DNA of 44,016 bases from an uncultured Gammaproteobacteria bacterium (lineage in GTDB: Bacteria; Pseudomonadota; Gammaproteobacteria; CAKMZV01). This document shows, piece by piece, positions 1-44,016 of the stretch (position 1 is the stretch's first letter; each line of letters opens with the position of its first letter). The position numbers were made by a program, and so were the translations under genes. Where the stretch lies: positions 1 through 44,016 of the forward strand of contig CAKMZV010000020.1 of assembly GCA_929200535.1 (NCBI GenBank), read 5' to 3'. The notes under the pieces are model-generated. The model was not told where the DNA came from. It made no database searches and was given only the letters and a program-made list of their open reading frames with translations.

Positions 1-21
1 CAACTAACCATTAGTACCCCC

Positions 22-52
22 CTCACCCCAGCCCTCTCCCTCAGGGAGAGGG
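22..52. repeat. GC-rich palindromic intergenic repeat
   Basis: The motif CTCACCCCAGCCCTCTCC is followed by a perfect 9-bp inverted repeat, CCCTCTCCC (32-40) and GGGAGAGGG (44-52), around TCA. A diverged copy lies at 42783-42814. Its base composition contrasts with the AT-rich surroundings, as is usual for dispersed extragenic palindromes. Confidence 0.75.
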
Positions 53-140
53 AGCCAGCGTCCCCTCTTTGTCAATGTATAGCGATGTTCTATTAAAATT
101 TCTTTATACAAATATTACGGAGAAGATACAATACTATATT

Positions 141-323
141 ATGAGTACATTTTTTTTCGTGTTTTTCTTTCTCTTATTCATTATTGCAATAATGAGTGTT
201 GGGGTTATTTTTCGCAATAAGCCAATTAAAGGCTCTTGTGGCGGAGTACAACAATGCCTTGATGGTGAAAAAAAACTTTCTGAGGAGAATAAAAAGAGTT
301 GCCCAATTTGTGGGAAGTCATAA
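141..323 (+). CDS. nqrM: Na+-NQR maturation protein NqrM-like
   Basis: A 60-residue protein with one N-terminal membrane span (about residues 3-24), then FRNKPIKGSCGG and further cysteines near the C-terminus (C40, C53, C56). This is the NqrM (DUF539) plan: a short membrane-anchored cysteine protein needed to deliver iron to the intramembrane Fe site of the Na+-translocating NADH:quinone reductase. I chose the ATG at 141. An upstream in-frame ATG at 69 would add 24 residues the family does not have. In other genomes it follows nqrF or apbE, and the sequence before this window is needed to see whether that holds here. The C-terminal half is less typical than the SCGG core, so the family call is good but not certain. 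Confidence 0.75.
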   Translation: MSTFFFVFFFLLFIIAIMSVGVIFRNKPIKGSCGGVQQCLDGEKKLSEENKKSCPICGKS

Positions 324-392
324 CTTTACCTTATAATTTATTAGCTTAGTGGTTAATTTTTTATCCAAAAATATTAGCTTAACAAAAAAATC

Positions 393-522
393 AAGACCGT
401 TGCAGAATGGAAAGGGGTAAAAGAAAAATGAGAAAAAAATAGTTCTAATCAAGGCGTGAAGTGAGGACAGTACGTCTGTCTTAGCGAATTTCACAACACA
501 GGTTAGAATTATCTTTTCCATT
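393..522. repeat. Structured repeat element with nested hairpin
   Basis: This is the only notable content of the gap between nqrM and the next gene. Three nested stems are visible. The outer arms are AGTTCTAATC (441-450) and GGTTAGAATT (511-520), pairing with G-T wobbles and extending to 439/522. The middle stem is GTGAA (456-460) with TTCAC (490-494). The inner stem is GACAG (466-470) with CTGTC (476-480) around a 5-nt loop. The left part (393-448) recurs in shortened form at 26589-26635. It could be a MITE-like relic or a structured RNA. Confidence 0.55.
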
Positions 523-574
523 TTTATTTGCTCCTTTCTGTTTTGCAATGCTCTCAAATTAAATATATTAAAAT

Positions 575-667
575 ATGGCAAGTGTTGCAAAAAAAAGACG
601 CAAAAAAATCCGTAAGCATAAGCATAAAAAGCTATTAAAACGGACACGTCATAGTCGTCGTAAGTAG
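575..667 (+). CDS. Small basic ribosomal protein, bS22 / AURKAIP1-COX24 family
   Basis: A 30-codon gene encoding a protein that begins MASVAKKRRKKIRKHKHKKL and ends in RHSRRK; about half of its residues are Lys or Arg. The pattern of a short hydrophobic start, KKRR(K)K, KH-K and a basic tail matches bacterial AURKAIP1/COX24-domain proteins. These are very small basic subunits of the 30S ribosome, related to mitochondrial mS38. The ATG at 575 is the only sensible start; no strong Shine-Dalgarno is visible. It stands alone between a repeat element and tyrS, in the same direction. At this length statistical evidence is thin, but the composition and motif order are distinctive, so I regard it as a real gene. 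Confidence 0.75.
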   Translation: MASVAKKRRKKIRKHKHKKLLKRTRHSRRK

Positions 668-756
668 TTAATTCATAGAAGAGCGGTTTGCGTGTTTTTG
701 CGTAGGCTTGTTTCTATATCAAGGTATTTCTTTGAGTTTCCATAACAAAAAATTTA

Positions 757-1941
757 ATGGATATCCAACAACAGCTTGAAGTCATTGAGCGTGGTTCAGA
801 GGAGTTAATCCCCAGAGAAGAGCTTATCTCAAAACTCAAAGAAAACCGCCCTCTTCGGGTTAAGGCTGGTTTTGATCCTACTTCTCCTGATTTGCATCTT
901 GGGCATACCGTTCTTATCAATAAACTGAAACATTTTCAGGATTTAGGGCATCAGGTTATTTTTCTTATTGGAGATTTCACCGCTCGTATTGGCGATCCCA
1001 GTGGCAAAAATGCAACTCGCCCTCCTCTTTCAACAGAAGAAATTCAACATAATACTAAAACTTACGCCGAGCAAGTTTTTAAAATCCTAAATAGGGAAAA
1101 AACGATTGTAGAGTATAACTCTAATTGGTTTGGCTCTAAGGAGGCTGCTGAGATGATTAAATTGGCGTCGTCCGCTACAGTGGCACGTATGTTGGAACGT
1201 GATGATTTTGAAAAAAGATACCGTGAAAATCAACCTATCGCTATTCATGAATTTTTATATCCATTGGTTCAAGGCTGGGATTCAGTAGAGCTCAAAGCCG
1301 ATATTGAGCTTGGCGGTACGGATCAAAAGTTTAATCTGCTAATGGGTAGAGAATTGCAAAAACAACAAAAACAAGCACCTCAAGTTATCTTAACAATGCC
1401 TTTGATTGAGGGGTTAGATGGCGTTAATAAGATGTCAAAATCTCTTAATAATACCATTGCTATTGATGATGCTCCGAATGAGATGTTTGCTAAAATTATG
1501 TCTGTCTCCGATGAGCTAATGTGGCGATATTATGATTTGCTCAGTTTTAAATCTAATGATTGTATTGCTAATTTAAAAAATGAGGTTAAAGAGGGTGAGA
1601 ATCCACGCAATATTAAAGCGTTGCTGGGTCAAGAGATTGTTGCTCGTTTTTATTCTGAGGAAATCGCTTTGCAGGCGGATGAGGCATTTACTAAACAATT
1701 CCGCGAACAAGAAATTCCAAGTGATATTCCTACCGTGCAATTTTCACAAGCAATTCCTTTAGCTAATGCCCTCAAAGAAACAGGGTTATGCTCATCAACC
1801 ACTGAGGCACGAAATATGATTAAACAAGGTGCAGTGCGTATGAATGGGGAGAAGGTACAAGAATTGATTACTCTTGAGCAGGGGTGTGAGGCAACTTTCC
1901 AAGTAGGCAAAAGAAAATTCGCTATAATCCAAGTTAAATAG
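757..1941 (+). CDS. tyrS: Tyrosyl-tRNA synthetase (TyrRZ/KMSKS type)
   Basis: This enzyme charges tRNA-Tyr with tyrosine using ATP in the cytoplasm. The 394-residue protein shows the class I aminoacyl-tRNA synthetase signatures HLGHT (residues 47-51) and KMSKS (225-229), and a C-terminal S4-like RNA-binding segment (about 330-394, including [20 protein letters not shown]). The KMSKS form, rather than the KFGKT of E. coli TyrS, places it in the TyrRZ branch. The length is normal for that branch. The ATG at 757 has only a weak ribosome-binding region. The stop codon touches thiS, so tyrosine charging and thiamin synthesis genes are probably co-transcribed here. That pairing reflects gene order and does not show a functional link. 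Confidence 0.95.
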
Positions 1942-1943
1942 TG

Positions 1944-2153
1944 ATGGTAACTGTTGAGGTCAATGGGGAGCAGCAGCATTTTAGCGAGACAATAACTGTC
2001 GCTAAATTACTTGAGCATTTATCAATAAATCGACAAGAGACTAAAATTGCGGTCGAGCTTAATGCCACAATTTGCCCACAAAGTGCTTATCATACGACTA
2101 TTCTTAAACATAATGATAAGATAGAAATCATAACCGCCGTTGGCGGAGGTTAG
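1944..2153 (+). CDS. thiS: Thiamin biosynthesis sulfur carrier ThiS
   Basis: A 69-residue ubiquitin-like sulfur carrier. It ends in Gly-Gly after a short hydrophobic run (IITAVGGG), the C-terminus that is adenylated and converted to a thiocarboxylate to donate sulfur for the thiazole ring. An in-frame GTG at 1941 overlaps the tyrS stop. I chose the ATG at 1944 because family members begin close to the first beta strand (VTVEVNGE). It lies 14 bp before thiG, its working partner. ThiF and ThiO/ThiH, which activate ThiS and supply the glycine imine, are not in the window. Confidence 0.93.
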
Positions 2154-2167
2154 CAACTATAAAAATT

Positions 2168-2953
2168 ATGCAAAATAACGATATTTTTCAATGTGGTAGT
2201 CGCACTTTTAGTTCTCGTCTGCTTGTGGGCACAGGAAAGTATAAAGATTTGCAGGAGACTAAACTCGCTATTGAGGCAAGTGGGGCTGAAATTATTACTG
2301 TTGCTATTCGGCGTACAAATATTGGGCAAAATAAAAATGAGCCTAATCTTATGAGTGTGTTGCCAATGGGTAAATATACTTATTTACCTAATACCGCAGG
2401 ATGTTATAGTGCACAAGAGGCTGTGCGTACTTGCCAGCTTGCTCGTGAATTACTTGATGGGCATAATCTTGTCAAACTTGAGGTCTTAGGTGATGAGAAA
2501 ACACTTTTTCCCGATATTCCACAAACTTTAGAGGCGGCTGAAATTTTAATTAAGGATGGTTTTGAAGTAATGGCATATACGAATGATGATCCAATTACTG
2601 CTAAAAAATTGGCAGATATGGGTTGTGTTGCTGTAATGCCTCTTGCTGCTCCTATTGGCTCTGGCTTGGGGGTACGCAATCCTTATAATATAAAAATTAT
2701 TTTGGAGCAGGCTACCGTGCCTATTTTGATTGATGCCGGTGTGGGTTGTGCCTCAGATAGTGCCTATGCAATGGAGTTGGGCTGTGATGCCATTTTAATG
2801 AATACCGCTATTGCCGCAGCAAAAAATCCAATCCAAATGGCAAAGGCAATGAAGCTCGCTGTAGAAGCCGGACGATTATCTTATCTATCAGGAAGAATAC
2901 CACGCAAACTATATGCTTCGGCTTCGACTACAATGGATGGTATTTTCTTTTAA
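2168..2953 (+). CDS. thiG: Thiazole synthase ThiG
   Basis: This enzyme condenses 1-deoxy-D-xylulose 5-phosphate, dehydroglycine and ThiS-thiocarboxylate sulfur into the thiazole phosphate of thiamin. The 261-residue length is standard. Visible family features are RLLVGTGKY near the N-terminus, RRTNIGQ, LPNTAGC, the segment LVKLEVLGD with the Schiff-base lysine (K103), and late phosphate-binding glycine motifs ([32 protein letters not shown]). It follows thiS directly in the same direction. No TPP riboswitch was recognised ahead of thiS, which would not be expected there anyway because thiS follows tyrS without a gap. Confidence 0.95.
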
Positions 2954-2976
2954 AGTGAACCCATTCTTTTTTCATA

Positions 2977-3501
2977 GTGATAATCGAGATTGATAGCTAT
3001 TCACCCGAACAAACTATCCAAATTGGTAAACAGTTTGCACATTTTTTTCTTGAAAATTTAACTGATAGAGAGGCGCACCTTCCTCCTAATATCATAACCT
3101 TAGAGGGCGAACTCGGCGTTGGGAAAACCCTTTTTTCACGTAGCATTATTCACACCGTTGCAGCATATACAGATAAAACCGCTGCTCTTCCAATTGTAGG
3201 TAGCCCAACTTATAATTTACTTTATCATTACCCTCTTTTGCTGCCAATAACTCATATTGATTGCTATCGCATAAACGATGAGGCTGAATTAGAGAATATA
3301 GGGATTAGGGATTATTTTAAAAAGCCTGGTTTGATACTTGTTGAGTGGGCATCTATACTTGAGGAATTTTGGAAAAAATCTAATATGAATATTTTATTTC
3401 TGCAACAAAAAAATAAAATGGTATTACAATTTACATTAAAGGATTTTTATCACCCAGAACAAAAAAAAATGTTATCTCAATGGTTAAAGTTAGAAACATA
3501 A
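2977..3501 (+). CDS. tsaE: tRNA threonylcarbamoyladenosine biosynthesis ATPase TsaE
   Basis: The ATPase partner of TsaB/TsaD in making the t6A37 modification of ANN-decoding tRNAs. The protein is 174 residues, somewhat longer than typical (about 155). It has the Walker A motif GELGVGKT (residues 44-51), the switch-like SPTYNL and the characteristic HIDCYRI followed by ELENIGIRDYF, then a VEW strand. The start is GTG at 2977; no ATG lies nearby in frame. It overlaps amiC by 22 bp, as is common for the tsaE-amiB/C-mutL-miaA operon of gammaproteobacteria. The function is secure from the motifs together with the gene order. Confidence 0.95.
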   Translation: MIIEIDSYSPEQTIQIGKQFAHFFLENLTDREAHLPPNIITLEGELGVGKTLFSRSIIHTVAAYTDKTAALPIVGSPTYNLLYHYPLLLPITHIDCYRINDEAELENIGIRDYFKKPGLILVEWASILEEFWKKSNMNILFLQQKNKMVLQFTLKDFYHPEQKKMLSQWLKLET

Positions 3502-5117
3502 TCACCCTTCTTTTTTATGCCCTTTCAATGTTTTGTATTTTAGGAAGCGTTGCGAATTTTAATGCGGCAGAAGCAAAAAGCAAAGTTGTCTATCTTGAGG
3601 GGATTAATTTTAAATACCCTGATTCTTCCAGTGCTAAAGTGGATGTTGTCATAAGTGCTGATAATACTTTTGATTATAAGACTTTTAAGCTCTCTGCTAA
3701 TGAAGAAGCTAATAAACCCAATCGTTTTGTTTTAGACGTTCTAAATTCTAAACCAAAATTTTATATTGATGATGACTTCCAACGCATATTTAAAAAAGAT
3801 AAGATTATTAATCTTATTCGAGTTGGTAAAAATCATAAGGAATATACACGTATTGTTTTTGACTTAAAACAAACCGCAAATGCACAAATAACCGAACAAG
3901 TTACGCAATCAGGCAATCATTTATTGATTATTTCCTTTAGTCCGATTAATAACAGATTTACAGCACAGGATGAGGAAGGTTTTGCCACTCTTATCACTCC
4001 TGAGGGAAGCAAACAAGTTTCCTTGAGCAATGAAGAAAATATAATAAAAAGCAGTAGTAAGAAGAAAATTAAAGTTGTCTTAGATCCTGGGCATGGGGGG
4101 CGAGATCCAGGTGCTGTATCAAATTTTCAACAAATTCAAGAAAAAAATATTAATTACTCGATTGCTCGAAAAATAAAGAGGATTATGAATAAGGATGCGA
4201 ATTTCGATGCTATTCTCACGCGTGATTCTGATGTACTCCATTCTCTGAGTAAACGTATCAAAATTAGCCACGAGCATGCTGCTGATATTTTCATTTCTAT
4301 TCATGCCGATTCATTTCCAGGCAATACAGAAGTCAATGGAGCATCTGTATATGTCTTAGCCGAAAAAGAAGCGAGTAATCAAATCGCAAGGCTATTGGCA
4401 AAAAGAGAAAATCAAGTCGATGAACAATACGGAATACAGGATGTAGGCGAAATTAAAAACAAAGATACTCAATTTATTGTTAGAGATTTACAAAGAAAAT
4501 CTGTTGATAATGCCAGTAATCAGCTTGCGAAATCAGTGCTCAAAGAGATGAAAAAAGTTAAAACACTGTTTGCTCCAAGTCCTCAAAAAGGTCCTTTTGC
4601 AGTCCTTAAATCTTCTTATGCTCCTTCGATTTTAATTGAATTAGGGTTTCTCAGTAATACTAATGAGGCACGTACTTTGGTTGATGATGCACATCAGAAT
4701 AAACTTGCAAAAGCCATCTACACAGGCGTTAAAAATTATGTGAAAAATCATTCTCAATTTAATTTTGAACATAAAAAACCAAGTAAAAAATCTGTAAAAA
4801 CCACTAAAAAAAAAGTAACCGTCAAAACAAAGCCCAAAAAAAAAGTAATATCCAGTAAACAACAAGAAAAGAAAAAAAAATCGCTAAAAAGTGCTAATAA
4901 AAAGCCAGTAAAGGCAAAGAAAGCCCCTAAAAAAATCATTCCTCCTAAGCCTGAACCTAAATATATTCGGTATATTGTTCAAGAGAATGATACCTTTGAT
5001 AGTATTGGTCTGACGCACGGCATTACTCAAGAAAAATTAAAAAAATTAAACCCTAAATTCCAAGGTCTCATTTTTCCAGGAGACGAGCTTCTTATTCCAA
5101 CAACAATAGAAAAATAA
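3480..5117 (+). CDS. amiC: N-acetylmuramoyl-L-alanine amidase with AMIN and LysM domains
   Basis: A periplasmic zinc amidase that cuts the bond between MurNAc and the stem peptide to split daughter cells. Domain order: signal peptide (about 1-32); AMIN domain targeting septal peptidoglycan (about 35-150); Amidase_3 catalytic domain (about 195-425), with VLDPGHGGRDPGA at its start, an SIHADS motif and LIELGFLSN near its end; a strongly Lys-rich linker (about 430-490); and a C-terminal LysM (YIVQENDTFDSIG). AmiB-like proteins carry LysM, so amiB is an equally fair name. The Lys-rich linker is unusually long and basic and could contact teichoic-acid-free glycan or DNA; I make no claim there. The start lies inside tsaE (22-bp overlap). 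Confidence 0.92.
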   Translation: MVKVRNIITLLFYALSMFCILGSVANFNAAEAKSKVVYLEGINFKYPDSSSAKVDVVISADNTFDYKTFKLSANEEANKPNRFVLDVLNSKPKFYIDDDFQRIFKKDKIINLIRVGKNHKEYTRIVFDLKQTANAQITEQVTQSGNHLLIISFSPINNRFTAQDEEGFATLITPEGSKQVSLSNEENIIKSSSKKKIKVVLDPGHGGRDPGAVSNFQQIQEKNINYSIARKIKRIMNKDANFDAILTRDSDVLHSLSKRIKISHEHAADIFISIHADSFPGNTEVNGASVYVLAEKEASNQIARLLAKRENQVDEQYGIQDVGEIKNKDTQFIVRDLQRKSVDNASNQLAKSVLKEMKKVKTLFAPSPQKGPFAVLKSSYAPSILIELGFLSNTNEARTLVDDAHQNKLAKAIYTGVKNYVKNHSQFNFEHKKPSKKSVKTTKKKVTVKTKPKKKVISSKQQEKKKKSLKSANKKPVKAKKAPKKIIPPKPEPKYIRYIVQENDTFDSIGLTHGITQEKLKKLNPKFQGLIFPGDELLIPTTIEK

Positions 5118-5166
5118 TTTTTGTTACTTTTTATTTTTATTATTCATTTTTTTAAGTCTATTTAAT

Positions 5167-5180
5167 GGAGGTAGCCTTTG
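5167..5180 (+). promoter_or_regulatory. Strong Shine-Dalgarno fixing a TTG start for mutL
   Basis: GGAGG at 5167-5171 sits 6 nt ahead of a TTG codon (5178-5180). The reading frame from this TTG opens directly with the conserved MutL N-terminus (RIKKLSSHLANQIAAGEVVE), so the rare start codon is well supported. Confidence 0.8.
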
Positions 5181-6959
5181 CGTATAAAAAAGCTCTCTTC
5201 ACATCTTGCTAATCAAATTGCTGCTGGTGAGGTTGTTGAACGCCCTGCCTCTATTGTCAAAGAGCTATTGGAAAATAGCTTGGATGCCCAGGCAACACAA
5301 ATCAATATTTATCTCTATAAAGGGGGTATTGAAGGGATAGATATTAGTGATAATGGCACAGGAATTCACCCTGAAGATTTATTGTTAAGCACACACCCTC
5401 ATGCCACCAGTAAGCTCTCTGATACCGATCATCTATTTAATATCCATACTTTTGGTTTTAGGGGAGAGGCTCTAAGTAGTATCCATTCAATCGCTAAATT
5501 AACCATCCAATCCAAACATAAAGAGTCGGATTCGGCTTGGGAGCTCACCCACAAAGGAGAAATTATTCCAAGCACTCTACGCGAGGGAACAAAAATTAAA
5601 ATACGTGAATTGTTTTATAGTATCCCAGCACGCAAACATTTTTTAAAATCCCCAAACACCGAGTATCAACACTGCCTAAAAATTATTCATCGTATTGCCC
5701 TAATCCACCCACAGGTTCATATTCGACTCTATGCTGATGAAAAGTGCGTGTTAGATTGCCAACCATTTAAAGAGAACACACAGCAACGCTTGCAACAAAT
5801 CATCGGCAAGGAGTTTGCTGAGAATGCTAAGCCGATTGAGGTAAAGTATGATAATTGGAGCCTAACAGGTTGGCTCTCTCCATCATCCGTTGCAAAAAAA
5901 ACAACCGATAAACAATTTTGGTATGTGAATTACCGAGCGGTCAAAGATAGGTTGCTCAGTGCAGCGACTCGCCGTGCTTATGCTGATTTGATGCATAATC
6001 ATAGTCAGCCGGAATTTTTTCTTCATTTACAAATCCCCCCAGAGGAGGTTGATGTTAATGTACACCCCGGTAAGTTAGAAGTACGATTTCGCCAAAATGA
6101 AATTTTTCCTTTTGTACAAAACTCAATAAAAAAACAACTGTTTCAGCCAATTAATGAGCAGTTCAGCGGAGCAACTGAGTCGCTCGTATCATCCAATTTT
6201 TTAACAGAAAATACTGCTCAAAAGGCATATTCACCGCGTGTTCAATCTTATTCACCCTCTTCCAATTCTGCACAACGCACACGCTTAGATTATCAAAGTT
6301 TTAAAAACATTAATCAGCACCTTGCTGAGCAACCGATTGATTTTCAACCCATATCAACAACTCCCGAACTCATCCCTGATGCTCCTCTTGGACAAGCTAT
6401 TTCGTATATTCACGGGGCTTTTATTTTGGCAGTAAATGCTAAGGGTTTGGTGATTGTAGATGCTCATGCGGCTCATGAACGTATTCTTTATGAGCAAATA
6501 AAAACCCAGCAAGCATTAGAAAATCAACCCGTTCAAACCCTAATAGAACCACATAAAATTCATCTTAATCTTGCTGATTTAGAAACCGCAAAAAATTTCG
6601 CACCACTTCTTGAAAACATAGGCATTAAAAGTGATTTTAAATCACCCTACTGGCAAATACATAGCATTCCTAATATTTTAAAAGATACCGACCTTACTGA
6701 GCTTTTAACAGCTTCACTCACTGAGTATGCCAAGGAAGAACATACAGAAAAAACTATCGAAACCCTGTATCAAATTCTTTCTACAAAGGCGTGCCATCAG
6801 GCAGTTCGTGCCAATCGTGTACTATCACCAGTAGAAATGAATGAGCTATTAAGACAAGTTGAAGAGTGCTCTGCTGGCGAGCGTTGTAATCACGGACGCC
6901 CTACTTGGCATCAAATCACACTTAAAGAACTCAATCAATTCTTCTTTCGTGGACAATAA
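5178..6959 (+). CDS. mutL: DNA mismatch repair protein MutL (endonuclease type)
   Basis: MutL couples mismatch recognition by MutS to strand removal. The 593-residue protein has the GHKL ATPase motifs: ELLENSLDA near the start, then DNGTGI and FGFRGEALSS. A low-complexity linker spans about 310-400, followed by a C-terminal dimerisation/endonuclease domain. The metal-binding nuclease motif DxHA(x)2E(x)4E is present as DAHAAHERILYE (D428 to E439), and the partner motifs ACHQAVRANR and CNHGRPT are also there. The protein should therefore nick DNA itself, unlike E. coli MutL, which relies on MutH. The TTG start is set by a strong GGAGG. The end overlaps miaA by 11 bp. Confidence 0.96.
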   Translation: MRIKKLSSHLANQIAAGEVVERPASIVKELLENSLDAQATQINIYLYKGGIEGIDISDNGTGIHPEDLLLSTHPHATSKLSDTDHLFNIHTFGFRGEALSSIHSIAKLTIQSKHKESDSAWELTHKGEIIPSTLREGTKIKIRELFYSIPARKHFLKSPNTEYQHCLKIIHRIALIHPQVHIRLYADEKCVLDCQPFKENTQQRLQQIIGKEFAENAKPIEVKYDNWSLTGWLSPSSVAKKTTDKQFWYVNYRAVKDRLLSAATRRAYADLMHNHSQPEFFLHLQIPPEEVDVNVHPGKLEVRFRQNEIFPFVQNSIKKQLFQPINEQFSGATESLVSSNFLTENTAQKAYSPRVQSYSPSSNSAQRTRLDYQSFKNINQHLAEQPIDFQPISTTPELIPDAPLGQAISYIHGAFILAVNAKGLVIVDAHAAHERILYEQIKTQQALENQPVQTLIEPHKIHLNLADLETAKNFAPLLENIGIKSDFKSPYWQIHSIPNILKDTDLTELLTASLTEYAKEEHTEKTIETLYQILSTKACHQAVRANRVLSPVEMNELLRQVEECSAGERCNHGRPTWHQITLKELNQFFFRGQ

Positions 6960-7869
6960 AATTATTGCTGTCTATGGAGCCACAGCAAGTGGAAAAAGTG
7001 CATTATCAATTGCTTTAGCAAAAAAACTCAATGCCGAAATCATTTCAGTCGATTCGGCACAAGTTTATCGCACAATGGATATAGGAACTGCCAAACCAGA
7101 TGCCGAAACACAGGCAGAAGTTCCTCACCATCTGATTGATTTAATTGATCCTGAGCAGGAATATTCGGTTGCAAAGTTTATTCAAGATTGCAAAAATAGC
7201 ATCAAGGATATTCATCGTAAAAATAAAGTAGCTATTCTATGTGGTGGCACAATGCTTTATTTTAATCGTCTTTTTATCGGTTTATCAGAACTCCCTCCTA
7301 GCAATCCAGAAATACGAGATAAACTTTTCCAGCAATGGCAAGAAAGCCCACAAAAAACCCATCAAAAACTTGCTGAAATAGATTCAGAAACCGCTCAAAG
7401 ATTGCATCCAAACGATAGTCAAAGAGTGATTAGAGCCTTAGAGCTTGGGCTATACCATCAACCACTTAGCACCTTACAAAAAGTGAATGCCTCCACTCCT
7501 ATTCTCACTCCAGATTTAAGCATTGTGTTAAATATTAGTGAGCGTGAAAAACTGCACCAAAAAATTGAACAACGCTTGCAAAAAATGCTTGAACAAGGAT
7601 TTGTTGATGAGGTAAAAAGTCTTCATTCAAACCCTAAACTACATATCAATTTACCTTCTATTCGTGCTGTTGGTTATCGTCAATTTTGGCAATATCACGA
7701 TAATCAAGTTACCTATGATGAGGCGGTGGAAAAAACCTTTTTCGCAACACGCCAACTCGCTAAACGCCAAAACACTTGGATAAAAAGCCTATCAACCCTG
7801 CCTAATACTCATCTCTTTGAGCATAACGACAAGCAACTTTTTCAAAAAACAATAGCATTGTTTCAATGA
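6949..7869 (+). CDS. miaA: tRNA dimethylallyltransferase MiaA
   Basis: MiaA transfers a dimethylallyl group to N6 of A37 in tRNAs that read UNN codons. Seen in the 306-residue protein: the P-loop GATASGKSA (about residues 9-17), the substrate motif DSAQVYRTMDIGTAKP, the HHLIDLIDP segment and the late RAVGYRQFW motif. The reading frame extends upstream to an ATG at 6859 inside mutL, but family homology begins only at NKIIAVYG, so the GTG at 6949 is the probable start (11-bp overlap with mutL). In many gammaproteobacteria hfq follows; here an unrelated FAD/Fe-S gene overlaps its stop by 4 bp (ATGA), so hfq must be elsewhere or absent. Confidence 0.95.
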   Translation: MDNKIIAVYGATASGKSALSIALAKKLNAEIISVDSAQVYRTMDIGTAKPDAETQAEVPHHLIDLIDPEQEYSVAKFIQDCKNSIKDIHRKNKVAILCGGTMLYFNRLFIGLSELPPSNPEIRDKLFQQWQESPQKTHQKLAEIDSETAQRLHPNDSQRVIRALELGLYHQPLSTLQKVNASTPILTPDLSIVLNISEREKLHQKIEQRLQKMLEQGFVDEVKSLHSNPKLHINLPSIRAVGYRQFWQYHDNQVTYDEAVEKTFFATRQLAKRQNTWIKSLSTLPNTHLFEHNDKQLFQKTIALFQ

Positions 7870-10829
7870 AAAATTTCTTAAAGGAGCTTGCACAAACCGA
7901 TTTCTCTGGAGATATAGGAGATTATACGGATGCGATTGTGCAGGCAGTTGATAATAGTATTTATGAACTTCGCCCCAAAGCGGTTATTTATCCGAAATCA
8001 CAAAAAGATATTCAAATCTTGCTCTTACTTGGGCAAAAACACCAAGCACTCAATCTTAGCTTTACTCTCCGTGGAGGAGGCACAGGCACCAATGGACAAT
8101 CGCTAACAAGTAGCCTGCTTATTGATGTATCGAGGTATATGAATAAAGTTGTTTTTTTTGATAAGGAGGCGCAAACGGTGAGCGTACAGCCCGGCGTAAC
8201 TTTGGAGCAACTCAATAGCTATTTAAAACCTCTTGGGTATTTTTTCCCTCCCAATGTGTCCAGTGGAAGTCGTGCGACTATTGGCGGAATGGTTTCTACC
8301 GATGCCTGCGGAAAAGGTTCGCGCATTTATGGCAAAACATCAGATTGGACGGTGCAGTTAAAAACGCTCCTTACCGATGGCACTTTTCACACCTTTAAAC
8401 AAATAACACTCGATGAACTCCCACAAATAACAGATAGACAAGATTCAATATCAGCGATCTATCAACAAGTTCATCATACCGTTACCACACACCGCCCATT
8501 GATTGAGCAAACTTTCCCAAAAATGAACCGAGGTTTAAGCGGTTACAACTTAAAGCACACTTTACAATACCTTAACCCTAAAAGCCCACAACAAGCCACT
8601 CACTTAAACCCTTGCTATCTTATTGCAGGCTCTGAGGGTACTCTCTGTATTGTGACAGAAATCACCTGTAAAGTGCAGCCCATTCCAAAATATAAAGCCG
8701 TTGCCACCGTACTTTATAATACACTTCCACAAGCAATTAGCGCTATCCCCCATCTTATTGAGGCGGATCCTGCGGCTATTGAGTTTATTGATGACAAAAT
8801 ATTAGAAGTTGCACAAAATGATGAATGTTGGCAAACCATTCAACCACTCATCCAAAAAGGCAGTGAAAATATCCAAGAAAACCAAACTCTCGGAGGCATT
8901 AATTTTATTGAGCTGATTGCTGAGAGCGAAACTCAAATGCAAGAAAATATCAAAGGTTTACAAGAATGCTTACAAAAAAACCAAGAAAGCCCCCACGCTG
9001 CCAGTGGGTGGTACATTGCCCAATCTCCTGAAGCGGTTGAAGGCGTATGGGATTTCCGTAAAAAAGCACAAGGGCTGATTTCCTCACAAAAAGATAAAAA
9101 ACGCTCCATTGCCTTTATTGAAGATGGCGCTGTTCCAGTTGAAAAACTTCCTAATTTCGTTGAAAAACTTCGGCAACTCTTTCAACAGCATAACGTACAA
9201 GCGAGCATTTATGGGCATGCCGATGTTGGTTGCGTACACGTACGCCCTATTCTGGATCTCACCGATGCCAGCGATAAAAAACTTATTCGTGATTTTTCTG
9301 ATGAAGTTTTCAAATTAACAAAAAATCTCGGTGGACTTATTTGGGGAGAACACGGCAAAGGTGTCAGAGGAGAATATAATCCACAAGTTTTTGGCAAAAC
9401 CCTCTATCAAGAATTGCAAAAAATCAAAGCCTTGTTTGACCCTCAAAATCGCCTTAACCCCGGCAAGATAGCCACTCCCTACTCTCCATCTCAAGCATCA
9501 AGCACCCAAACCGTTGAACTTTTAAAACTTGATGAAGTGCCGATGCGTGCCGATATAGATGAAAAAATATCCGCACAAGACTATAAAAATTACAGTAATG
9601 CCATTCACTGCAATGGCAATGCCGCTTGCTTTAATTGGGATGCCAACGAACCCTTATGCCCATCTTATAAAGTAACTCGTGATAAACGCCACTCCCCCAA
9701 AGGCAGAGCGATGCTCCTAAGAGAATGGCTCAATCCCAATAAAAGCCAAACAAATAAAGATTACGAAAAAAACATTCTCCCCATAATGAACAACTGCTTT
9801 GGTTGTGGCGCTTGCACGCACCACTGCCCTTTGCACGTCAATATCCCCGATTTACGAGCAAAATTTTTATCCAAATTTTATAAAAAAAATAGCCGCCCCA
9901 TCAAAGATTATCTTATAGCCCATATAGAAACTATTGCACCCATTATCGGCAATCAATCTTGGCTCGCTCGCCTTACCAATTGGCTACAAAACAATACCCT
10001 AATACAAAAATTTATTCTCCACCCTATCGGCATCACTGCCCTACCAAATTACAGCCTCCCCACCTTAGAGCAACGAATAAATAAGCAACCAGCTACCTTA
10101 ACCTCTGCTAAAACTCAATCCGTTATTTTAATTGCCGACTGTTTTAACCGATATTATGATGCCGAAGTTGTCAGTGCCACCCTCAAACTCCTCAATTCAC
10201 TTGGCGTACAAGCAACCCTTGCCCCCCATCTATCCAGTGGCAAAGCCCAACATATTAAAGGCTTTCTCAAACAGTTTGATAAAACTGCCACACAGACCCT
10301 ACAAAAACTCAAAGAAATGGCAGAAGAGGGAGCTACCCTCATTGGGCTTGATAGCTCGGTCTCGCTTATTTATCGTAATGAATATCAACAAAAATTTGGC
10401 AAACAAAACATCCCACACATCCACCTACTGCAAGAATGGCTAAGCCAATACATAGAAGCTCTTCCAATCAAACCAGCTGCGAAATCTACAAATCCCACCA
10501 ATACCTACCAACTACTCCTCCACTGCTCCGAAAACACCGCAGCCCCCCAAGCAGGCAAACAGTGGCAAACCATTTTTGCCCACTTTAAGCAAACCCTCAC
10601 TGCTAAAAAATTAGGCTGTTGTGGTATGGCAGGATCCTTCGGGCACGAAACCAGCAATCTGGCATCATCAAAAAAAGCCTATGAGCTCTCATGGAAAAAA
10701 GTCATCGATGAACAAATACCAAAAATCACCCTCCTCGCCTCAGGATATTCCTGTCGCTCACAAGTACAACGTTTTAGCCAACAACGCCTCCCCCACCCAG
10801 CAGAAATCCTCGCTAAGCTGATGCCATAA
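7866..10829 (+). CDS. ydiJ: FAD-linked oxidase / Fe-S protein, D-2-hydroxyglutarate dehydrogenase (YdiJ) type
   Basis: A 987-residue two-part oxidoreductase. The N-terminal half is a PCMH-type FAD-binding fold (RGGGTGTNG from about residue 70, then GGMVSTDACGKGS) with the FAD-linked oxidase C-terminal lobe (GEHGKGVRGEY, FDPQNRLNPGKI). The C-terminal half carries ferredoxin-like cysteine sets (CNGNAACFNW with a later CPS, and CFGCGACTHHCP near residue 645) and a CCG-type cysteine motif (LGCCGMAGSFGHE, about residue 917). This order and length match YdiJ (about 1018 residues), which oxidises D-2-hydroxyglutarate and passes electrons on, probably to quinone. D-lactate dehydrogenase Dld-like activity is an alternative. 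The start overlaps the miaA stop. A diverged copy of its last 36 codons lies at 16519-16615. Confidence 0.85.
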   Translation: MKNFLKELAQTDFSGDIGDYTDAIVQAVDNSIYELRPKAVIYPKSQKDIQILLLLGQKHQALNLSFTLRGGGTGTNGQSLTSSLLIDVSRYMNKVVFFDKEAQTVSVQPGVTLEQLNSYLKPLGYFFPPNVSSGSRATIGGMVSTDACGKGSRIYGKTSDWTVQLKTLLTDGTFHTFKQITLDELPQITDRQDSISAIYQQVHHTVTTHRPLIEQTFPKMNRGLSGYNLKHTLQYLNPKSPQQATHLNPCYLIAGSEGTLCIVTEITCKVQPIPKYKAVATVLYNTLPQAISAIPHLIEADPAAIEFIDDKILEVAQNDECWQTIQPLIQKGSENIQENQTLGGINFIELIAESETQMQENIKGLQECLQKNQESPHAASGWYIAQSPEAVEGVWDFRKKAQGLISSQKDKKRSIAFIEDGAVPVEKLPNFVEKLRQLFQQHNVQASIYGHADVGCVHVRPILDLTDASDKKLIRDFSDEVFKLTKNLGGLIWGEHGKGVRGEYNPQVFGKTLYQELQKIKALFDPQNRLNPGKIATPYSPSQASSTQTVELLKLDEVPMRADIDEKISAQDYKNYSNAIHCNGNAACFNWDANEPLCPSYKVTRDKRHSPKGRAMLLREWLNPNKSQTNKDYEKNILPIMNNCFGCGACTHHCPLHVNIPDLRAKFLSKFYKKNSRPIKDYLIAHIETIAPIIGNQSWLARLTNWLQNNTLIQKFILHPIGITALPNYSLPTLEQRINKQPATLTSAKTQSVILIADCFNRYYDAEVVSATLKLLNSLGVQATLAPHLSSGKAQHIKGFLKQFDKTATQTLQKLKEMAEEGATLIGLDSSVSLIYRNEYQQKFGKQNIPHIHLLQEWLSQYIEALPIKPAAKSTNPTNTYQLLLHCSENTAAPQAGKQWQTIFAHFKQTLTAKKLGCCGMAGSFGHETSNLASSKKAYELSWKKVIDEQIPKITLLASGYSCRSQVQRFSQQRLPHPAEILAKLMP

Positions 10830-11033
10830 ACACATTTTTCTCTGATACTAAGTTTCTGTTATCTGTTTATCTATACTTTCTAATACACTTATTTCATAAA
10901 GTATATTTCCGTTTTTTTATGGCTAAAAAATGATGAATTGTAAGCAATTCAATCTTAAGGGGTAGCCCTATTAATTTGAACTAATTCGCCTCGTTGGCTC
11001 CGCCGTAATCGGCGACAGTGGATTAAGTAGTTA

Positions 11034-11042
11034 TGCTATAAT
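11034..11042 (+). promoter_or_regulatory. Extended -10 promoter element (TGnTATAAT)
   Basis: A consensus TATAAT (11037-11042) is preceded by TG at 11034-11035, the textbook extended -10. The only -35 resemblance is weak (GCGACA at 11012-11017, 19 bp spacing), which extended -10 promoters tolerate. Transcription would start near 11049. The ATG at 11041, which opens the longest reading frame, is then inside the promoter. Confidence 0.6.
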
Positions 11043-11103
11043 GACTTTACCATCTTTATCTTTTCGTAGAAACTCGTTAGAGACGCAAAAAATGATTTTA
11101 CAA

Positions 11104-14100
11104 ATGAAACTTAAAACCCAAAAACAGTTTGTTATTTGGTATAAATTCGCAGTCGCTTTTATTTTCATTGGTCTGCTGTTTGCGAGCAATGATGGCATTG
11201 CAGACGGAGTTTCGAAATCAAGTATCTCTACCCCCACAATAAAATTTATCACCTTACCTAAAAAAATTGTGTTTGGGATAGAAAATACTTTAACGGTTAG
11301 AGTTAATCCCAATGATTTGTCATCGTCATTAAGCATATTTGACGCAGATGATTTTAAACCCCAAAGGGTCGGTGATAAGTATTTTCACCTTAATCTAAAG
11401 TCTTCAGATGTAAGTAAAGGAGAATATACTTATGGTTTTTATCCACGCAAAAGAAATGAGGCAACCACTACATCTTTATATATTCCAGCTGGAGTCATAA
11501 CCAATAGTAAAGGGTACTCCAATCAACGTGTAGAGGTTACTTTGCCTATTGATCAAAGGTCAAATTATGAAATATATGGTAAGCATATTATTCTGGCAAA
11601 TGAAACGGCAACAATTCGGGTTGAATTCAGTAAAAAAATAAAGACAATTAGTGCGGCTGACTTTATAGTATCTAACGCAAGAATTGAGAATACAAAAAAC
11701 GATACCTATACGTACTGTGAAGAAGTGGTTAATGATCAATGTGTGAAATTTTCTTATTCGTTCACTGTTTTTAGATTAACTATTTTTGCCGATGGAGTTG
11801 GTGATGTTAGCGTCAGACTAAAAGATAATAACAATATACGGACAATAGATGGATATAACATTTATCCGAGTAGCGGTTATTCATCAAAAACAATTAAGCT
11901 TATTTCCCTCAATGCCAATGCACCGACTGTTCAGTTACTGGGGCTTGAGAATGGCGTTGAGTACAATAAAGAAACAACAGCTGTATTGCAATTTTCCACT
12001 GCAGTTAAGATAACTAATAGCGAGATTAACGAAGTAAATGGTTATGCATATATTCCTCGTTGGAGCAATGGTTATTATTCAACAATTTCGCTTAAAGTAA
12101 AGGGCACAGGACAACAAGGTAAATTAAAAATCACCATCCCTGCAGGAAATTTTCAAGATAAAGCTGGAAATTATTCAGCACCATTAAGTGTTGAAATTGA
12201 AATAAAAAATCAGCCTAAGGTTAACTATCTTACTATTTACAATAGGAACGATGAGAGTAATGGCGAATATATTTCTTTTTGGTTAAGTTTACCAAGCACG
12301 AAGAGTTATAGTGATATTGCCTCAGTGCAATTGCTTACCCCAAACCCTCAAATTTCTTATATGATGAATTTATCAGGTTTTCATTATGGTACTTGGACTT
12401 CATATAACCCTGCTAATGGCAATACTTATTTATACCATAATGATATAGGCATTTTTCAACGTATATCTAATGCTATTGATAACACAACTTACACCGCATT
12501 AGTTACTTTTAAAGATAATAGCACCGCCAGCACTAGTCGCTTTCTTGGAGAAGCTAACCCAATTCCTATCCCTGCCACGCCTACGATAACCGTAACCCCA
12601 AACGGCTATCAATTTACTTGGGATGAAATACAAAGTGATAATAGAAAGTTCCACTATCGAATTAGTTGGTATGATTCCCGTTATACAGGGCAGGCTCATC
12701 ATTCAGGAGGAAGTGATTTTGAATCGACCACTTCAGTATTTATTCCGTATAGTGCTTTTACGAAAGATAGTGCTGTGGATTTAGATTATGTTAAGGTTAG
12801 AGTTCAAGTGCGTGATGGTGTTGGTTCTGGTGTGAACCGCTCTCATAGCAAAACTATACCCTTAAATAAAAACCTAAAAAGAAATATCAAAGGTTTAAAT
12901 GCCTATCATCGTAAACAAGCAGATGGAAAAATTTATTCCAATTTTTGGCTTAGTGTTAGTGGTAAGCAATCCTTATCGGTAATCTCTTCAATTAAGCTAA
13001 TTCCTGAAGGTTCTCCTACTTCTTATAATATAAGTTTAGATAATTTTGAAGCAGGGATTTCGACATCTTATGATTCTAATAATCGTGCAGCGACTTTATA
13101 TAATGATGCAGATTTTTTTGCACGATTCTCATCAGGCACTTTAGCATCAAATACAACCTATACAGCATTAATCACCTTTACCAATAATACCACCACAAGT
13201 GTTAGCAGTTACCTTGGAACTTATCAAGCGTTTGCTACTCCGGGTACGCCCACCATAACCAAAAAACAAGATGGTTATCAAATCACTTGGGATAGGGTTG
13301 AGTGTGATAATAACGAACTTTATTATCGAGTTTCTTGGCATGATTCTCGTTATCCATGGGATGATTATCATGTGGGAGCGAGTTATCGTCAATCAAGCAC
13401 TTCACTTTTTATCCCAATTAGTGCCTTTACTAAAGATAGTGCGGTGGATTTGCACCACCTAAAAATTCGAATTGAAGCCTATGATAAATCCGACAATTAT
13501 GAAAATCGTTACAGCGGGAAACGTATTAGGTTAATACCTTTAGATACTCTTCCTGATGCTTTTAATTATCAAACTAAAGTTAATGTCCCATTAAATAGTT
13601 GGGTGCATGCCTCTAAAGCGGCGACCATTAAAGGCATAAATTCAACCGTTCGAGTGACTATTACAAATGGTGATTTTAAAGTTTATCACAGTAAATTTTT
13701 TTATTGGATAAATTCAGGTTGGATAGGAGAAGGAGAAGAATATATTATGACTGAGGGCGAGCGCATTATTGTACGCCACATCAGCACTAATACGTTTGGA
13801 GCTTATACCACCACCACGCTAACTGTTGGGGATTACACCACTAACTTTGTTTCTAAAACCCGCATTGCTGATAGCAATCCTGATTCCTTTAGCTTTGCCT
13901 CCCGTAGCAATGTGCCTATCAATTATTACATTGAATCCGACACAATTCGCTTGCGTGGCTTTGAGGGGGAAGTGGATATTAGTGTGCAAAATGGTGAATA
14001 TCGTCTTAATGGTGGTACTTGGCAACCCAATACGGGTAAAGCAACCTTAGGGGATATACTGCAAATTCGTATCAAATCACCAATCGCTTTCGCCACTAAG

Positions 14101-16479
14101 AAAACAATGCAAGTCAGCATCGGTAGCATTACTGCGAGCTTTGCTGTTACTACCATTGGTAAAGATAGTACGATAGAACCAATTAATTTTGCTACTATTT
14201 CTGATGCCCCTACTGGGACTAGAATGGTTTCTAACCCTGCACGTATTAGAGGAATCAATACTAGCCTTGCCGTCAGTATCGCTGGTAATAGTAATAATGC
14301 AAAATACAGCATCAATAATGGCAATTTTGTTAATACCGCTGGCTCAATTAACAATGGTGATACTATTCAGCTTCGCTTGACATCCGCTGACTCTCTCAGT
14401 AGCACACGCACTGCCACCTTAACTATAGGCTCTCAATCATTTAACTTTTCGGTAATCACTCAAGCAAAAGATACTTCTGGGGATAGTTCGGATACTCGTG
14501 CTCCTGCCTTGCAAGTTCCAGAGGCATTAACAATTAAAGTGAGTATAGATTCTACTGGAGTATCAAATACCGATAATCGCATTGTTAGGTTTTTAAATTC
14601 AGCCTATGCGGTAGATGATAAAGATGGCGTGGTTATGGTAACAAATAACGCTCCAGAAATATTTCCTCTTGGCAAAACAATCGTGCGATTTAGTGCAGAA
14701 GATACGGCAGGCAATAAGAGTGAACGCTCTGTTTCTGTTGATATTCAACTACCACCTGATACTGAAGCACCTGTGTTTACCACAACCCTAAAAACAATCA
14801 ACCTTAAAGCCAGTGGAATATTTACCCCAATTAGTAAATTGAGATTATCAACGGTAACCGCAACAGATAATCGAGATGGCACCATTATTGCCAAACACAA
14901 TCTCTTCTATCCGCTCCTTTCAGGCAAGCATCGCATTGTTTGGACAGCAACTGATAAGGCAGGCAATAAAACCCAAGCCTCACAAGAAGTCAATATTTAC
15001 CCACAAGCGAATTTACTATTGGATCAATATGCAGGGAAGAAAACGCCTGTTTCGGTTCGTGCCTTCCTCACAGGACCAGCACCGGATTATCCCGTGGTTA
15101 TTCCGCTGAAAATAGATTATCACAGCAGTTTATTATCAGCCAATATTACCATTGGTAGTAGCAAAATAGGCAAACGCCAACGTGGGCTACTCGGTGAATA
15201 TCGATTTAAGATGACCAAACCCGATACAGGCAATTTTATTCAATTCACTATGCAAGATGATGGCTTATCTAATGCACACAAAGGTAAGAAAACCTCAATG
15301 AAAGTACATTACGTCGAGACTCAAGTATCACCTATTGGACAAATAATTATTACACAGGAGGGCTTCCAAACTTCCATTGTTGATATTGCCAGCAGCTTTA
15401 CCCTGAGTGCGGAAGTATTTGACCCAAATGCTGATGACACCCATACCTATCAATGGGAATACAAAAAAATAGGGCAAAGTGCACAAACAGCAGATACTCA
15501 AACCGTGCAAATTGATTTCTCTACTGAAAGTGGTAAAGACTTTATGTGGATTAAACTCAAAGTCACTGACAGCCAAGGCTTATCCTCAGAAAACTCAAGA
15601 ATGCTACGCCTAATTGATTCTCGAATAATGACCGCACTTTCAGCTTCCACAGACAGCGATGGCGATGGCATTAGCGATCAAAAGGAAGGCATTAAAGATA
15701 GCGATGGCGATGGCATTCTTGATTACGAAGATGATGATGAAAGAGCTCACTTTTTACCCACCTCAAAAACTATTATTGTTGCCGATGCTGAGGGCAGTAC
15801 CCAATATAGAACGGTGAGTATGCAAGCCAAAGAAGGGCAAAAAATTCGCTTAGGTGCAACCTCCATTAGCGCTGGGCGAAAAAATGCTAATATTGACCTT
15901 GCTCTACTCAAACAGTTCGGCAGTCAAGGAGAAGAGGCAAGCAAAGCTGAGGATATTGGTAACTATGAATTTAAAGGTGATGCGATTGATTTTGAAGTTA
16001 CTGGTTTATCGCAAGCTGGTGAATCTATTCAAGTGGTTGTTCCACTAAACAATCCTCTTGTTAAAGGTGCGGTTTATCGTAAATTCAGTGCTGATCAAGG
16101 TTGGAAAGATTTTATTATCAACGCCAAAAACAGCATTGAATCCGCACCAAGCGATCAAGGCATTTGCCCGGATATTGATGCGTCTAATAGCTGGAAGGCA
16201 GGGCTAACAGAGGGTTATGATTGTATTCGCCTCACCATTGAAGATGGTGGACCTAATGATGACGATGGACAAGTCAATGCCAAAGTTGCCGATCCTGGTG
16301 CAATATTTACTGAAAAATCCGCTGATGATGATAATTCTAATCAAGTGGGAGAAGACAGCAGCGGTGGTTGTGCCTTAATTAAAGATGCAAATCAGTCATT
16401 TTCACCGACCTTTATTTTATTATTAGCCATCTCTTCCTTGATGATTATTTATCGCAATCGTCGTAGGAAAAATCAATAA
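11104..16479 (+). CDS. Giant exported repeat protein with choice-of-anchor U domain and C-terminal sorting tail
   Basis: About 1790 residues. Order, by DNA position: signal peptide (hydrophobic core about 11140-11180); Ig-like strands to about 12200; two diverged tandem units of roughly 220 residues (12211-12870 and 12871-13540) sharing FWLS, TTYTAL, SWYDSRY or SWHDSRY, and SAFTKDSAVDL; three tandem beta units of about 105 residues (13540-14470); two HYR-like units (14500-15000, each with TDKAGNK or DTAGNK); an Asp-rich calcium-type motif DSDGDGISD and DSDGDGILD (15652-15730); a choice-of-anchor U region ending in TIEDGGPNDDDG; then SGGC, a membrane span and RNRRRK. The tail suggests sorting by a JDVT-CTERM-like or rhombosortase-like protease. 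The start is uncertain: ATGs lie at 11041, 11092 and 11104, and the promoter at 11034 argues against the first. Likely a surface adhesin, but no ligand is apparent. Confidence 0.85.
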   Translation: MKLKTQKQFVIWYKFAVAFIFIGLLFASNDGIADGVSKSSISTPTIKFITLPKKIVFGIENTLTVRVNPNDLSSSLSIFDADDFKPQRVGDKYFHLNLKSSDVSKGEYTYGFYPRKRNEATTTSLYIPAGVITNSKGYSNQRVEVTLPIDQRSNYEIYGKHIILANETATIRVEFSKKIKTISAADFIVSNARIENTKNDTYTYCEEVVNDQCVKFSYSFTVFRLTIFADGVGDVSVRLKDNNNIRTIDGYNIYPSSGYSSKTIKLISLNANAPTVQLLGLENGVEYNKETTAVLQFSTAVKITNSEINEVNGYAYIPRWSNGYYSTISLKVKGTGQQGKLKITIPAGNFQDKAGNYSAPLSVEIEIKNQPKVNYLTIYNRNDESNGEYISFWLSLPSTKSYSDIASVQLLTPNPQISYMMNLSGFHYGTWTSYNPANGNTYLYHNDIGIFQRISNAIDNTTYTALVTFKDNSTASTSRFLGEANPIPIPATPTITVTPNGYQFTWDEIQSDNRKFHYRISWYDSRYTGQAHHSGGSDFESTTSVFIPYSAFTKDSAVDLDYVKVRVQVRDGVGSGVNRSHSKTIPLNKNLKRNIKGLNAYHRKQADGKIYSNFWLSVSGKQSLSVISSIKLIPEGSPTSYNISLDNFEAGISTSYDSNNRAATLYNDADFFARFSSGTLASNTTYTALITFTNNTTTSVSSYLGTYQAFATPGTPTITKKQDGYQITWDRVECDNNELYYRVSWHDSRYPWDDYHVGASYRQSSTSLFIPISAFTKDSAVDLHHLKIRIEAYDKSDNYENRYSGKRIRLIPLDTLPDAFNYQTKVNVPLNSWVHASKAATIKGINSTVRVTITNGDFKVYHSKFFYWINSGWIGEGEEYIMTEGERIIVRHISTNTFGAYTTTTLTVGDYTTNFVSKTRIADSNPDSFSFASRSNVPINYYIESDTIRLRGFEGEVDISVQNGEYRLNGGTWQPNTGKATLGDILQIRIKSPIAFATKKTMQVSIGSITASFAVTTIGKDSTIEPINFATISDAPTGTRMVSNPARIRGINTSLAVSIAGNSNNAKYSINNGNFVNTAGSINNGDTIQLRLTSADSLSSTRTATLTIGSQSFNFSVITQAKDTSGDSSDTRAPALQVPEALTIKVSIDSTGVSNTDNRIVRFLNSAYAVDDKDGVVMVTNNAPEIFPLGKTIVRFSAEDTAGNKSERSVSVDIQLPPDTEAPVFTTTLKTINLKASGIFTPISKLRLSTVTATDNRDGTIIAKHNLFYPLLSGKHRIVWTATDKAGNKTQASQEVNIYPQANLLLDQYAGKKTPVSVRAFLTGPAPDYPVVIPLKIDYHSSLLSANITIGSSKIGKRQRGLLGEYRFKMTKPDTGNFIQFTMQDDGLSNAHKGKKTSMKVHYVETQVSPIGQIIITQEGFQTSIVDIASSFTLSAEVFDPNADDTHTYQWEYKKIGQSAQTADTQTVQIDFSTESGKDFMWIKLKVTDSQGLSSENSRMLRLIDSRIMTALSASTDSDGDGISDQKEGIKDSDGDGILDYEDDDERAHFLPTSKTIIVADAEGSTQYRTVSMQAKEGQKIRLGATSISAGRKNANIDLALLKQFGSQGEEASKAEDIGNYEFKGDAIDFEVTGLSQAGESIQVVVPLNNPLVKGAVYRKFSADQGWKDFIINAKNSIESAPSDQGICPDIDASNSWKAGLTEGYDCIRLTIEDGGPNDDDGQVNAKVADPGAIFTEKSADDDNSNQVGEDSSGGCALIKDANQSFSPTFILLLAISSLMIIYRNRRRKNQ

Positions 16480-16518
16480 ATAATTTATGCAAACCCTGTA
16501 CCCTCTTTAATTACAATA

Positions 16519-16615
16519 ATCCCAAAAATCACCCTCCTCTCCTTAGAATACTCCTGTCACTCTCAAGTACAACGCCTCCCTCATCCAGCAGAAATCCTCG
16601 CTAAGCTGATGCCAT
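16519..16615 (+). pseudogene. Duplicated 3' end of the ydiJ-like gene
   Basis: These 97 bp align with 10718-10827, the end of the FAD/Fe-S gene. The frame is kept: the translation runs IPKITLLSLEYSCHSQVQRL and on through HPAEILAKLMP, against IPKITLLASGYSCRSQVQRF in the parent. Five codons are missing between two ACAACG repeats present in the parent (a slippage-type 15-bp deletion). After the matching region the frame continues to a TAG at 16639. No upstream part of the gene is present, so this is a relic that flanks the giant protein gene as a direct repeat. Confidence 0.85.
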
Positions 16616-16637
16616 CACCATACCTACACAATAACCT

Positions 16638-16666
16638 GTAGAGACTTAGCACTGCTACGTCACTAC
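16638..16666. repeat. Imperfect 29-bp palindromic repeat
   Basis: GTAGAGAC and GTCACTAC form the ends of an imperfect palindrome centred on TTAGCACTGCTA. A related half element (TAGCAATGCTACGTCTCTAC) is at 28121-28140. This looks like a dispersed small palindrome family. Confidence 0.55.
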
Positions 16667-16702
16667 AAAAAAACTCTCGCTAAATTTCTTATCCCCTAAG
16701 CT

Positions 16703-18067
16703 ATGAAAATTAAAAAACTGTTAGAAATTACATTTAATATTGCCCAAAAATATATTGATTCTGATATTTCTAATCCTATCATTAACCCTCTTCCACCAGA
16801 ACTCAATAGAGAGCATTTTTCTCTGCAAATTGATAATGAGGGGATGAGTGAGCAGGAATTTTCACAAGCTCTTGAAAGGGTGGTGATGAATACGCCAAAG
16901 ACTGCCAGCAAAAAATTCTTTAATCAGCTTTTTGGTGGGAGAAATGCTCCAGCCCTTGCGGCTGAAATTCTGACAACGGTTACCAATAATTCTATGTACA
17001 CTTATAAAATTGGCGGTGTTCAAATAGCCATTGAAAAAGAAGTGATTGAAACAAAGCTGGATTATGTCGGATTTAAGGATGGCGATGGTGGATTTATGCC
17101 TGGTGGCTCTTTATCCAATATGGTGGCAATGATGATTGCTCGTAATGAAAAAGAAGAATCATTGTCTGCGAATGGCTTCTCAGGAAAAAAACTAATAGCT
17201 TATACCTCAGATCAAGCTCATTATTCGATTGAAAAAAATGGAGCCATTCTTGGAATTGGAGGCAATAACGTTCGCAAAGTTGTATCTGATGAAAAAGGCA
17301 AGATGAATGTTCTTGCTTTAGAGGAAGCGATAAAACAAGATTTAAAAGAGGGTAATATCCCCTTTTTTGTTAATGCAACTGCCGGGACAACTGTGCTCGG
17401 AGCATTTGATCCTTTTATAGAAATTACAAAAATTACACAAAAATATCATCTTTGGCTACATGTGGATGCAGCTTGGGGAGGTGGCGTTTTCTTATCAAAA
17501 AGATATAATTATTTAATTCAAGGAGTTGCAAATGCCCATTCAGTGACTTGGAATGCTCATAAAATGATGGGAGTGCCTTTATCTGCTTCTGCTATTTTAC
17601 TCAAACAAAAAGGACTTCTCTATAAACATTTTTCAATGAAGTCTGATTATCTATACCAAATAGGGGAAGATGAGTGGAACCCCGGACTTTCTTCATTGCA
17701 ATGTGGACGACGAAATGATGCATTTAAGGTTTGGGCTGCGTGGAAATATTATGGAAAATATGGTTATGAGGAACGCACTGAGAAACAGTTTGCCCTTGCT
17801 AAATACGCCACCCAAATCATTAAAAACTCTCCTGAATTTTCTTTGATATTAGAGCCTGAGGGATTAAATGTATGTTTTACCGTTGAGGGAGTTTCTGCTA
17901 TTGAGCTTTGCAATAACTTATATGAACAAGGGTTGCTTCAAGTTGGATATGGAAGTTGGCAGGAAAAGAGCTTTATTCGATTGATTTTAGTTAATCCTGA
18001 TATGGAATTTTCAGATATTGATGAGTTTTTTCACCTCATTCGCACTTATTTACATAAAAAATTATAA
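16703..18067 (+). CDS. csad: Cysteine sulfinate decarboxylase-like PLP enzyme (group II decarboxylase)
   Basis: Predicted to decarboxylate cysteine sulfinate to hypotaurine. The 454-residue protein is a full-length group II PLP decarboxylase. It shows the cofactor-stacking histidine in SDQAHYS (H183), ATAGTTVLGAFD, the PLP-nitrogen aspartate in HVDAAWGGG (D255) and the Schiff-base lysine in TWNAHKM (K287). The later segment LSSLQCGRRNDAFKVW is the part that most resembles animal CSAD/GADL1 and glutamate decarboxylase 1. Aspartate or glutamate as substrate cannot be excluded from sequence alone. The next gene, 8 bp on, encodes cysteine dioxygenase, whose product is exactly cysteine sulfinate, so the operon strongly favours the CSAD role. 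No clear Shine-Dalgarno precedes the ATG. Confidence 0.85.
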   Translation: MKIKKLLEITFNIAQKYIDSDISNPIINPLPPELNREHFSLQIDNEGMSEQEFSQALERVVMNTPKTASKKFFNQLFGGRNAPALAAEILTTVTNNSMYTYKIGGVQIAIEKEVIETKLDYVGFKDGDGGFMPGGSLSNMVAMMIARNEKEESLSANGFSGKKLIAYTSDQAHYSIEKNGAILGIGGNNVRKVVSDEKGKMNVLALEEAIKQDLKEGNIPFFVNATAGTTVLGAFDPFIEITKITQKYHLWLHVDAAWGGGVFLSKRYNYLIQGVANAHSVTWNAHKMMGVPLSASAILLKQKGLLYKHFSMKSDYLYQIGEDEWNPGLSSLQCGRRNDAFKVWAAWKYYGKYGYEERTEKQFALAKYATQIIKNSPEFSLILEPEGLNVCFTVEGVSAIELCNNLYEQGLLQVGYGSWQEKSFIRLILVNPDMEFSDIDEFFHLIRTYLHKKL

Positions 18068-18075
18068 AAAACAAA

Positions 18076-18555
18076 ATGAACTCACTACAAGAACTCATCA
18101 TCAAAATACAACAATTTATGAATAGCTCGCCACAGACTATTGAAGATTTTCAACCAATTATGGCTCAATATATAGGAGATGATTATAAGGATAGTTTAAC
18201 TTTTTCTCCGCAAAAATACACTCGAAAAATCATTGAAAAAAATGTTGATTTTGAGTTAGTCTTAATTGGTTGGGAAAAAGAACAAATATCTTTGCCTCAC
18301 TCACATTCTGAGCGTGGATGTGTTATGAAAGTATTGGCTGGAGAGATAACTGAAACTCGATATTATAAAGATGGCTCCGAAAAAGATTTTTTATGCAAAG
18401 AAAATTCTGTTTCATATATTCATAATGCTGATGCCTTTCATAAAATAGGTAACCAATCAAAATTTAAGCCAGCCGTCTCATTAAATTTATATTCCCCCGG
18501 TGAATACAATGCAAGATTTAGCACTTGCGCTAAAGACTTGTGGGAAGATTTTTAA
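18076..18555 (+). CDS. cdo: Cysteine dioxygenase (type I)
   Basis: A cupin non-heme iron enzyme that oxidises cysteine to cysteine sulfinate. The 159-residue protein carries the 3-His iron site, H75 and H77 in LPHSHSERGC and H122 in AFHKIGNQ. C82 and Y139 (in AVSLNLYSPGEY) are placed like Cys93 and Tyr157 of mammalian CDO, which form the thioether cofactor that raises activity. As I recall, many bacterial CDOs have Gly at the Cys position, so this one is of the cross-link-competent kind. A shortened C-terminus after the Tyr is the main difference from the animal enzyme (about 200 residues). It is the second gene of the hypotaurine cassette. The pathway direction is CDO, then CSAD, although the gene order is the reverse. 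Confidence 0.9.
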   Translation: MNSLQELIIKIQQFMNSSPQTIEDFQPIMAQYIGDDYKDSLTFSPQKYTRKIIEKNVDFELVLIGWEKEQISLPHSHSERGCVMKVLAGEITETRYYKDGSEKDFLCKENSVSYIHNADAFHKIGNQSKFKPAVSLNLYSPGEYNARFSTCAKDLWEDF

Positions 18556-18701
18556 TAGCAATTTTTCTGCTGCAACGGAAGTCTTGTTACATCATAAGCA
18601 GAACAACCCCCATTAGAGTCAGTTAAGGCACATATTACAAAAAGTTATATCTTTAACCTTAACACTAAAGTAAGATAGTCTATATTTCCAATTAGACGCA
18701 A

Positions 18702-18726
18702 TTTATCTTACACTATGTAAGATAAA
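18702..18726. promoter_or_regulatory. Perfect inverted repeat, possible operator or terminator
   Basis: TTTATCTTAC (18702-18711) and GTAAGATAAA (18717-18726) form perfect 10-bp arms around ACTAT. A further GTAAGATA half-site lies at 18670-18677. It sits between cdo and the gspL promoter. AT-rich arms without a following U tract suggest a protein-binding site more than an intrinsic terminator. Confidence 0.45.
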
Positions 18727-18753
18727 ATTTACCTCTTATTATTCTTACTCTTG

Positions 18754-18759
18754 TATAAT
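18754..18759 (+). promoter_or_regulatory. -10 element ahead of gspL
   Basis: TATAAT at 18754-18759 lies 11 bp before the gspL ATG. Transcription would start near 18766, giving a nearly leaderless mRNA, which agrees with the absence of a Shine-Dalgarno. No convincing -35 was found. Confidence 0.4.
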
Positions 18760-18770
18760 TAATAAATGAT

Positions 18771-19820
18771 ATGAGCGTCGCAAGAATAACTCCAAATAAT
18801 ACCTTAATCATAGGCGAAGGCTTTAATGGGCATACCGTTCTTGTACCTTCGATTCATCTGTCGTTTTTTCAGCTCCCGCTTCCTGCAAAAACTATTGCTC
18901 AGTGCCAAAAAATTATTGGCTTTAGCTTAGAGGAAGAACTCGCCGAAGATATTAACACTCTTCACTACACATTGCAGAGAGTAGGTCAAGAATGGTTTGT
19001 AGCAGTTTGCTCCCATGAAAAAATGCAACAGTGGTTAGCCTTATGTGCTGAAAATGACATCACTCCTAAACGCTTAATTCCTGACATTCTTATCTTACCT
19101 GAAGAGAGTAATTTTTTAGTCGAGCCAGATCAATGTTTAATCCGTCCTACAGAAGGACTACCAATAGCTATTCGCCCTCAAATTATTGAAAAAATCCATA
19201 ATCTTTTACCTGAAGATGTTCAAGAATTTTCGCCTTTTGTTGCCGAAAATTACGAAGAACTCTTAGAAAGTGATTTGCAAGTTGAAAAGCACCATTTAAA
19301 TTTGCTACAAAATGAATATAGTAAAACCGCCTCTTACACTACGCTACTCAAGCCATGGCTCAAAGTCGCATTATGGGGTGGCTTATTATGGACAAGCTAC
19401 GCTATCTATCTTTTTACCGAAAATCGAAACTTGGATAACGCAATACAGACAAATAAACAGGCAAATATCAAAAAATTTAAACAGCTTTTTCCTGAGGAAA
19501 CACGTATTGTGAATTTGCGTACACAAGCCGAGCAAAAATTTAGCAAAATCAAACAACAAAAAGAGATTACCAGCATTAGTTTAATTGGGCTTACCGAAGA
19601 AATTATTAATGCTTTACAAGATCATAAGAAGGTGCAAGTTTCTCAACTAAATTACCGTAAATACAGCCTACAGCTTTTTTTAAATTCAAGCTCAGTTGCC
19701 TCTATTCAAGAACTTATCAATCAACTTGGGAAAAATAAAAATTTAAATATCAAAGTGCAATCACTTGGAGAAAGCAATAATAAGGCAAAAGCAACCCTGA
19801 ATATAAAGAAAACAACATAA
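18771..19820 (+). CDS. gspL: Type II secretion system protein GspL
   Basis: An inner-membrane platform protein that links the cytoplasmic ATPase GspE to the periplasmic GspM. The 349-residue protein shows the expected plan. An actin-like cytoplasmic domain (about 1-180) has the LIRPTEGLPIAI region. A single membrane span follows (about 199-216, WLKVALWGGLLWTSYAIYLF), then a coiled region and a ferredoxin-like periplasmic domain (about 265-349). It is slightly shorter than E. coli or Vibrio GspL (about 400). It heads a gspL-M-N run. The core genes gspC to gspK are not in the window, so the T2SS genes are split in this genome. Confidence 0.88.
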   Translation: MSVARITPNNTLIIGEGFNGHTVLVPSIHLSFFQLPLPAKTIAQCQKIIGFSLEEELAEDINTLHYTLQRVGQEWFVAVCSHEKMQQWLALCAENDITPKRLIPDILILPEESNFLVEPDQCLIRPTEGLPIAIRPQIIEKIHNLLPEDVQEFSPFVAENYEELLESDLQVEKHHLNLLQNEYSKTASYTTLLKPWLKVALWGGLLWTSYAIYLFTENRNLDNAIQTNKQANIKKFKQLFPEETRIVNLRTQAEQKFSKIKQQKEITSISLIGLTEEIINALQDHKKVQVSQLNYRKYSLQLFLNSSSVASIQELINQLGKNKNLNIKVQSLGESNNKAKATLNIKKTT

Positions 19821-19862
19821 AGCCTTCTATTCAAGAACCAATTAATCATTGATAAAAATATA

Positions 19863-20396
19863 ATGTTTAAAACAATTTTGCAACCATTAATAGAGTTTTA
19901 CGAATTACGTGAGCCACGTGAGCAAATTATTTTATTATTTGGCATACCGATTTTGGTGACACTTTTGTTTTATATTGCCATATGGCAACCCCTCCAAACT
20001 AAAAATACAAAGCTACAAAATACCCTTACACAAGAAAAAAGTTTTACCGAATGGTTTGAACAACAAAACTCTAGTCTTGCAGATAAAGCAACAACATTTG
20101 ATTGGAGTAGCAATAACCTACCTACTGTCATTGAAACCACTCTCCGAGAAAATAATTTAAATCCTTGGAAAAAAAGAATTTTCCAAAACCAAAAAGAAGA
20201 GACGGTGATTACTTTTGAAGAGATACCATACGATAAACTATCTCGTTGGATTAGAATATTAAATAGTCAGTATCAAGTTGTATTTAGAAGTGCTAATTTT
20301 ACAGCCGTAAAAACGCAAGGAACAATAGACGTTAAATTAACTCTTGCCACAACTCATGATACTTCAGCTAACACGCAATCACCTTTTAACAGATAA
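19863..20396 (+). CDS. gspM: Type II secretion system protein GspM
   Basis: A bitopic inner-membrane protein that stabilises and positions GspL. The 177-residue protein has a short cytoplasmic N-terminus containing ELREPREQIILL, a single span (about 22-42), a coiled segment and a small periplasmic ferredoxin-like domain (about 75-165, with the EEIPYDKLSRWIRIL segment). Length and topology match the family. It follows gspL after 42 bp and precedes gspN. The call rests on topology, the typical REQ motif before the span, and position, since GspM sequences diverge strongly. Confidence 0.85.
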   Translation: MFKTILQPLIEFYELREPREQIILLFGIPILVTLLFYIAIWQPLQTKNTKLQNTLTQEKSFTEWFEQQNSSLADKATTFDWSSNNLPTVIETTLRENNLNPWKKRIFQNQKEETVITFEEIPYDKLSRWIRILNSQYQVVFRSANFTAVKTQGTIDVKLTLATTHDTSANTQSPFNR

Positions 20397-20399
20397 AGT

Positions 20400-20432
20400 G
20401 AGACCTTTGCACAAAAGATATGACAAGGTCTC
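20400..20432. repeat. Short inverted-repeat element (possible IS/MITE end relic)
   Basis: GAGACCTT (20400-20407) and AAGGTCTC (20425-20432) are perfect inverted 8-bp ends. AAAGTG occurs just outside on both sides (20395-20400 and 20434-20439 region), as a target duplication would. It may equally be a weak gspM terminator without a U tract. Confidence 0.35.
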
Positions 20433-20491
20433 AAAGTGAATAATGGCTACCTCTATGACATCTTATATTCAAAGTTGAATAAAAAATTGGT

Positions 20492-21031
20492 ATGATAAAA
20501 AAAACTATCTTAACTTCGTTGGCATTCATTTTTTTATTAACTATTTTTATGATTGTTAATATGCCTGCTAATTGGGTTTACAAACAATTTATCGCCCAAA
20601 AAATAAGCGAGTACCCCGTTAAGGTGCAAACCCCACAGGAAACAATTTGGGCAGGTAGTACAGCACTTTCAACATTACCTAATATACCTATTACCGCTTA
20701 TATTCCTAACTTAAGGTGGTCATTCCAATACCAACAACTTGCTTCACTAAAATTGCTTTACCAAATTAATTTCAATTCCATTGAAGCCGTTGGCAAGAAA
20801 CTCGGTAGCTACACGGCTTATGTAGGCGTTGATTTAAATGGTTATATTCTGCAAATAGAAGATAACAATGCCCTGCTCTCAATTAATGCAAAAATGCACT
20901 TGAATAATAAATCTAGAGTTCTTAAAGGAAACGTTAAGCTAAGAAAAAATGATCCTGACTTAAAAAACTTATTACTCACCATTCCACAAATAAAATCTAA
21001 TGGGGATTTTGAAATTCCTATCAATTTTTAA
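20492..21031 (+). CDS. gspN: Type II secretion system protein GspN
   Basis: An accessory T2SS protein present in a subset of systems. The 179-residue protein has one N-terminal span (about 5-24) followed by NMPANWVYKQF, a motif typical of GspN, then alternating beta-rich periplasmic sequence (TIWAGSTALS, LRWSFQ, LKGNVKLR). It is shorter than the usual 240-260 residues. I saw no frameshift, so this is a compact form rather than a broken gene. Its stop codon is followed after a single base by the ATG of the interrupted small gene at 21033. Confidence 0.78.
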   Translation: MIKKTILTSLAFIFLLTIFMIVNMPANWVYKQFIAQKISEYPVKVQTPQETIWAGSTALSTLPNIPITAYIPNLRWSFQYQQLASLKLLYQINFNSIEAVGKKLGSYTAYVGVDLNGYILQIEDNNALLSINAKMHLNNKSRVLKGNVKLRKNDPDLKNLLLTIPQIKSNGDFEIPINF

Positions 21032-21032
21032 A

Positions 21033-21218
21033 ATGGACAAAGACACCGCAAAACATTTAGCCCAAACATTGAGAATCATTGGGGTTTCTCAATTTGCAAA
21101 CTATGGATAGCAAGCTTTATCTACAGGAAATGTTACAATTATTATATTATCTGCAATCATCTTTATTAGATTTGAAATAATCGGAGCGATAATAATAAGT
21201 AAAGGAGAAAAATCATGA
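21033..21218 (+). pseudogene. Small membrane protein gene interrupted by in-frame TAG
   Basis: From the ATG at 21033 a frame runs 25 codons (MDKDTAKHLAQTLRIIGVSQ then FANYG) to TAG at 21108-21110. It continues open for 35 more codons as QALSTGNVTIIILSAIIFIR and beyond, a clear membrane span, to a TGA at 21216-21218. That TGA overlaps the next gene's ATG in the classic ATGA arrangement. The start is 1 bp after the gspN stop. Both edges fit a co-translated operon gene, so the TAG looks like a recent nonsense mutation, a read-through codon or a sequencing error. No usable start codon follows the TAG before the membrane segment. The function is unknown. Confidence 0.6.
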
Positions 21219-21358
21219 CGTTAATAGAATGGATGCCAATGATTCTATCACTCGGTGCAGGTATGGGGATTTGGTTTTTTGTCAAAATATTGGAAAGCAA
21301 GGGTAAAAAAAATCGTCTAAGTAGGAAAGCAAATCAATCATCTACTTCGACGGATTAA
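21215..21358 (+). CDS. Small single-span membrane protein, unknown function
   Basis: A 47-residue protein, MTLIEWMPMILSLGAGMGIW followed by FFVKILESKGKKNR and a Ser/Thr-rich tail. It has one hydrophobic span (about 7-25) and a basic stretch after it, giving a cytoplasmic C-terminus by the positive-inside rule. A strong Shine-Dalgarno (AAAGGAG at 21201-21207) lies at good spacing before the ATG, which is the best support that it is translated. It overlaps the stop of the interrupted gene by 4 bp. I do not recognise the family. Its position between gspN and the ExbB-like gene leaves open whether it belongs to either system. Confidence 0.6.
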   Translation: MTLIEWMPMILSLGAGMGIWFFVKILESKGKKNRLSRKANQSSTSTD

Positions 21359-21502
21359 GACGTTTGATTTACACTCCGTTTTACCCTCTTGAAACTGCAA
21401 ACCCTTTTTATTATCGCAAGCAACACAAACGTAACGATGCTAATCCTCTACGTACCATTCCACAAGTAGCCTATAAAAACATAACCCTAAAGGAGAACAA
21501 CA

Positions 21503-22534
21503 TTGTCAAACAACATATCAGTGCCACCATCTAACGATAGTTTATCTACTATTGTTCTTATTCTCAATGCTTTTTTACCTTTAATCTGTTTTTATTTTTA
21601 TACTAATCAAAGCCCACTTAATTCACTGACATCTATTGGATGGATATTAGTTGCTCTATTGAGTTTGCCTAATCTTATTGCTCTCAAAAAAAACGACTGG
21701 ATTAAGGTAAGCTATTGGACAACACTGACTGCTCTCCTTGTTGCTATTATCGGAACATCTTTTAACTTGTGGCAGGTACTGTTACAAGGCAATAAGATTG
21801 AATTAGCCAATCACCTACTTGCCCTGCTTTTTGGATTACTATTATCAAGTGCTCTACAAATGCACCTGATTCGCTTTAGTAAATCTGATACGGAACTTTC
21901 TATCACGGAAAGAGTCAGTAAAATTTTTCAAGGTCCTTCCTTGATTATCAGCTTAGTCATTGCGATGATTATTGTGAATGTTACTCTTATTTTTCTCAAT
22001 AATTTTGACAATGAAATTATCAAAATTATAGGTGCAAAATTTTTAACTCGAGGCATTATTCCTCCACTCACATTACTTTTATTTTTTTGGGGATTGGTTT
22101 TACTATTGGGGAAATTAATTACCATCTACTTGGATATCGCGAGAAACAAAGCAAAGAATTTACATCAAATTTACTACTCAAGTACAACTGCAAACGCAAA
22201 AACAAAACTATTAGAATTGTGCTGGCAACAATTAGACGGATTTTACGCCGTTCCTAAATATATTAATTGGGCTATTCCTATTTTAGGATTTATTGGTACG
22301 GTACTCGGCATTTCATTAGCGACAGAGGGCTTATCAGATTTATTAGCAACTTCTGAATCAAACTATAGCCAGTTATTATCAGAAGCATTATCTCCTCTTG
22401 GCATTGCTTTTGACACCACCCTGATTGCCTTAACTCTCTCTATTTTTCTCACTTTATTACAAACGCTTATCTATCGCTGGGAAGAAAAATTACTCTCACA
22501 ATTTGAACAGAATCCGACAATGAGTGAGCTTTAG
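21503..22534 (+). CDS. MotA/TolQ/ExbB-like proton channel protein
   Basis: A 343-residue polytopic protein with about eight predicted spans. The last three (about 190-215, 253-273 and 298-322) match the MotA/TolQ/ExbB core. They include PILGFIGTVLGISLATEGL and LGIAFDTTLIALTLSI, where the Thr residues line the proton path in ExbB/TolQ. The extra N-terminal spans distinguish it from ordinary TolQ or ExbB. It starts with TTG at 21503, backed by AAAGGAG about 8 bp upstream. It is the first gene of a four-gene unit with two ExbD-like proteins and an FGE-like protein, so I infer the channel half of a proton-motive-force-driven envelope complex. It is not the TolQ of a Tol-Pal operon, because tolA, tolB and pal are absent. 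Confidence 0.8.
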   Translation: MSNNISVPPSNDSLSTIVLILNAFLPLICFYFYTNQSPLNSLTSIGWILVALLSLPNLIALKKNDWIKVSYWTTLTALLVAIIGTSFNLWQVLLQGNKIELANHLLALLFGLLLSSALQMHLIRFSKSDTELSITERVSKIFQGPSLIISLVIAMIIVNVTLIFLNNFDNEIIKIIGAKFLTRGIIPPLTLLLFFWGLVLLLGKLITIYLDIARNKAKNLHQIYYSSTTANAKTKLLELCWQQLDGFYAVPKYINWAIPILGFIGTVLGISLATEGLSDLLATSESNYSQLLSEALSPLGIAFDTTLIALTLSIFLTLLQTLIYRWEEKLLSQFEQNPTMSEL

Positions 22535-22561
22535 TTCAACTGTCTTATCTCCTCTCATTTG

Positions 22562-23095
22562 ATGTCCAAATTTTCTAAAAAATTTCGCAAAAACAACCAC
22601 AATGATAATGCCATTGATGCACCAATGGTTGAGATCTTTGGAGGTACTTTAGCCCTCCTAATTATCCTCTATGCACTTATCAACGTAGTCATTTCAGAGG
22701 ATATTCAAGCTATGTTAGAGCGTTCGACAGAAAATGCTGAATTTAAAGTGAGTTGGACTGATGGTGGTGAAGGACTAATCATTTTATCCTATCCCGATAA
22801 ACTTCGTATTTTAGAGACAAATGAAACCGTTTTTCCCCAACAAATATGTCAGGATAGTGGCACATTTCTCAATTACGTTAATAAACTTTACAACAATCAA
22901 AAACAACAAATCATCTTTGCTATTTTAGAAGGCGGAGTAAAAACTATGGCTAAAGCACGTGACTGTATGCTACATAAAAACCCAAATAAAAAAATTAGCA
23001 TCGGGTGGATAATTGCCAATAGTGACTTGCTTAATACCGTTAAATTGGAAGATTTACCAGTAAGAGTTAAGCGTGCACTCACAAAAAGTAGGTAA
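22562..23095 (+). CDS. ExbD/TolR-like single-span protein (first)
   Basis: A 177-residue protein with ExbD-like topology: a basic cytoplasmic N-terminus (KKFRKNN), then DAPMVEIFGGTLALLIILYA, a span opened by Asp and Glu, and a periplasmic domain of about 130 residues. The Asp at the start of the span corresponds in position to the essential Asp of ExbD/TolR (for example Asp25 of E. coli ExbD). The periplasmic part (strand-rich, QQIIFAILEGGVKTMAKARD) resembles the small alpha/beta fold of TolR, but I cannot prove this. The TTG at 22559 is in frame; the ATG at 22562 is preferred. It lies 27 bp after the ExbB-like gene. The family call rests on topology and context. Confidence 0.65.
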   Translation: MSKFSKKFRKNNHNDNAIDAPMVEIFGGTLALLIILYALINVVISEDIQAMLERSTENAEFKVSWTDGGEGLIILSYPDKLRILETNETVFPQQICQDSGTFLNYVNKLYNNQKQQIIFAILEGGVKTMAKARDCMLHKNPNKKISIGWIIANSDLLNTVKLEDLPVRVKRALTKSR

Positions 23096-23112
23096 GTATC
23101 TAATTATTACCG

Positions 23113-24939
23113 ATGCGCAAACAAAAAAATATAACACTCTGGGGACAAGGCGGAGTTGCACTCGCAGATATTCTTGCCAATAGTGTTGCGGTTATTCTAA
23201 TACTAATTGTTGTTACTCTTTCAGTACAACAAGAAAAAGCCGATCTTGAATTAGAAAAAAATGCCGATGTTACCACTTTGTTAGCACGTCAAATTGCCAC
23301 TACGGTAGTTTATAACGATCTTCCCTCAAGTCCCCCTGCATTACTACACGATTATCATAGTTGTGCCATCCCTCACGATTGCAATCCAGCTCTTTATCCC
23401 ATTATTGAATTACGACAGGATTATATTCGTGAGTATAATACTGGGCTTAAGTTTTATCGCAAAGAACTTCTTAAACCTGAAAATCCTTTTGATAATCTTA
23501 TAAAGACCTTTACCCCCCAAGAACGTGCTGGTATTCGTATTGATGTTTATGACGTCAATCTCTATTACCTCGCCATTGGCATTCTTAAAGAGCATAAAAT
23601 TTCCCCAAGACATTGGCACTATCTCGGTGAAGATGTTAAATCCAAAATCTCCCCAGCACAAGCTCTTGCTGATGGAAAACATGGTACTGCTGATACTGAA
23701 CAAGAAAGCCTTGCACATGGTGGAAAACTTGATTCTCAAAGTCAAGGAGGTGGTGAAAAAGAGTCTCAAAATAATAGTTCAACCTTAGAGAGTACTCAAA
23801 TGGCAGATTTAGAAAGTTTGGAGCAAATTCAGCATAACGACCTTCTACCTCCTACCGATGAAAGTGGCAATTCAAATGGAGATGGTAACAGTGATAAGGG
23901 CTCCCCTGATGGTTCTGATGGGCAACAAGATCAACAGGGACAGCAAGGAAATAATAAGCAACAAGGAGATAGCGAGCAACAAGGACAATCTCAAGTTCAA
24001 CCTGAAACAATGTTTGAATCATTGATTGATCTTTTAGAGAACGAAGGTGTCCTATCGCAACAACAAGGTCAAGGCAAAAGCCAGCAACAAGGACAGAGTC
24101 AAAGACAAAAGGGCAGGCGATCAATGCGTATGCATGTCCCTAATGCAAGCTCTTTTGCACCACAACAGCAGCAAGACCCTCCACAAAAACTTTTATTAGA
24201 TAAAGAAGATTACAATCGAGTACTCCTTGCCTTTTTTCTCGATCAACTACAATTAGCAAGAACGCAAAAAACCACTTTTATTGAAGGACTCAATGAAATC
24301 CTTAGCCGCTATGCTCAAGATCCTGATATTCTAAAAAACCACCCAGATATTGCACTCATTGATGAATTAGATAGACAACTCAATCAATACTTCATAGAAA
24401 AGCCCCAAAACCCAGCCCCACTCAAAAAAATAATTGGAAAACACCCAAACCAACTCAATCTTATTGCTAACCAAGTCAATGCCACCAGCACATTGTTAAT
24501 CAATCAAGAAAATGATGAGTGGAGCAAAAATTTTTCTGATAAAAATAACGGAATCAATCTTATTCTACGTTCTTTCCCTGGACTATATAAAGGAGAAAGA
24601 TTAGATCTCCCCCCAGGGCATTTATTGTTAGTTCATCCCAACGAGGCACGCTACCCAGAAATGCAATGGCGCCCGATTATTATTGTCGATACTTGGTTAG
24701 AAGATGCCTCAGTCGGCTTTATCAAAGCTGCCTTTACGGACAATACTTTATACCTTGATTCCCAAATACTCGGCACTCGTATCAATAACATTCTGATTCC
24801 CGAACCAAAATTAACAGAAAATCTTGAAAGCAAACGCATTGCCACCACCTTATACGCCGGCATTGGATTAATTCTATTTTTGTTATTTGCCGCAGGGCTA
24901 ACTATCAGCCTATCTCTACGTAAAAAAGCAATCTCTTGA
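23113..24939 (+). CDS. Large ExbD-like protein with Gln-rich linker and C-terminal membrane span
   Basis: 608 residues. The N-terminal part, GQGGVALADILANSVAVILI, is again an Asp-led single span of ExbD/TolR/MotB type. A coiled periplasmic stretch follows, then a very polar low-complexity linker rich in Gln, Gly and Ser (about 190-360), a folded region (about 360-580) and a second span at the very end (about 580-602) with a short basic tail (SLRKKAIS). Both ends are therefore anchored in the membrane and the bulk lies in the periplasm. Two cysteines near residues 77 and 83 (YHSCAIPHDC) could form a disulfide. The C-terminal region is unknown to me. Its place between the first ExbD-like gene and the FGE-like gene suggests it transmits motion within the same complex. 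Confidence 0.65.
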   Translation: MRKQKNITLWGQGGVALADILANSVAVILILIVVTLSVQQEKADLELEKNADVTTLLARQIATTVVYNDLPSSPPALLHDYHSCAIPHDCNPALYPIIELRQDYIREYNTGLKFYRKELLKPENPFDNLIKTFTPQERAGIRIDVYDVNLYYLAIGILKEHKISPRHWHYLGEDVKSKISPAQALADGKHGTADTEQESLAHGGKLDSQSQGGGEKESQNNSSTLESTQMADLESLEQIQHNDLLPPTDESGNSNGDGNSDKGSPDGSDGQQDQQGQQGNNKQQGDSEQQGQSQVQPETMFESLIDLLENEGVLSQQQGQGKSQQQGQSQRQKGRRSMRMHVPNASSFAPQQQQDPPQKLLLDKEDYNRVLLAFFLDQLQLARTQKTTFIEGLNEILSRYAQDPDILKNHPDIALIDELDRQLNQYFIEKPQNPAPLKKIIGKHPNQLNLIANQVNATSTLLINQENDEWSKNFSDKNNGINLILRSFPGLYKGERLDLPPGHLLLVHPNEARYPEMQWRPIIIVDTWLEDASVGFIKAAFTDNTLYLDSQILGTRINNILIPEPKLTENLESKRIATTLYAGIGLILFLLFAAGLTISLSLRKKAIS

Positions 24940-24966
24940 TATATACCTCATATATATACTATATCT

Positions 24967-26547
24967 ATGAATAAAATTGCCAATAAAACCACCCTACTGC
25001 TTATTGTCTTTTGCTTTATTATTATTGGGCTAATGTCTTGGCGATGGTTTTTTTCGGTCAATATCAAAATTGATACCATTGAAATTGATATCCAACAATC
25101 AGAAACCTTGGATTCCTTGGATAGGGTTTTACAACAAAGCCTAAGCCACTTACAGAACAAACCTCAACTCATTGAATTTTTTACTCGCCCTTCATCACTC
25201 ACTCAGATAACTAATCTTTGGATGGATGAATGCGAAGTAACACAAAAAGATTTTGGTAAATTCCGCCAATGGTACGCCACAAGAGAAAACCCACCTCAAA
25301 TAGCTCATCCAGCACAACCTCCACAATGGACCTACCATAGCAAAACCGTCGGGCACAAACTCTTAGGACGCCTTAATATGCCAGCCAGCGGAATTAGCTA
25401 TTACGAAGCGTATAGTTATTGCCAAGCAGCAGGCGGCAGACTGCCTTATAGTAACGAATTTGAAGCTATATCCAATAGTAAAAAAGGCAATCTCTATCCT
25501 TGGGGAAATAATGCCGATAAAAAAATTATCCGTAAAGCGATGCCTTTTCGAGACCCCACCTTAAATGTACAAGCCTGCGGAAGAGCCGAGCTACAAACCC
25601 CCAAAACACAAATTCACGATCTCGGAAACAACCTCTTAGAATGGGCAACCTTAGCAAATGGAAAAGGTGTTTTAATGGGTGGAAATGCTTATCACCGCCC
25701 CGTCAAAATTAATGCTTTAAATCTAATTCAACGCCCTGCCCCCTATGACTATCGCTCTCAATATTCAGGATTTCGGTGTGTTTACTCAAGACCTGCAAAT
25801 ATAAAAAATACCACCCGTGAAATGCCTTGGAAGTCAATCAGTAATCTTAAATCGATTGAAGCTGGTTACTATCCAATCGGCACTCCGCCCTCTTCTATTA
25901 TTGTGAAATTATTCAAATACTTAGAGCCTGAACAATACAAAACACTCACCTCTCTCCCTATTAAGCAAAACCCATTAAAATTACGAATTAGCAAAACAGA
26001 GATCAATGTTCAACAATATCAACGCTTTCTTCAAGACCCATTGGTAAAACTTAATTTTTTTAACCATCCCAAGCATCCCAAAAAAATTACCCACGTACCA
26101 ATCAACTGGAAAAAACAACTTGAAAACCCAGCAAGACCTGTTACCAGCATTAACTGGTGGAACGCTTGGGCATTTAGCAAATGGTCAGGTGGTCGCCTAC
26201 CAACAGATAAAGAATGGAAGAAAATTGCAGGTGCAAGATCAACGCTTCATCCATGGGGAAATGAATATATTATCGGGCGTAGTATCGATAGAAATCATCC
26301 AGGAAGCAAACATCAACCAAGAGGGGCGCAACTATCCGATGATGAATCCTTACATGGCGTATTGGGGCTTGCTGGCAATGTTGCCGAATGGACTTCCTCC
26401 ATTACCCACTATGGCAATGGATTTCACGTTATTATCAAAGGCGGCAGTTATGCCCTACCAAGACAAGCCACCCAAGTGCTACAAACTGCAGCAGCCTCAC
26501 CCAATTACCATAATCCAGATTTAGGATTTAGGGTTGTTTTTCCATAA
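24967..26547 (+). CDS. Membrane-anchored protein with two FGE/SUMF1-like domains, catalytic Cys absent
   Basis: 526 residues: one N-terminal span (about 9-30), a short helical stalk, then two formylglycine-generating-enzyme-like domains (about 75-275 and 290-526). Domain signatures occur twice: EVTQKDFGKF with YYEAYSYCQAAGGRLPYSNEF, and EINVQQYQRF with WWNAWAFSKWSGGRLPTDKEW, then LYPWGNN or LHPWGNEY and GFR near each end. The catalytic cysteine pair of true FGEs, which lies in the stretch between KGGSY and GFR, is missing in both domains, so formylglycine formation is unlikely. A structural role like that of the FGE-fold protein GldK in the type IX/gliding motor is a better model. It is the last gene of the ExbB/ExbD-like unit. 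Confidence 0.82.
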   Translation: MNKIANKTTLLLIVFCFIIIGLMSWRWFFSVNIKIDTIEIDIQQSETLDSLDRVLQQSLSHLQNKPQLIEFFTRPSSLTQITNLWMDECEVTQKDFGKFRQWYATRENPPQIAHPAQPPQWTYHSKTVGHKLLGRLNMPASGISYYEAYSYCQAAGGRLPYSNEFEAISNSKKGNLYPWGNNADKKIIRKAMPFRDPTLNVQACGRAELQTPKTQIHDLGNNLLEWATLANGKGVLMGGNAYHRPVKINALNLIQRPAPYDYRSQYSGFRCVYSRPANIKNTTREMPWKSISNLKSIEAGYYPIGTPPSSIIVKLFKYLEPEQYKTLTSLPIKQNPLKLRISKTEINVQQYQRFLQDPLVKLNFFNHPKHPKKITHVPINWKKQLENPARPVTSINWWNAWAFSKWSGGRLPTDKEWKKIAGARSTLHPWGNEYIIGRSIDRNHPGSKHQPRGAQLSDDESLHGVLGLAGNVAEWTSSITHYGNGFHVIIKGGSYALPRQATQVLQTAAASPNYHNPDLGFRVVFP

Positions 26548-26588
26548 TATTGGGAGCGTCGTTACACATAAAAAGTGTACATTATAAT

Positions 26589-26635
26589 AAGACTCTTGCA
26601 GAATAGAATGGGGCAAAAAAATAACGTTCTAACCC
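26589..26635. repeat. Shortened copy of the 393-448 repeat
   Basis: AAGACTCTTGCAGAATAGAA, then GGGGCAAA and ATAACGTTCTAA, parallels AAGACCGTTGCAGAATGGAA, GGGGTAAA and ATAGTTCTAA at 393-448, with about 12 bp deleted in the middle. The right half of the 393-522 element is not present here. The copy lies between two convergent genes. Confidence 0.6.
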
Positions 26636-26684
26636 GAATTACTATTTAGATCCCCTCTATAAATATGGGACGAGGGATTGATTG

Positions 26685-27896
26685 TTAATTATCAATCGAT
26701 GGAATAAATTTTTCTTTTTCCAAAACCTGCATTAAGCTCCTCATAAGAAAATTATTCGTAAAACTAACGCAATATGTTCGACCATTCTCTGTTAATGGTT
26801 GAATAAATCTGGAGTCCTTCATTTTAGAAATAAGGTGAGTTCTTTGCCTTGGAGTAAAACCATCAAGGGCTTGCTCCAACTCAATCGCTTTAAACTTTTG
26901 TTTTTTTATACCAATATTTAAAACTTTAGCCTCATCCTTATTAAGATAACCTCTCTTAACACCTAAGTTAATGGTAGGAACCAAAATTTTTTGGTATAAG
27001 TAGTCAAAATCTAATAGTTTATTAACTTTCTTCACTTCTTCAAGTATCCCGGTCAGCACATAATCACACCAATTTAACAACGATGAATCATCTCCTAAAT
27101 CTGCCTGCGAGAGTTTTTCATAATACAAATCTCGATCATTACAAAATACAGCCGTGGGGTTTAGCAACTTGCCATCTTTGACATTAAAACCGTACTTAAT
27201 CAGCAAAGCATACGTCATCAATCTAACGACACGACCATTACCATTACCAAAGGGATGTATCCACGTAAATCTATGATGTGCAATTGCGGTTTTCAATAAA
27301 TCAAACCTATCAGCATCATCCTTATTAATAAACTCAAGCAATTCATCCATATAAGATTGAACTTGGACATGAGTTGGCGGTGTATGTGCCGATTTAGATA
27401 TTTCAACATCCCATTTTCGATATGCACCGGGTGTTCGGTCTCCCTCATTGGTTAAATCACCTATAACTAAATGATGAAGTTCTCTGATGAAGTGATGAGT
27501 TATTTCTGTACCCTCGCTGATACTATTCTCAATAAAATTCATAGCAACTTCAATATTGGCAATTTCAGAAAATCTCTCATTTGAGTGTTCAGGATACTCC
27601 ATTTTCTTTTCAATGTATTCTGAAATAGTTGTCCGATTACCCTCAATTCTGGCAGAACCAACACTTTCTAATATATGAAAGATGTTTTTTAGTTGAAAAA
27701 ACATCCACGGCTCTGTTGAACCATATAATTTCAACTTTCTCAAATGATCAAGTTCTATAAGAGTACCTGTGAGACAAGAATCAAAATTTGGACTCACAAT
27801 CCTTAGGGATAACTCCTTTCGTTCATTCATATTATTTACAAAAACTTTAGATAAATTATTAACATATTCTATAACATTATATACCGCCAAATACAT
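26685..27896 (-). CDS. Fic family AMP-transferase (class II, N-terminal inhibitory motif)
   Basis: Fic enzymes transfer AMP (sometimes other groups) to hydroxyl side chains of target proteins. The 403-residue protein has the complete active-site motif HPFGNGNGRVVR, with the catalytic His, and an N-terminal inhibitory helix motif SARIEGN that fits (S/T)xxxE(G/N) of class II Fic proteins, so activity should be self-restrained. The C-terminal 100 residues (GFTPRQRTHLISKMKDSRFI) look like a winged helix. That is common in this group and could bind the tandem repeats just upstream. The start may be the ATG at 27896 or one 66 bp later (MNERKELSL), where family similarity begins. It stands alone and is convergent with the FGE-like gene. 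The target is unknown. Confidence 0.88.
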   Translation of the reverse strand: MYLAVYNVIEYVNNLSKVFVNNMNERKELSLRIVSPNFDSCLTGTLIELDHLRKLKLYGSTEPWMFFQLKNIFHILESVGSARIEGNRTTISEYIEKKMEYPEHSNERFSEIANIEVAMNFIENSISEGTEITHHFIRELHHLVIGDLTNEGDRTPGAYRKWDVEISKSAHTPPTHVQVQSYMDELLEFINKDDADRFDLLKTAIAHHRFTWIHPFGNGNGRVVRLMTYALLIKYGFNVKDGKLLNPTAVFCNDRDLYYEKLSQADLGDDSSLLNWCDYVLTGILEEVKKVNKLLDFDYLYQKILVPTINLGVKRGYLNKDEAKVLNIGIKKQKFKAIELEQALDGFTPRQRTHLISKMKDSRFIQPLTENGRTYCVSFTNNFLMRSLMQVLEKEKFIPSIDN

Positions 27897-27909
27897 TTCA
27901 TACTAACAC

Positions 27910-28091
27910 TTATCTACATATTAAAGAAACCATTATCTACATATTAAAGAAACCATCATATACGTTTAAAACAATGTTTATATACATTTGACAACAATAT
28001 TCACCTATATATAAAAAAAGAATTATCTACATTTTATAGTAACAATTATCTACACTTTATAGTAACAATTATCTACAAAACGATAAAAGTG
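27910..28091. repeat. Iteron-like array of eight 22-23-bp tandem units
   Basis: Eight head-to-tail units begin at 27910, 27933, 27956, 27978, 28001, 28023, 28046 and 28069. Units 1 and 2 are identical over 23 bp. Units 6 and 7 differ at one position. Units 3 and 5 are decayed. The conserved core is TTATCTACA, present exactly in five units and with one change in unit 4 (TTATATACA). The period is close to two helical turns, so the cores lie on one face of the DNA. The array fills the gap upstream of the Fic gene. It may be a multi-site operator; the core also differs by one base from a DnaA box (TTATCCACA). Confidence 0.8.
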
Positions 28092-28120
28092 GTAATCGCC
28101 ACTCTCTCCATAGAAAAAGA

Positions 28121-28140
28121 TAGCAATGCTACGTCTCTAC
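28121..28140. repeat. Half copy of the 29-bp palindromic repeat
   Basis: TAGCAATGCTACGTCTCTAC is the right half plus centre of the palindrome seen at 16638-16666. The left arm is missing, so this copy is truncated. Confidence 0.5.
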
Positions 28141-28143
28141 ACT

Positions 28144-29133
28144 CTATGCTAAATTTAAAATATCATAGCCCATATGTTTCGCCCAATGGATAAGATCGAT
28201 AAATACCCAGTTTTCGGCAAGTTTATCATCTTGACGACGATAAATATCTATCACTCTAAATTCTCCCCGATTTTTTGTGGGAGGGATACCTATAAACTCT
28301 TGGCGTAGTCTGGCAGTAAAGTTAGGCCAGCCAAAAAATCCACCATAATTCCCCTCTGATAGACGACAAATATGTTGAGTGCTTGAACGTTCACAAAATG
28401 CTGCCCGAAAAGGGGCTGAATGTTGCTTAGCATATCGCTCAATTGTGTAGGTTGAGCCAATTCCAGTAGGACCCCACCAGATCATATTATTATGCCAGCT
28501 TTGTCTTAATTCATCTTCAAGCGTTAAATTACTATCCCACTGCCCTAAATCTTTAATCATTGAGTTAATAATGTCCAAGGTTTTTTCGCCCTGTTCAGGA
28601 GCTTGAGGTGTATAGTACAAACCATCGTGCGTTTGTGGTCCTGGTTGGATAATATTTGCACCTCGTTGACTATGATGTGGGAAAGGATTTAACCCAGCTT
28701 GAACCATTAAATGAGGAATATCGAAAAAAAAGGCTGTTTCAACAATCTTGTCCCCAACCACCTTATTAAATTCACAATAACGAAAAAAAGTCATTTTTTG
28801 GGTAGGTGGTATGCCCCATAGTGGTTGGTCAAATAAACCGACCAAATGCCCCATAGAAACCACCCAAGTTGATTGAAAATTATCTATTTGATTGGTTCCA
28901 GCAAAGAAAATATCTTGCCGTCTTTGGACTGAACTCATCGCATATAAAAAAGGTTGCCAAAAAGCCTCGGCAACTTCTTTAGCACCTACTCTTTCATCAC
29001 AAGGGCTAAACCCATACCAACGCCAGTCAGCAGCAGTTCTAACTTGCAAGACATCGCCAATATTATCTGCATTAGCATCCTCAAGCTCATCATAATACTT
29101 GAGTACTAATTGTTTTTGTTTATCAAAATTCAT
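28144..29133 (-). CDS. Double SnoaL/NTF2-like protein (first), divergent member of catabolic cluster
   Basis: 329 residues made of two SnoaL/NTF2-type domains (about 1-160 and 185-329). Typical features are aromatic-rich strands (DWRWYGFSP, TWVVSMGHLVG, WWGPTGIGSTYT) and a closing NWVFIDLIHWAKHMGYD. SnoaL-fold proteins include polyketide cyclases, dehydratases and isomerases. The exact reaction cannot be read here, since catalytic Asp/His positions vary. It is a clear paralogue of the product of 35111-36130 (shared W(W/Y)GPTGIG, IPPT, NWVLID/NWVFID). It is divergent from the ABC importer operon and shares the 137-bp control region with it, so both are probably under the LacI regulator encoded further on. 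Confidence 0.8.
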   Translation of the reverse strand: MNFDKQKQLVLKYYDELEDANADNIGDVLQVRTAADWRWYGFSPCDERVGAKEVAEAFWQPFLYAMSSVQRRQDIFFAGTNQIDNFQSTWVVSMGHLVGLFDQPLWGIPPTQKMTFFRYCEFNKVVGDKIVETAFFFDIPHLMVQAGLNPFPHHSQRGANIIQPGPQTHDGLYYTPQAPEQGEKTLDIINSMIKDLGQWDSNLTLEDELRQSWHNNMIWWGPTGIGSTYTIERYAKQHSAPFRAAFCERSSTQHICRLSEGNYGGFFGWPNFTARLRQEFIGIPPTKNRGEFRVIDIYRRQDDKLAENWVFIDLIHWAKHMGYDILNLA

Positions 29134-29153
29134 TTTCTCTTACGTAAACTTCT

Positions 29154-29174
29154 TTTTTTATCAACGATAAAAAA
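29154..29174. promoter_or_regulatory. AT-rich perfect palindrome in divergent control region
   Basis: TTTTTTATC (29154-29162) and GATAAAAAA (29166-29174) are perfect 9-bp arms around AAC. It lies about 20 bp upstream of the divergent double-SnoaL gene, in its leader or promoter. A regulator site is possible; a terminator is less likely in this position. Confidence 0.4.
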
Positions 29175-29178
29175 TTCT

Positions 29179-29194
29179 CTGCATACGAATGCAG
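29179..29194. promoter_or_regulatory. Candidate LacI-family operator
   Basis: CTGCATACGAATGCAG is a 16-bp near-perfect palindrome with central CG, the usual form of LacI/PurR/GalR operators. It lies 9 bp upstream of a TATAAT (29204-29209), over the expected -35 region of the ABC operon, where binding would block RNA polymerase. A LacI-family gene is in the same cluster (36885-37889). Confidence 0.6.
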
Positions 29195-29203
29195 TTTATG
29201 TAT

Positions 29204-29209
29204 TATAAT
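29204..29209 (+). promoter_or_regulatory. -10 element of the ABC importer operon
   Basis: TATAAT sits 61 bp before the ATG of the ATPase gene, downstream of the candidate operator. The -35 position is occupied by the operator and has no good match to TTGACA, as expected for a regulated promoter. Confidence 0.5.
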
Positions 29210-29233
29210 CTAATTCTATGCTATCACAATCAA

Positions 29234-29250
29234 TTATAGGTAGCCTATAA
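29234..29250. promoter_or_regulatory. Second palindrome in the ABC operon leader
   Basis: TTATAGG (29234-29240) and CCTATAA (29244-29250) are perfect arms around TAG. It lies just after the predicted transcription start and could be an auxiliary operator or an mRNA hairpin ahead of the ribosome-binding site. Confidence 0.4.
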
Positions 29251-29270
29251 ATTAAGAAGAGATTAGACTA

Positions 29271-30323
29271 ATGGCAGAAATCCAATTTAATAATATCTAT
29301 AAAACATGGGGCAATTTTACTGGAGTTAATAACTTCAACCTCACTATTGCAGATAAGGAAATGCTTGTTTTATTAGGTCCCTCCGGTTGTGGTAAAACGA
29401 CTACAATGCGTATGGTTGCAGGACTTGAAGAGCCAAGCTCGGGTGAAATTTTGGTTGATGGTAAAGTCATTAGTGGGCTTGAACCAAAAGATCGTGATGT
29501 CGCTATGGTCTTTCAATCTTATGGGCTCTATCCTAATATGAATGTTTATGAAAACATTCGCTTTCCTTTAAAAGTCCGAAAAGTTGATTCAAACACTCAT
29601 GATGAACGAGTCAGACGTGCCTCTGATATGGTTGAATTAGGTCCCTTTTTGGATCGCAAACCAGCGCAATTATCTGGTGGGCAACGTCAGCGAGTCGCAT
29701 TAGCAAGAGCCATTGTACGCAAACCAAAAGTCTTTTTAATGGATGAGCCATTATCAAATTTGGATGCTAAACTACGTGTATCCACTCGTGCACAAATTAA
29801 AAATCTATGCCACGAACTCCAAGCAACAACCATTTATGTCACTCACGATCAAATAGAGGCGATGACTTTGGCTGATCGTGTCGTTGTGATGGAGCATGGT
29901 ATTATTCAACAGGTCGGCACCCCAACAGAAATTTATGATAATCCAGCTAATACTTTTGTTGCTGGATTTATTGGTAATCCATCAATGAATCTTATTCCAG
30001 GTTCGGTGCAAAACGGAACATTTAAAGCAGAAAATATTGAGGTTTCAGGATTGAAAGTAGCTGATGGAGAACTCACCTTAGGCTTTCGAGCTGAAGATGC
30101 CGCCCTATCAGATACTTCTAAAGGTGAGATTGATGCACCTATTTATACATTGGAGTTATTAGGAGACGCGACGATGATTACTGTTCGTGCAGGTGGTCAG
30201 TTGGTTTCAGTCAAAGTTGATAAAGGATTTCGGTCAGAAATTGGTGCGCCTGTTTCACTCAAAGTACCGAGTAGCATTTGCCATTTTTTCAAACCAGAAA
30301 AAGATGGTGGCTACAAGATTTGA
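29271..30323 (+). CDS. ugpC: ABC importer ATPase, MalK/UgpC family
   Basis: The cytoplasmic ATPase of a CUT1-type importer. 350 residues with Walker A GPSGCGKT (36-43), the Q-loop region VFQSYGLYPNM, the signature LSGGQRQRV (from 134), Walker B VFLMDEP (154-160), the H-loop VTHD and a C-terminal TOBE-type regulatory domain (about 240-350). The family typically imports sugars, sugar alcohols or glycerol-3-phosphate, although members for sulfonates and other small polar solutes are known. The name ugpC indicates family only. It is first in an operon with its binding protein and two permeases, so the importer is complete. An AAGAAGAG sequence serves as a fair ribosome-binding site. Confidence 0.9.
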   Translation: MAEIQFNNIYKTWGNFTGVNNFNLTIADKEMLVLLGPSGCGKTTTMRMVAGLEEPSSGEILVDGKVISGLEPKDRDVAMVFQSYGLYPNMNVYENIRFPLKVRKVDSNTHDERVRRASDMVELGPFLDRKPAQLSGGQRQRVALARAIVRKPKVFLMDEPLSNLDAKLRVSTRAQIKNLCHELQATTIYVTHDQIEAMTLADRVVVMEHGIIQQVGTPTEIYDNPANTFVAGFIGNPSMNLIPGSVQNGTFKAENIEVSGLKVADGELTLGFRAEDAALSDTSKGEIDAPIYTLELLGDATMITVRAGGQLVSVKVDKGFRSEIGAPVSLKVPSSICHFFKPEKDGGYKI

Positions 30324-30395
30324 GAGTTGCTCTCGAAAAAAAGGTTAGTAGGTATAACGGCTAACCATTCATAATTTTAACTATTTGGAGATGAT

Positions 30396-31652
30396 ATGAA
30401 ATTAAAATATTCAATCGTAGCAAGTGTACTTTATGCATTTACTACACTATTTATTACTCAAAGTATTGCTCACGCTGGCCATCATAAATGTAAAATCAAT
30501 GCTTCTGTTAGTATTGTTGGTAACGAGTTCCCAGCAATTCAATCAGTCGCAGCTGGAGCAAAAAAATGTACTGGAGCTGAAGTTAAATCAAATTTAACGG
30601 CAGACCATCAAAAGATTAACTTGCCAGGTATGCAAGCTAATCCAGCCTCATACAGTTCGGCAATTATTGCTAACTCGTCAATTGTTCCTTTGATGAATGA
30701 AAATCTTATTCGTCCTCTTGATGATTTGGTTGCCAAACATGGTGGAAAGCTAAAGAAAAATCAGTTAATTACCATTGATGGAAAAATTATGGCAATTGCT
30801 TTTATGGCAAATGCTCAACATCTTGTCTATAGAGCTGATATCTTGAAAAAAGTTGGCGCAAAACCTCCAAAAACTTACGAAGAAATGCTATCAATAGCTA
30901 AAAAAATTCGTGCCAAAGGAATTATGCAAAACCCTATTTCGGGTGCCTATAAATCTGGTTGGAACTTAGCACAAGAATTTAACAATATGTTTTTAGGTTA
31001 TGGTGGCAAACACTTTAAAGCAAATTCAGCAGAGCCTAATGTTAATTCTAAAGCCGGTGTTAAAGCATTGAAAATGATGAAAAAACTTTCTGCCTATATG
31101 AATCCTGATTTCCTCACACACGATTCTAACGCTGCCAATGCTGAATACAGAGCTGGTAATGTTGCCCTAATGAATATGTGGGGAAGCCGTGCTGCCACTT
31201 TAATCACTGTTGAAGGGGTTGCTAAAGAAGTGGTTGATGGATTTGCCATTGATGGTCCAATGACTGTCGGTGGTGGCTCTATTCCTGCATCAACTTTATG
31301 GTGGGACGGCTGGACCGTTGCTAAAAACGTTTCTAATGCGCAAGCTGAAGCCACTTTTGTTGCGATGATGAACGGTATTTCTCCATCGATGATGAAAGAT
31401 GAAGAAATTCGCACACAAGCTGTTTGGTTAATTGATGGCTATAAGCCAACCCCAGCAGCAAAAGGTGTTTTTGCCGCAGCTCAAGCAGGTACTATTCCTT
31501 ATCCAATGATTCCTTATATGGGTCTTTTACATACGGCATTGGGTAAAGAATTATCAGACTATATGCAAGGCAAAGAAAGTGCCGAACAAGCACTTAAAGA
31601 TATTGAAGCCACCTATATCGCTGCTGCAAAAGAAAAAGGCTATATCAAATAA
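30396..31652 (+). CDS. Extracellular solute-binding protein (family 1)
   Basis: The periplasmic binding component that captures the imported compound. 418 residues; a signal peptide (about 1-27, cleavage after SIAHA) without a lipobox, then a bilobal family 1 fold. Visible elements are the hinge-region PLMNENLIRPLDDLVAKHG, the [15 protein letters not shown] helix and the GNVALMNMWGSRAATL strand that often follows the ligand pocket. A good Shine-Dalgarno (TTGGAG) precedes the ATG. It is followed by two hairpins (31704-31757), which may protect its mRNA and allow higher expression than the permeases. The ligand cannot be told from sequence. Trp and Arg residues near the cleft (GWNLAQEF, LWWDGW) suggest a small polar or anionic ligand, which is inference only. 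Confidence 0.88.
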   Translation: MKLKYSIVASVLYAFTTLFITQSIAHAGHHKCKINASVSIVGNEFPAIQSVAAGAKKCTGAEVKSNLTADHQKINLPGMQANPASYSSAIIANSSIVPLMNENLIRPLDDLVAKHGGKLKKNQLITIDGKIMAIAFMANAQHLVYRADILKKVGAKPPKTYEEMLSIAKKIRAKGIMQNPISGAYKSGWNLAQEFNNMFLGYGGKHFKANSAEPNVNSKAGVKALKMMKKLSAYMNPDFLTHDSNAANAEYRAGNVALMNMWGSRAATLITVEGVAKEVVDGFAIDGPMTVGGGSIPASTLWWDGWTVAKNVSNAQAEATFVAMMNGISPSMMKDEEIRTQAVWLIDGYKPTPAAKGVFAAAQAGTIPYPMIPYMGLLHTALGKELSDYMQGKESAEQALKDIEATYIAAAKEKGYIK

Positions 31653-31701
31653 GACATAGCTCTTTTATGCAAAAACGCATTGCAATAGGAACTACTTACA
31701 A

Positions 31702-31757
31702 ACTACTCCCTCTCGCACAGGGAGTTAGTTTGCTCGCTCCCACGCTACTGCGTGGGA
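31702..31757. repeat. Two hairpins between binding-protein and permease genes, second a REP-like repeat
   Basis: ACTCCCT (31705-31711) pairs with AGGGAGT (31719-31725). CCCACGC (31739-31745) pairs with GCGTGGG (31750-31756) around TACT and is followed by an A-rich run. The second hairpin is a copy of the repeat at 42635-42656. Such hairpins after binding-protein genes often stabilise the upstream mRNA or partly terminate. Confidence 0.6.
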
Positions 31758-31843
31758 ACAAGCAAAAAAAAGGGGGCGTGGATTTAAATCATAAAATGAT
31801 GATTAATCCCCTCTCCCTTTCATTAAATTTAGGATAGCAAAGA

Positions 31844-32869
31844 ATGAAACATCGTTCTTTTTTTTGGTTCTTTCTACCAACTGCTTTGGCAATGCTACTC
31901 TTTATTGCCTTTCCAATCGTCTCGGTAGTAACACAATCATTATTCACACCACATGAGGCGGTTTTTACGACAGTTGAAAAATGTGATCCCTTTGGTTGTA
32001 CCAAGGAAAGTGTGGTTGATCAAGAAGCTAGCCAAGCATTGAAAAAATCTAACCCATTGGGACGTTTTGCAGGATTAGATATTTATTTTGACCGTGGACA
32101 CTTAGCAACTAAAGAAGTTGCAGAGGCTTGGCAAACACGTAAAAGTATGGGGGATTTCTTCTCTACTCTAAATAATTTACCTTTTTACAGAGCGATGGGA
32201 TTTACCCTAACTTATACCTTCCTCGTAACCCCACTATTGATTATTCTTGGATTAATGATTGCCCTATCGGTCAATTCCTTGCATAGACACCTCAAAGGAT
32301 TGGCTATTTTCTTTTCCCTACTTCCTTTGATAGTCACCCCTCTTGTTGGCTCATTAATTCTTTTTTGGATGGTCGATAGTCGTGGCATTTTGGGAACATT
32401 TTTACAATGGTTGGCAGGTGATCCAGATTTATCGCTAAAGGCCTCTACCACCCTCACCTGGATTATGTTAATTGTCTATGGGGTGTGGCATGCGGCTCCT
32501 TTTGCCTTTGTCGTATTTTATGCTGGTTTACAAACCTTACCTAAAGATCAATTAGAATCTGCCCAAATTGATGGCGCCAATCGTTGGCAACGATTGCGTT
32601 ATGTGATTGTCCCACACTTAATGCCCTTAGTCACCTTTGTGGCACTCATTCAACTAATGGATAATTTCAGAGTCTTTGAGCCGATTGTCGGCTTTAACTC
32701 CGAAGCTCACGCAACATCGTTGAGTTGGATTATTTTTAATGATTTAAATGGCGAAACTCTGCAGTTATCTGCCGCTTCTACAACCTCTGTGATAACTATT
32801 ATTGGAGTTGCCATACTGTTATCACCTGTTCTTGTTCAAACTTGGAAAAACTTTAAAGATAAAAAATAA
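31844..32869 (+). CDS. ABC importer permease (MalF/UgpA type)
   Basis: The first membrane subunit of the importer. 341 residues with about six spans. An unusual soluble insert of about 90 residues lies between the first span and the rest (about 35-115, VEKCDPFGCTKESVVDQEAS, where two Cys may pair). The EAA loop that contacts the ATPase is clear as QLESAQIDGANRWQRLRYVIVPHLMP (start near residue 240). The insert faces the periplasm by topology, reminiscent of the MalF P2 loop but shorter. The stop overlaps the next permease start by one base (TAATG), indicating translational coupling. Confidence 0.88.
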   Translation: MKHRSFFWFFLPTALAMLLFIAFPIVSVVTQSLFTPHEAVFTTVEKCDPFGCTKESVVDQEASQALKKSNPLGRFAGLDIYFDRGHLATKEVAEAWQTRKSMGDFFSTLNNLPFYRAMGFTLTYTFLVTPLLIILGLMIALSVNSLHRHLKGLAIFFSLLPLIVTPLVGSLILFWMVDSRGILGTFLQWLAGDPDLSLKASTTLTWIMLIVYGVWHAAPFAFVVFYAGLQTLPKDQLESAQIDGANRWQRLRYVIVPHLMPLVTFVALIQLMDNFRVFEPIVGFNSEAHATSLSWIIFNDLNGETLQLSAASTTSVITIIGVAILLSPVLVQTWKNFKDKK

Positions 32870-33750
32870 TGACGAACAAAACACAAAAACTCTTTACTTT
32901 TAACAGCTTATTCAGCAATTCCTTTGTGATTGTTTGGTTAATTATTGCTGCTTTTCCATTTATTTGGACATTTTGGGGATCATTTAAAGTTGAGTTAGAT
33001 TTTTTCTCTATCGCCGATTGGACCAATGCCATCACAGGCAAACTCACTCAAGAAACTTATGGCTCGGCTTTCACTGGAACAGGATATGAAGGTGCTTGGA
33101 TACAAGAAAAGTTTTGGCTATCAACAATCAATACTTGGGTTGTCTGCTTTTTTGTTGTGAGCATTTCCCTCACTATCGGCACCCTTGGTGGATATGCCCT
33201 ATCTCGTTCAGGCTACCGCTATACTTTTTGGTTACTTATTATTGCACTAATTTTTAGGGCAATGCCTCCTATTACCTTAGTCGCCGGTTATATGTTACCT
33301 TTTTTTGAATGGAACCTTTGGGGTAAACTACCCACCACCATTGTTGTGCTTGTGGCAATCAATCAACCTTTTACCTTATGGATGCTCCATTCTTTTTTCC
33401 AAACCATTCCTAAAGAATTAGATGAAAGTGCTAAGGTTGATGGTTGTACCCAATTTCAGGCTTTTCGTCGGGTCATTATTCCCGTAATGTGGCCAGGTGT
33501 TATTACGACTGGGCTATTTAGCTTTTTATTAGCCTATAACGATTTTGCAGTAACGTCTATGTTACTCTCTGATGAAAACCGCACTATGGTGCCTAAGATA
33601 GCTGCCTTTCTCGGAACCACTTATACCGAGGGTAATATTATGTTTGCCGTTGCTGCCGTGGTCTCATCAACGGTACCACTATTTATTTTAGTAATGTTTT
33701 TTCAACGACAAATCGTCAGCGGTTTAACCGCCGGTGCTGTCAAAGGTTAA
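32869..33750 (+). CDS. ABC importer permease (MalG/UgpE type)
   Basis: The second membrane subunit. 293 residues with six predicted spans and the EAA loop ELDESAKVDGCTQFQAFRRV (from about residue 183) followed by IIPVMWPG. The family pattern of a first span, a periplasmic loop containing WIQEKFWLSTINT, and then the transport core agrees with MalG-type permeases. It pairs with the preceding permease to form the translocation pathway. The spacing to the dehydrogenase gene is 41 bp, so transport and catabolism genes are probably on one transcript. Confidence 0.9.
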   Translation: MTNKTQKLFTFNSLFSNSFVIVWLIIAAFPFIWTFWGSFKVELDFFSIADWTNAITGKLTQETYGSAFTGTGYEGAWIQEKFWLSTINTWVVCFFVVSISLTIGTLGGYALSRSGYRYTFWLLIIALIFRAMPPITLVAGYMLPFFEWNLWGKLPTTIVVLVAINQPFTLWMLHSFFQTIPKELDESAKVDGCTQFQAFRRVIIPVMWPGVITTGLFSFLLAYNDFAVTSMLLSDENRTMVPKIAAFLGTTYTEGNIMFAVAAVVSSTVPLFILVMFFQRQIVSGLTAGAVKG

Positions 33751-33791
33751 ACTTCGATTATCTCTATCAAATTCAATAACACAATAATAAA

Positions 33792-35102
33792 ATGTCTATT
33801 CGTTGGCTAAAAGAAGGTAAGGCACAAACAGAACGTGCCGAAGATGATGCAAAAGTACGCTCTATTGTTGAGACGACCCTAACTGATATTGAAAAAAGAG
33901 GCGATGATGCCGTTCGTGAACTTTCTGAAAAGTTTGATAATTACTCACCCGCATCTTACCGCCTTAACGAGGAGCAAATTCAGGAACTTATTGCAGAGGT
34001 TAGCCCACGTGATATGGATGACATTAAATTTGCTCATGATCAAGTGCGAGCGTTTGCTGAAGCTCAACGTGCTTCAATGACCGATATTGAAATAGAAACA
34101 ATCCCAGGAGTTATTTTAGGGCACAAAAATATCCCCGTACAATCTGTAGGTTGTTATATCCCAGCTGGAAAATTCCCAATGGTTGCCTCAGCACATATGT
34201 CTGTATTAACTGCCTCCGTTGCAGGTGTATCACGGATTATGGCAGCTACACCTCCTTTTCAAGGCAAGCCAAACCCTGCGGTTGTCGCTGCAATCCATAT
34301 GGGTGGTGCACATGAGATTTATGCTCTTGGAGGTATGCAAGCAATCGGGGCAATGGCACTTGGAACACAAACCATTGATCCTGTACATATGTTAGTAGGA
34401 CCTGGTAATGCCTTTGTTGCTGAGGCAAAACGCCAATTATTCGGGCGTGTTGGGATTGATCTTTTTGCTGGTCCAACAGAAACAATGGTCATTGCTGATG
34501 ATACTGTTGATGCCCAAATGTGTGCGACTGATTTATTAGGTCAAGCAGAGCATGGTTATAATTCCCCTGCTGTGCTTATTACCAATTCACAAAAATTAGC
34601 ACAAGACACTTTAGAAAAAATCAAAGAATTATTAGAAATTCTGCCAACGGCAGATACTGCTGGGGTTTCTTGGCGCGATTATGGCGAGGTTATTTTATGC
34701 GATAGCTATGAGGAAATGCTTTCCATAGCTGATGATATAGCCTCAGAACATGTCCAAGTAATGACTGATAGAGATGATTGGTTTTTAGAAAATATGCATA
34801 ATTACGGAGCATTATTTTTAGGACCTCGCACCAATGTCGCTAATGGCGACAAAGTTATCGGCACAAACCACACCTTACCCACTAAAAAAGCCGGCCGATA
34901 TACCGGTGGGCTATGGGTAGGAAAATTTCTCAAGACTCACAGCTATCAAAAAATTCTTACTGATGAGGCGGCTACTTCAATTGGAGAGTACGGTTCAAGA
35001 TTAAGTATGCTTGAGGGATTTGTTGGGCATGCTGAACAGTGTAATGTTCGAGTCCGTCGTTATGGCGGCAAAGACGTGCCTTATGGTGAAGCAGCAAAAT
35101 AG
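33792..35102 (+). CDS. hpsN: HisD-family zinc dehydrogenase, sulfopropanediol dehydrogenase (HpsN)-like
   Basis: A histidinol-dehydrogenase-fold NAD-dependent alcohol dehydrogenase. Its context is catabolic, with no his genes nearby. The 436-residue protein keeps the zinc ligands (Q251 and H254 in LLGQAEHG, D353 in NGDKVIG, H413 in VGHAEQC), the catalytic pair (E319-H320 in ASEHVQVMT) and [10 protein letters not shown]. HisD oxidises an alcohol to an acid in two NAD steps. HpsN does the same to 2,3-dihydroxypropane-1-sulfonate, giving sulfolactate. This branch of HisD-like proteins is common in marine bacteria. The proposed chemistry is therefore oxidation of a primary alcohol of the imported compound to a carboxylate. 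Whether that compound is DHPS is unproven: no sulfolactate lyase or dehydrogenase genes are in the window. Confidence 0.8.
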
Positions 35103-35110
35103 AGATAGCC

Positions 35111-36130
35111 TTGAAACTTAAAAAGTTATTTTCTCAATGGCAACAAAGTTTTGATGAAAGTGCCTTATCATTTTCCAAAGCTATAAATGATTTAGCTCCT
35201 AATACGACTGTCGATATGTGCCACCCATTCGGGCAAATACAGGGAGCAAAACAGTTATTTGAACAAGCCTACTTGCCACTATTTAAAGCAATGAAGGATA
35301 TTGAACGGCGCGATCTTATTGTAATGTCTGGGACCACCGAAAAAGGGCAACACTGGTTAGGTACTATGGGAAATTATATGGGTACATTCACTACCCCATT
35401 CCTAAATATTCCACCGACAGGACATTTAGCGTATATGCGTTACCATGAATTTTTTCGTTTTGAAGATGGAAAAATTATCGAAATACAAGCTATATGGGAT
35501 ATTCCAGAGTTAATGATGCAAGCAAACGCATGGCCAATGGCACCTCAACTTGGCACCTCTTTATGCACACCTGCTCCAATGAGTGGCGATGGACTATCCA
35601 TTGAAGGAGATGGGGGAAAAAGCCTTGAATGCGTTACAAAAATGATTGAAAATCTTTGCCTTCATCCTAATAATCCTGACCCAAAAATTATGCAACTAAA
35701 AAATCACTGGAGCCCTAAAATGAACTGGTATGGTCCCACAGGAATTGGAGGTATGCGTGGTATAGCTGGGTTCCGCCATTGGCATCAAATTCCTTTTTTA
35801 CGTGCAATGCCTGATCGAAAATTAGACCATAATGCTAATTTAGAATCGCATTGGATTGCTGAAGGAGATTATGTTTGTGAGACTGGTTGGCCGAATATGC
35901 GTTTAACCTTAAAAAATGATGGTTGGATGGGCATTGCTCCCAATAATCAAGAAGTTCTACTGCGTAGTTTAGATTTTTGGCGAGTAGAAAATGGGAAAAT
36001 TAGAGAAAATTGGGTGTTGATTGATTTATTGGATTTATATATGCAAATTGGAGTGGATGTACTTGCTCGCCTAGATGAATTTAATAAAGTAAAAAATCTC
36101 AACAAAATGCAACTCGAGGAGGATTATTAA
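35111..36130 (+). CDS. Double SnoaL/NTF2-like protein (second)
   Basis: 339 residues with two SnoaL-type domains (about 1-165 and 185-325). It is paralogous to the divergent protein at 28144-29133: common stretches include the aromatic WLGTMGNYMG/WVVSMGHLVG region, NIPPT/GIPPT, IWDIPELMMQA/FFDIPHLMVQA, WYGPTGIGG and NWVLIDLLD. Conserved His and Trp residues in both copies suggest that each domain keeps a pocket. Probable roles are dehydratase, isomerase or ring-opening chemistry on an intermediate; the sequence does not decide. The start is TTG at 35111, 8 bp after the dehydrogenase stop, without a strong Shine-Dalgarno, so translation is probably coupled. The end overlaps the SDR start by one base. 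Confidence 0.78.
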   Translation: MKLKKLFSQWQQSFDESALSFSKAINDLAPNTTVDMCHPFGQIQGAKQLFEQAYLPLFKAMKDIERRDLIVMSGTTEKGQHWLGTMGNYMGTFTTPFLNIPPTGHLAYMRYHEFFRFEDGKIIEIQAIWDIPELMMQANAWPMAPQLGTSLCTPAPMSGDGLSIEGDGGKSLECVTKMIENLCLHPNNPDPKIMQLKNHWSPKMNWYGPTGIGGMRGIAGFRHWHQIPFLRAMPDRKLDHNANLESHWIAEGDYVCETGWPNMRLTLKNDGWMGIAPNNQEVLLRSLDFWRVENGKIRENWVLIDLLDLYMQIGVDVLARLDEFNKVKNLNKMQLEEDY

Positions 36131-36888
36131 TGCTTAAAACACCCTCTTTCCGCTTAGATAATAAACGTGCTTTGGTTATCGGAGCAAGCTCTGGTATCGG
36201 GCAGGCTTGTGCGATTGCTCTTGCTGAGTATGGTGCTGAAGTGGTTGTAGCTGCAAGAAGAGAAAAACAATTAATGGAAACCATAGCGCTTATTGAAAAA
36301 TGCTCAGCTAAGGCGATTCCCTTAGTTATGGACGTCACCGATATTGAGACCAGCCAACAGCAAATTGACGAACTGGGTCCTTTTAATATTTTATTAAATT
36401 CCGCTGGCTTAGCACGTCATTCAGCAGCACTTGAAACAACTATTGCAGATTTTGATGCAGTAACAGAAATAAATTTCAAATCATCCTATTTTATTACTCA
36501 AGCGGTAGCAAAAGGGTTGATTGCTTCCAAAAAATCGGGATCATTAATCAATATATCATCGCAAATGGCTCATGTAGGTGGTGTTGAGCGTGCTGTCTAT
36601 TCTGCCACCAAACATGCTGTTGAAGGAATGACAAAATCAATGGCAATTGAATGGGGCAAGTATGGTATCCGAGTCAATACAATTTGCCCAACCTTTATCA
36701 AAACCGCCTTAACAGCCTCAACACTTAACAGACCTGAAATGAGCCAATGGGTTAAGCAAAAAATCAAACTTAATCGTATTGGTGAAGTGCAAGACATTAT
36801 GGGTGCAGTGGTATTTCTGGCAAGTGATGCCAGTGCGTTAATAACTGGCTCTTCTTTATTGATTGATGGAGGTTGGACTGCCGGATGA
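36130..36888 (+). CDS. Short-chain dehydrogenase/reductase (SDR)
   Basis: A classical SDR of 252 residues. The nucleotide motif GASSGIG spans residues 18-24, the NAG-type motif is NSAGLA, the catalytic Ser lies in INISSQM (about 143-144), and YSATK holds Tyr157 and Lys161. An Arg pair after the second strand (VVAARREKQ) favours NADP(H), although it is not conclusive. The ending GSSLLIDGGWTAG is typical of 3-oxoacyl-reductase-like and sugar-alcohol SDRs. In the pathway it would oxidise or reduce a secondary alcohol, complementing the HisD-like enzyme. DHPS gene sets also pair HpsN with additional dehydrogenases. It starts with ATG at 36130, overlapping the previous stop, and overlaps the LacI gene by 4 bp. 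Confidence 0.9.
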   Translation: MLKTPSFRLDNKRALVIGASSGIGQACAIALAEYGAEVVVAARREKQLMETIALIEKCSAKAIPLVMDVTDIETSQQQIDELGPFNILLNSAGLARHSAALETTIADFDAVTEINFKSSYFITQAVAKGLIASKKSGSLINISSQMAHVGGVERAVYSATKHAVEGMTKSMAIEWGKYGIRVNTICPTFIKTALTASTLNRPEMSQWVKQKIKLNRIGEVQDIMGAVVFLASDASALITGSSLLIDGGWTAG

Positions 36889-37889
36889 AATCAATAAGGA
36901 TAACCGCAAATGAAGTCGCAAAAAAGGCAGGTGTTAGCCAATCAACGGTAAGTCGAGTATTTAACCCTAAGGCAACCGTCTCTACTAAAACAATTGATAA
37001 AGTAAATGAGGTTGCACAAAAATTAGGCTATCGCCCGAATGTATTAGCTCGCTCATTAATTACCGGTAAAACTAAAATCATCGGCTTTATCGTATCCTAT
37101 TTAGATAACCAATTTTATTCTGAAAGTTTACAAAAACTATCCGAAAAACTACAGGATAAAGGTTATCATATGCTCATTTTTACCATTGATAACAAACCAG
37201 AGAAAATTGCTAAAATGGTTCAAGAACTGCTTGATTATCAGGTTGATGCCATTATTGCTGCCTCAGTCTCAATCGACAACCAACTCGCTACTATGTGTGC
37301 TGAAATTGGGGTTCCTATCGTATTGTACAATCGCTCACAAAATAATGATGATGTCTCCTTTGTCACCTCAGATAATATCGCAGGTGGAAAAACAATAGCA
37401 CATCACTTTGCGAAGATTGGAGTAAAGCGTCCCAGCTATATTGCTGGGTGGCAAGGTGCCTCGACACAACGTGATCGTGAAATCGGTTTTTTACAAGGAT
37501 TGGATGAGTGCGGTCTCTCTTTATTCGCTTATGCTAAAGGCGATTTTAATTTTGCCAAGGCTCGTATTGCGGCACAAGAAATTTTTTCAACCTCTGAAAA
37601 ACCTGATGGTATCTTTGTAGCCAGCGATCATATGGCATTTGCTGTGATGGATTATTTACGCTTTGAACTGGGCTTACAAATCCCACAAGATGTTGTTGTT
37701 GCAGGTTATGATAATGTCCCGATTGCCAGTTGGGCGTCCTATAACCTGACCACTATTCATCAATCAACCGAAACAATGGTTGCAGAAACCGTGAATGCTA
37801 TTTTACAACTCATTAATAATAGCGACCATAAACCCATTAGAAAAACTATTGATACCCCACTCATTATTCGTCAATCAACAAGGAGATAA
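36885..37889 (+). CDS. LacI-family transcriptional regulator
   Basis: 334 residues. The N-terminal helix-turn-helix ITANEVAKKAGVSQSTVSRV is followed by the LacI hinge (KLGYRPNVLARSL) and a periplasmic-binding-protein-like effector domain (KIIGFIVSYLDNQFY to the C-terminus, with DGIFVASDHMAFAVMD and VVVAGYDNVPIASW). The likely effector is the imported compound or an early product. The frame extends to a TTG at 36873, but the ATG at 36885 puts the helix-turn-helix at the usual distance and overlaps the SDR stop as ATGA. Lying inside the operon, it would be autoregulated. Its probable operator is the central-CG palindrome at 29179-29194. Confidence 0.92.
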   Translation: MKSIRITANEVAKKAGVSQSTVSRVFNPKATVSTKTIDKVNEVAQKLGYRPNVLARSLITGKTKIIGFIVSYLDNQFYSESLQKLSEKLQDKGYHMLIFTIDNKPEKIAKMVQELLDYQVDAIIAASVSIDNQLATMCAEIGVPIVLYNRSQNNDDVSFVTSDNIAGGKTIAHHFAKIGVKRPSYIAGWQGASTQRDREIGFLQGLDECGLSLFAYAKGDFNFAKARIAAQEIFSTSEKPDGIFVASDHMAFAVMDYLRFELGLQIPQDVVVAGYDNVPIASWASYNLTTIHQSTETMVAETVNAILQLINNSDHKPIRKTIDTPLIIRQSTRR

Positions 37890-37890
37890 A

Positions 37891-38865
37891 ATGCAAGGCT
37901 TTGATTCTAAATTTAAAGATTTTCCTGACTACATTCTAAAAATCACCAAAGAAATTTGGGAAGAGCGCAAACTTGCCACCCTGCACCACTATTACTCACC
38001 TGATATTATTGTCCGCTCACCCTCATCAATTGTTCAAGGAAATCAGTCGGTGATTGCCGCAACGATGGCAACACTATCAGAATTTCCAGACCGACGTTTG
38101 TTAGGAGAAGATATTATTTTTTCTGGTTCTCCAGAACAAGGAATGCTGTCATCACACCGTATTCTATCCACCGCAACTCACGCAGGCAATGGAGTATATG
38201 GTAAAGCAACAAATAAAGTATTGCGTTATCGTGTGATTGCTGATTGCTATGCCATCAATAACCAAATCAGTGATGAATGGCTTATTCGAGATCAAGGAGC
38301 CATTGTTCGCCAACTTGGTTATCAGCATTCGATAGACTATGTCCGTGAACTTATTGAGCGAGAAGGCGGCTTTGAAAAAGCTGCGAGACCATTTACCCCA
38401 AAGGATGATATTATCGGTCCCTACCAAGGAACTGGTAACGATCATCCGGTTGGACAACAACTATCCGATATTCTCCAGTGCATTATGAATGCTGATTTTT
38501 CAGTTATTCCAGATAATTATGATCGTGCAGCAAATTTATTTTATGCTGGTGGAATTGAAACTTTTAGCCATGATGGTGCTGATAAATTTTGGATGGGCTT
38601 ACGGGCAAGTTTCCCAAGTGCCCAATTCAAAATTCATCATACTATCGGTCGCCAACAGGATAATATGCCTCCAAGTGCTGCAGTACGTTGGTCATTAACG
38701 GGTAAACACGATGGTTGGGGGAGTTTTGGCACACCAAGTAACGCTGATGTACATATTATGGGAATAACTCACGCTGAATTTGGTCAATGGGGTTTACGTC
38801 GTGAATATACCATTTTTGACGAACCCGCAATTTACAAACAAATACTATTAAAAAAAGGAGAATAA
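37891..38865 (+). CDS. NTF2/SnoaL-like protein with two domains (third)
   Basis: 324 residues. The ATG at 37891 directly follows the LacI stop and has a good Shine-Dalgarno (AAGGAG at 37880-37885). A longer frame back to 37795 lies inside the LacI gene and is not needed. It contains two SnoaL-type units: HHYYSPDIIVRSPSSIVQG through DEWLIRDQGAIVRQLG, and FYAGGIETFSHDG through WGLRREYTIFDEPAI. It is more distant from the other two double-SnoaL proteins than they are from each other. Proteins of this shape are usually annotated as nuclear transport factor 2 family, and the reaction is unknown. Three such proteins in one cluster implies several related conversions, or a hetero-oligomer. Confidence 0.78.
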   Translation: MQGFDSKFKDFPDYILKITKEIWEERKLATLHHYYSPDIIVRSPSSIVQGNQSVIAATMATLSEFPDRRLLGEDIIFSGSPEQGMLSSHRILSTATHAGNGVYGKATNKVLRYRVIADCYAINNQISDEWLIRDQGAIVRQLGYQHSIDYVRELIEREGGFEKAARPFTPKDDIIGPYQGTGNDHPVGQQLSDILQCIMNADFSVIPDNYDRAANLFYAGGIETFSHDGADKFWMGLRASFPSAQFKIHHTIGRQQDNMPPSAAVRWSLTGKHDGWGSFGTPSNADVHIMGITHAEFGQWGLRREYTIFDEPAIYKQILLKKGE

Positions 38866-38868
38866 ACA

Positions 38869-39825
38869 ATGCAAAATCAACCAAAAATTGTTCATTATGG
38901 AGAACTTCGCCCCTGCAAAACTGCCTTTATTGATGCCCATACGGCAGGCAGTGATCAAAAAGAAAACTTCACTATTATTGGGGCGGGAGTTTCTGAAAGT
39001 CGTGATCAACACGTACACATTAAAGAAACCCCTGGCTTTAATATTGGTGCTGCTGGGCAACCCCCAAAATGTCGTAACTCTCTACACAGCCACCACACAG
39101 CTGAAGTGTTTTTTGTTGCCAAAGGGCGTTGGAGATTCTTCTGGGGGCGTTGGGGTAAAGCTGGCGAAGTCATCTTAGAAGAAGGCGATATTTTCAATAT
39201 TCCTACGGGTATATTCCGTGGTTTTGAAAACATTGGTGATGACTATGGAATGATTATGGCAATTCTTGGAGGCGATGATCCAGGTGGCGTTGTTTGGGCA
39301 CCTCAAGTCATTGAAGAAGCCGGAAAATACGGATTAATATTAGGAGAAAACGGATCATTATACGATAGCAAAAAAGGCGAAAAACTTCCCGACTCCGTTT
39401 CCCCTATGCCTCTTCTAAGTGAGCAACAACTCAAAGCATTTCCCGAACCAACAACGGCTGATGTTCTACCCAATCACGTAGCACGTTTTTGGGATATGAT
39501 GGCATTATCTGATAACCAACCAGCCAAGGTTATTGGTGAAAATGCCCTCTTACGTGATAAGCCCGGTTTTGAAGTTGATTTTCTATCACGCAATAGTATT
39601 TCTGCCACCCCCTATCAAACACCACGACACGAAATTCTAATGCCAGTTAAAGGACACTGGCAAATCGAATGGGACGGTGGAGAAACTGTATTAAATACCG
39701 GTGATTGCTGTGCTATTCCCCCAGGCTTAGAGCATTCAGTACAACCCTCAATGACCGGCTACGCCGCAATGTACCGTATCAGAAATACAGATGACCCAGC
39801 AGGAAAAACTTGGCAACCCAATTAA
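38869..39825 (+). CDS. Bicupin protein, probable metal-dependent enzyme
   Basis: 318 residues with two cupin barrels. The first (about 60-140) has SLHSHHTAEVFFVAKGRWRF followed by GDIFNIPTGIFRGFEN, where the late metal-binding His is replaced. The second (about 235-310) has PRHEILMPVKGHWQIEWDGG and GDCCAIPPGLEHSV, with His residues at both ends. Bicupins include gentisate-type dioxygenases, oxalate decarboxylase and quercetinase. The exact activity is unknown, and the two barrels probably differ in metal binding. A strong AAAGGAG precedes the ATG at 38869, 3 bp after the preceding gene. A ring-opening or decarboxylating step would suit an aldolase-like protein as the next enzyme, but that is inference. 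Confidence 0.8.
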   Translation: MQNQPKIVHYGELRPCKTAFIDAHTAGSDQKENFTIIGAGVSESRDQHVHIKETPGFNIGAAGQPPKCRNSLHSHHTAEVFFVAKGRWRFFWGRWGKAGEVILEEGDIFNIPTGIFRGFENIGDDYGMIMAILGGDDPGGVVWAPQVIEEAGKYGLILGENGSLYDSKKGEKLPDSVSPMPLLSEQQLKAFPEPTTADVLPNHVARFWDMMALSDNQPAKVIGENALLRDKPGFEVDFLSRNSISATPYQTPRHEILMPVKGHWQIEWDGGETVLNTGDCCAIPPGLEHSVQPSMTGYAAMYRIRNTDDPAGKTWQPN

Positions 39826-39837
39826 ATAGTGAACGCA

Positions 39838-40530
39838 ATGACTCCTAAACTATTAGAACGTCTATCAAATACTGATACGCCAACCATCTGTAATGCCATT
39901 GAATTAGCTCAAGGCAAGCGTGGATTTAATCAATTCACCCGAGGAAATTACGCCGTAATGCACAATAGCCCACAAGTGGCATTAGGCTTTGCACGCACTG
40001 CTCAAATTGCCGCTGAAAATCCACACAATCGTAGCGAGGAAGAAAATAAAAAAATTCGCCTTGATTACTACCGCTATATGTCCGAAGGTGAACGCCCTGC
40101 TATTTGTGTTATTGAAGATACTGACCCACAACCTGTTGGTGCTTTTTGGGGAGAAGTGAATACCAATATTCACAAAGGATTTGGACTTTCTGGAACGTTA
40201 ACCAACGGAGCTATTCGTGATCTTGGGTGTTGCCCAGAAGATTACCAAGTGATTGGCGGATCTTTCTCAGTCTCTCATCGCTATGTTCACGTCCTCAATA
40301 CTGGGCAATCGGTTACCGTTTTTGGAATGCAAGTCAAAGATGGCGATTTTGTGCATTGTGATCGTCATGGCGGATGCATTATTCCAGCAGATATTTTGCC
40401 TGAAATGGAACATTGGATTGACAAAATGTTTGCATTGGAAAAAGTTGTTATCGAAGCTTCTAAACAACCTAACTTTAATTTCAACCAGTTTGAAAAAGCA
40501 TGGGCTGAATTAGAAAAAAAACGTGTTTAA
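39838..40530 (+). CDS. RraA / HMG-CHA aldolase-like protein
   Basis: 230 residues. The family core is visible: DTPTICNAIELAQG at the N-terminus, the stretch GEVNTNIHKGFGLSGTLTNG leading into AIRD (Arg and Asp for substrate and metal), and the closing DFVHCDRHGGCIIP. Metal-dependent members of this fold are class II pyruvate aldolases (4-hydroxy-4-methyl-2-oxoglutarate / 4-carboxy-4-hydroxy-2-oxoadipate) and oxaloacetate decarboxylases. RraA itself inhibits RNase E. In this catabolic setting, cleavage to pyruvate or loss of CO2 is the likelier job. A GTG at 39829 is in frame; the ATG at 39838 fits the family start better. It lies 12 bp after the bicupin gene. Confidence 0.82.
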   Translation: MTPKLLERLSNTDTPTICNAIELAQGKRGFNQFTRGNYAVMHNSPQVALGFARTAQIAAENPHNRSEEENKKIRLDYYRYMSEGERPAICVIEDTDPQPVGAFWGEVNTNIHKGFGLSGTLTNGAIRDLGCCPEDYQVIGGSFSVSHRYVHVLNTGQSVTVFGMQVKDGDFVHCDRHGGCIIPADILPEMEHWIDKMFALEKVVIEASKQPNFNFNQFEKAWAELEKKRV

Positions 40531-40555
40531 TCAACAACTCACTAATTAAATAATT

Positions 40556-41677
40556 ATGAAAAAAATTCCAATTACTCACGTAGGTTCATTACCAAGAAAT
40601 CAAGAAACGGTCGATTTTTTATTTGCCCGTGAACAAAACAAACCCTATGAGCAAGCTGCCTTTGATACACATATGACAAAAGCAGTAAATGACGTCGTTA
40701 AATCTCAAGTTGATGCTGGGGTAGATATTGTCTCCGATGGCGAAACCTCTAAAATCTCCTACGCCACCTATATCAAAGATCGCTACACAGGCTTTGCTGG
40801 CGATAGCCCACGCAATGCCCCTGCCGATCTTAAAAAATTCCCCAGCTTTTTAGAAAGAATAGCCAAAAGTGGTGGTACTCCAACCTACTCACGTCCAATG
40901 TGTGTTTCCGAAGTTAAATCTAAAGGACAGCACGAACTCCAACAAGACATCAATAACCTAAAAACAGCGATGCAAGCCAATGGAGCAAAATCAGGATTTA
41001 TGAATGCACCCTCCCCTGGAGTCATTTCATTATTTCTACCTAATGATTACTACCCAAGCCGAGAAAAATACCTTGAAGCCTTGGCAGAAGCAATGGCAGA
41101 AGAATATAAAACAATCACTGATGCAGGGCTTGATTTGCAATTAGATTGCCCGGATTTAGCATTATCCAGACATATGCTATTTAATGATTTATCTGATGAG
41201 GAATTTAGTAAAATTGCTGCTATGCACGTTGAAATAATGAACCATGCTCTCAGAGATGTACCACAAGAGCAAATTCGTATCCATATTTGTTGGGGGAACT
41301 ACGAAGGACCACACTGTTGCGATATTCCTATGGAAAAAATATTCGATGTTTTAATGAGTACAAAAAGTCGCTATGTACTATTTGAAACAAGCAATCCACG
41401 CCATGCTCACGAATGGCAAGTTTTTCAACAACGCAAAAAAGATATTCCAGACGATAAAGTCTTGGTACCCGGGGTCGTCGATACCACGACTAACTTTATA
41501 GAACACCCACAACTGATTGCCGAACGACTACAAAAATTTATCGACATTGTTGGTAACGAAAGAGTCTATGCTGGTTCCGATTGTGGCTTTGGAACATTCG
41601 CTGGTTTTGGAGCCGTTGATCCGCAAATTGCCTACGCCAAACTTGCCAGCATCGCACAAGGAGTTGCAATGCTATGA
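40556..41677 (+). CDS. MetE C-terminal-like zinc thiol transferase
   Basis: 373 residues, equal to the catalytic C-terminal half of cobalamin-independent methionine synthase, without the N-terminal half. The zinc ligands are kept: H243 and C245 (RIHICWG), E277 (LFETSNPRH) and C343 (GSDCGFGT). The opening ITHVGSLPR is also of the MetE type. Full MetE is about 750 residues. Stand-alone proteins of this length include MetE-like transferases and epoxyalkane:coenzyme M transferase, which move an alkyl group to or from a thiolate. Here the protein could transfer a methyl group, or form or split a thioether, in the pathway. Methionine synthesis from core methyl donors is possible but is a poor match to the cluster. 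It overlaps the hydrolase gene by 4 bp. Confidence 0.82.
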   Translation: MKKIPITHVGSLPRNQETVDFLFAREQNKPYEQAAFDTHMTKAVNDVVKSQVDAGVDIVSDGETSKISYATYIKDRYTGFAGDSPRNAPADLKKFPSFLERIAKSGGTPTYSRPMCVSEVKSKGQHELQQDINNLKTAMQANGAKSGFMNAPSPGVISLFLPNDYYPSREKYLEALAEAMAEEYKTITDAGLDLQLDCPDLALSRHMLFNDLSDEEFSKIAAMHVEIMNHALRDVPQEQIRIHICWGNYEGPHCCDIPMEKIFDVLMSTKSRYVLFETSNPRHAHEWQVFQQRKKDIPDDKVLVPGVVDTTTNFIEHPQLIAERLQKFIDIVGNERVYAGSDCGFGTFAGFGAVDPQIAYAKLASIAQGVAML

Positions 41678-42360
41678 CCCCATTGGTATTTATCCCTGGT
41701 ATGATGTGCGATGCTCGACTTTTTTTACCACAAATTACCGCCTTTCAACACACTCCAATATTTATAGCCTCCATTACTCAACACGACAATGTCGAGGACT
41801 TAGCACACGAAATTTTACTGTATGCACCAGCACATTTTTCCTTATGTGGTCTCTCAATGGGGGGGATTATCGCTATGGAAATGATTCGTCAAGCACCCGA
41901 GCGAATTAAACGACTATGCTTAATGGATACCAACCCCCTCGCCGAAACCGATGAAATGAAAGCTCTACGCCAACCACAAATTGACAAAGTCAAAAATGGC
42001 AATTTAGAACAAGTAATGCAACAACAATTCATCCCCAAGTACTTTGAGGATAAAAAACCACCTCAAAAATTAGCCAAACTCTGCATCGATATGGCACTCA
42101 ATTTAGGGGATGAAGCATTTATTCACCAATCAAGGGCACTAAAAAATCGCCCTGACCAAACCAAAACCCTCCAAAATTTTAAAAAACCCACCCTAATTCT
42201 CCATGGTGAACACGATACTCTCTGCCCTGCAGAAAGACACCAACTAATGCACCAGCTAATGCCCCATTCACGCTACGCAATAATCAAAAATGCAGGACAC
42301 CTAAGCACCTTAGAAAATCCACAACAAGTCAATCAAGAGCTTCACAACTGGCAAGCGTAA
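41674..42360 (+). CDS. Alpha/beta hydrolase
   Basis: 228 residues with the alpha/beta-hydrolase plan: the oxyanion-hole strand VFIPGMMCDARLF, the nucleophile elbow GLSMGG with Ser61, an acidic residue in LILHGEHDTLCP, and the catalytic His in KNAGHLSTLENP. A cap region lies at about 95-165. Ester, lactone or C-C bond hydrolysis (meta-cleavage-type) are family options; the small cap favours a small substrate. It is the last gene of the cluster, joined to the MetE-like gene by ATGA overlap. Beyond it the DNA turns into non-coding repeats, so the operon ends here. Confidence 0.87.
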   Translation: MTPLVFIPGMMCDARLFLPQITAFQHTPIFIASITQHDNVEDLAHEILLYAPAHFSLCGLSMGGIIAMEMIRQAPERIKRLCLMDTNPLAETDEMKALRQPQIDKVKNGNLEQVMQQQFIPKYFEDKKPPQKLAKLCIDMALNLGDEAFIHQSRALKNRPDQTKTLQNFKKPTLILHGEHDTLCPAERHQLMHQLMPHSRYAIIKNAGHLSTLENPQQVNQELHNWQA

Positions 42361-42461
42361 ATACTGCATAATGTTTGGCTTTTGATCTAATGCACTCTCT
42401 CACCAGTTATTATGAAGGAATATGGGAGAGTAACCCTCCCGTTTGTGAGCCTGAGAGCCTG

Positions 42462-42561
42462 AATTTGTCATTCTGAGGCTCCGTATTTGTCATTCTGAGG
42501 CTTGCCCTCAGAATCTCTTGCACGGAAGTATGAAATCCTGAGACAAGTCTCAGGATGACAG
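42462..42561. repeat. 100-bp intergenic repeat, copy 1
   Basis: It begins AATTTGTCATTCTGAGGCTC and ends CTCAGGATGACAG. Inside are two TTTGTCATTCTGAGGCT half units and a strong palindrome, ATCCTGAGAC / GTCTCAGGAT (42535-42556). Copy 2 lies exactly 200 bp further on with three small differences. Confidence 0.85.
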
Positions 42562-42584
42562 TAAAAGGTAGGATATTGTTCAGT

Positions 42585-42608
42585 AGGGGCAGACCTAAGT
42601 GTCTGCCC
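42585..42608. repeat. GGGGCAGAC hairpin repeat
   Basis: GGGGCAGAC and GTCTGCCC pair around a short loop (CTAAGT region). Similar hairpins are dispersed in many proteobacterial genomes. It sits between the two 100-bp copies. Confidence 0.6.
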
Positions 42609-42634
42609 GCATGCGAGGACGCATGCAATAGGCA

Positions 42635-42656
42635 TTCCCACGCAGGAGCGTGGGAA
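42635..42656. repeat. CCCACGC/GCGTGGG hairpin repeat
   Basis: TTCCCACGC and GCGTGGGAA form perfect 9-bp arms around AGGA. A related hairpin is at 31739-31756, between the binding-protein and permease genes. Confidence 0.7.
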
Positions 42657-42661
42657 CGAGT

Positions 42662-42762
42662 AATTTGTCATTCTGAGGCTCCGTATTTGTCATTCTGAGG
42701 CTTGCCCTCAGAATCTCTTGCAACGGAAGTATGAGATCCTGAGACAAGTCTCAGGATGACAG
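42662..42762. repeat. 100-bp intergenic repeat, copy 2
   Basis: Nearly identical to 42462-42561: one inserted A (CAACGG against CACGG) and one A/G difference were seen. The near identity of the pair suggests recent duplication or gene conversion. Confidence 0.85.
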
Positions 42763-42782
42763 AACAAGGAACGAGTAAGCAC

Positions 42783-42814
42783 CTCACCCCAGCCCTCTCT
42801 AAGAGAGAGGGAGC
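42783..42814. repeat. CTCACCCC palindromic repeat, second copy
   Basis: CTCACCCCAGCCCTCTCT followed by AAG and AGAGAGGG. It corresponds to the element at 22-52, with matching changes in both stem arms (CCCTCTCT with AGAGAGGG), so the hairpin is conserved. Confidence 0.7.
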
Positions 42815-42890
42815 GGTTTTTGAGCGTGAGAACCCCGTATTTGTCTTAAACTGCGTTTATAGTAAGGTTTGACATCAGTAGCTGAGAAAC

Positions 42891-43988
42891 TCAATCTCTA
42901 TAACAGTGTGTCATACAATGCCATATATCGTTTTTGGTCTTAGACCCAAAACTTTTTTTATCGTTCCCACCAATCACCCAAACTTTATTATCAAATACCA
43001 CAGATTGATGATTACTGCGAGCAGAAAAGGATGCTGTTGATATTGTTGATGTTGATATTGTTGATGTTGATATTGTTGCAGTAGCCGTCCAAGTGATGCC
43101 ATTAGTTGAACTCCATACATCATTTGTGCGACTATAAAGGTTAATTGAAAGAAGGTTCATTGACCCACCAATCACCCACATTTCACTATCAAATGCCACA
43201 ACTTGATGATGAGAGCGAGCCGAGAATGTTGCCGAACTCGTCTCCTGAGTCCAACTGGTACCATCCTCTGAACTCCATATATCGTTAAGATCACTACCAC
43301 CAGAGTACCCACCAATCACCCACATTTTATTCTTAAATACCACGGCTTGATGCCCATCGCGAGCCGAAAACTTCGCATTAGTAGTAGCCGGACTCCAAAT
43401 GACGCCATCGCCTGAGCTCCATACATCATTTTTGCGACCATTTTTATCGCTCCCACCAATCACCCACATTCTATCCTTAAATACCACGACTTGATGATCA
43501 GAGCGAGCCGAGAATGTTGGCGTAGTAACAACAACTTTAGTCCAATCTTTGCCATCGGTTGAGCTCCATACCTCGTTGTTGAGATCGCTCCCGCCAATTA
43601 CCCACATTTTCGTACTATTACCATCATAAAATACTACGGCTTGATGAGAATGTCGAGCCTTGAAGGTTGCACTGCTATTAGCGATAATCCAATTGATGCC
43701 ATCAGCTGAGCTCCATACATCATTGAGCCTATCACCATCAGGATCATCACCACCAAATCCACCAATCACCCACATTTTATTATCAAACACCACGGCTTGA
43801 TGATGCTCTCGAGCCGAGAATGCTGCTTTATCAGTAGCCTTAACCCAGCCCTTTTTATCCGATTCGGAGGAACCACCAACGCTATTGCTGCTACTGCTAC
43901 TACTACCGCAAGCAACAATAAGTGGTAAACATAAGGCAATGATAAGAATTTTCAAAAATGAAGGGAGAGAGAATGAGAATAATTTCAT
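42891..43988 (-). CDS. Kelch-repeat lipoprotein
   Basis: 365 residues. A lipoprotein signal peptide ends in LPLIVAC (Cys27 lipidated) and is followed by a Ser-rich spacer. Then come six Kelch-type blades, each with ARxxHQxVVF and (M/V)WVIGG followed by NDVWSSxDG or a close variant and a Trp, enough for one six-bladed propeller. The mature protein should be anchored in a membrane with the propeller exposed, probably in the outer membrane because no Asp follows the Cys. Kelch propellers bind proteins or glycans; a specific partner is not evident. The last blade carries a short Ser/Thr/Ile tandem insert encoded by a 15-bp repeat. It is convergent with the catabolic cluster, and its promoter lies near or beyond the window edge. 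Confidence 0.85.
   Translation of the reverse strand: MKLFSFSLPSFLKILIIALCLPLIVACGSSSSSSNSVGGSSESDKKGWVKATDKAAFSAREHHQAVVFDNKMWVIGGFGGDDPDGDRLNDVWSSADGINWIIANSSATFKARHSHQAVVFYDGNSTKMWVIGGSDLNNEVWSSTDGKDWTKVVVTTPTFSARSDHQVVVFKDRMWVIGGSDKNGRKNDVWSSGDGVIWSPATTNAKFSARDGHQAVVFKNKMWVIGGYSGGSDLNDIWSSEDGTSWTQETSSATFSARSHHQVVAFDSEMWVIGGSMNLLSINLYSRTNDVWSSTNGITWTATATISTSTISTSTISTASFSARSNHQSVVFDNKVWVIGGNDKKSFGSKTKNDIWHCMTHCYRD
43036..43080. repeat. 15-bp tandem repeat inside the Kelch gene
   Basis: Three units of GTTGATATTGTTGAT; the last ends GCA. On the minus strand they encode a repeated Thr/Ser/Ile stretch between blades. The unit is a multiple of three, so copy-number change would alter loop length without a frameshift. 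Confidence 0.8.
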
Positions 43989-44016
43989 AGTTTAAAACAA
44001 GTTTTTTTATTTTTTA

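Follow-up and report, generated by a model that had tools for sequence, protein, structure and literature searches.

The gliding/type IX core of Bacteroidetes combines a proton-driven motor (GldL/GldM) with an FGE-fold protein (GldK). In ExbBD, residues Asp25, Thr148, and Thr181 are essential, and in the current model the two Asp residues of TolR exchange protonation states (PMC12905483). The gliding motor AglRQS of Myxococcus contains one channel and two axle proteins, whose pairing as a heterodimer has been left open (PMC9389320, PMC3169522), while TolQ-like motors with heterologous TPH-vWA pairs have been proposed to rotate in the pore (PMC12204202, 2025). Here, we analyzed a 44,016-nt stretch of DNA (referred to below as the window) that harbors, at positions 21503-26547, four genes designated A to D. 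Our literature search on ExbB/ExbD with FGE and on motor families returned no paper describing an A-B-C-D unit, which thus apparently represents an undescribed proton-driven envelope motor.

A conserved four-gene cassette

All four reading frames are open and lie on the same strand. Gene A (21503..22534, + strand) starts with a TTG preceded by AAGGAG and encodes a MotA/TolQ/ExbB-type channel subunit of 343 aa. It is followed by B (22562..23095, + strand), coding for a single-span, ExbD-fold axle candidate of 177 aa if counted from the ATG at 22562, which is probably the start codon and comes directly after a TTG at 22559. Gene C (23113..24939, + strand) encodes 608 aa with an Asp-led N-terminal span, a Gln-rich linker, and a second, C-terminal span, and D (24967..26547, + strand) encodes 526 aa predicted to form an N-terminal membrane anchor and two periplasmic FGE-fold domains. 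HMM searches showed that the genes are collinear and on the same strand in 53/53 loci holding all four, with a median spacing between neighboring genes of -4 bp, an overlap indicative of probable translational coupling. Since the order is kept on one strand in all of these loci, it is far beyond chance, and A-B-C-D is a real conserved cassette, in line with the four-gene, same-direction, short-gap unit originally predicted. At incomplete loci, the missing genes were explained by a contig end, with the exception of L040 (OY282460.1, about 9599-10717), where gene A stands alone with no B, C, or D adjoining and could be an orphan or an assembly join. A promoter and terminator scan gave no more sites than were obtained with shuffled sequences.

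We searched 369 sampled gammaproteobacterial genomes, including that of the window, with D and identified five genomes with full-length relatives (E below 1e-25). Independent profile searches of the same 369 genomes recovered the same five with B and four of them with C; in the fifth, C probably falls in a gap between contigs, since B and D are found there at contig edges. A first scan of genome contigs with a single A (ExbB) sequence gave no match, while a scan of GTDB contigs with an alignment of A (three relatives) yielded 57 loci, two of which look like genomes already present in the D search (L077/G096 and L032/G216). These loci are mostly from marine MAGs, several of them named as sponge symbionts, and further hosts are Vibrio thalassae, Aliivibrio finisterrensis, and Thioalkalivibrio sp. 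HK1. The A proteins form 28 clusters at 70% identity and hence do not represent one repeated clone. In a phylum-wide sample of 399 genomes, B was detected in the window's own genome only, showing that the unit is rare and patchy. A plasmid search with C gave no match. Rare co-occurrence of the four families, or pairing with Tol or Ton in relatives, had been named as what would refute the proposed unit, and the outcome of this check was in its favor.

Gene neighbors of the unit vary between loci, and because it occurs in many different neighborhoods, the unit is self-contained and independent of any neighboring operon. In the window, gspL, gspM, and a gspN-like gene lie upstream of A, ending 472 bp before the unit, and a Fic-domain gene lies downstream of D on the opposite strand. 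Genes gspI-N were found about 4 kb from the unit in G096, and no gspL/M/N/I/J/K match was seen at loci other than these two. The suggested link to gspLMN was thus not borne out, T2SS genes being nearby in only two lineages, the window and this one relative. The most frequent recurring neighbors were a Ser/Thr kinase and a TonB-dependent receptor (15 loci each), followed by a peptidase (12) and a TPR protein (9). They were rejected as cassette partners, since they are limited to one clade of close relatives and their recurrence reflects shared descent.

Only A and TolQ represent the MotA_ExbB proteins in the host genome. TolQ is encoded within a complete tolQRAB-pal locus on a different contig, and a PF02472 search of the same genome returned TolR as the sole match. 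Next to the unit, TolA, TolB, and Pal were absent from the window and from the loci read. The absence of Tol-Pal noted earlier therefore applies to the window but not to the genome, which holds a complete system elsewhere. The proposed separation of the unit from Tol, Ton, and flagella was supported.

Other features were noted around the unit. Between gspN and A, a possible 47-aa membrane peptide (MTLIEWMPMILSLGAGMGIWFFVKILESKGKK...; 21214-21357) is preceded by AAGGAG. A PLP-dependent decarboxylase beside a cysteine dioxygenase (16703-18555) looks like a hypotaurine/taurine-forming pair, while an ABC transporter, two SnoaL-like proteins, and a histidinol dehydrogenase (28144-41909) have the look of a catabolic operon. 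A protein of 1812 aa (11041-16479), with a weak HYR domain match alone, is probably a large surface or secreted protein. Inspection by eye of L084 (959-5049; G000:C1) revealed an apparent GspE/PilB-like ATPase and a GspF/PilC-like gene beside the host tol-pal genes and apart from gspLMN, so that the secretion or pilus genes of the host look split.

Channel, axle candidates, and FGE-fold protein

A matched PF01618 (MotA_ExbB) with an E value of 4.8e-5 and 23.5 bits, against a cut-off of 22.9. It contains at least 7 hydrophobic segments, with several extra N-terminal spans ahead of the three-helix ExbB core, and its pore motifs are FIGTVLGIS and LGIAFDTTLIAL. The three pore Thr residues tested are invariant (59/59). 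With a domain score over the curated cut-off and conserved pore Thr, A belongs to the MotA/TolQ/ExbB family, and its description as a polytopic channel of this type was correct. A scored 54-75 bits against the channels of FHA/PP2C/kinase/vWA clusters but only 2.8 bits against the host TolQ.

B and C matched no Pfam or NCBIfam family, and searches of 52 B and 53 C members detected neither PF02472 (ExbD/TolR) nor a vWA domain. The residue of B at the position of the TolR/ExbD Asp is Glu in 28 homologs and Ala in 29, but never Asp, within an otherwise strict IFGG motif; the window protein carries Glu (APMVEIFGG). In contrast, the Asp of the C motif ALADILAN (residue 19 in the window) is invariant (56/56), and judging from these sequences the two axle candidates are therefore unequal. 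The prediction of two Asp-led proteins thus held for C but not for B, which is Glu-led in the window and has Ala in half of its homologs. In a maximum-likelihood tree of A, a single branch with 100% bootstrap support separates the Glu from the Ala states of B, indicating that the switch happened once, and the Asp of C is unchanged throughout this split. Since all Ala-clade B proteins harbor an acid seven residues earlier (29/29), the acid may have been shifted toward the cytoplasmic end rather than lost. Profile alignment placed the Asp of C and the Glu of B opposite the TolR Asp, although weakly (P 0.03 and 0.007), the comparisons of B with C and of either with TolR being not significant and used for the register alone.

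The AF2 model of B had a mean pLDDT of 73, with about 85-95 in the periplasmic core. Three of its four best Foldseek matches in the PDB were ExbD or TolR (ExbD 8vgd, prob 0.96; TolR 5by4, 0.66; ExbD 8p9r, 0.69; E 0.05-0.4), and we tentatively assign to B an ExbD-like periplasmic fold. For C, hydropathy indicated spans at about 20-38 and 584-602. The N-terminal half of its AF2 model displays an Asp-led helix and, at about 97-170, strands and helices arranged in a sequence resembling that of ExbD, the Gln-rich linker (about 176-332) is disordered over about 150 residues, and the C-terminal half contains a helical part and a beta domain at about 437-565. The full C model gave no usable fold match when compared to the PDB with Foldseek.

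D matched PF03781 (FGE-sulfatase) over two stretches with an E value of 3.8e-42, confirming the double FGE fold of this membrane-anchored protein. The D profile matched solved FGE at 2.5e-19 and PorK/GldK at 4e-8, the latter over part of domain 2 only. Against the GldK equivalog model, D scored 16.1 bits (cut-off, 350), and a lipobox-like motif was present in 5/54 D sequences. At the FGE active-site stretch, Cys was found in 0/54 sequences for domain 1 and 1/54 for domain 2. D thus has the family fold but not its active-site Cys pair and, since this catalytic pair is missing, would be a non-catalytic FGE-fold module. Domain 1 has four conserved cysteines (Cys 89, 152, 204, and 271, each present in 50-54 of 54 sequences) that probably form structural disulfides; two of them lie in the YC and GFRC motifs common to human FGE, whose cysteines we take to be its structural disulfide.

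A putative proton motor and competing readings

We favor, with moderate confidence, the view that A-B-C-D encodes a stand-alone proton motor of the 5:2 type, in which B and C most likely pair as a heterodimeric axle and which also carries D. A would form a pentameric channel ring in the inner membrane around an axle made of the N-terminal helices of B and C. C would supply the essential proton-binding Asp, the acid of B being dispensable, and proton flow at the A/C interface would make the axle turn or cycle. The periplasmic parts of B and C, together with the tethered, non-catalytic D, would then relay this movement to a partner in the cell envelope. What we infer is the complex with its stoichiometry, the pairing of B with C, and rotation; the partner, presumably encoded elsewhere and perhaps peptidoglycan or an outer membrane protein, and the biological role of the motor are guesses.

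The invariance of the pore Thr of A and of the Asp of C counts for the motor, because such residues are essential in ExbBD, and so do the co-occurrence and collinearity of the genes, their many neighborhoods, and the ExbD/TolR fold matches of B. On the other side stand the weak sequence match of B and C to ExbD, the lack of a PDB match for C, and the solitary gene A at L040, as well as the second span of C and the acid located seven residues earlier in the Ala clade. As far as sequence comparison can tell, the check on co-occurrence and pairing also favored the proton-driven unit with an FGE-fold module that had been proposed. A bolder version, which we rate as unlikely, is that the axle is an obligate B:C heterodimer, which in the Ala clade holds a single proton-binding carboxylate. 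If true, this motor would run on one carboxylate, contrary to models in which two axle Asp residues alternate, and the Glu and Ala clades would constitute a natural before-and-after experiment.

The next best reading after the B:C axle, possible but doubtful, is that C forms a homodimer serving as the true axle, each copy contributing one Asp as do ExbD and TolR, with B as an ExbD-fold subunit of peripheral or regulatory function bound at the edge or to the periplasmic part. That C alone keeps the Asp while B tolerates Ala would fit such an arrangement, as would the binding of TonB/TolA-type subunits to the motor edge (PMC12204202). However, the Glu/Ala position of B is embedded in a strict motif and its fold is tentatively ExbD-like, and heterologous pairs are usual among TPH-vWA partners (PMC12204202) and exist in AglRQS. 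The remaining readings are less likely. The gsp genes found close by in the window and G096 could point to a proton-driven accessory of type II secretion, but their absence from all other loci makes this very improbable. We give no more credence to D being an active FGE-like oxidase to which the motor is incidental since, despite clear homology to FGE, the catalytic Cys pair is absent. A ZorAB-like anti-phage or stress sensor, in which an envelope sensor would open a proton channel or signal inward, is improbable as well. The patchy spread of the unit over lineages, a weak PADLOC match of A to ZorA1 (E 0.015), and a match of the B profile to the span of the 246-aa membrane protein 8qyd (E 1.2), presumably ZorB, are compatible with this function, but the unit is not accompanied by a cytoplasmic effector gene, PADLOC matches for B, C, and D are absent, and the neighborhoods examined are not defense islands. 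No ZorA/ZorB match accompanied by ZorC/D or ZorE was found.

As a proton-driven motor, the unit would be a self-contained addition to a small class of envelope machines and would connect a non-catalytic FGE fold with such a motor outside Bacteroidetes. Hosted by two named vibrios (V. thalassae and A. finisterrensis) and by many marine, often sponge-associated gammaproteobacteria, it offers a test case for whether ExbD-like proteins that come in pairs combine into a heterodimeric axle, a question open for AglQ/AglS (PMC9389320), and for whether two protonatable residues on the axle are a requirement of 5:2 motors.

Comparison with known systems

Like TolQR and ExbBD, the unit combines a channel with a MotA_ExbB domain and pore Thr with a tentative ExbD/TolR-like periplasmic fold in B, but A has extra N-terminal spans, the axle proteins are two and unequal, and TolA/TonB is missing. 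The second span of C, which returns the distal end of the protein to the inner membrane, distinguishes it from TolA, TonB, and GldM. The combination of a proton motor with an FGE-fold protein recalls GldL/GldM/GldK (PorL/M/K), and the analogy originally drawn with this system is loosely supported in this respect. However, most D proteins are anchored by a span and lack a lipobox, D is closer to true FGE than to PorK/GldK, and no match to GldL, GldM, or GldN was seen; neither the GldL/GldM motor nor the GldK lipoprotein equivalog of the type IX/gliding core was thus found.

Clusters with FHA, PP2C, kinase, FGE, and vWA genes were seen at L009-L012. The one at L012 (7464-17048; G017:C2) encodes a Ser/Thr kinase, a PEGA-FGE protein, an ExbB-like channel, an FHA protein, and two TM-coiled-coil-vWA proteins and may be a distant cousin motor with kinase signaling. 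In many relatives (G035:C59, G017:C12, G025:C1, G014:C5, and others), two low-scoring ExbD proteins of about 170-190 aa are encoded in tandem, and these pairs could be another two-axle motor group.

AglRQS resembles the unit in having one channel and two different ExbD/TolR-like partners, but a PF02472 match and the Asp are found in AglQ as well as in AglS, while B and C do not match PF02472 and only C has the Asp; moreover, no Glt genes accompany the unit. TPH-vWA motors likewise have one TolQ-like channel and two different span-led periplasmic partners with an acid in the span, as C and the Glu-led B proteins have, clusters of this type hold the nearest channel relatives of A among those compared, and at L012 an FGE protein and a kinase are present beside the two vWA axle proteins. 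They differ in that B and C have no vWA domain and no detectable similarity to vWA axles, that D carries two FGE domains but neither PEGA nor FHA, and that C has a second span. The best reading is that the A-B-C-D unit is related to the TolQ-like/TPH-vWA motors and to AglRQS.
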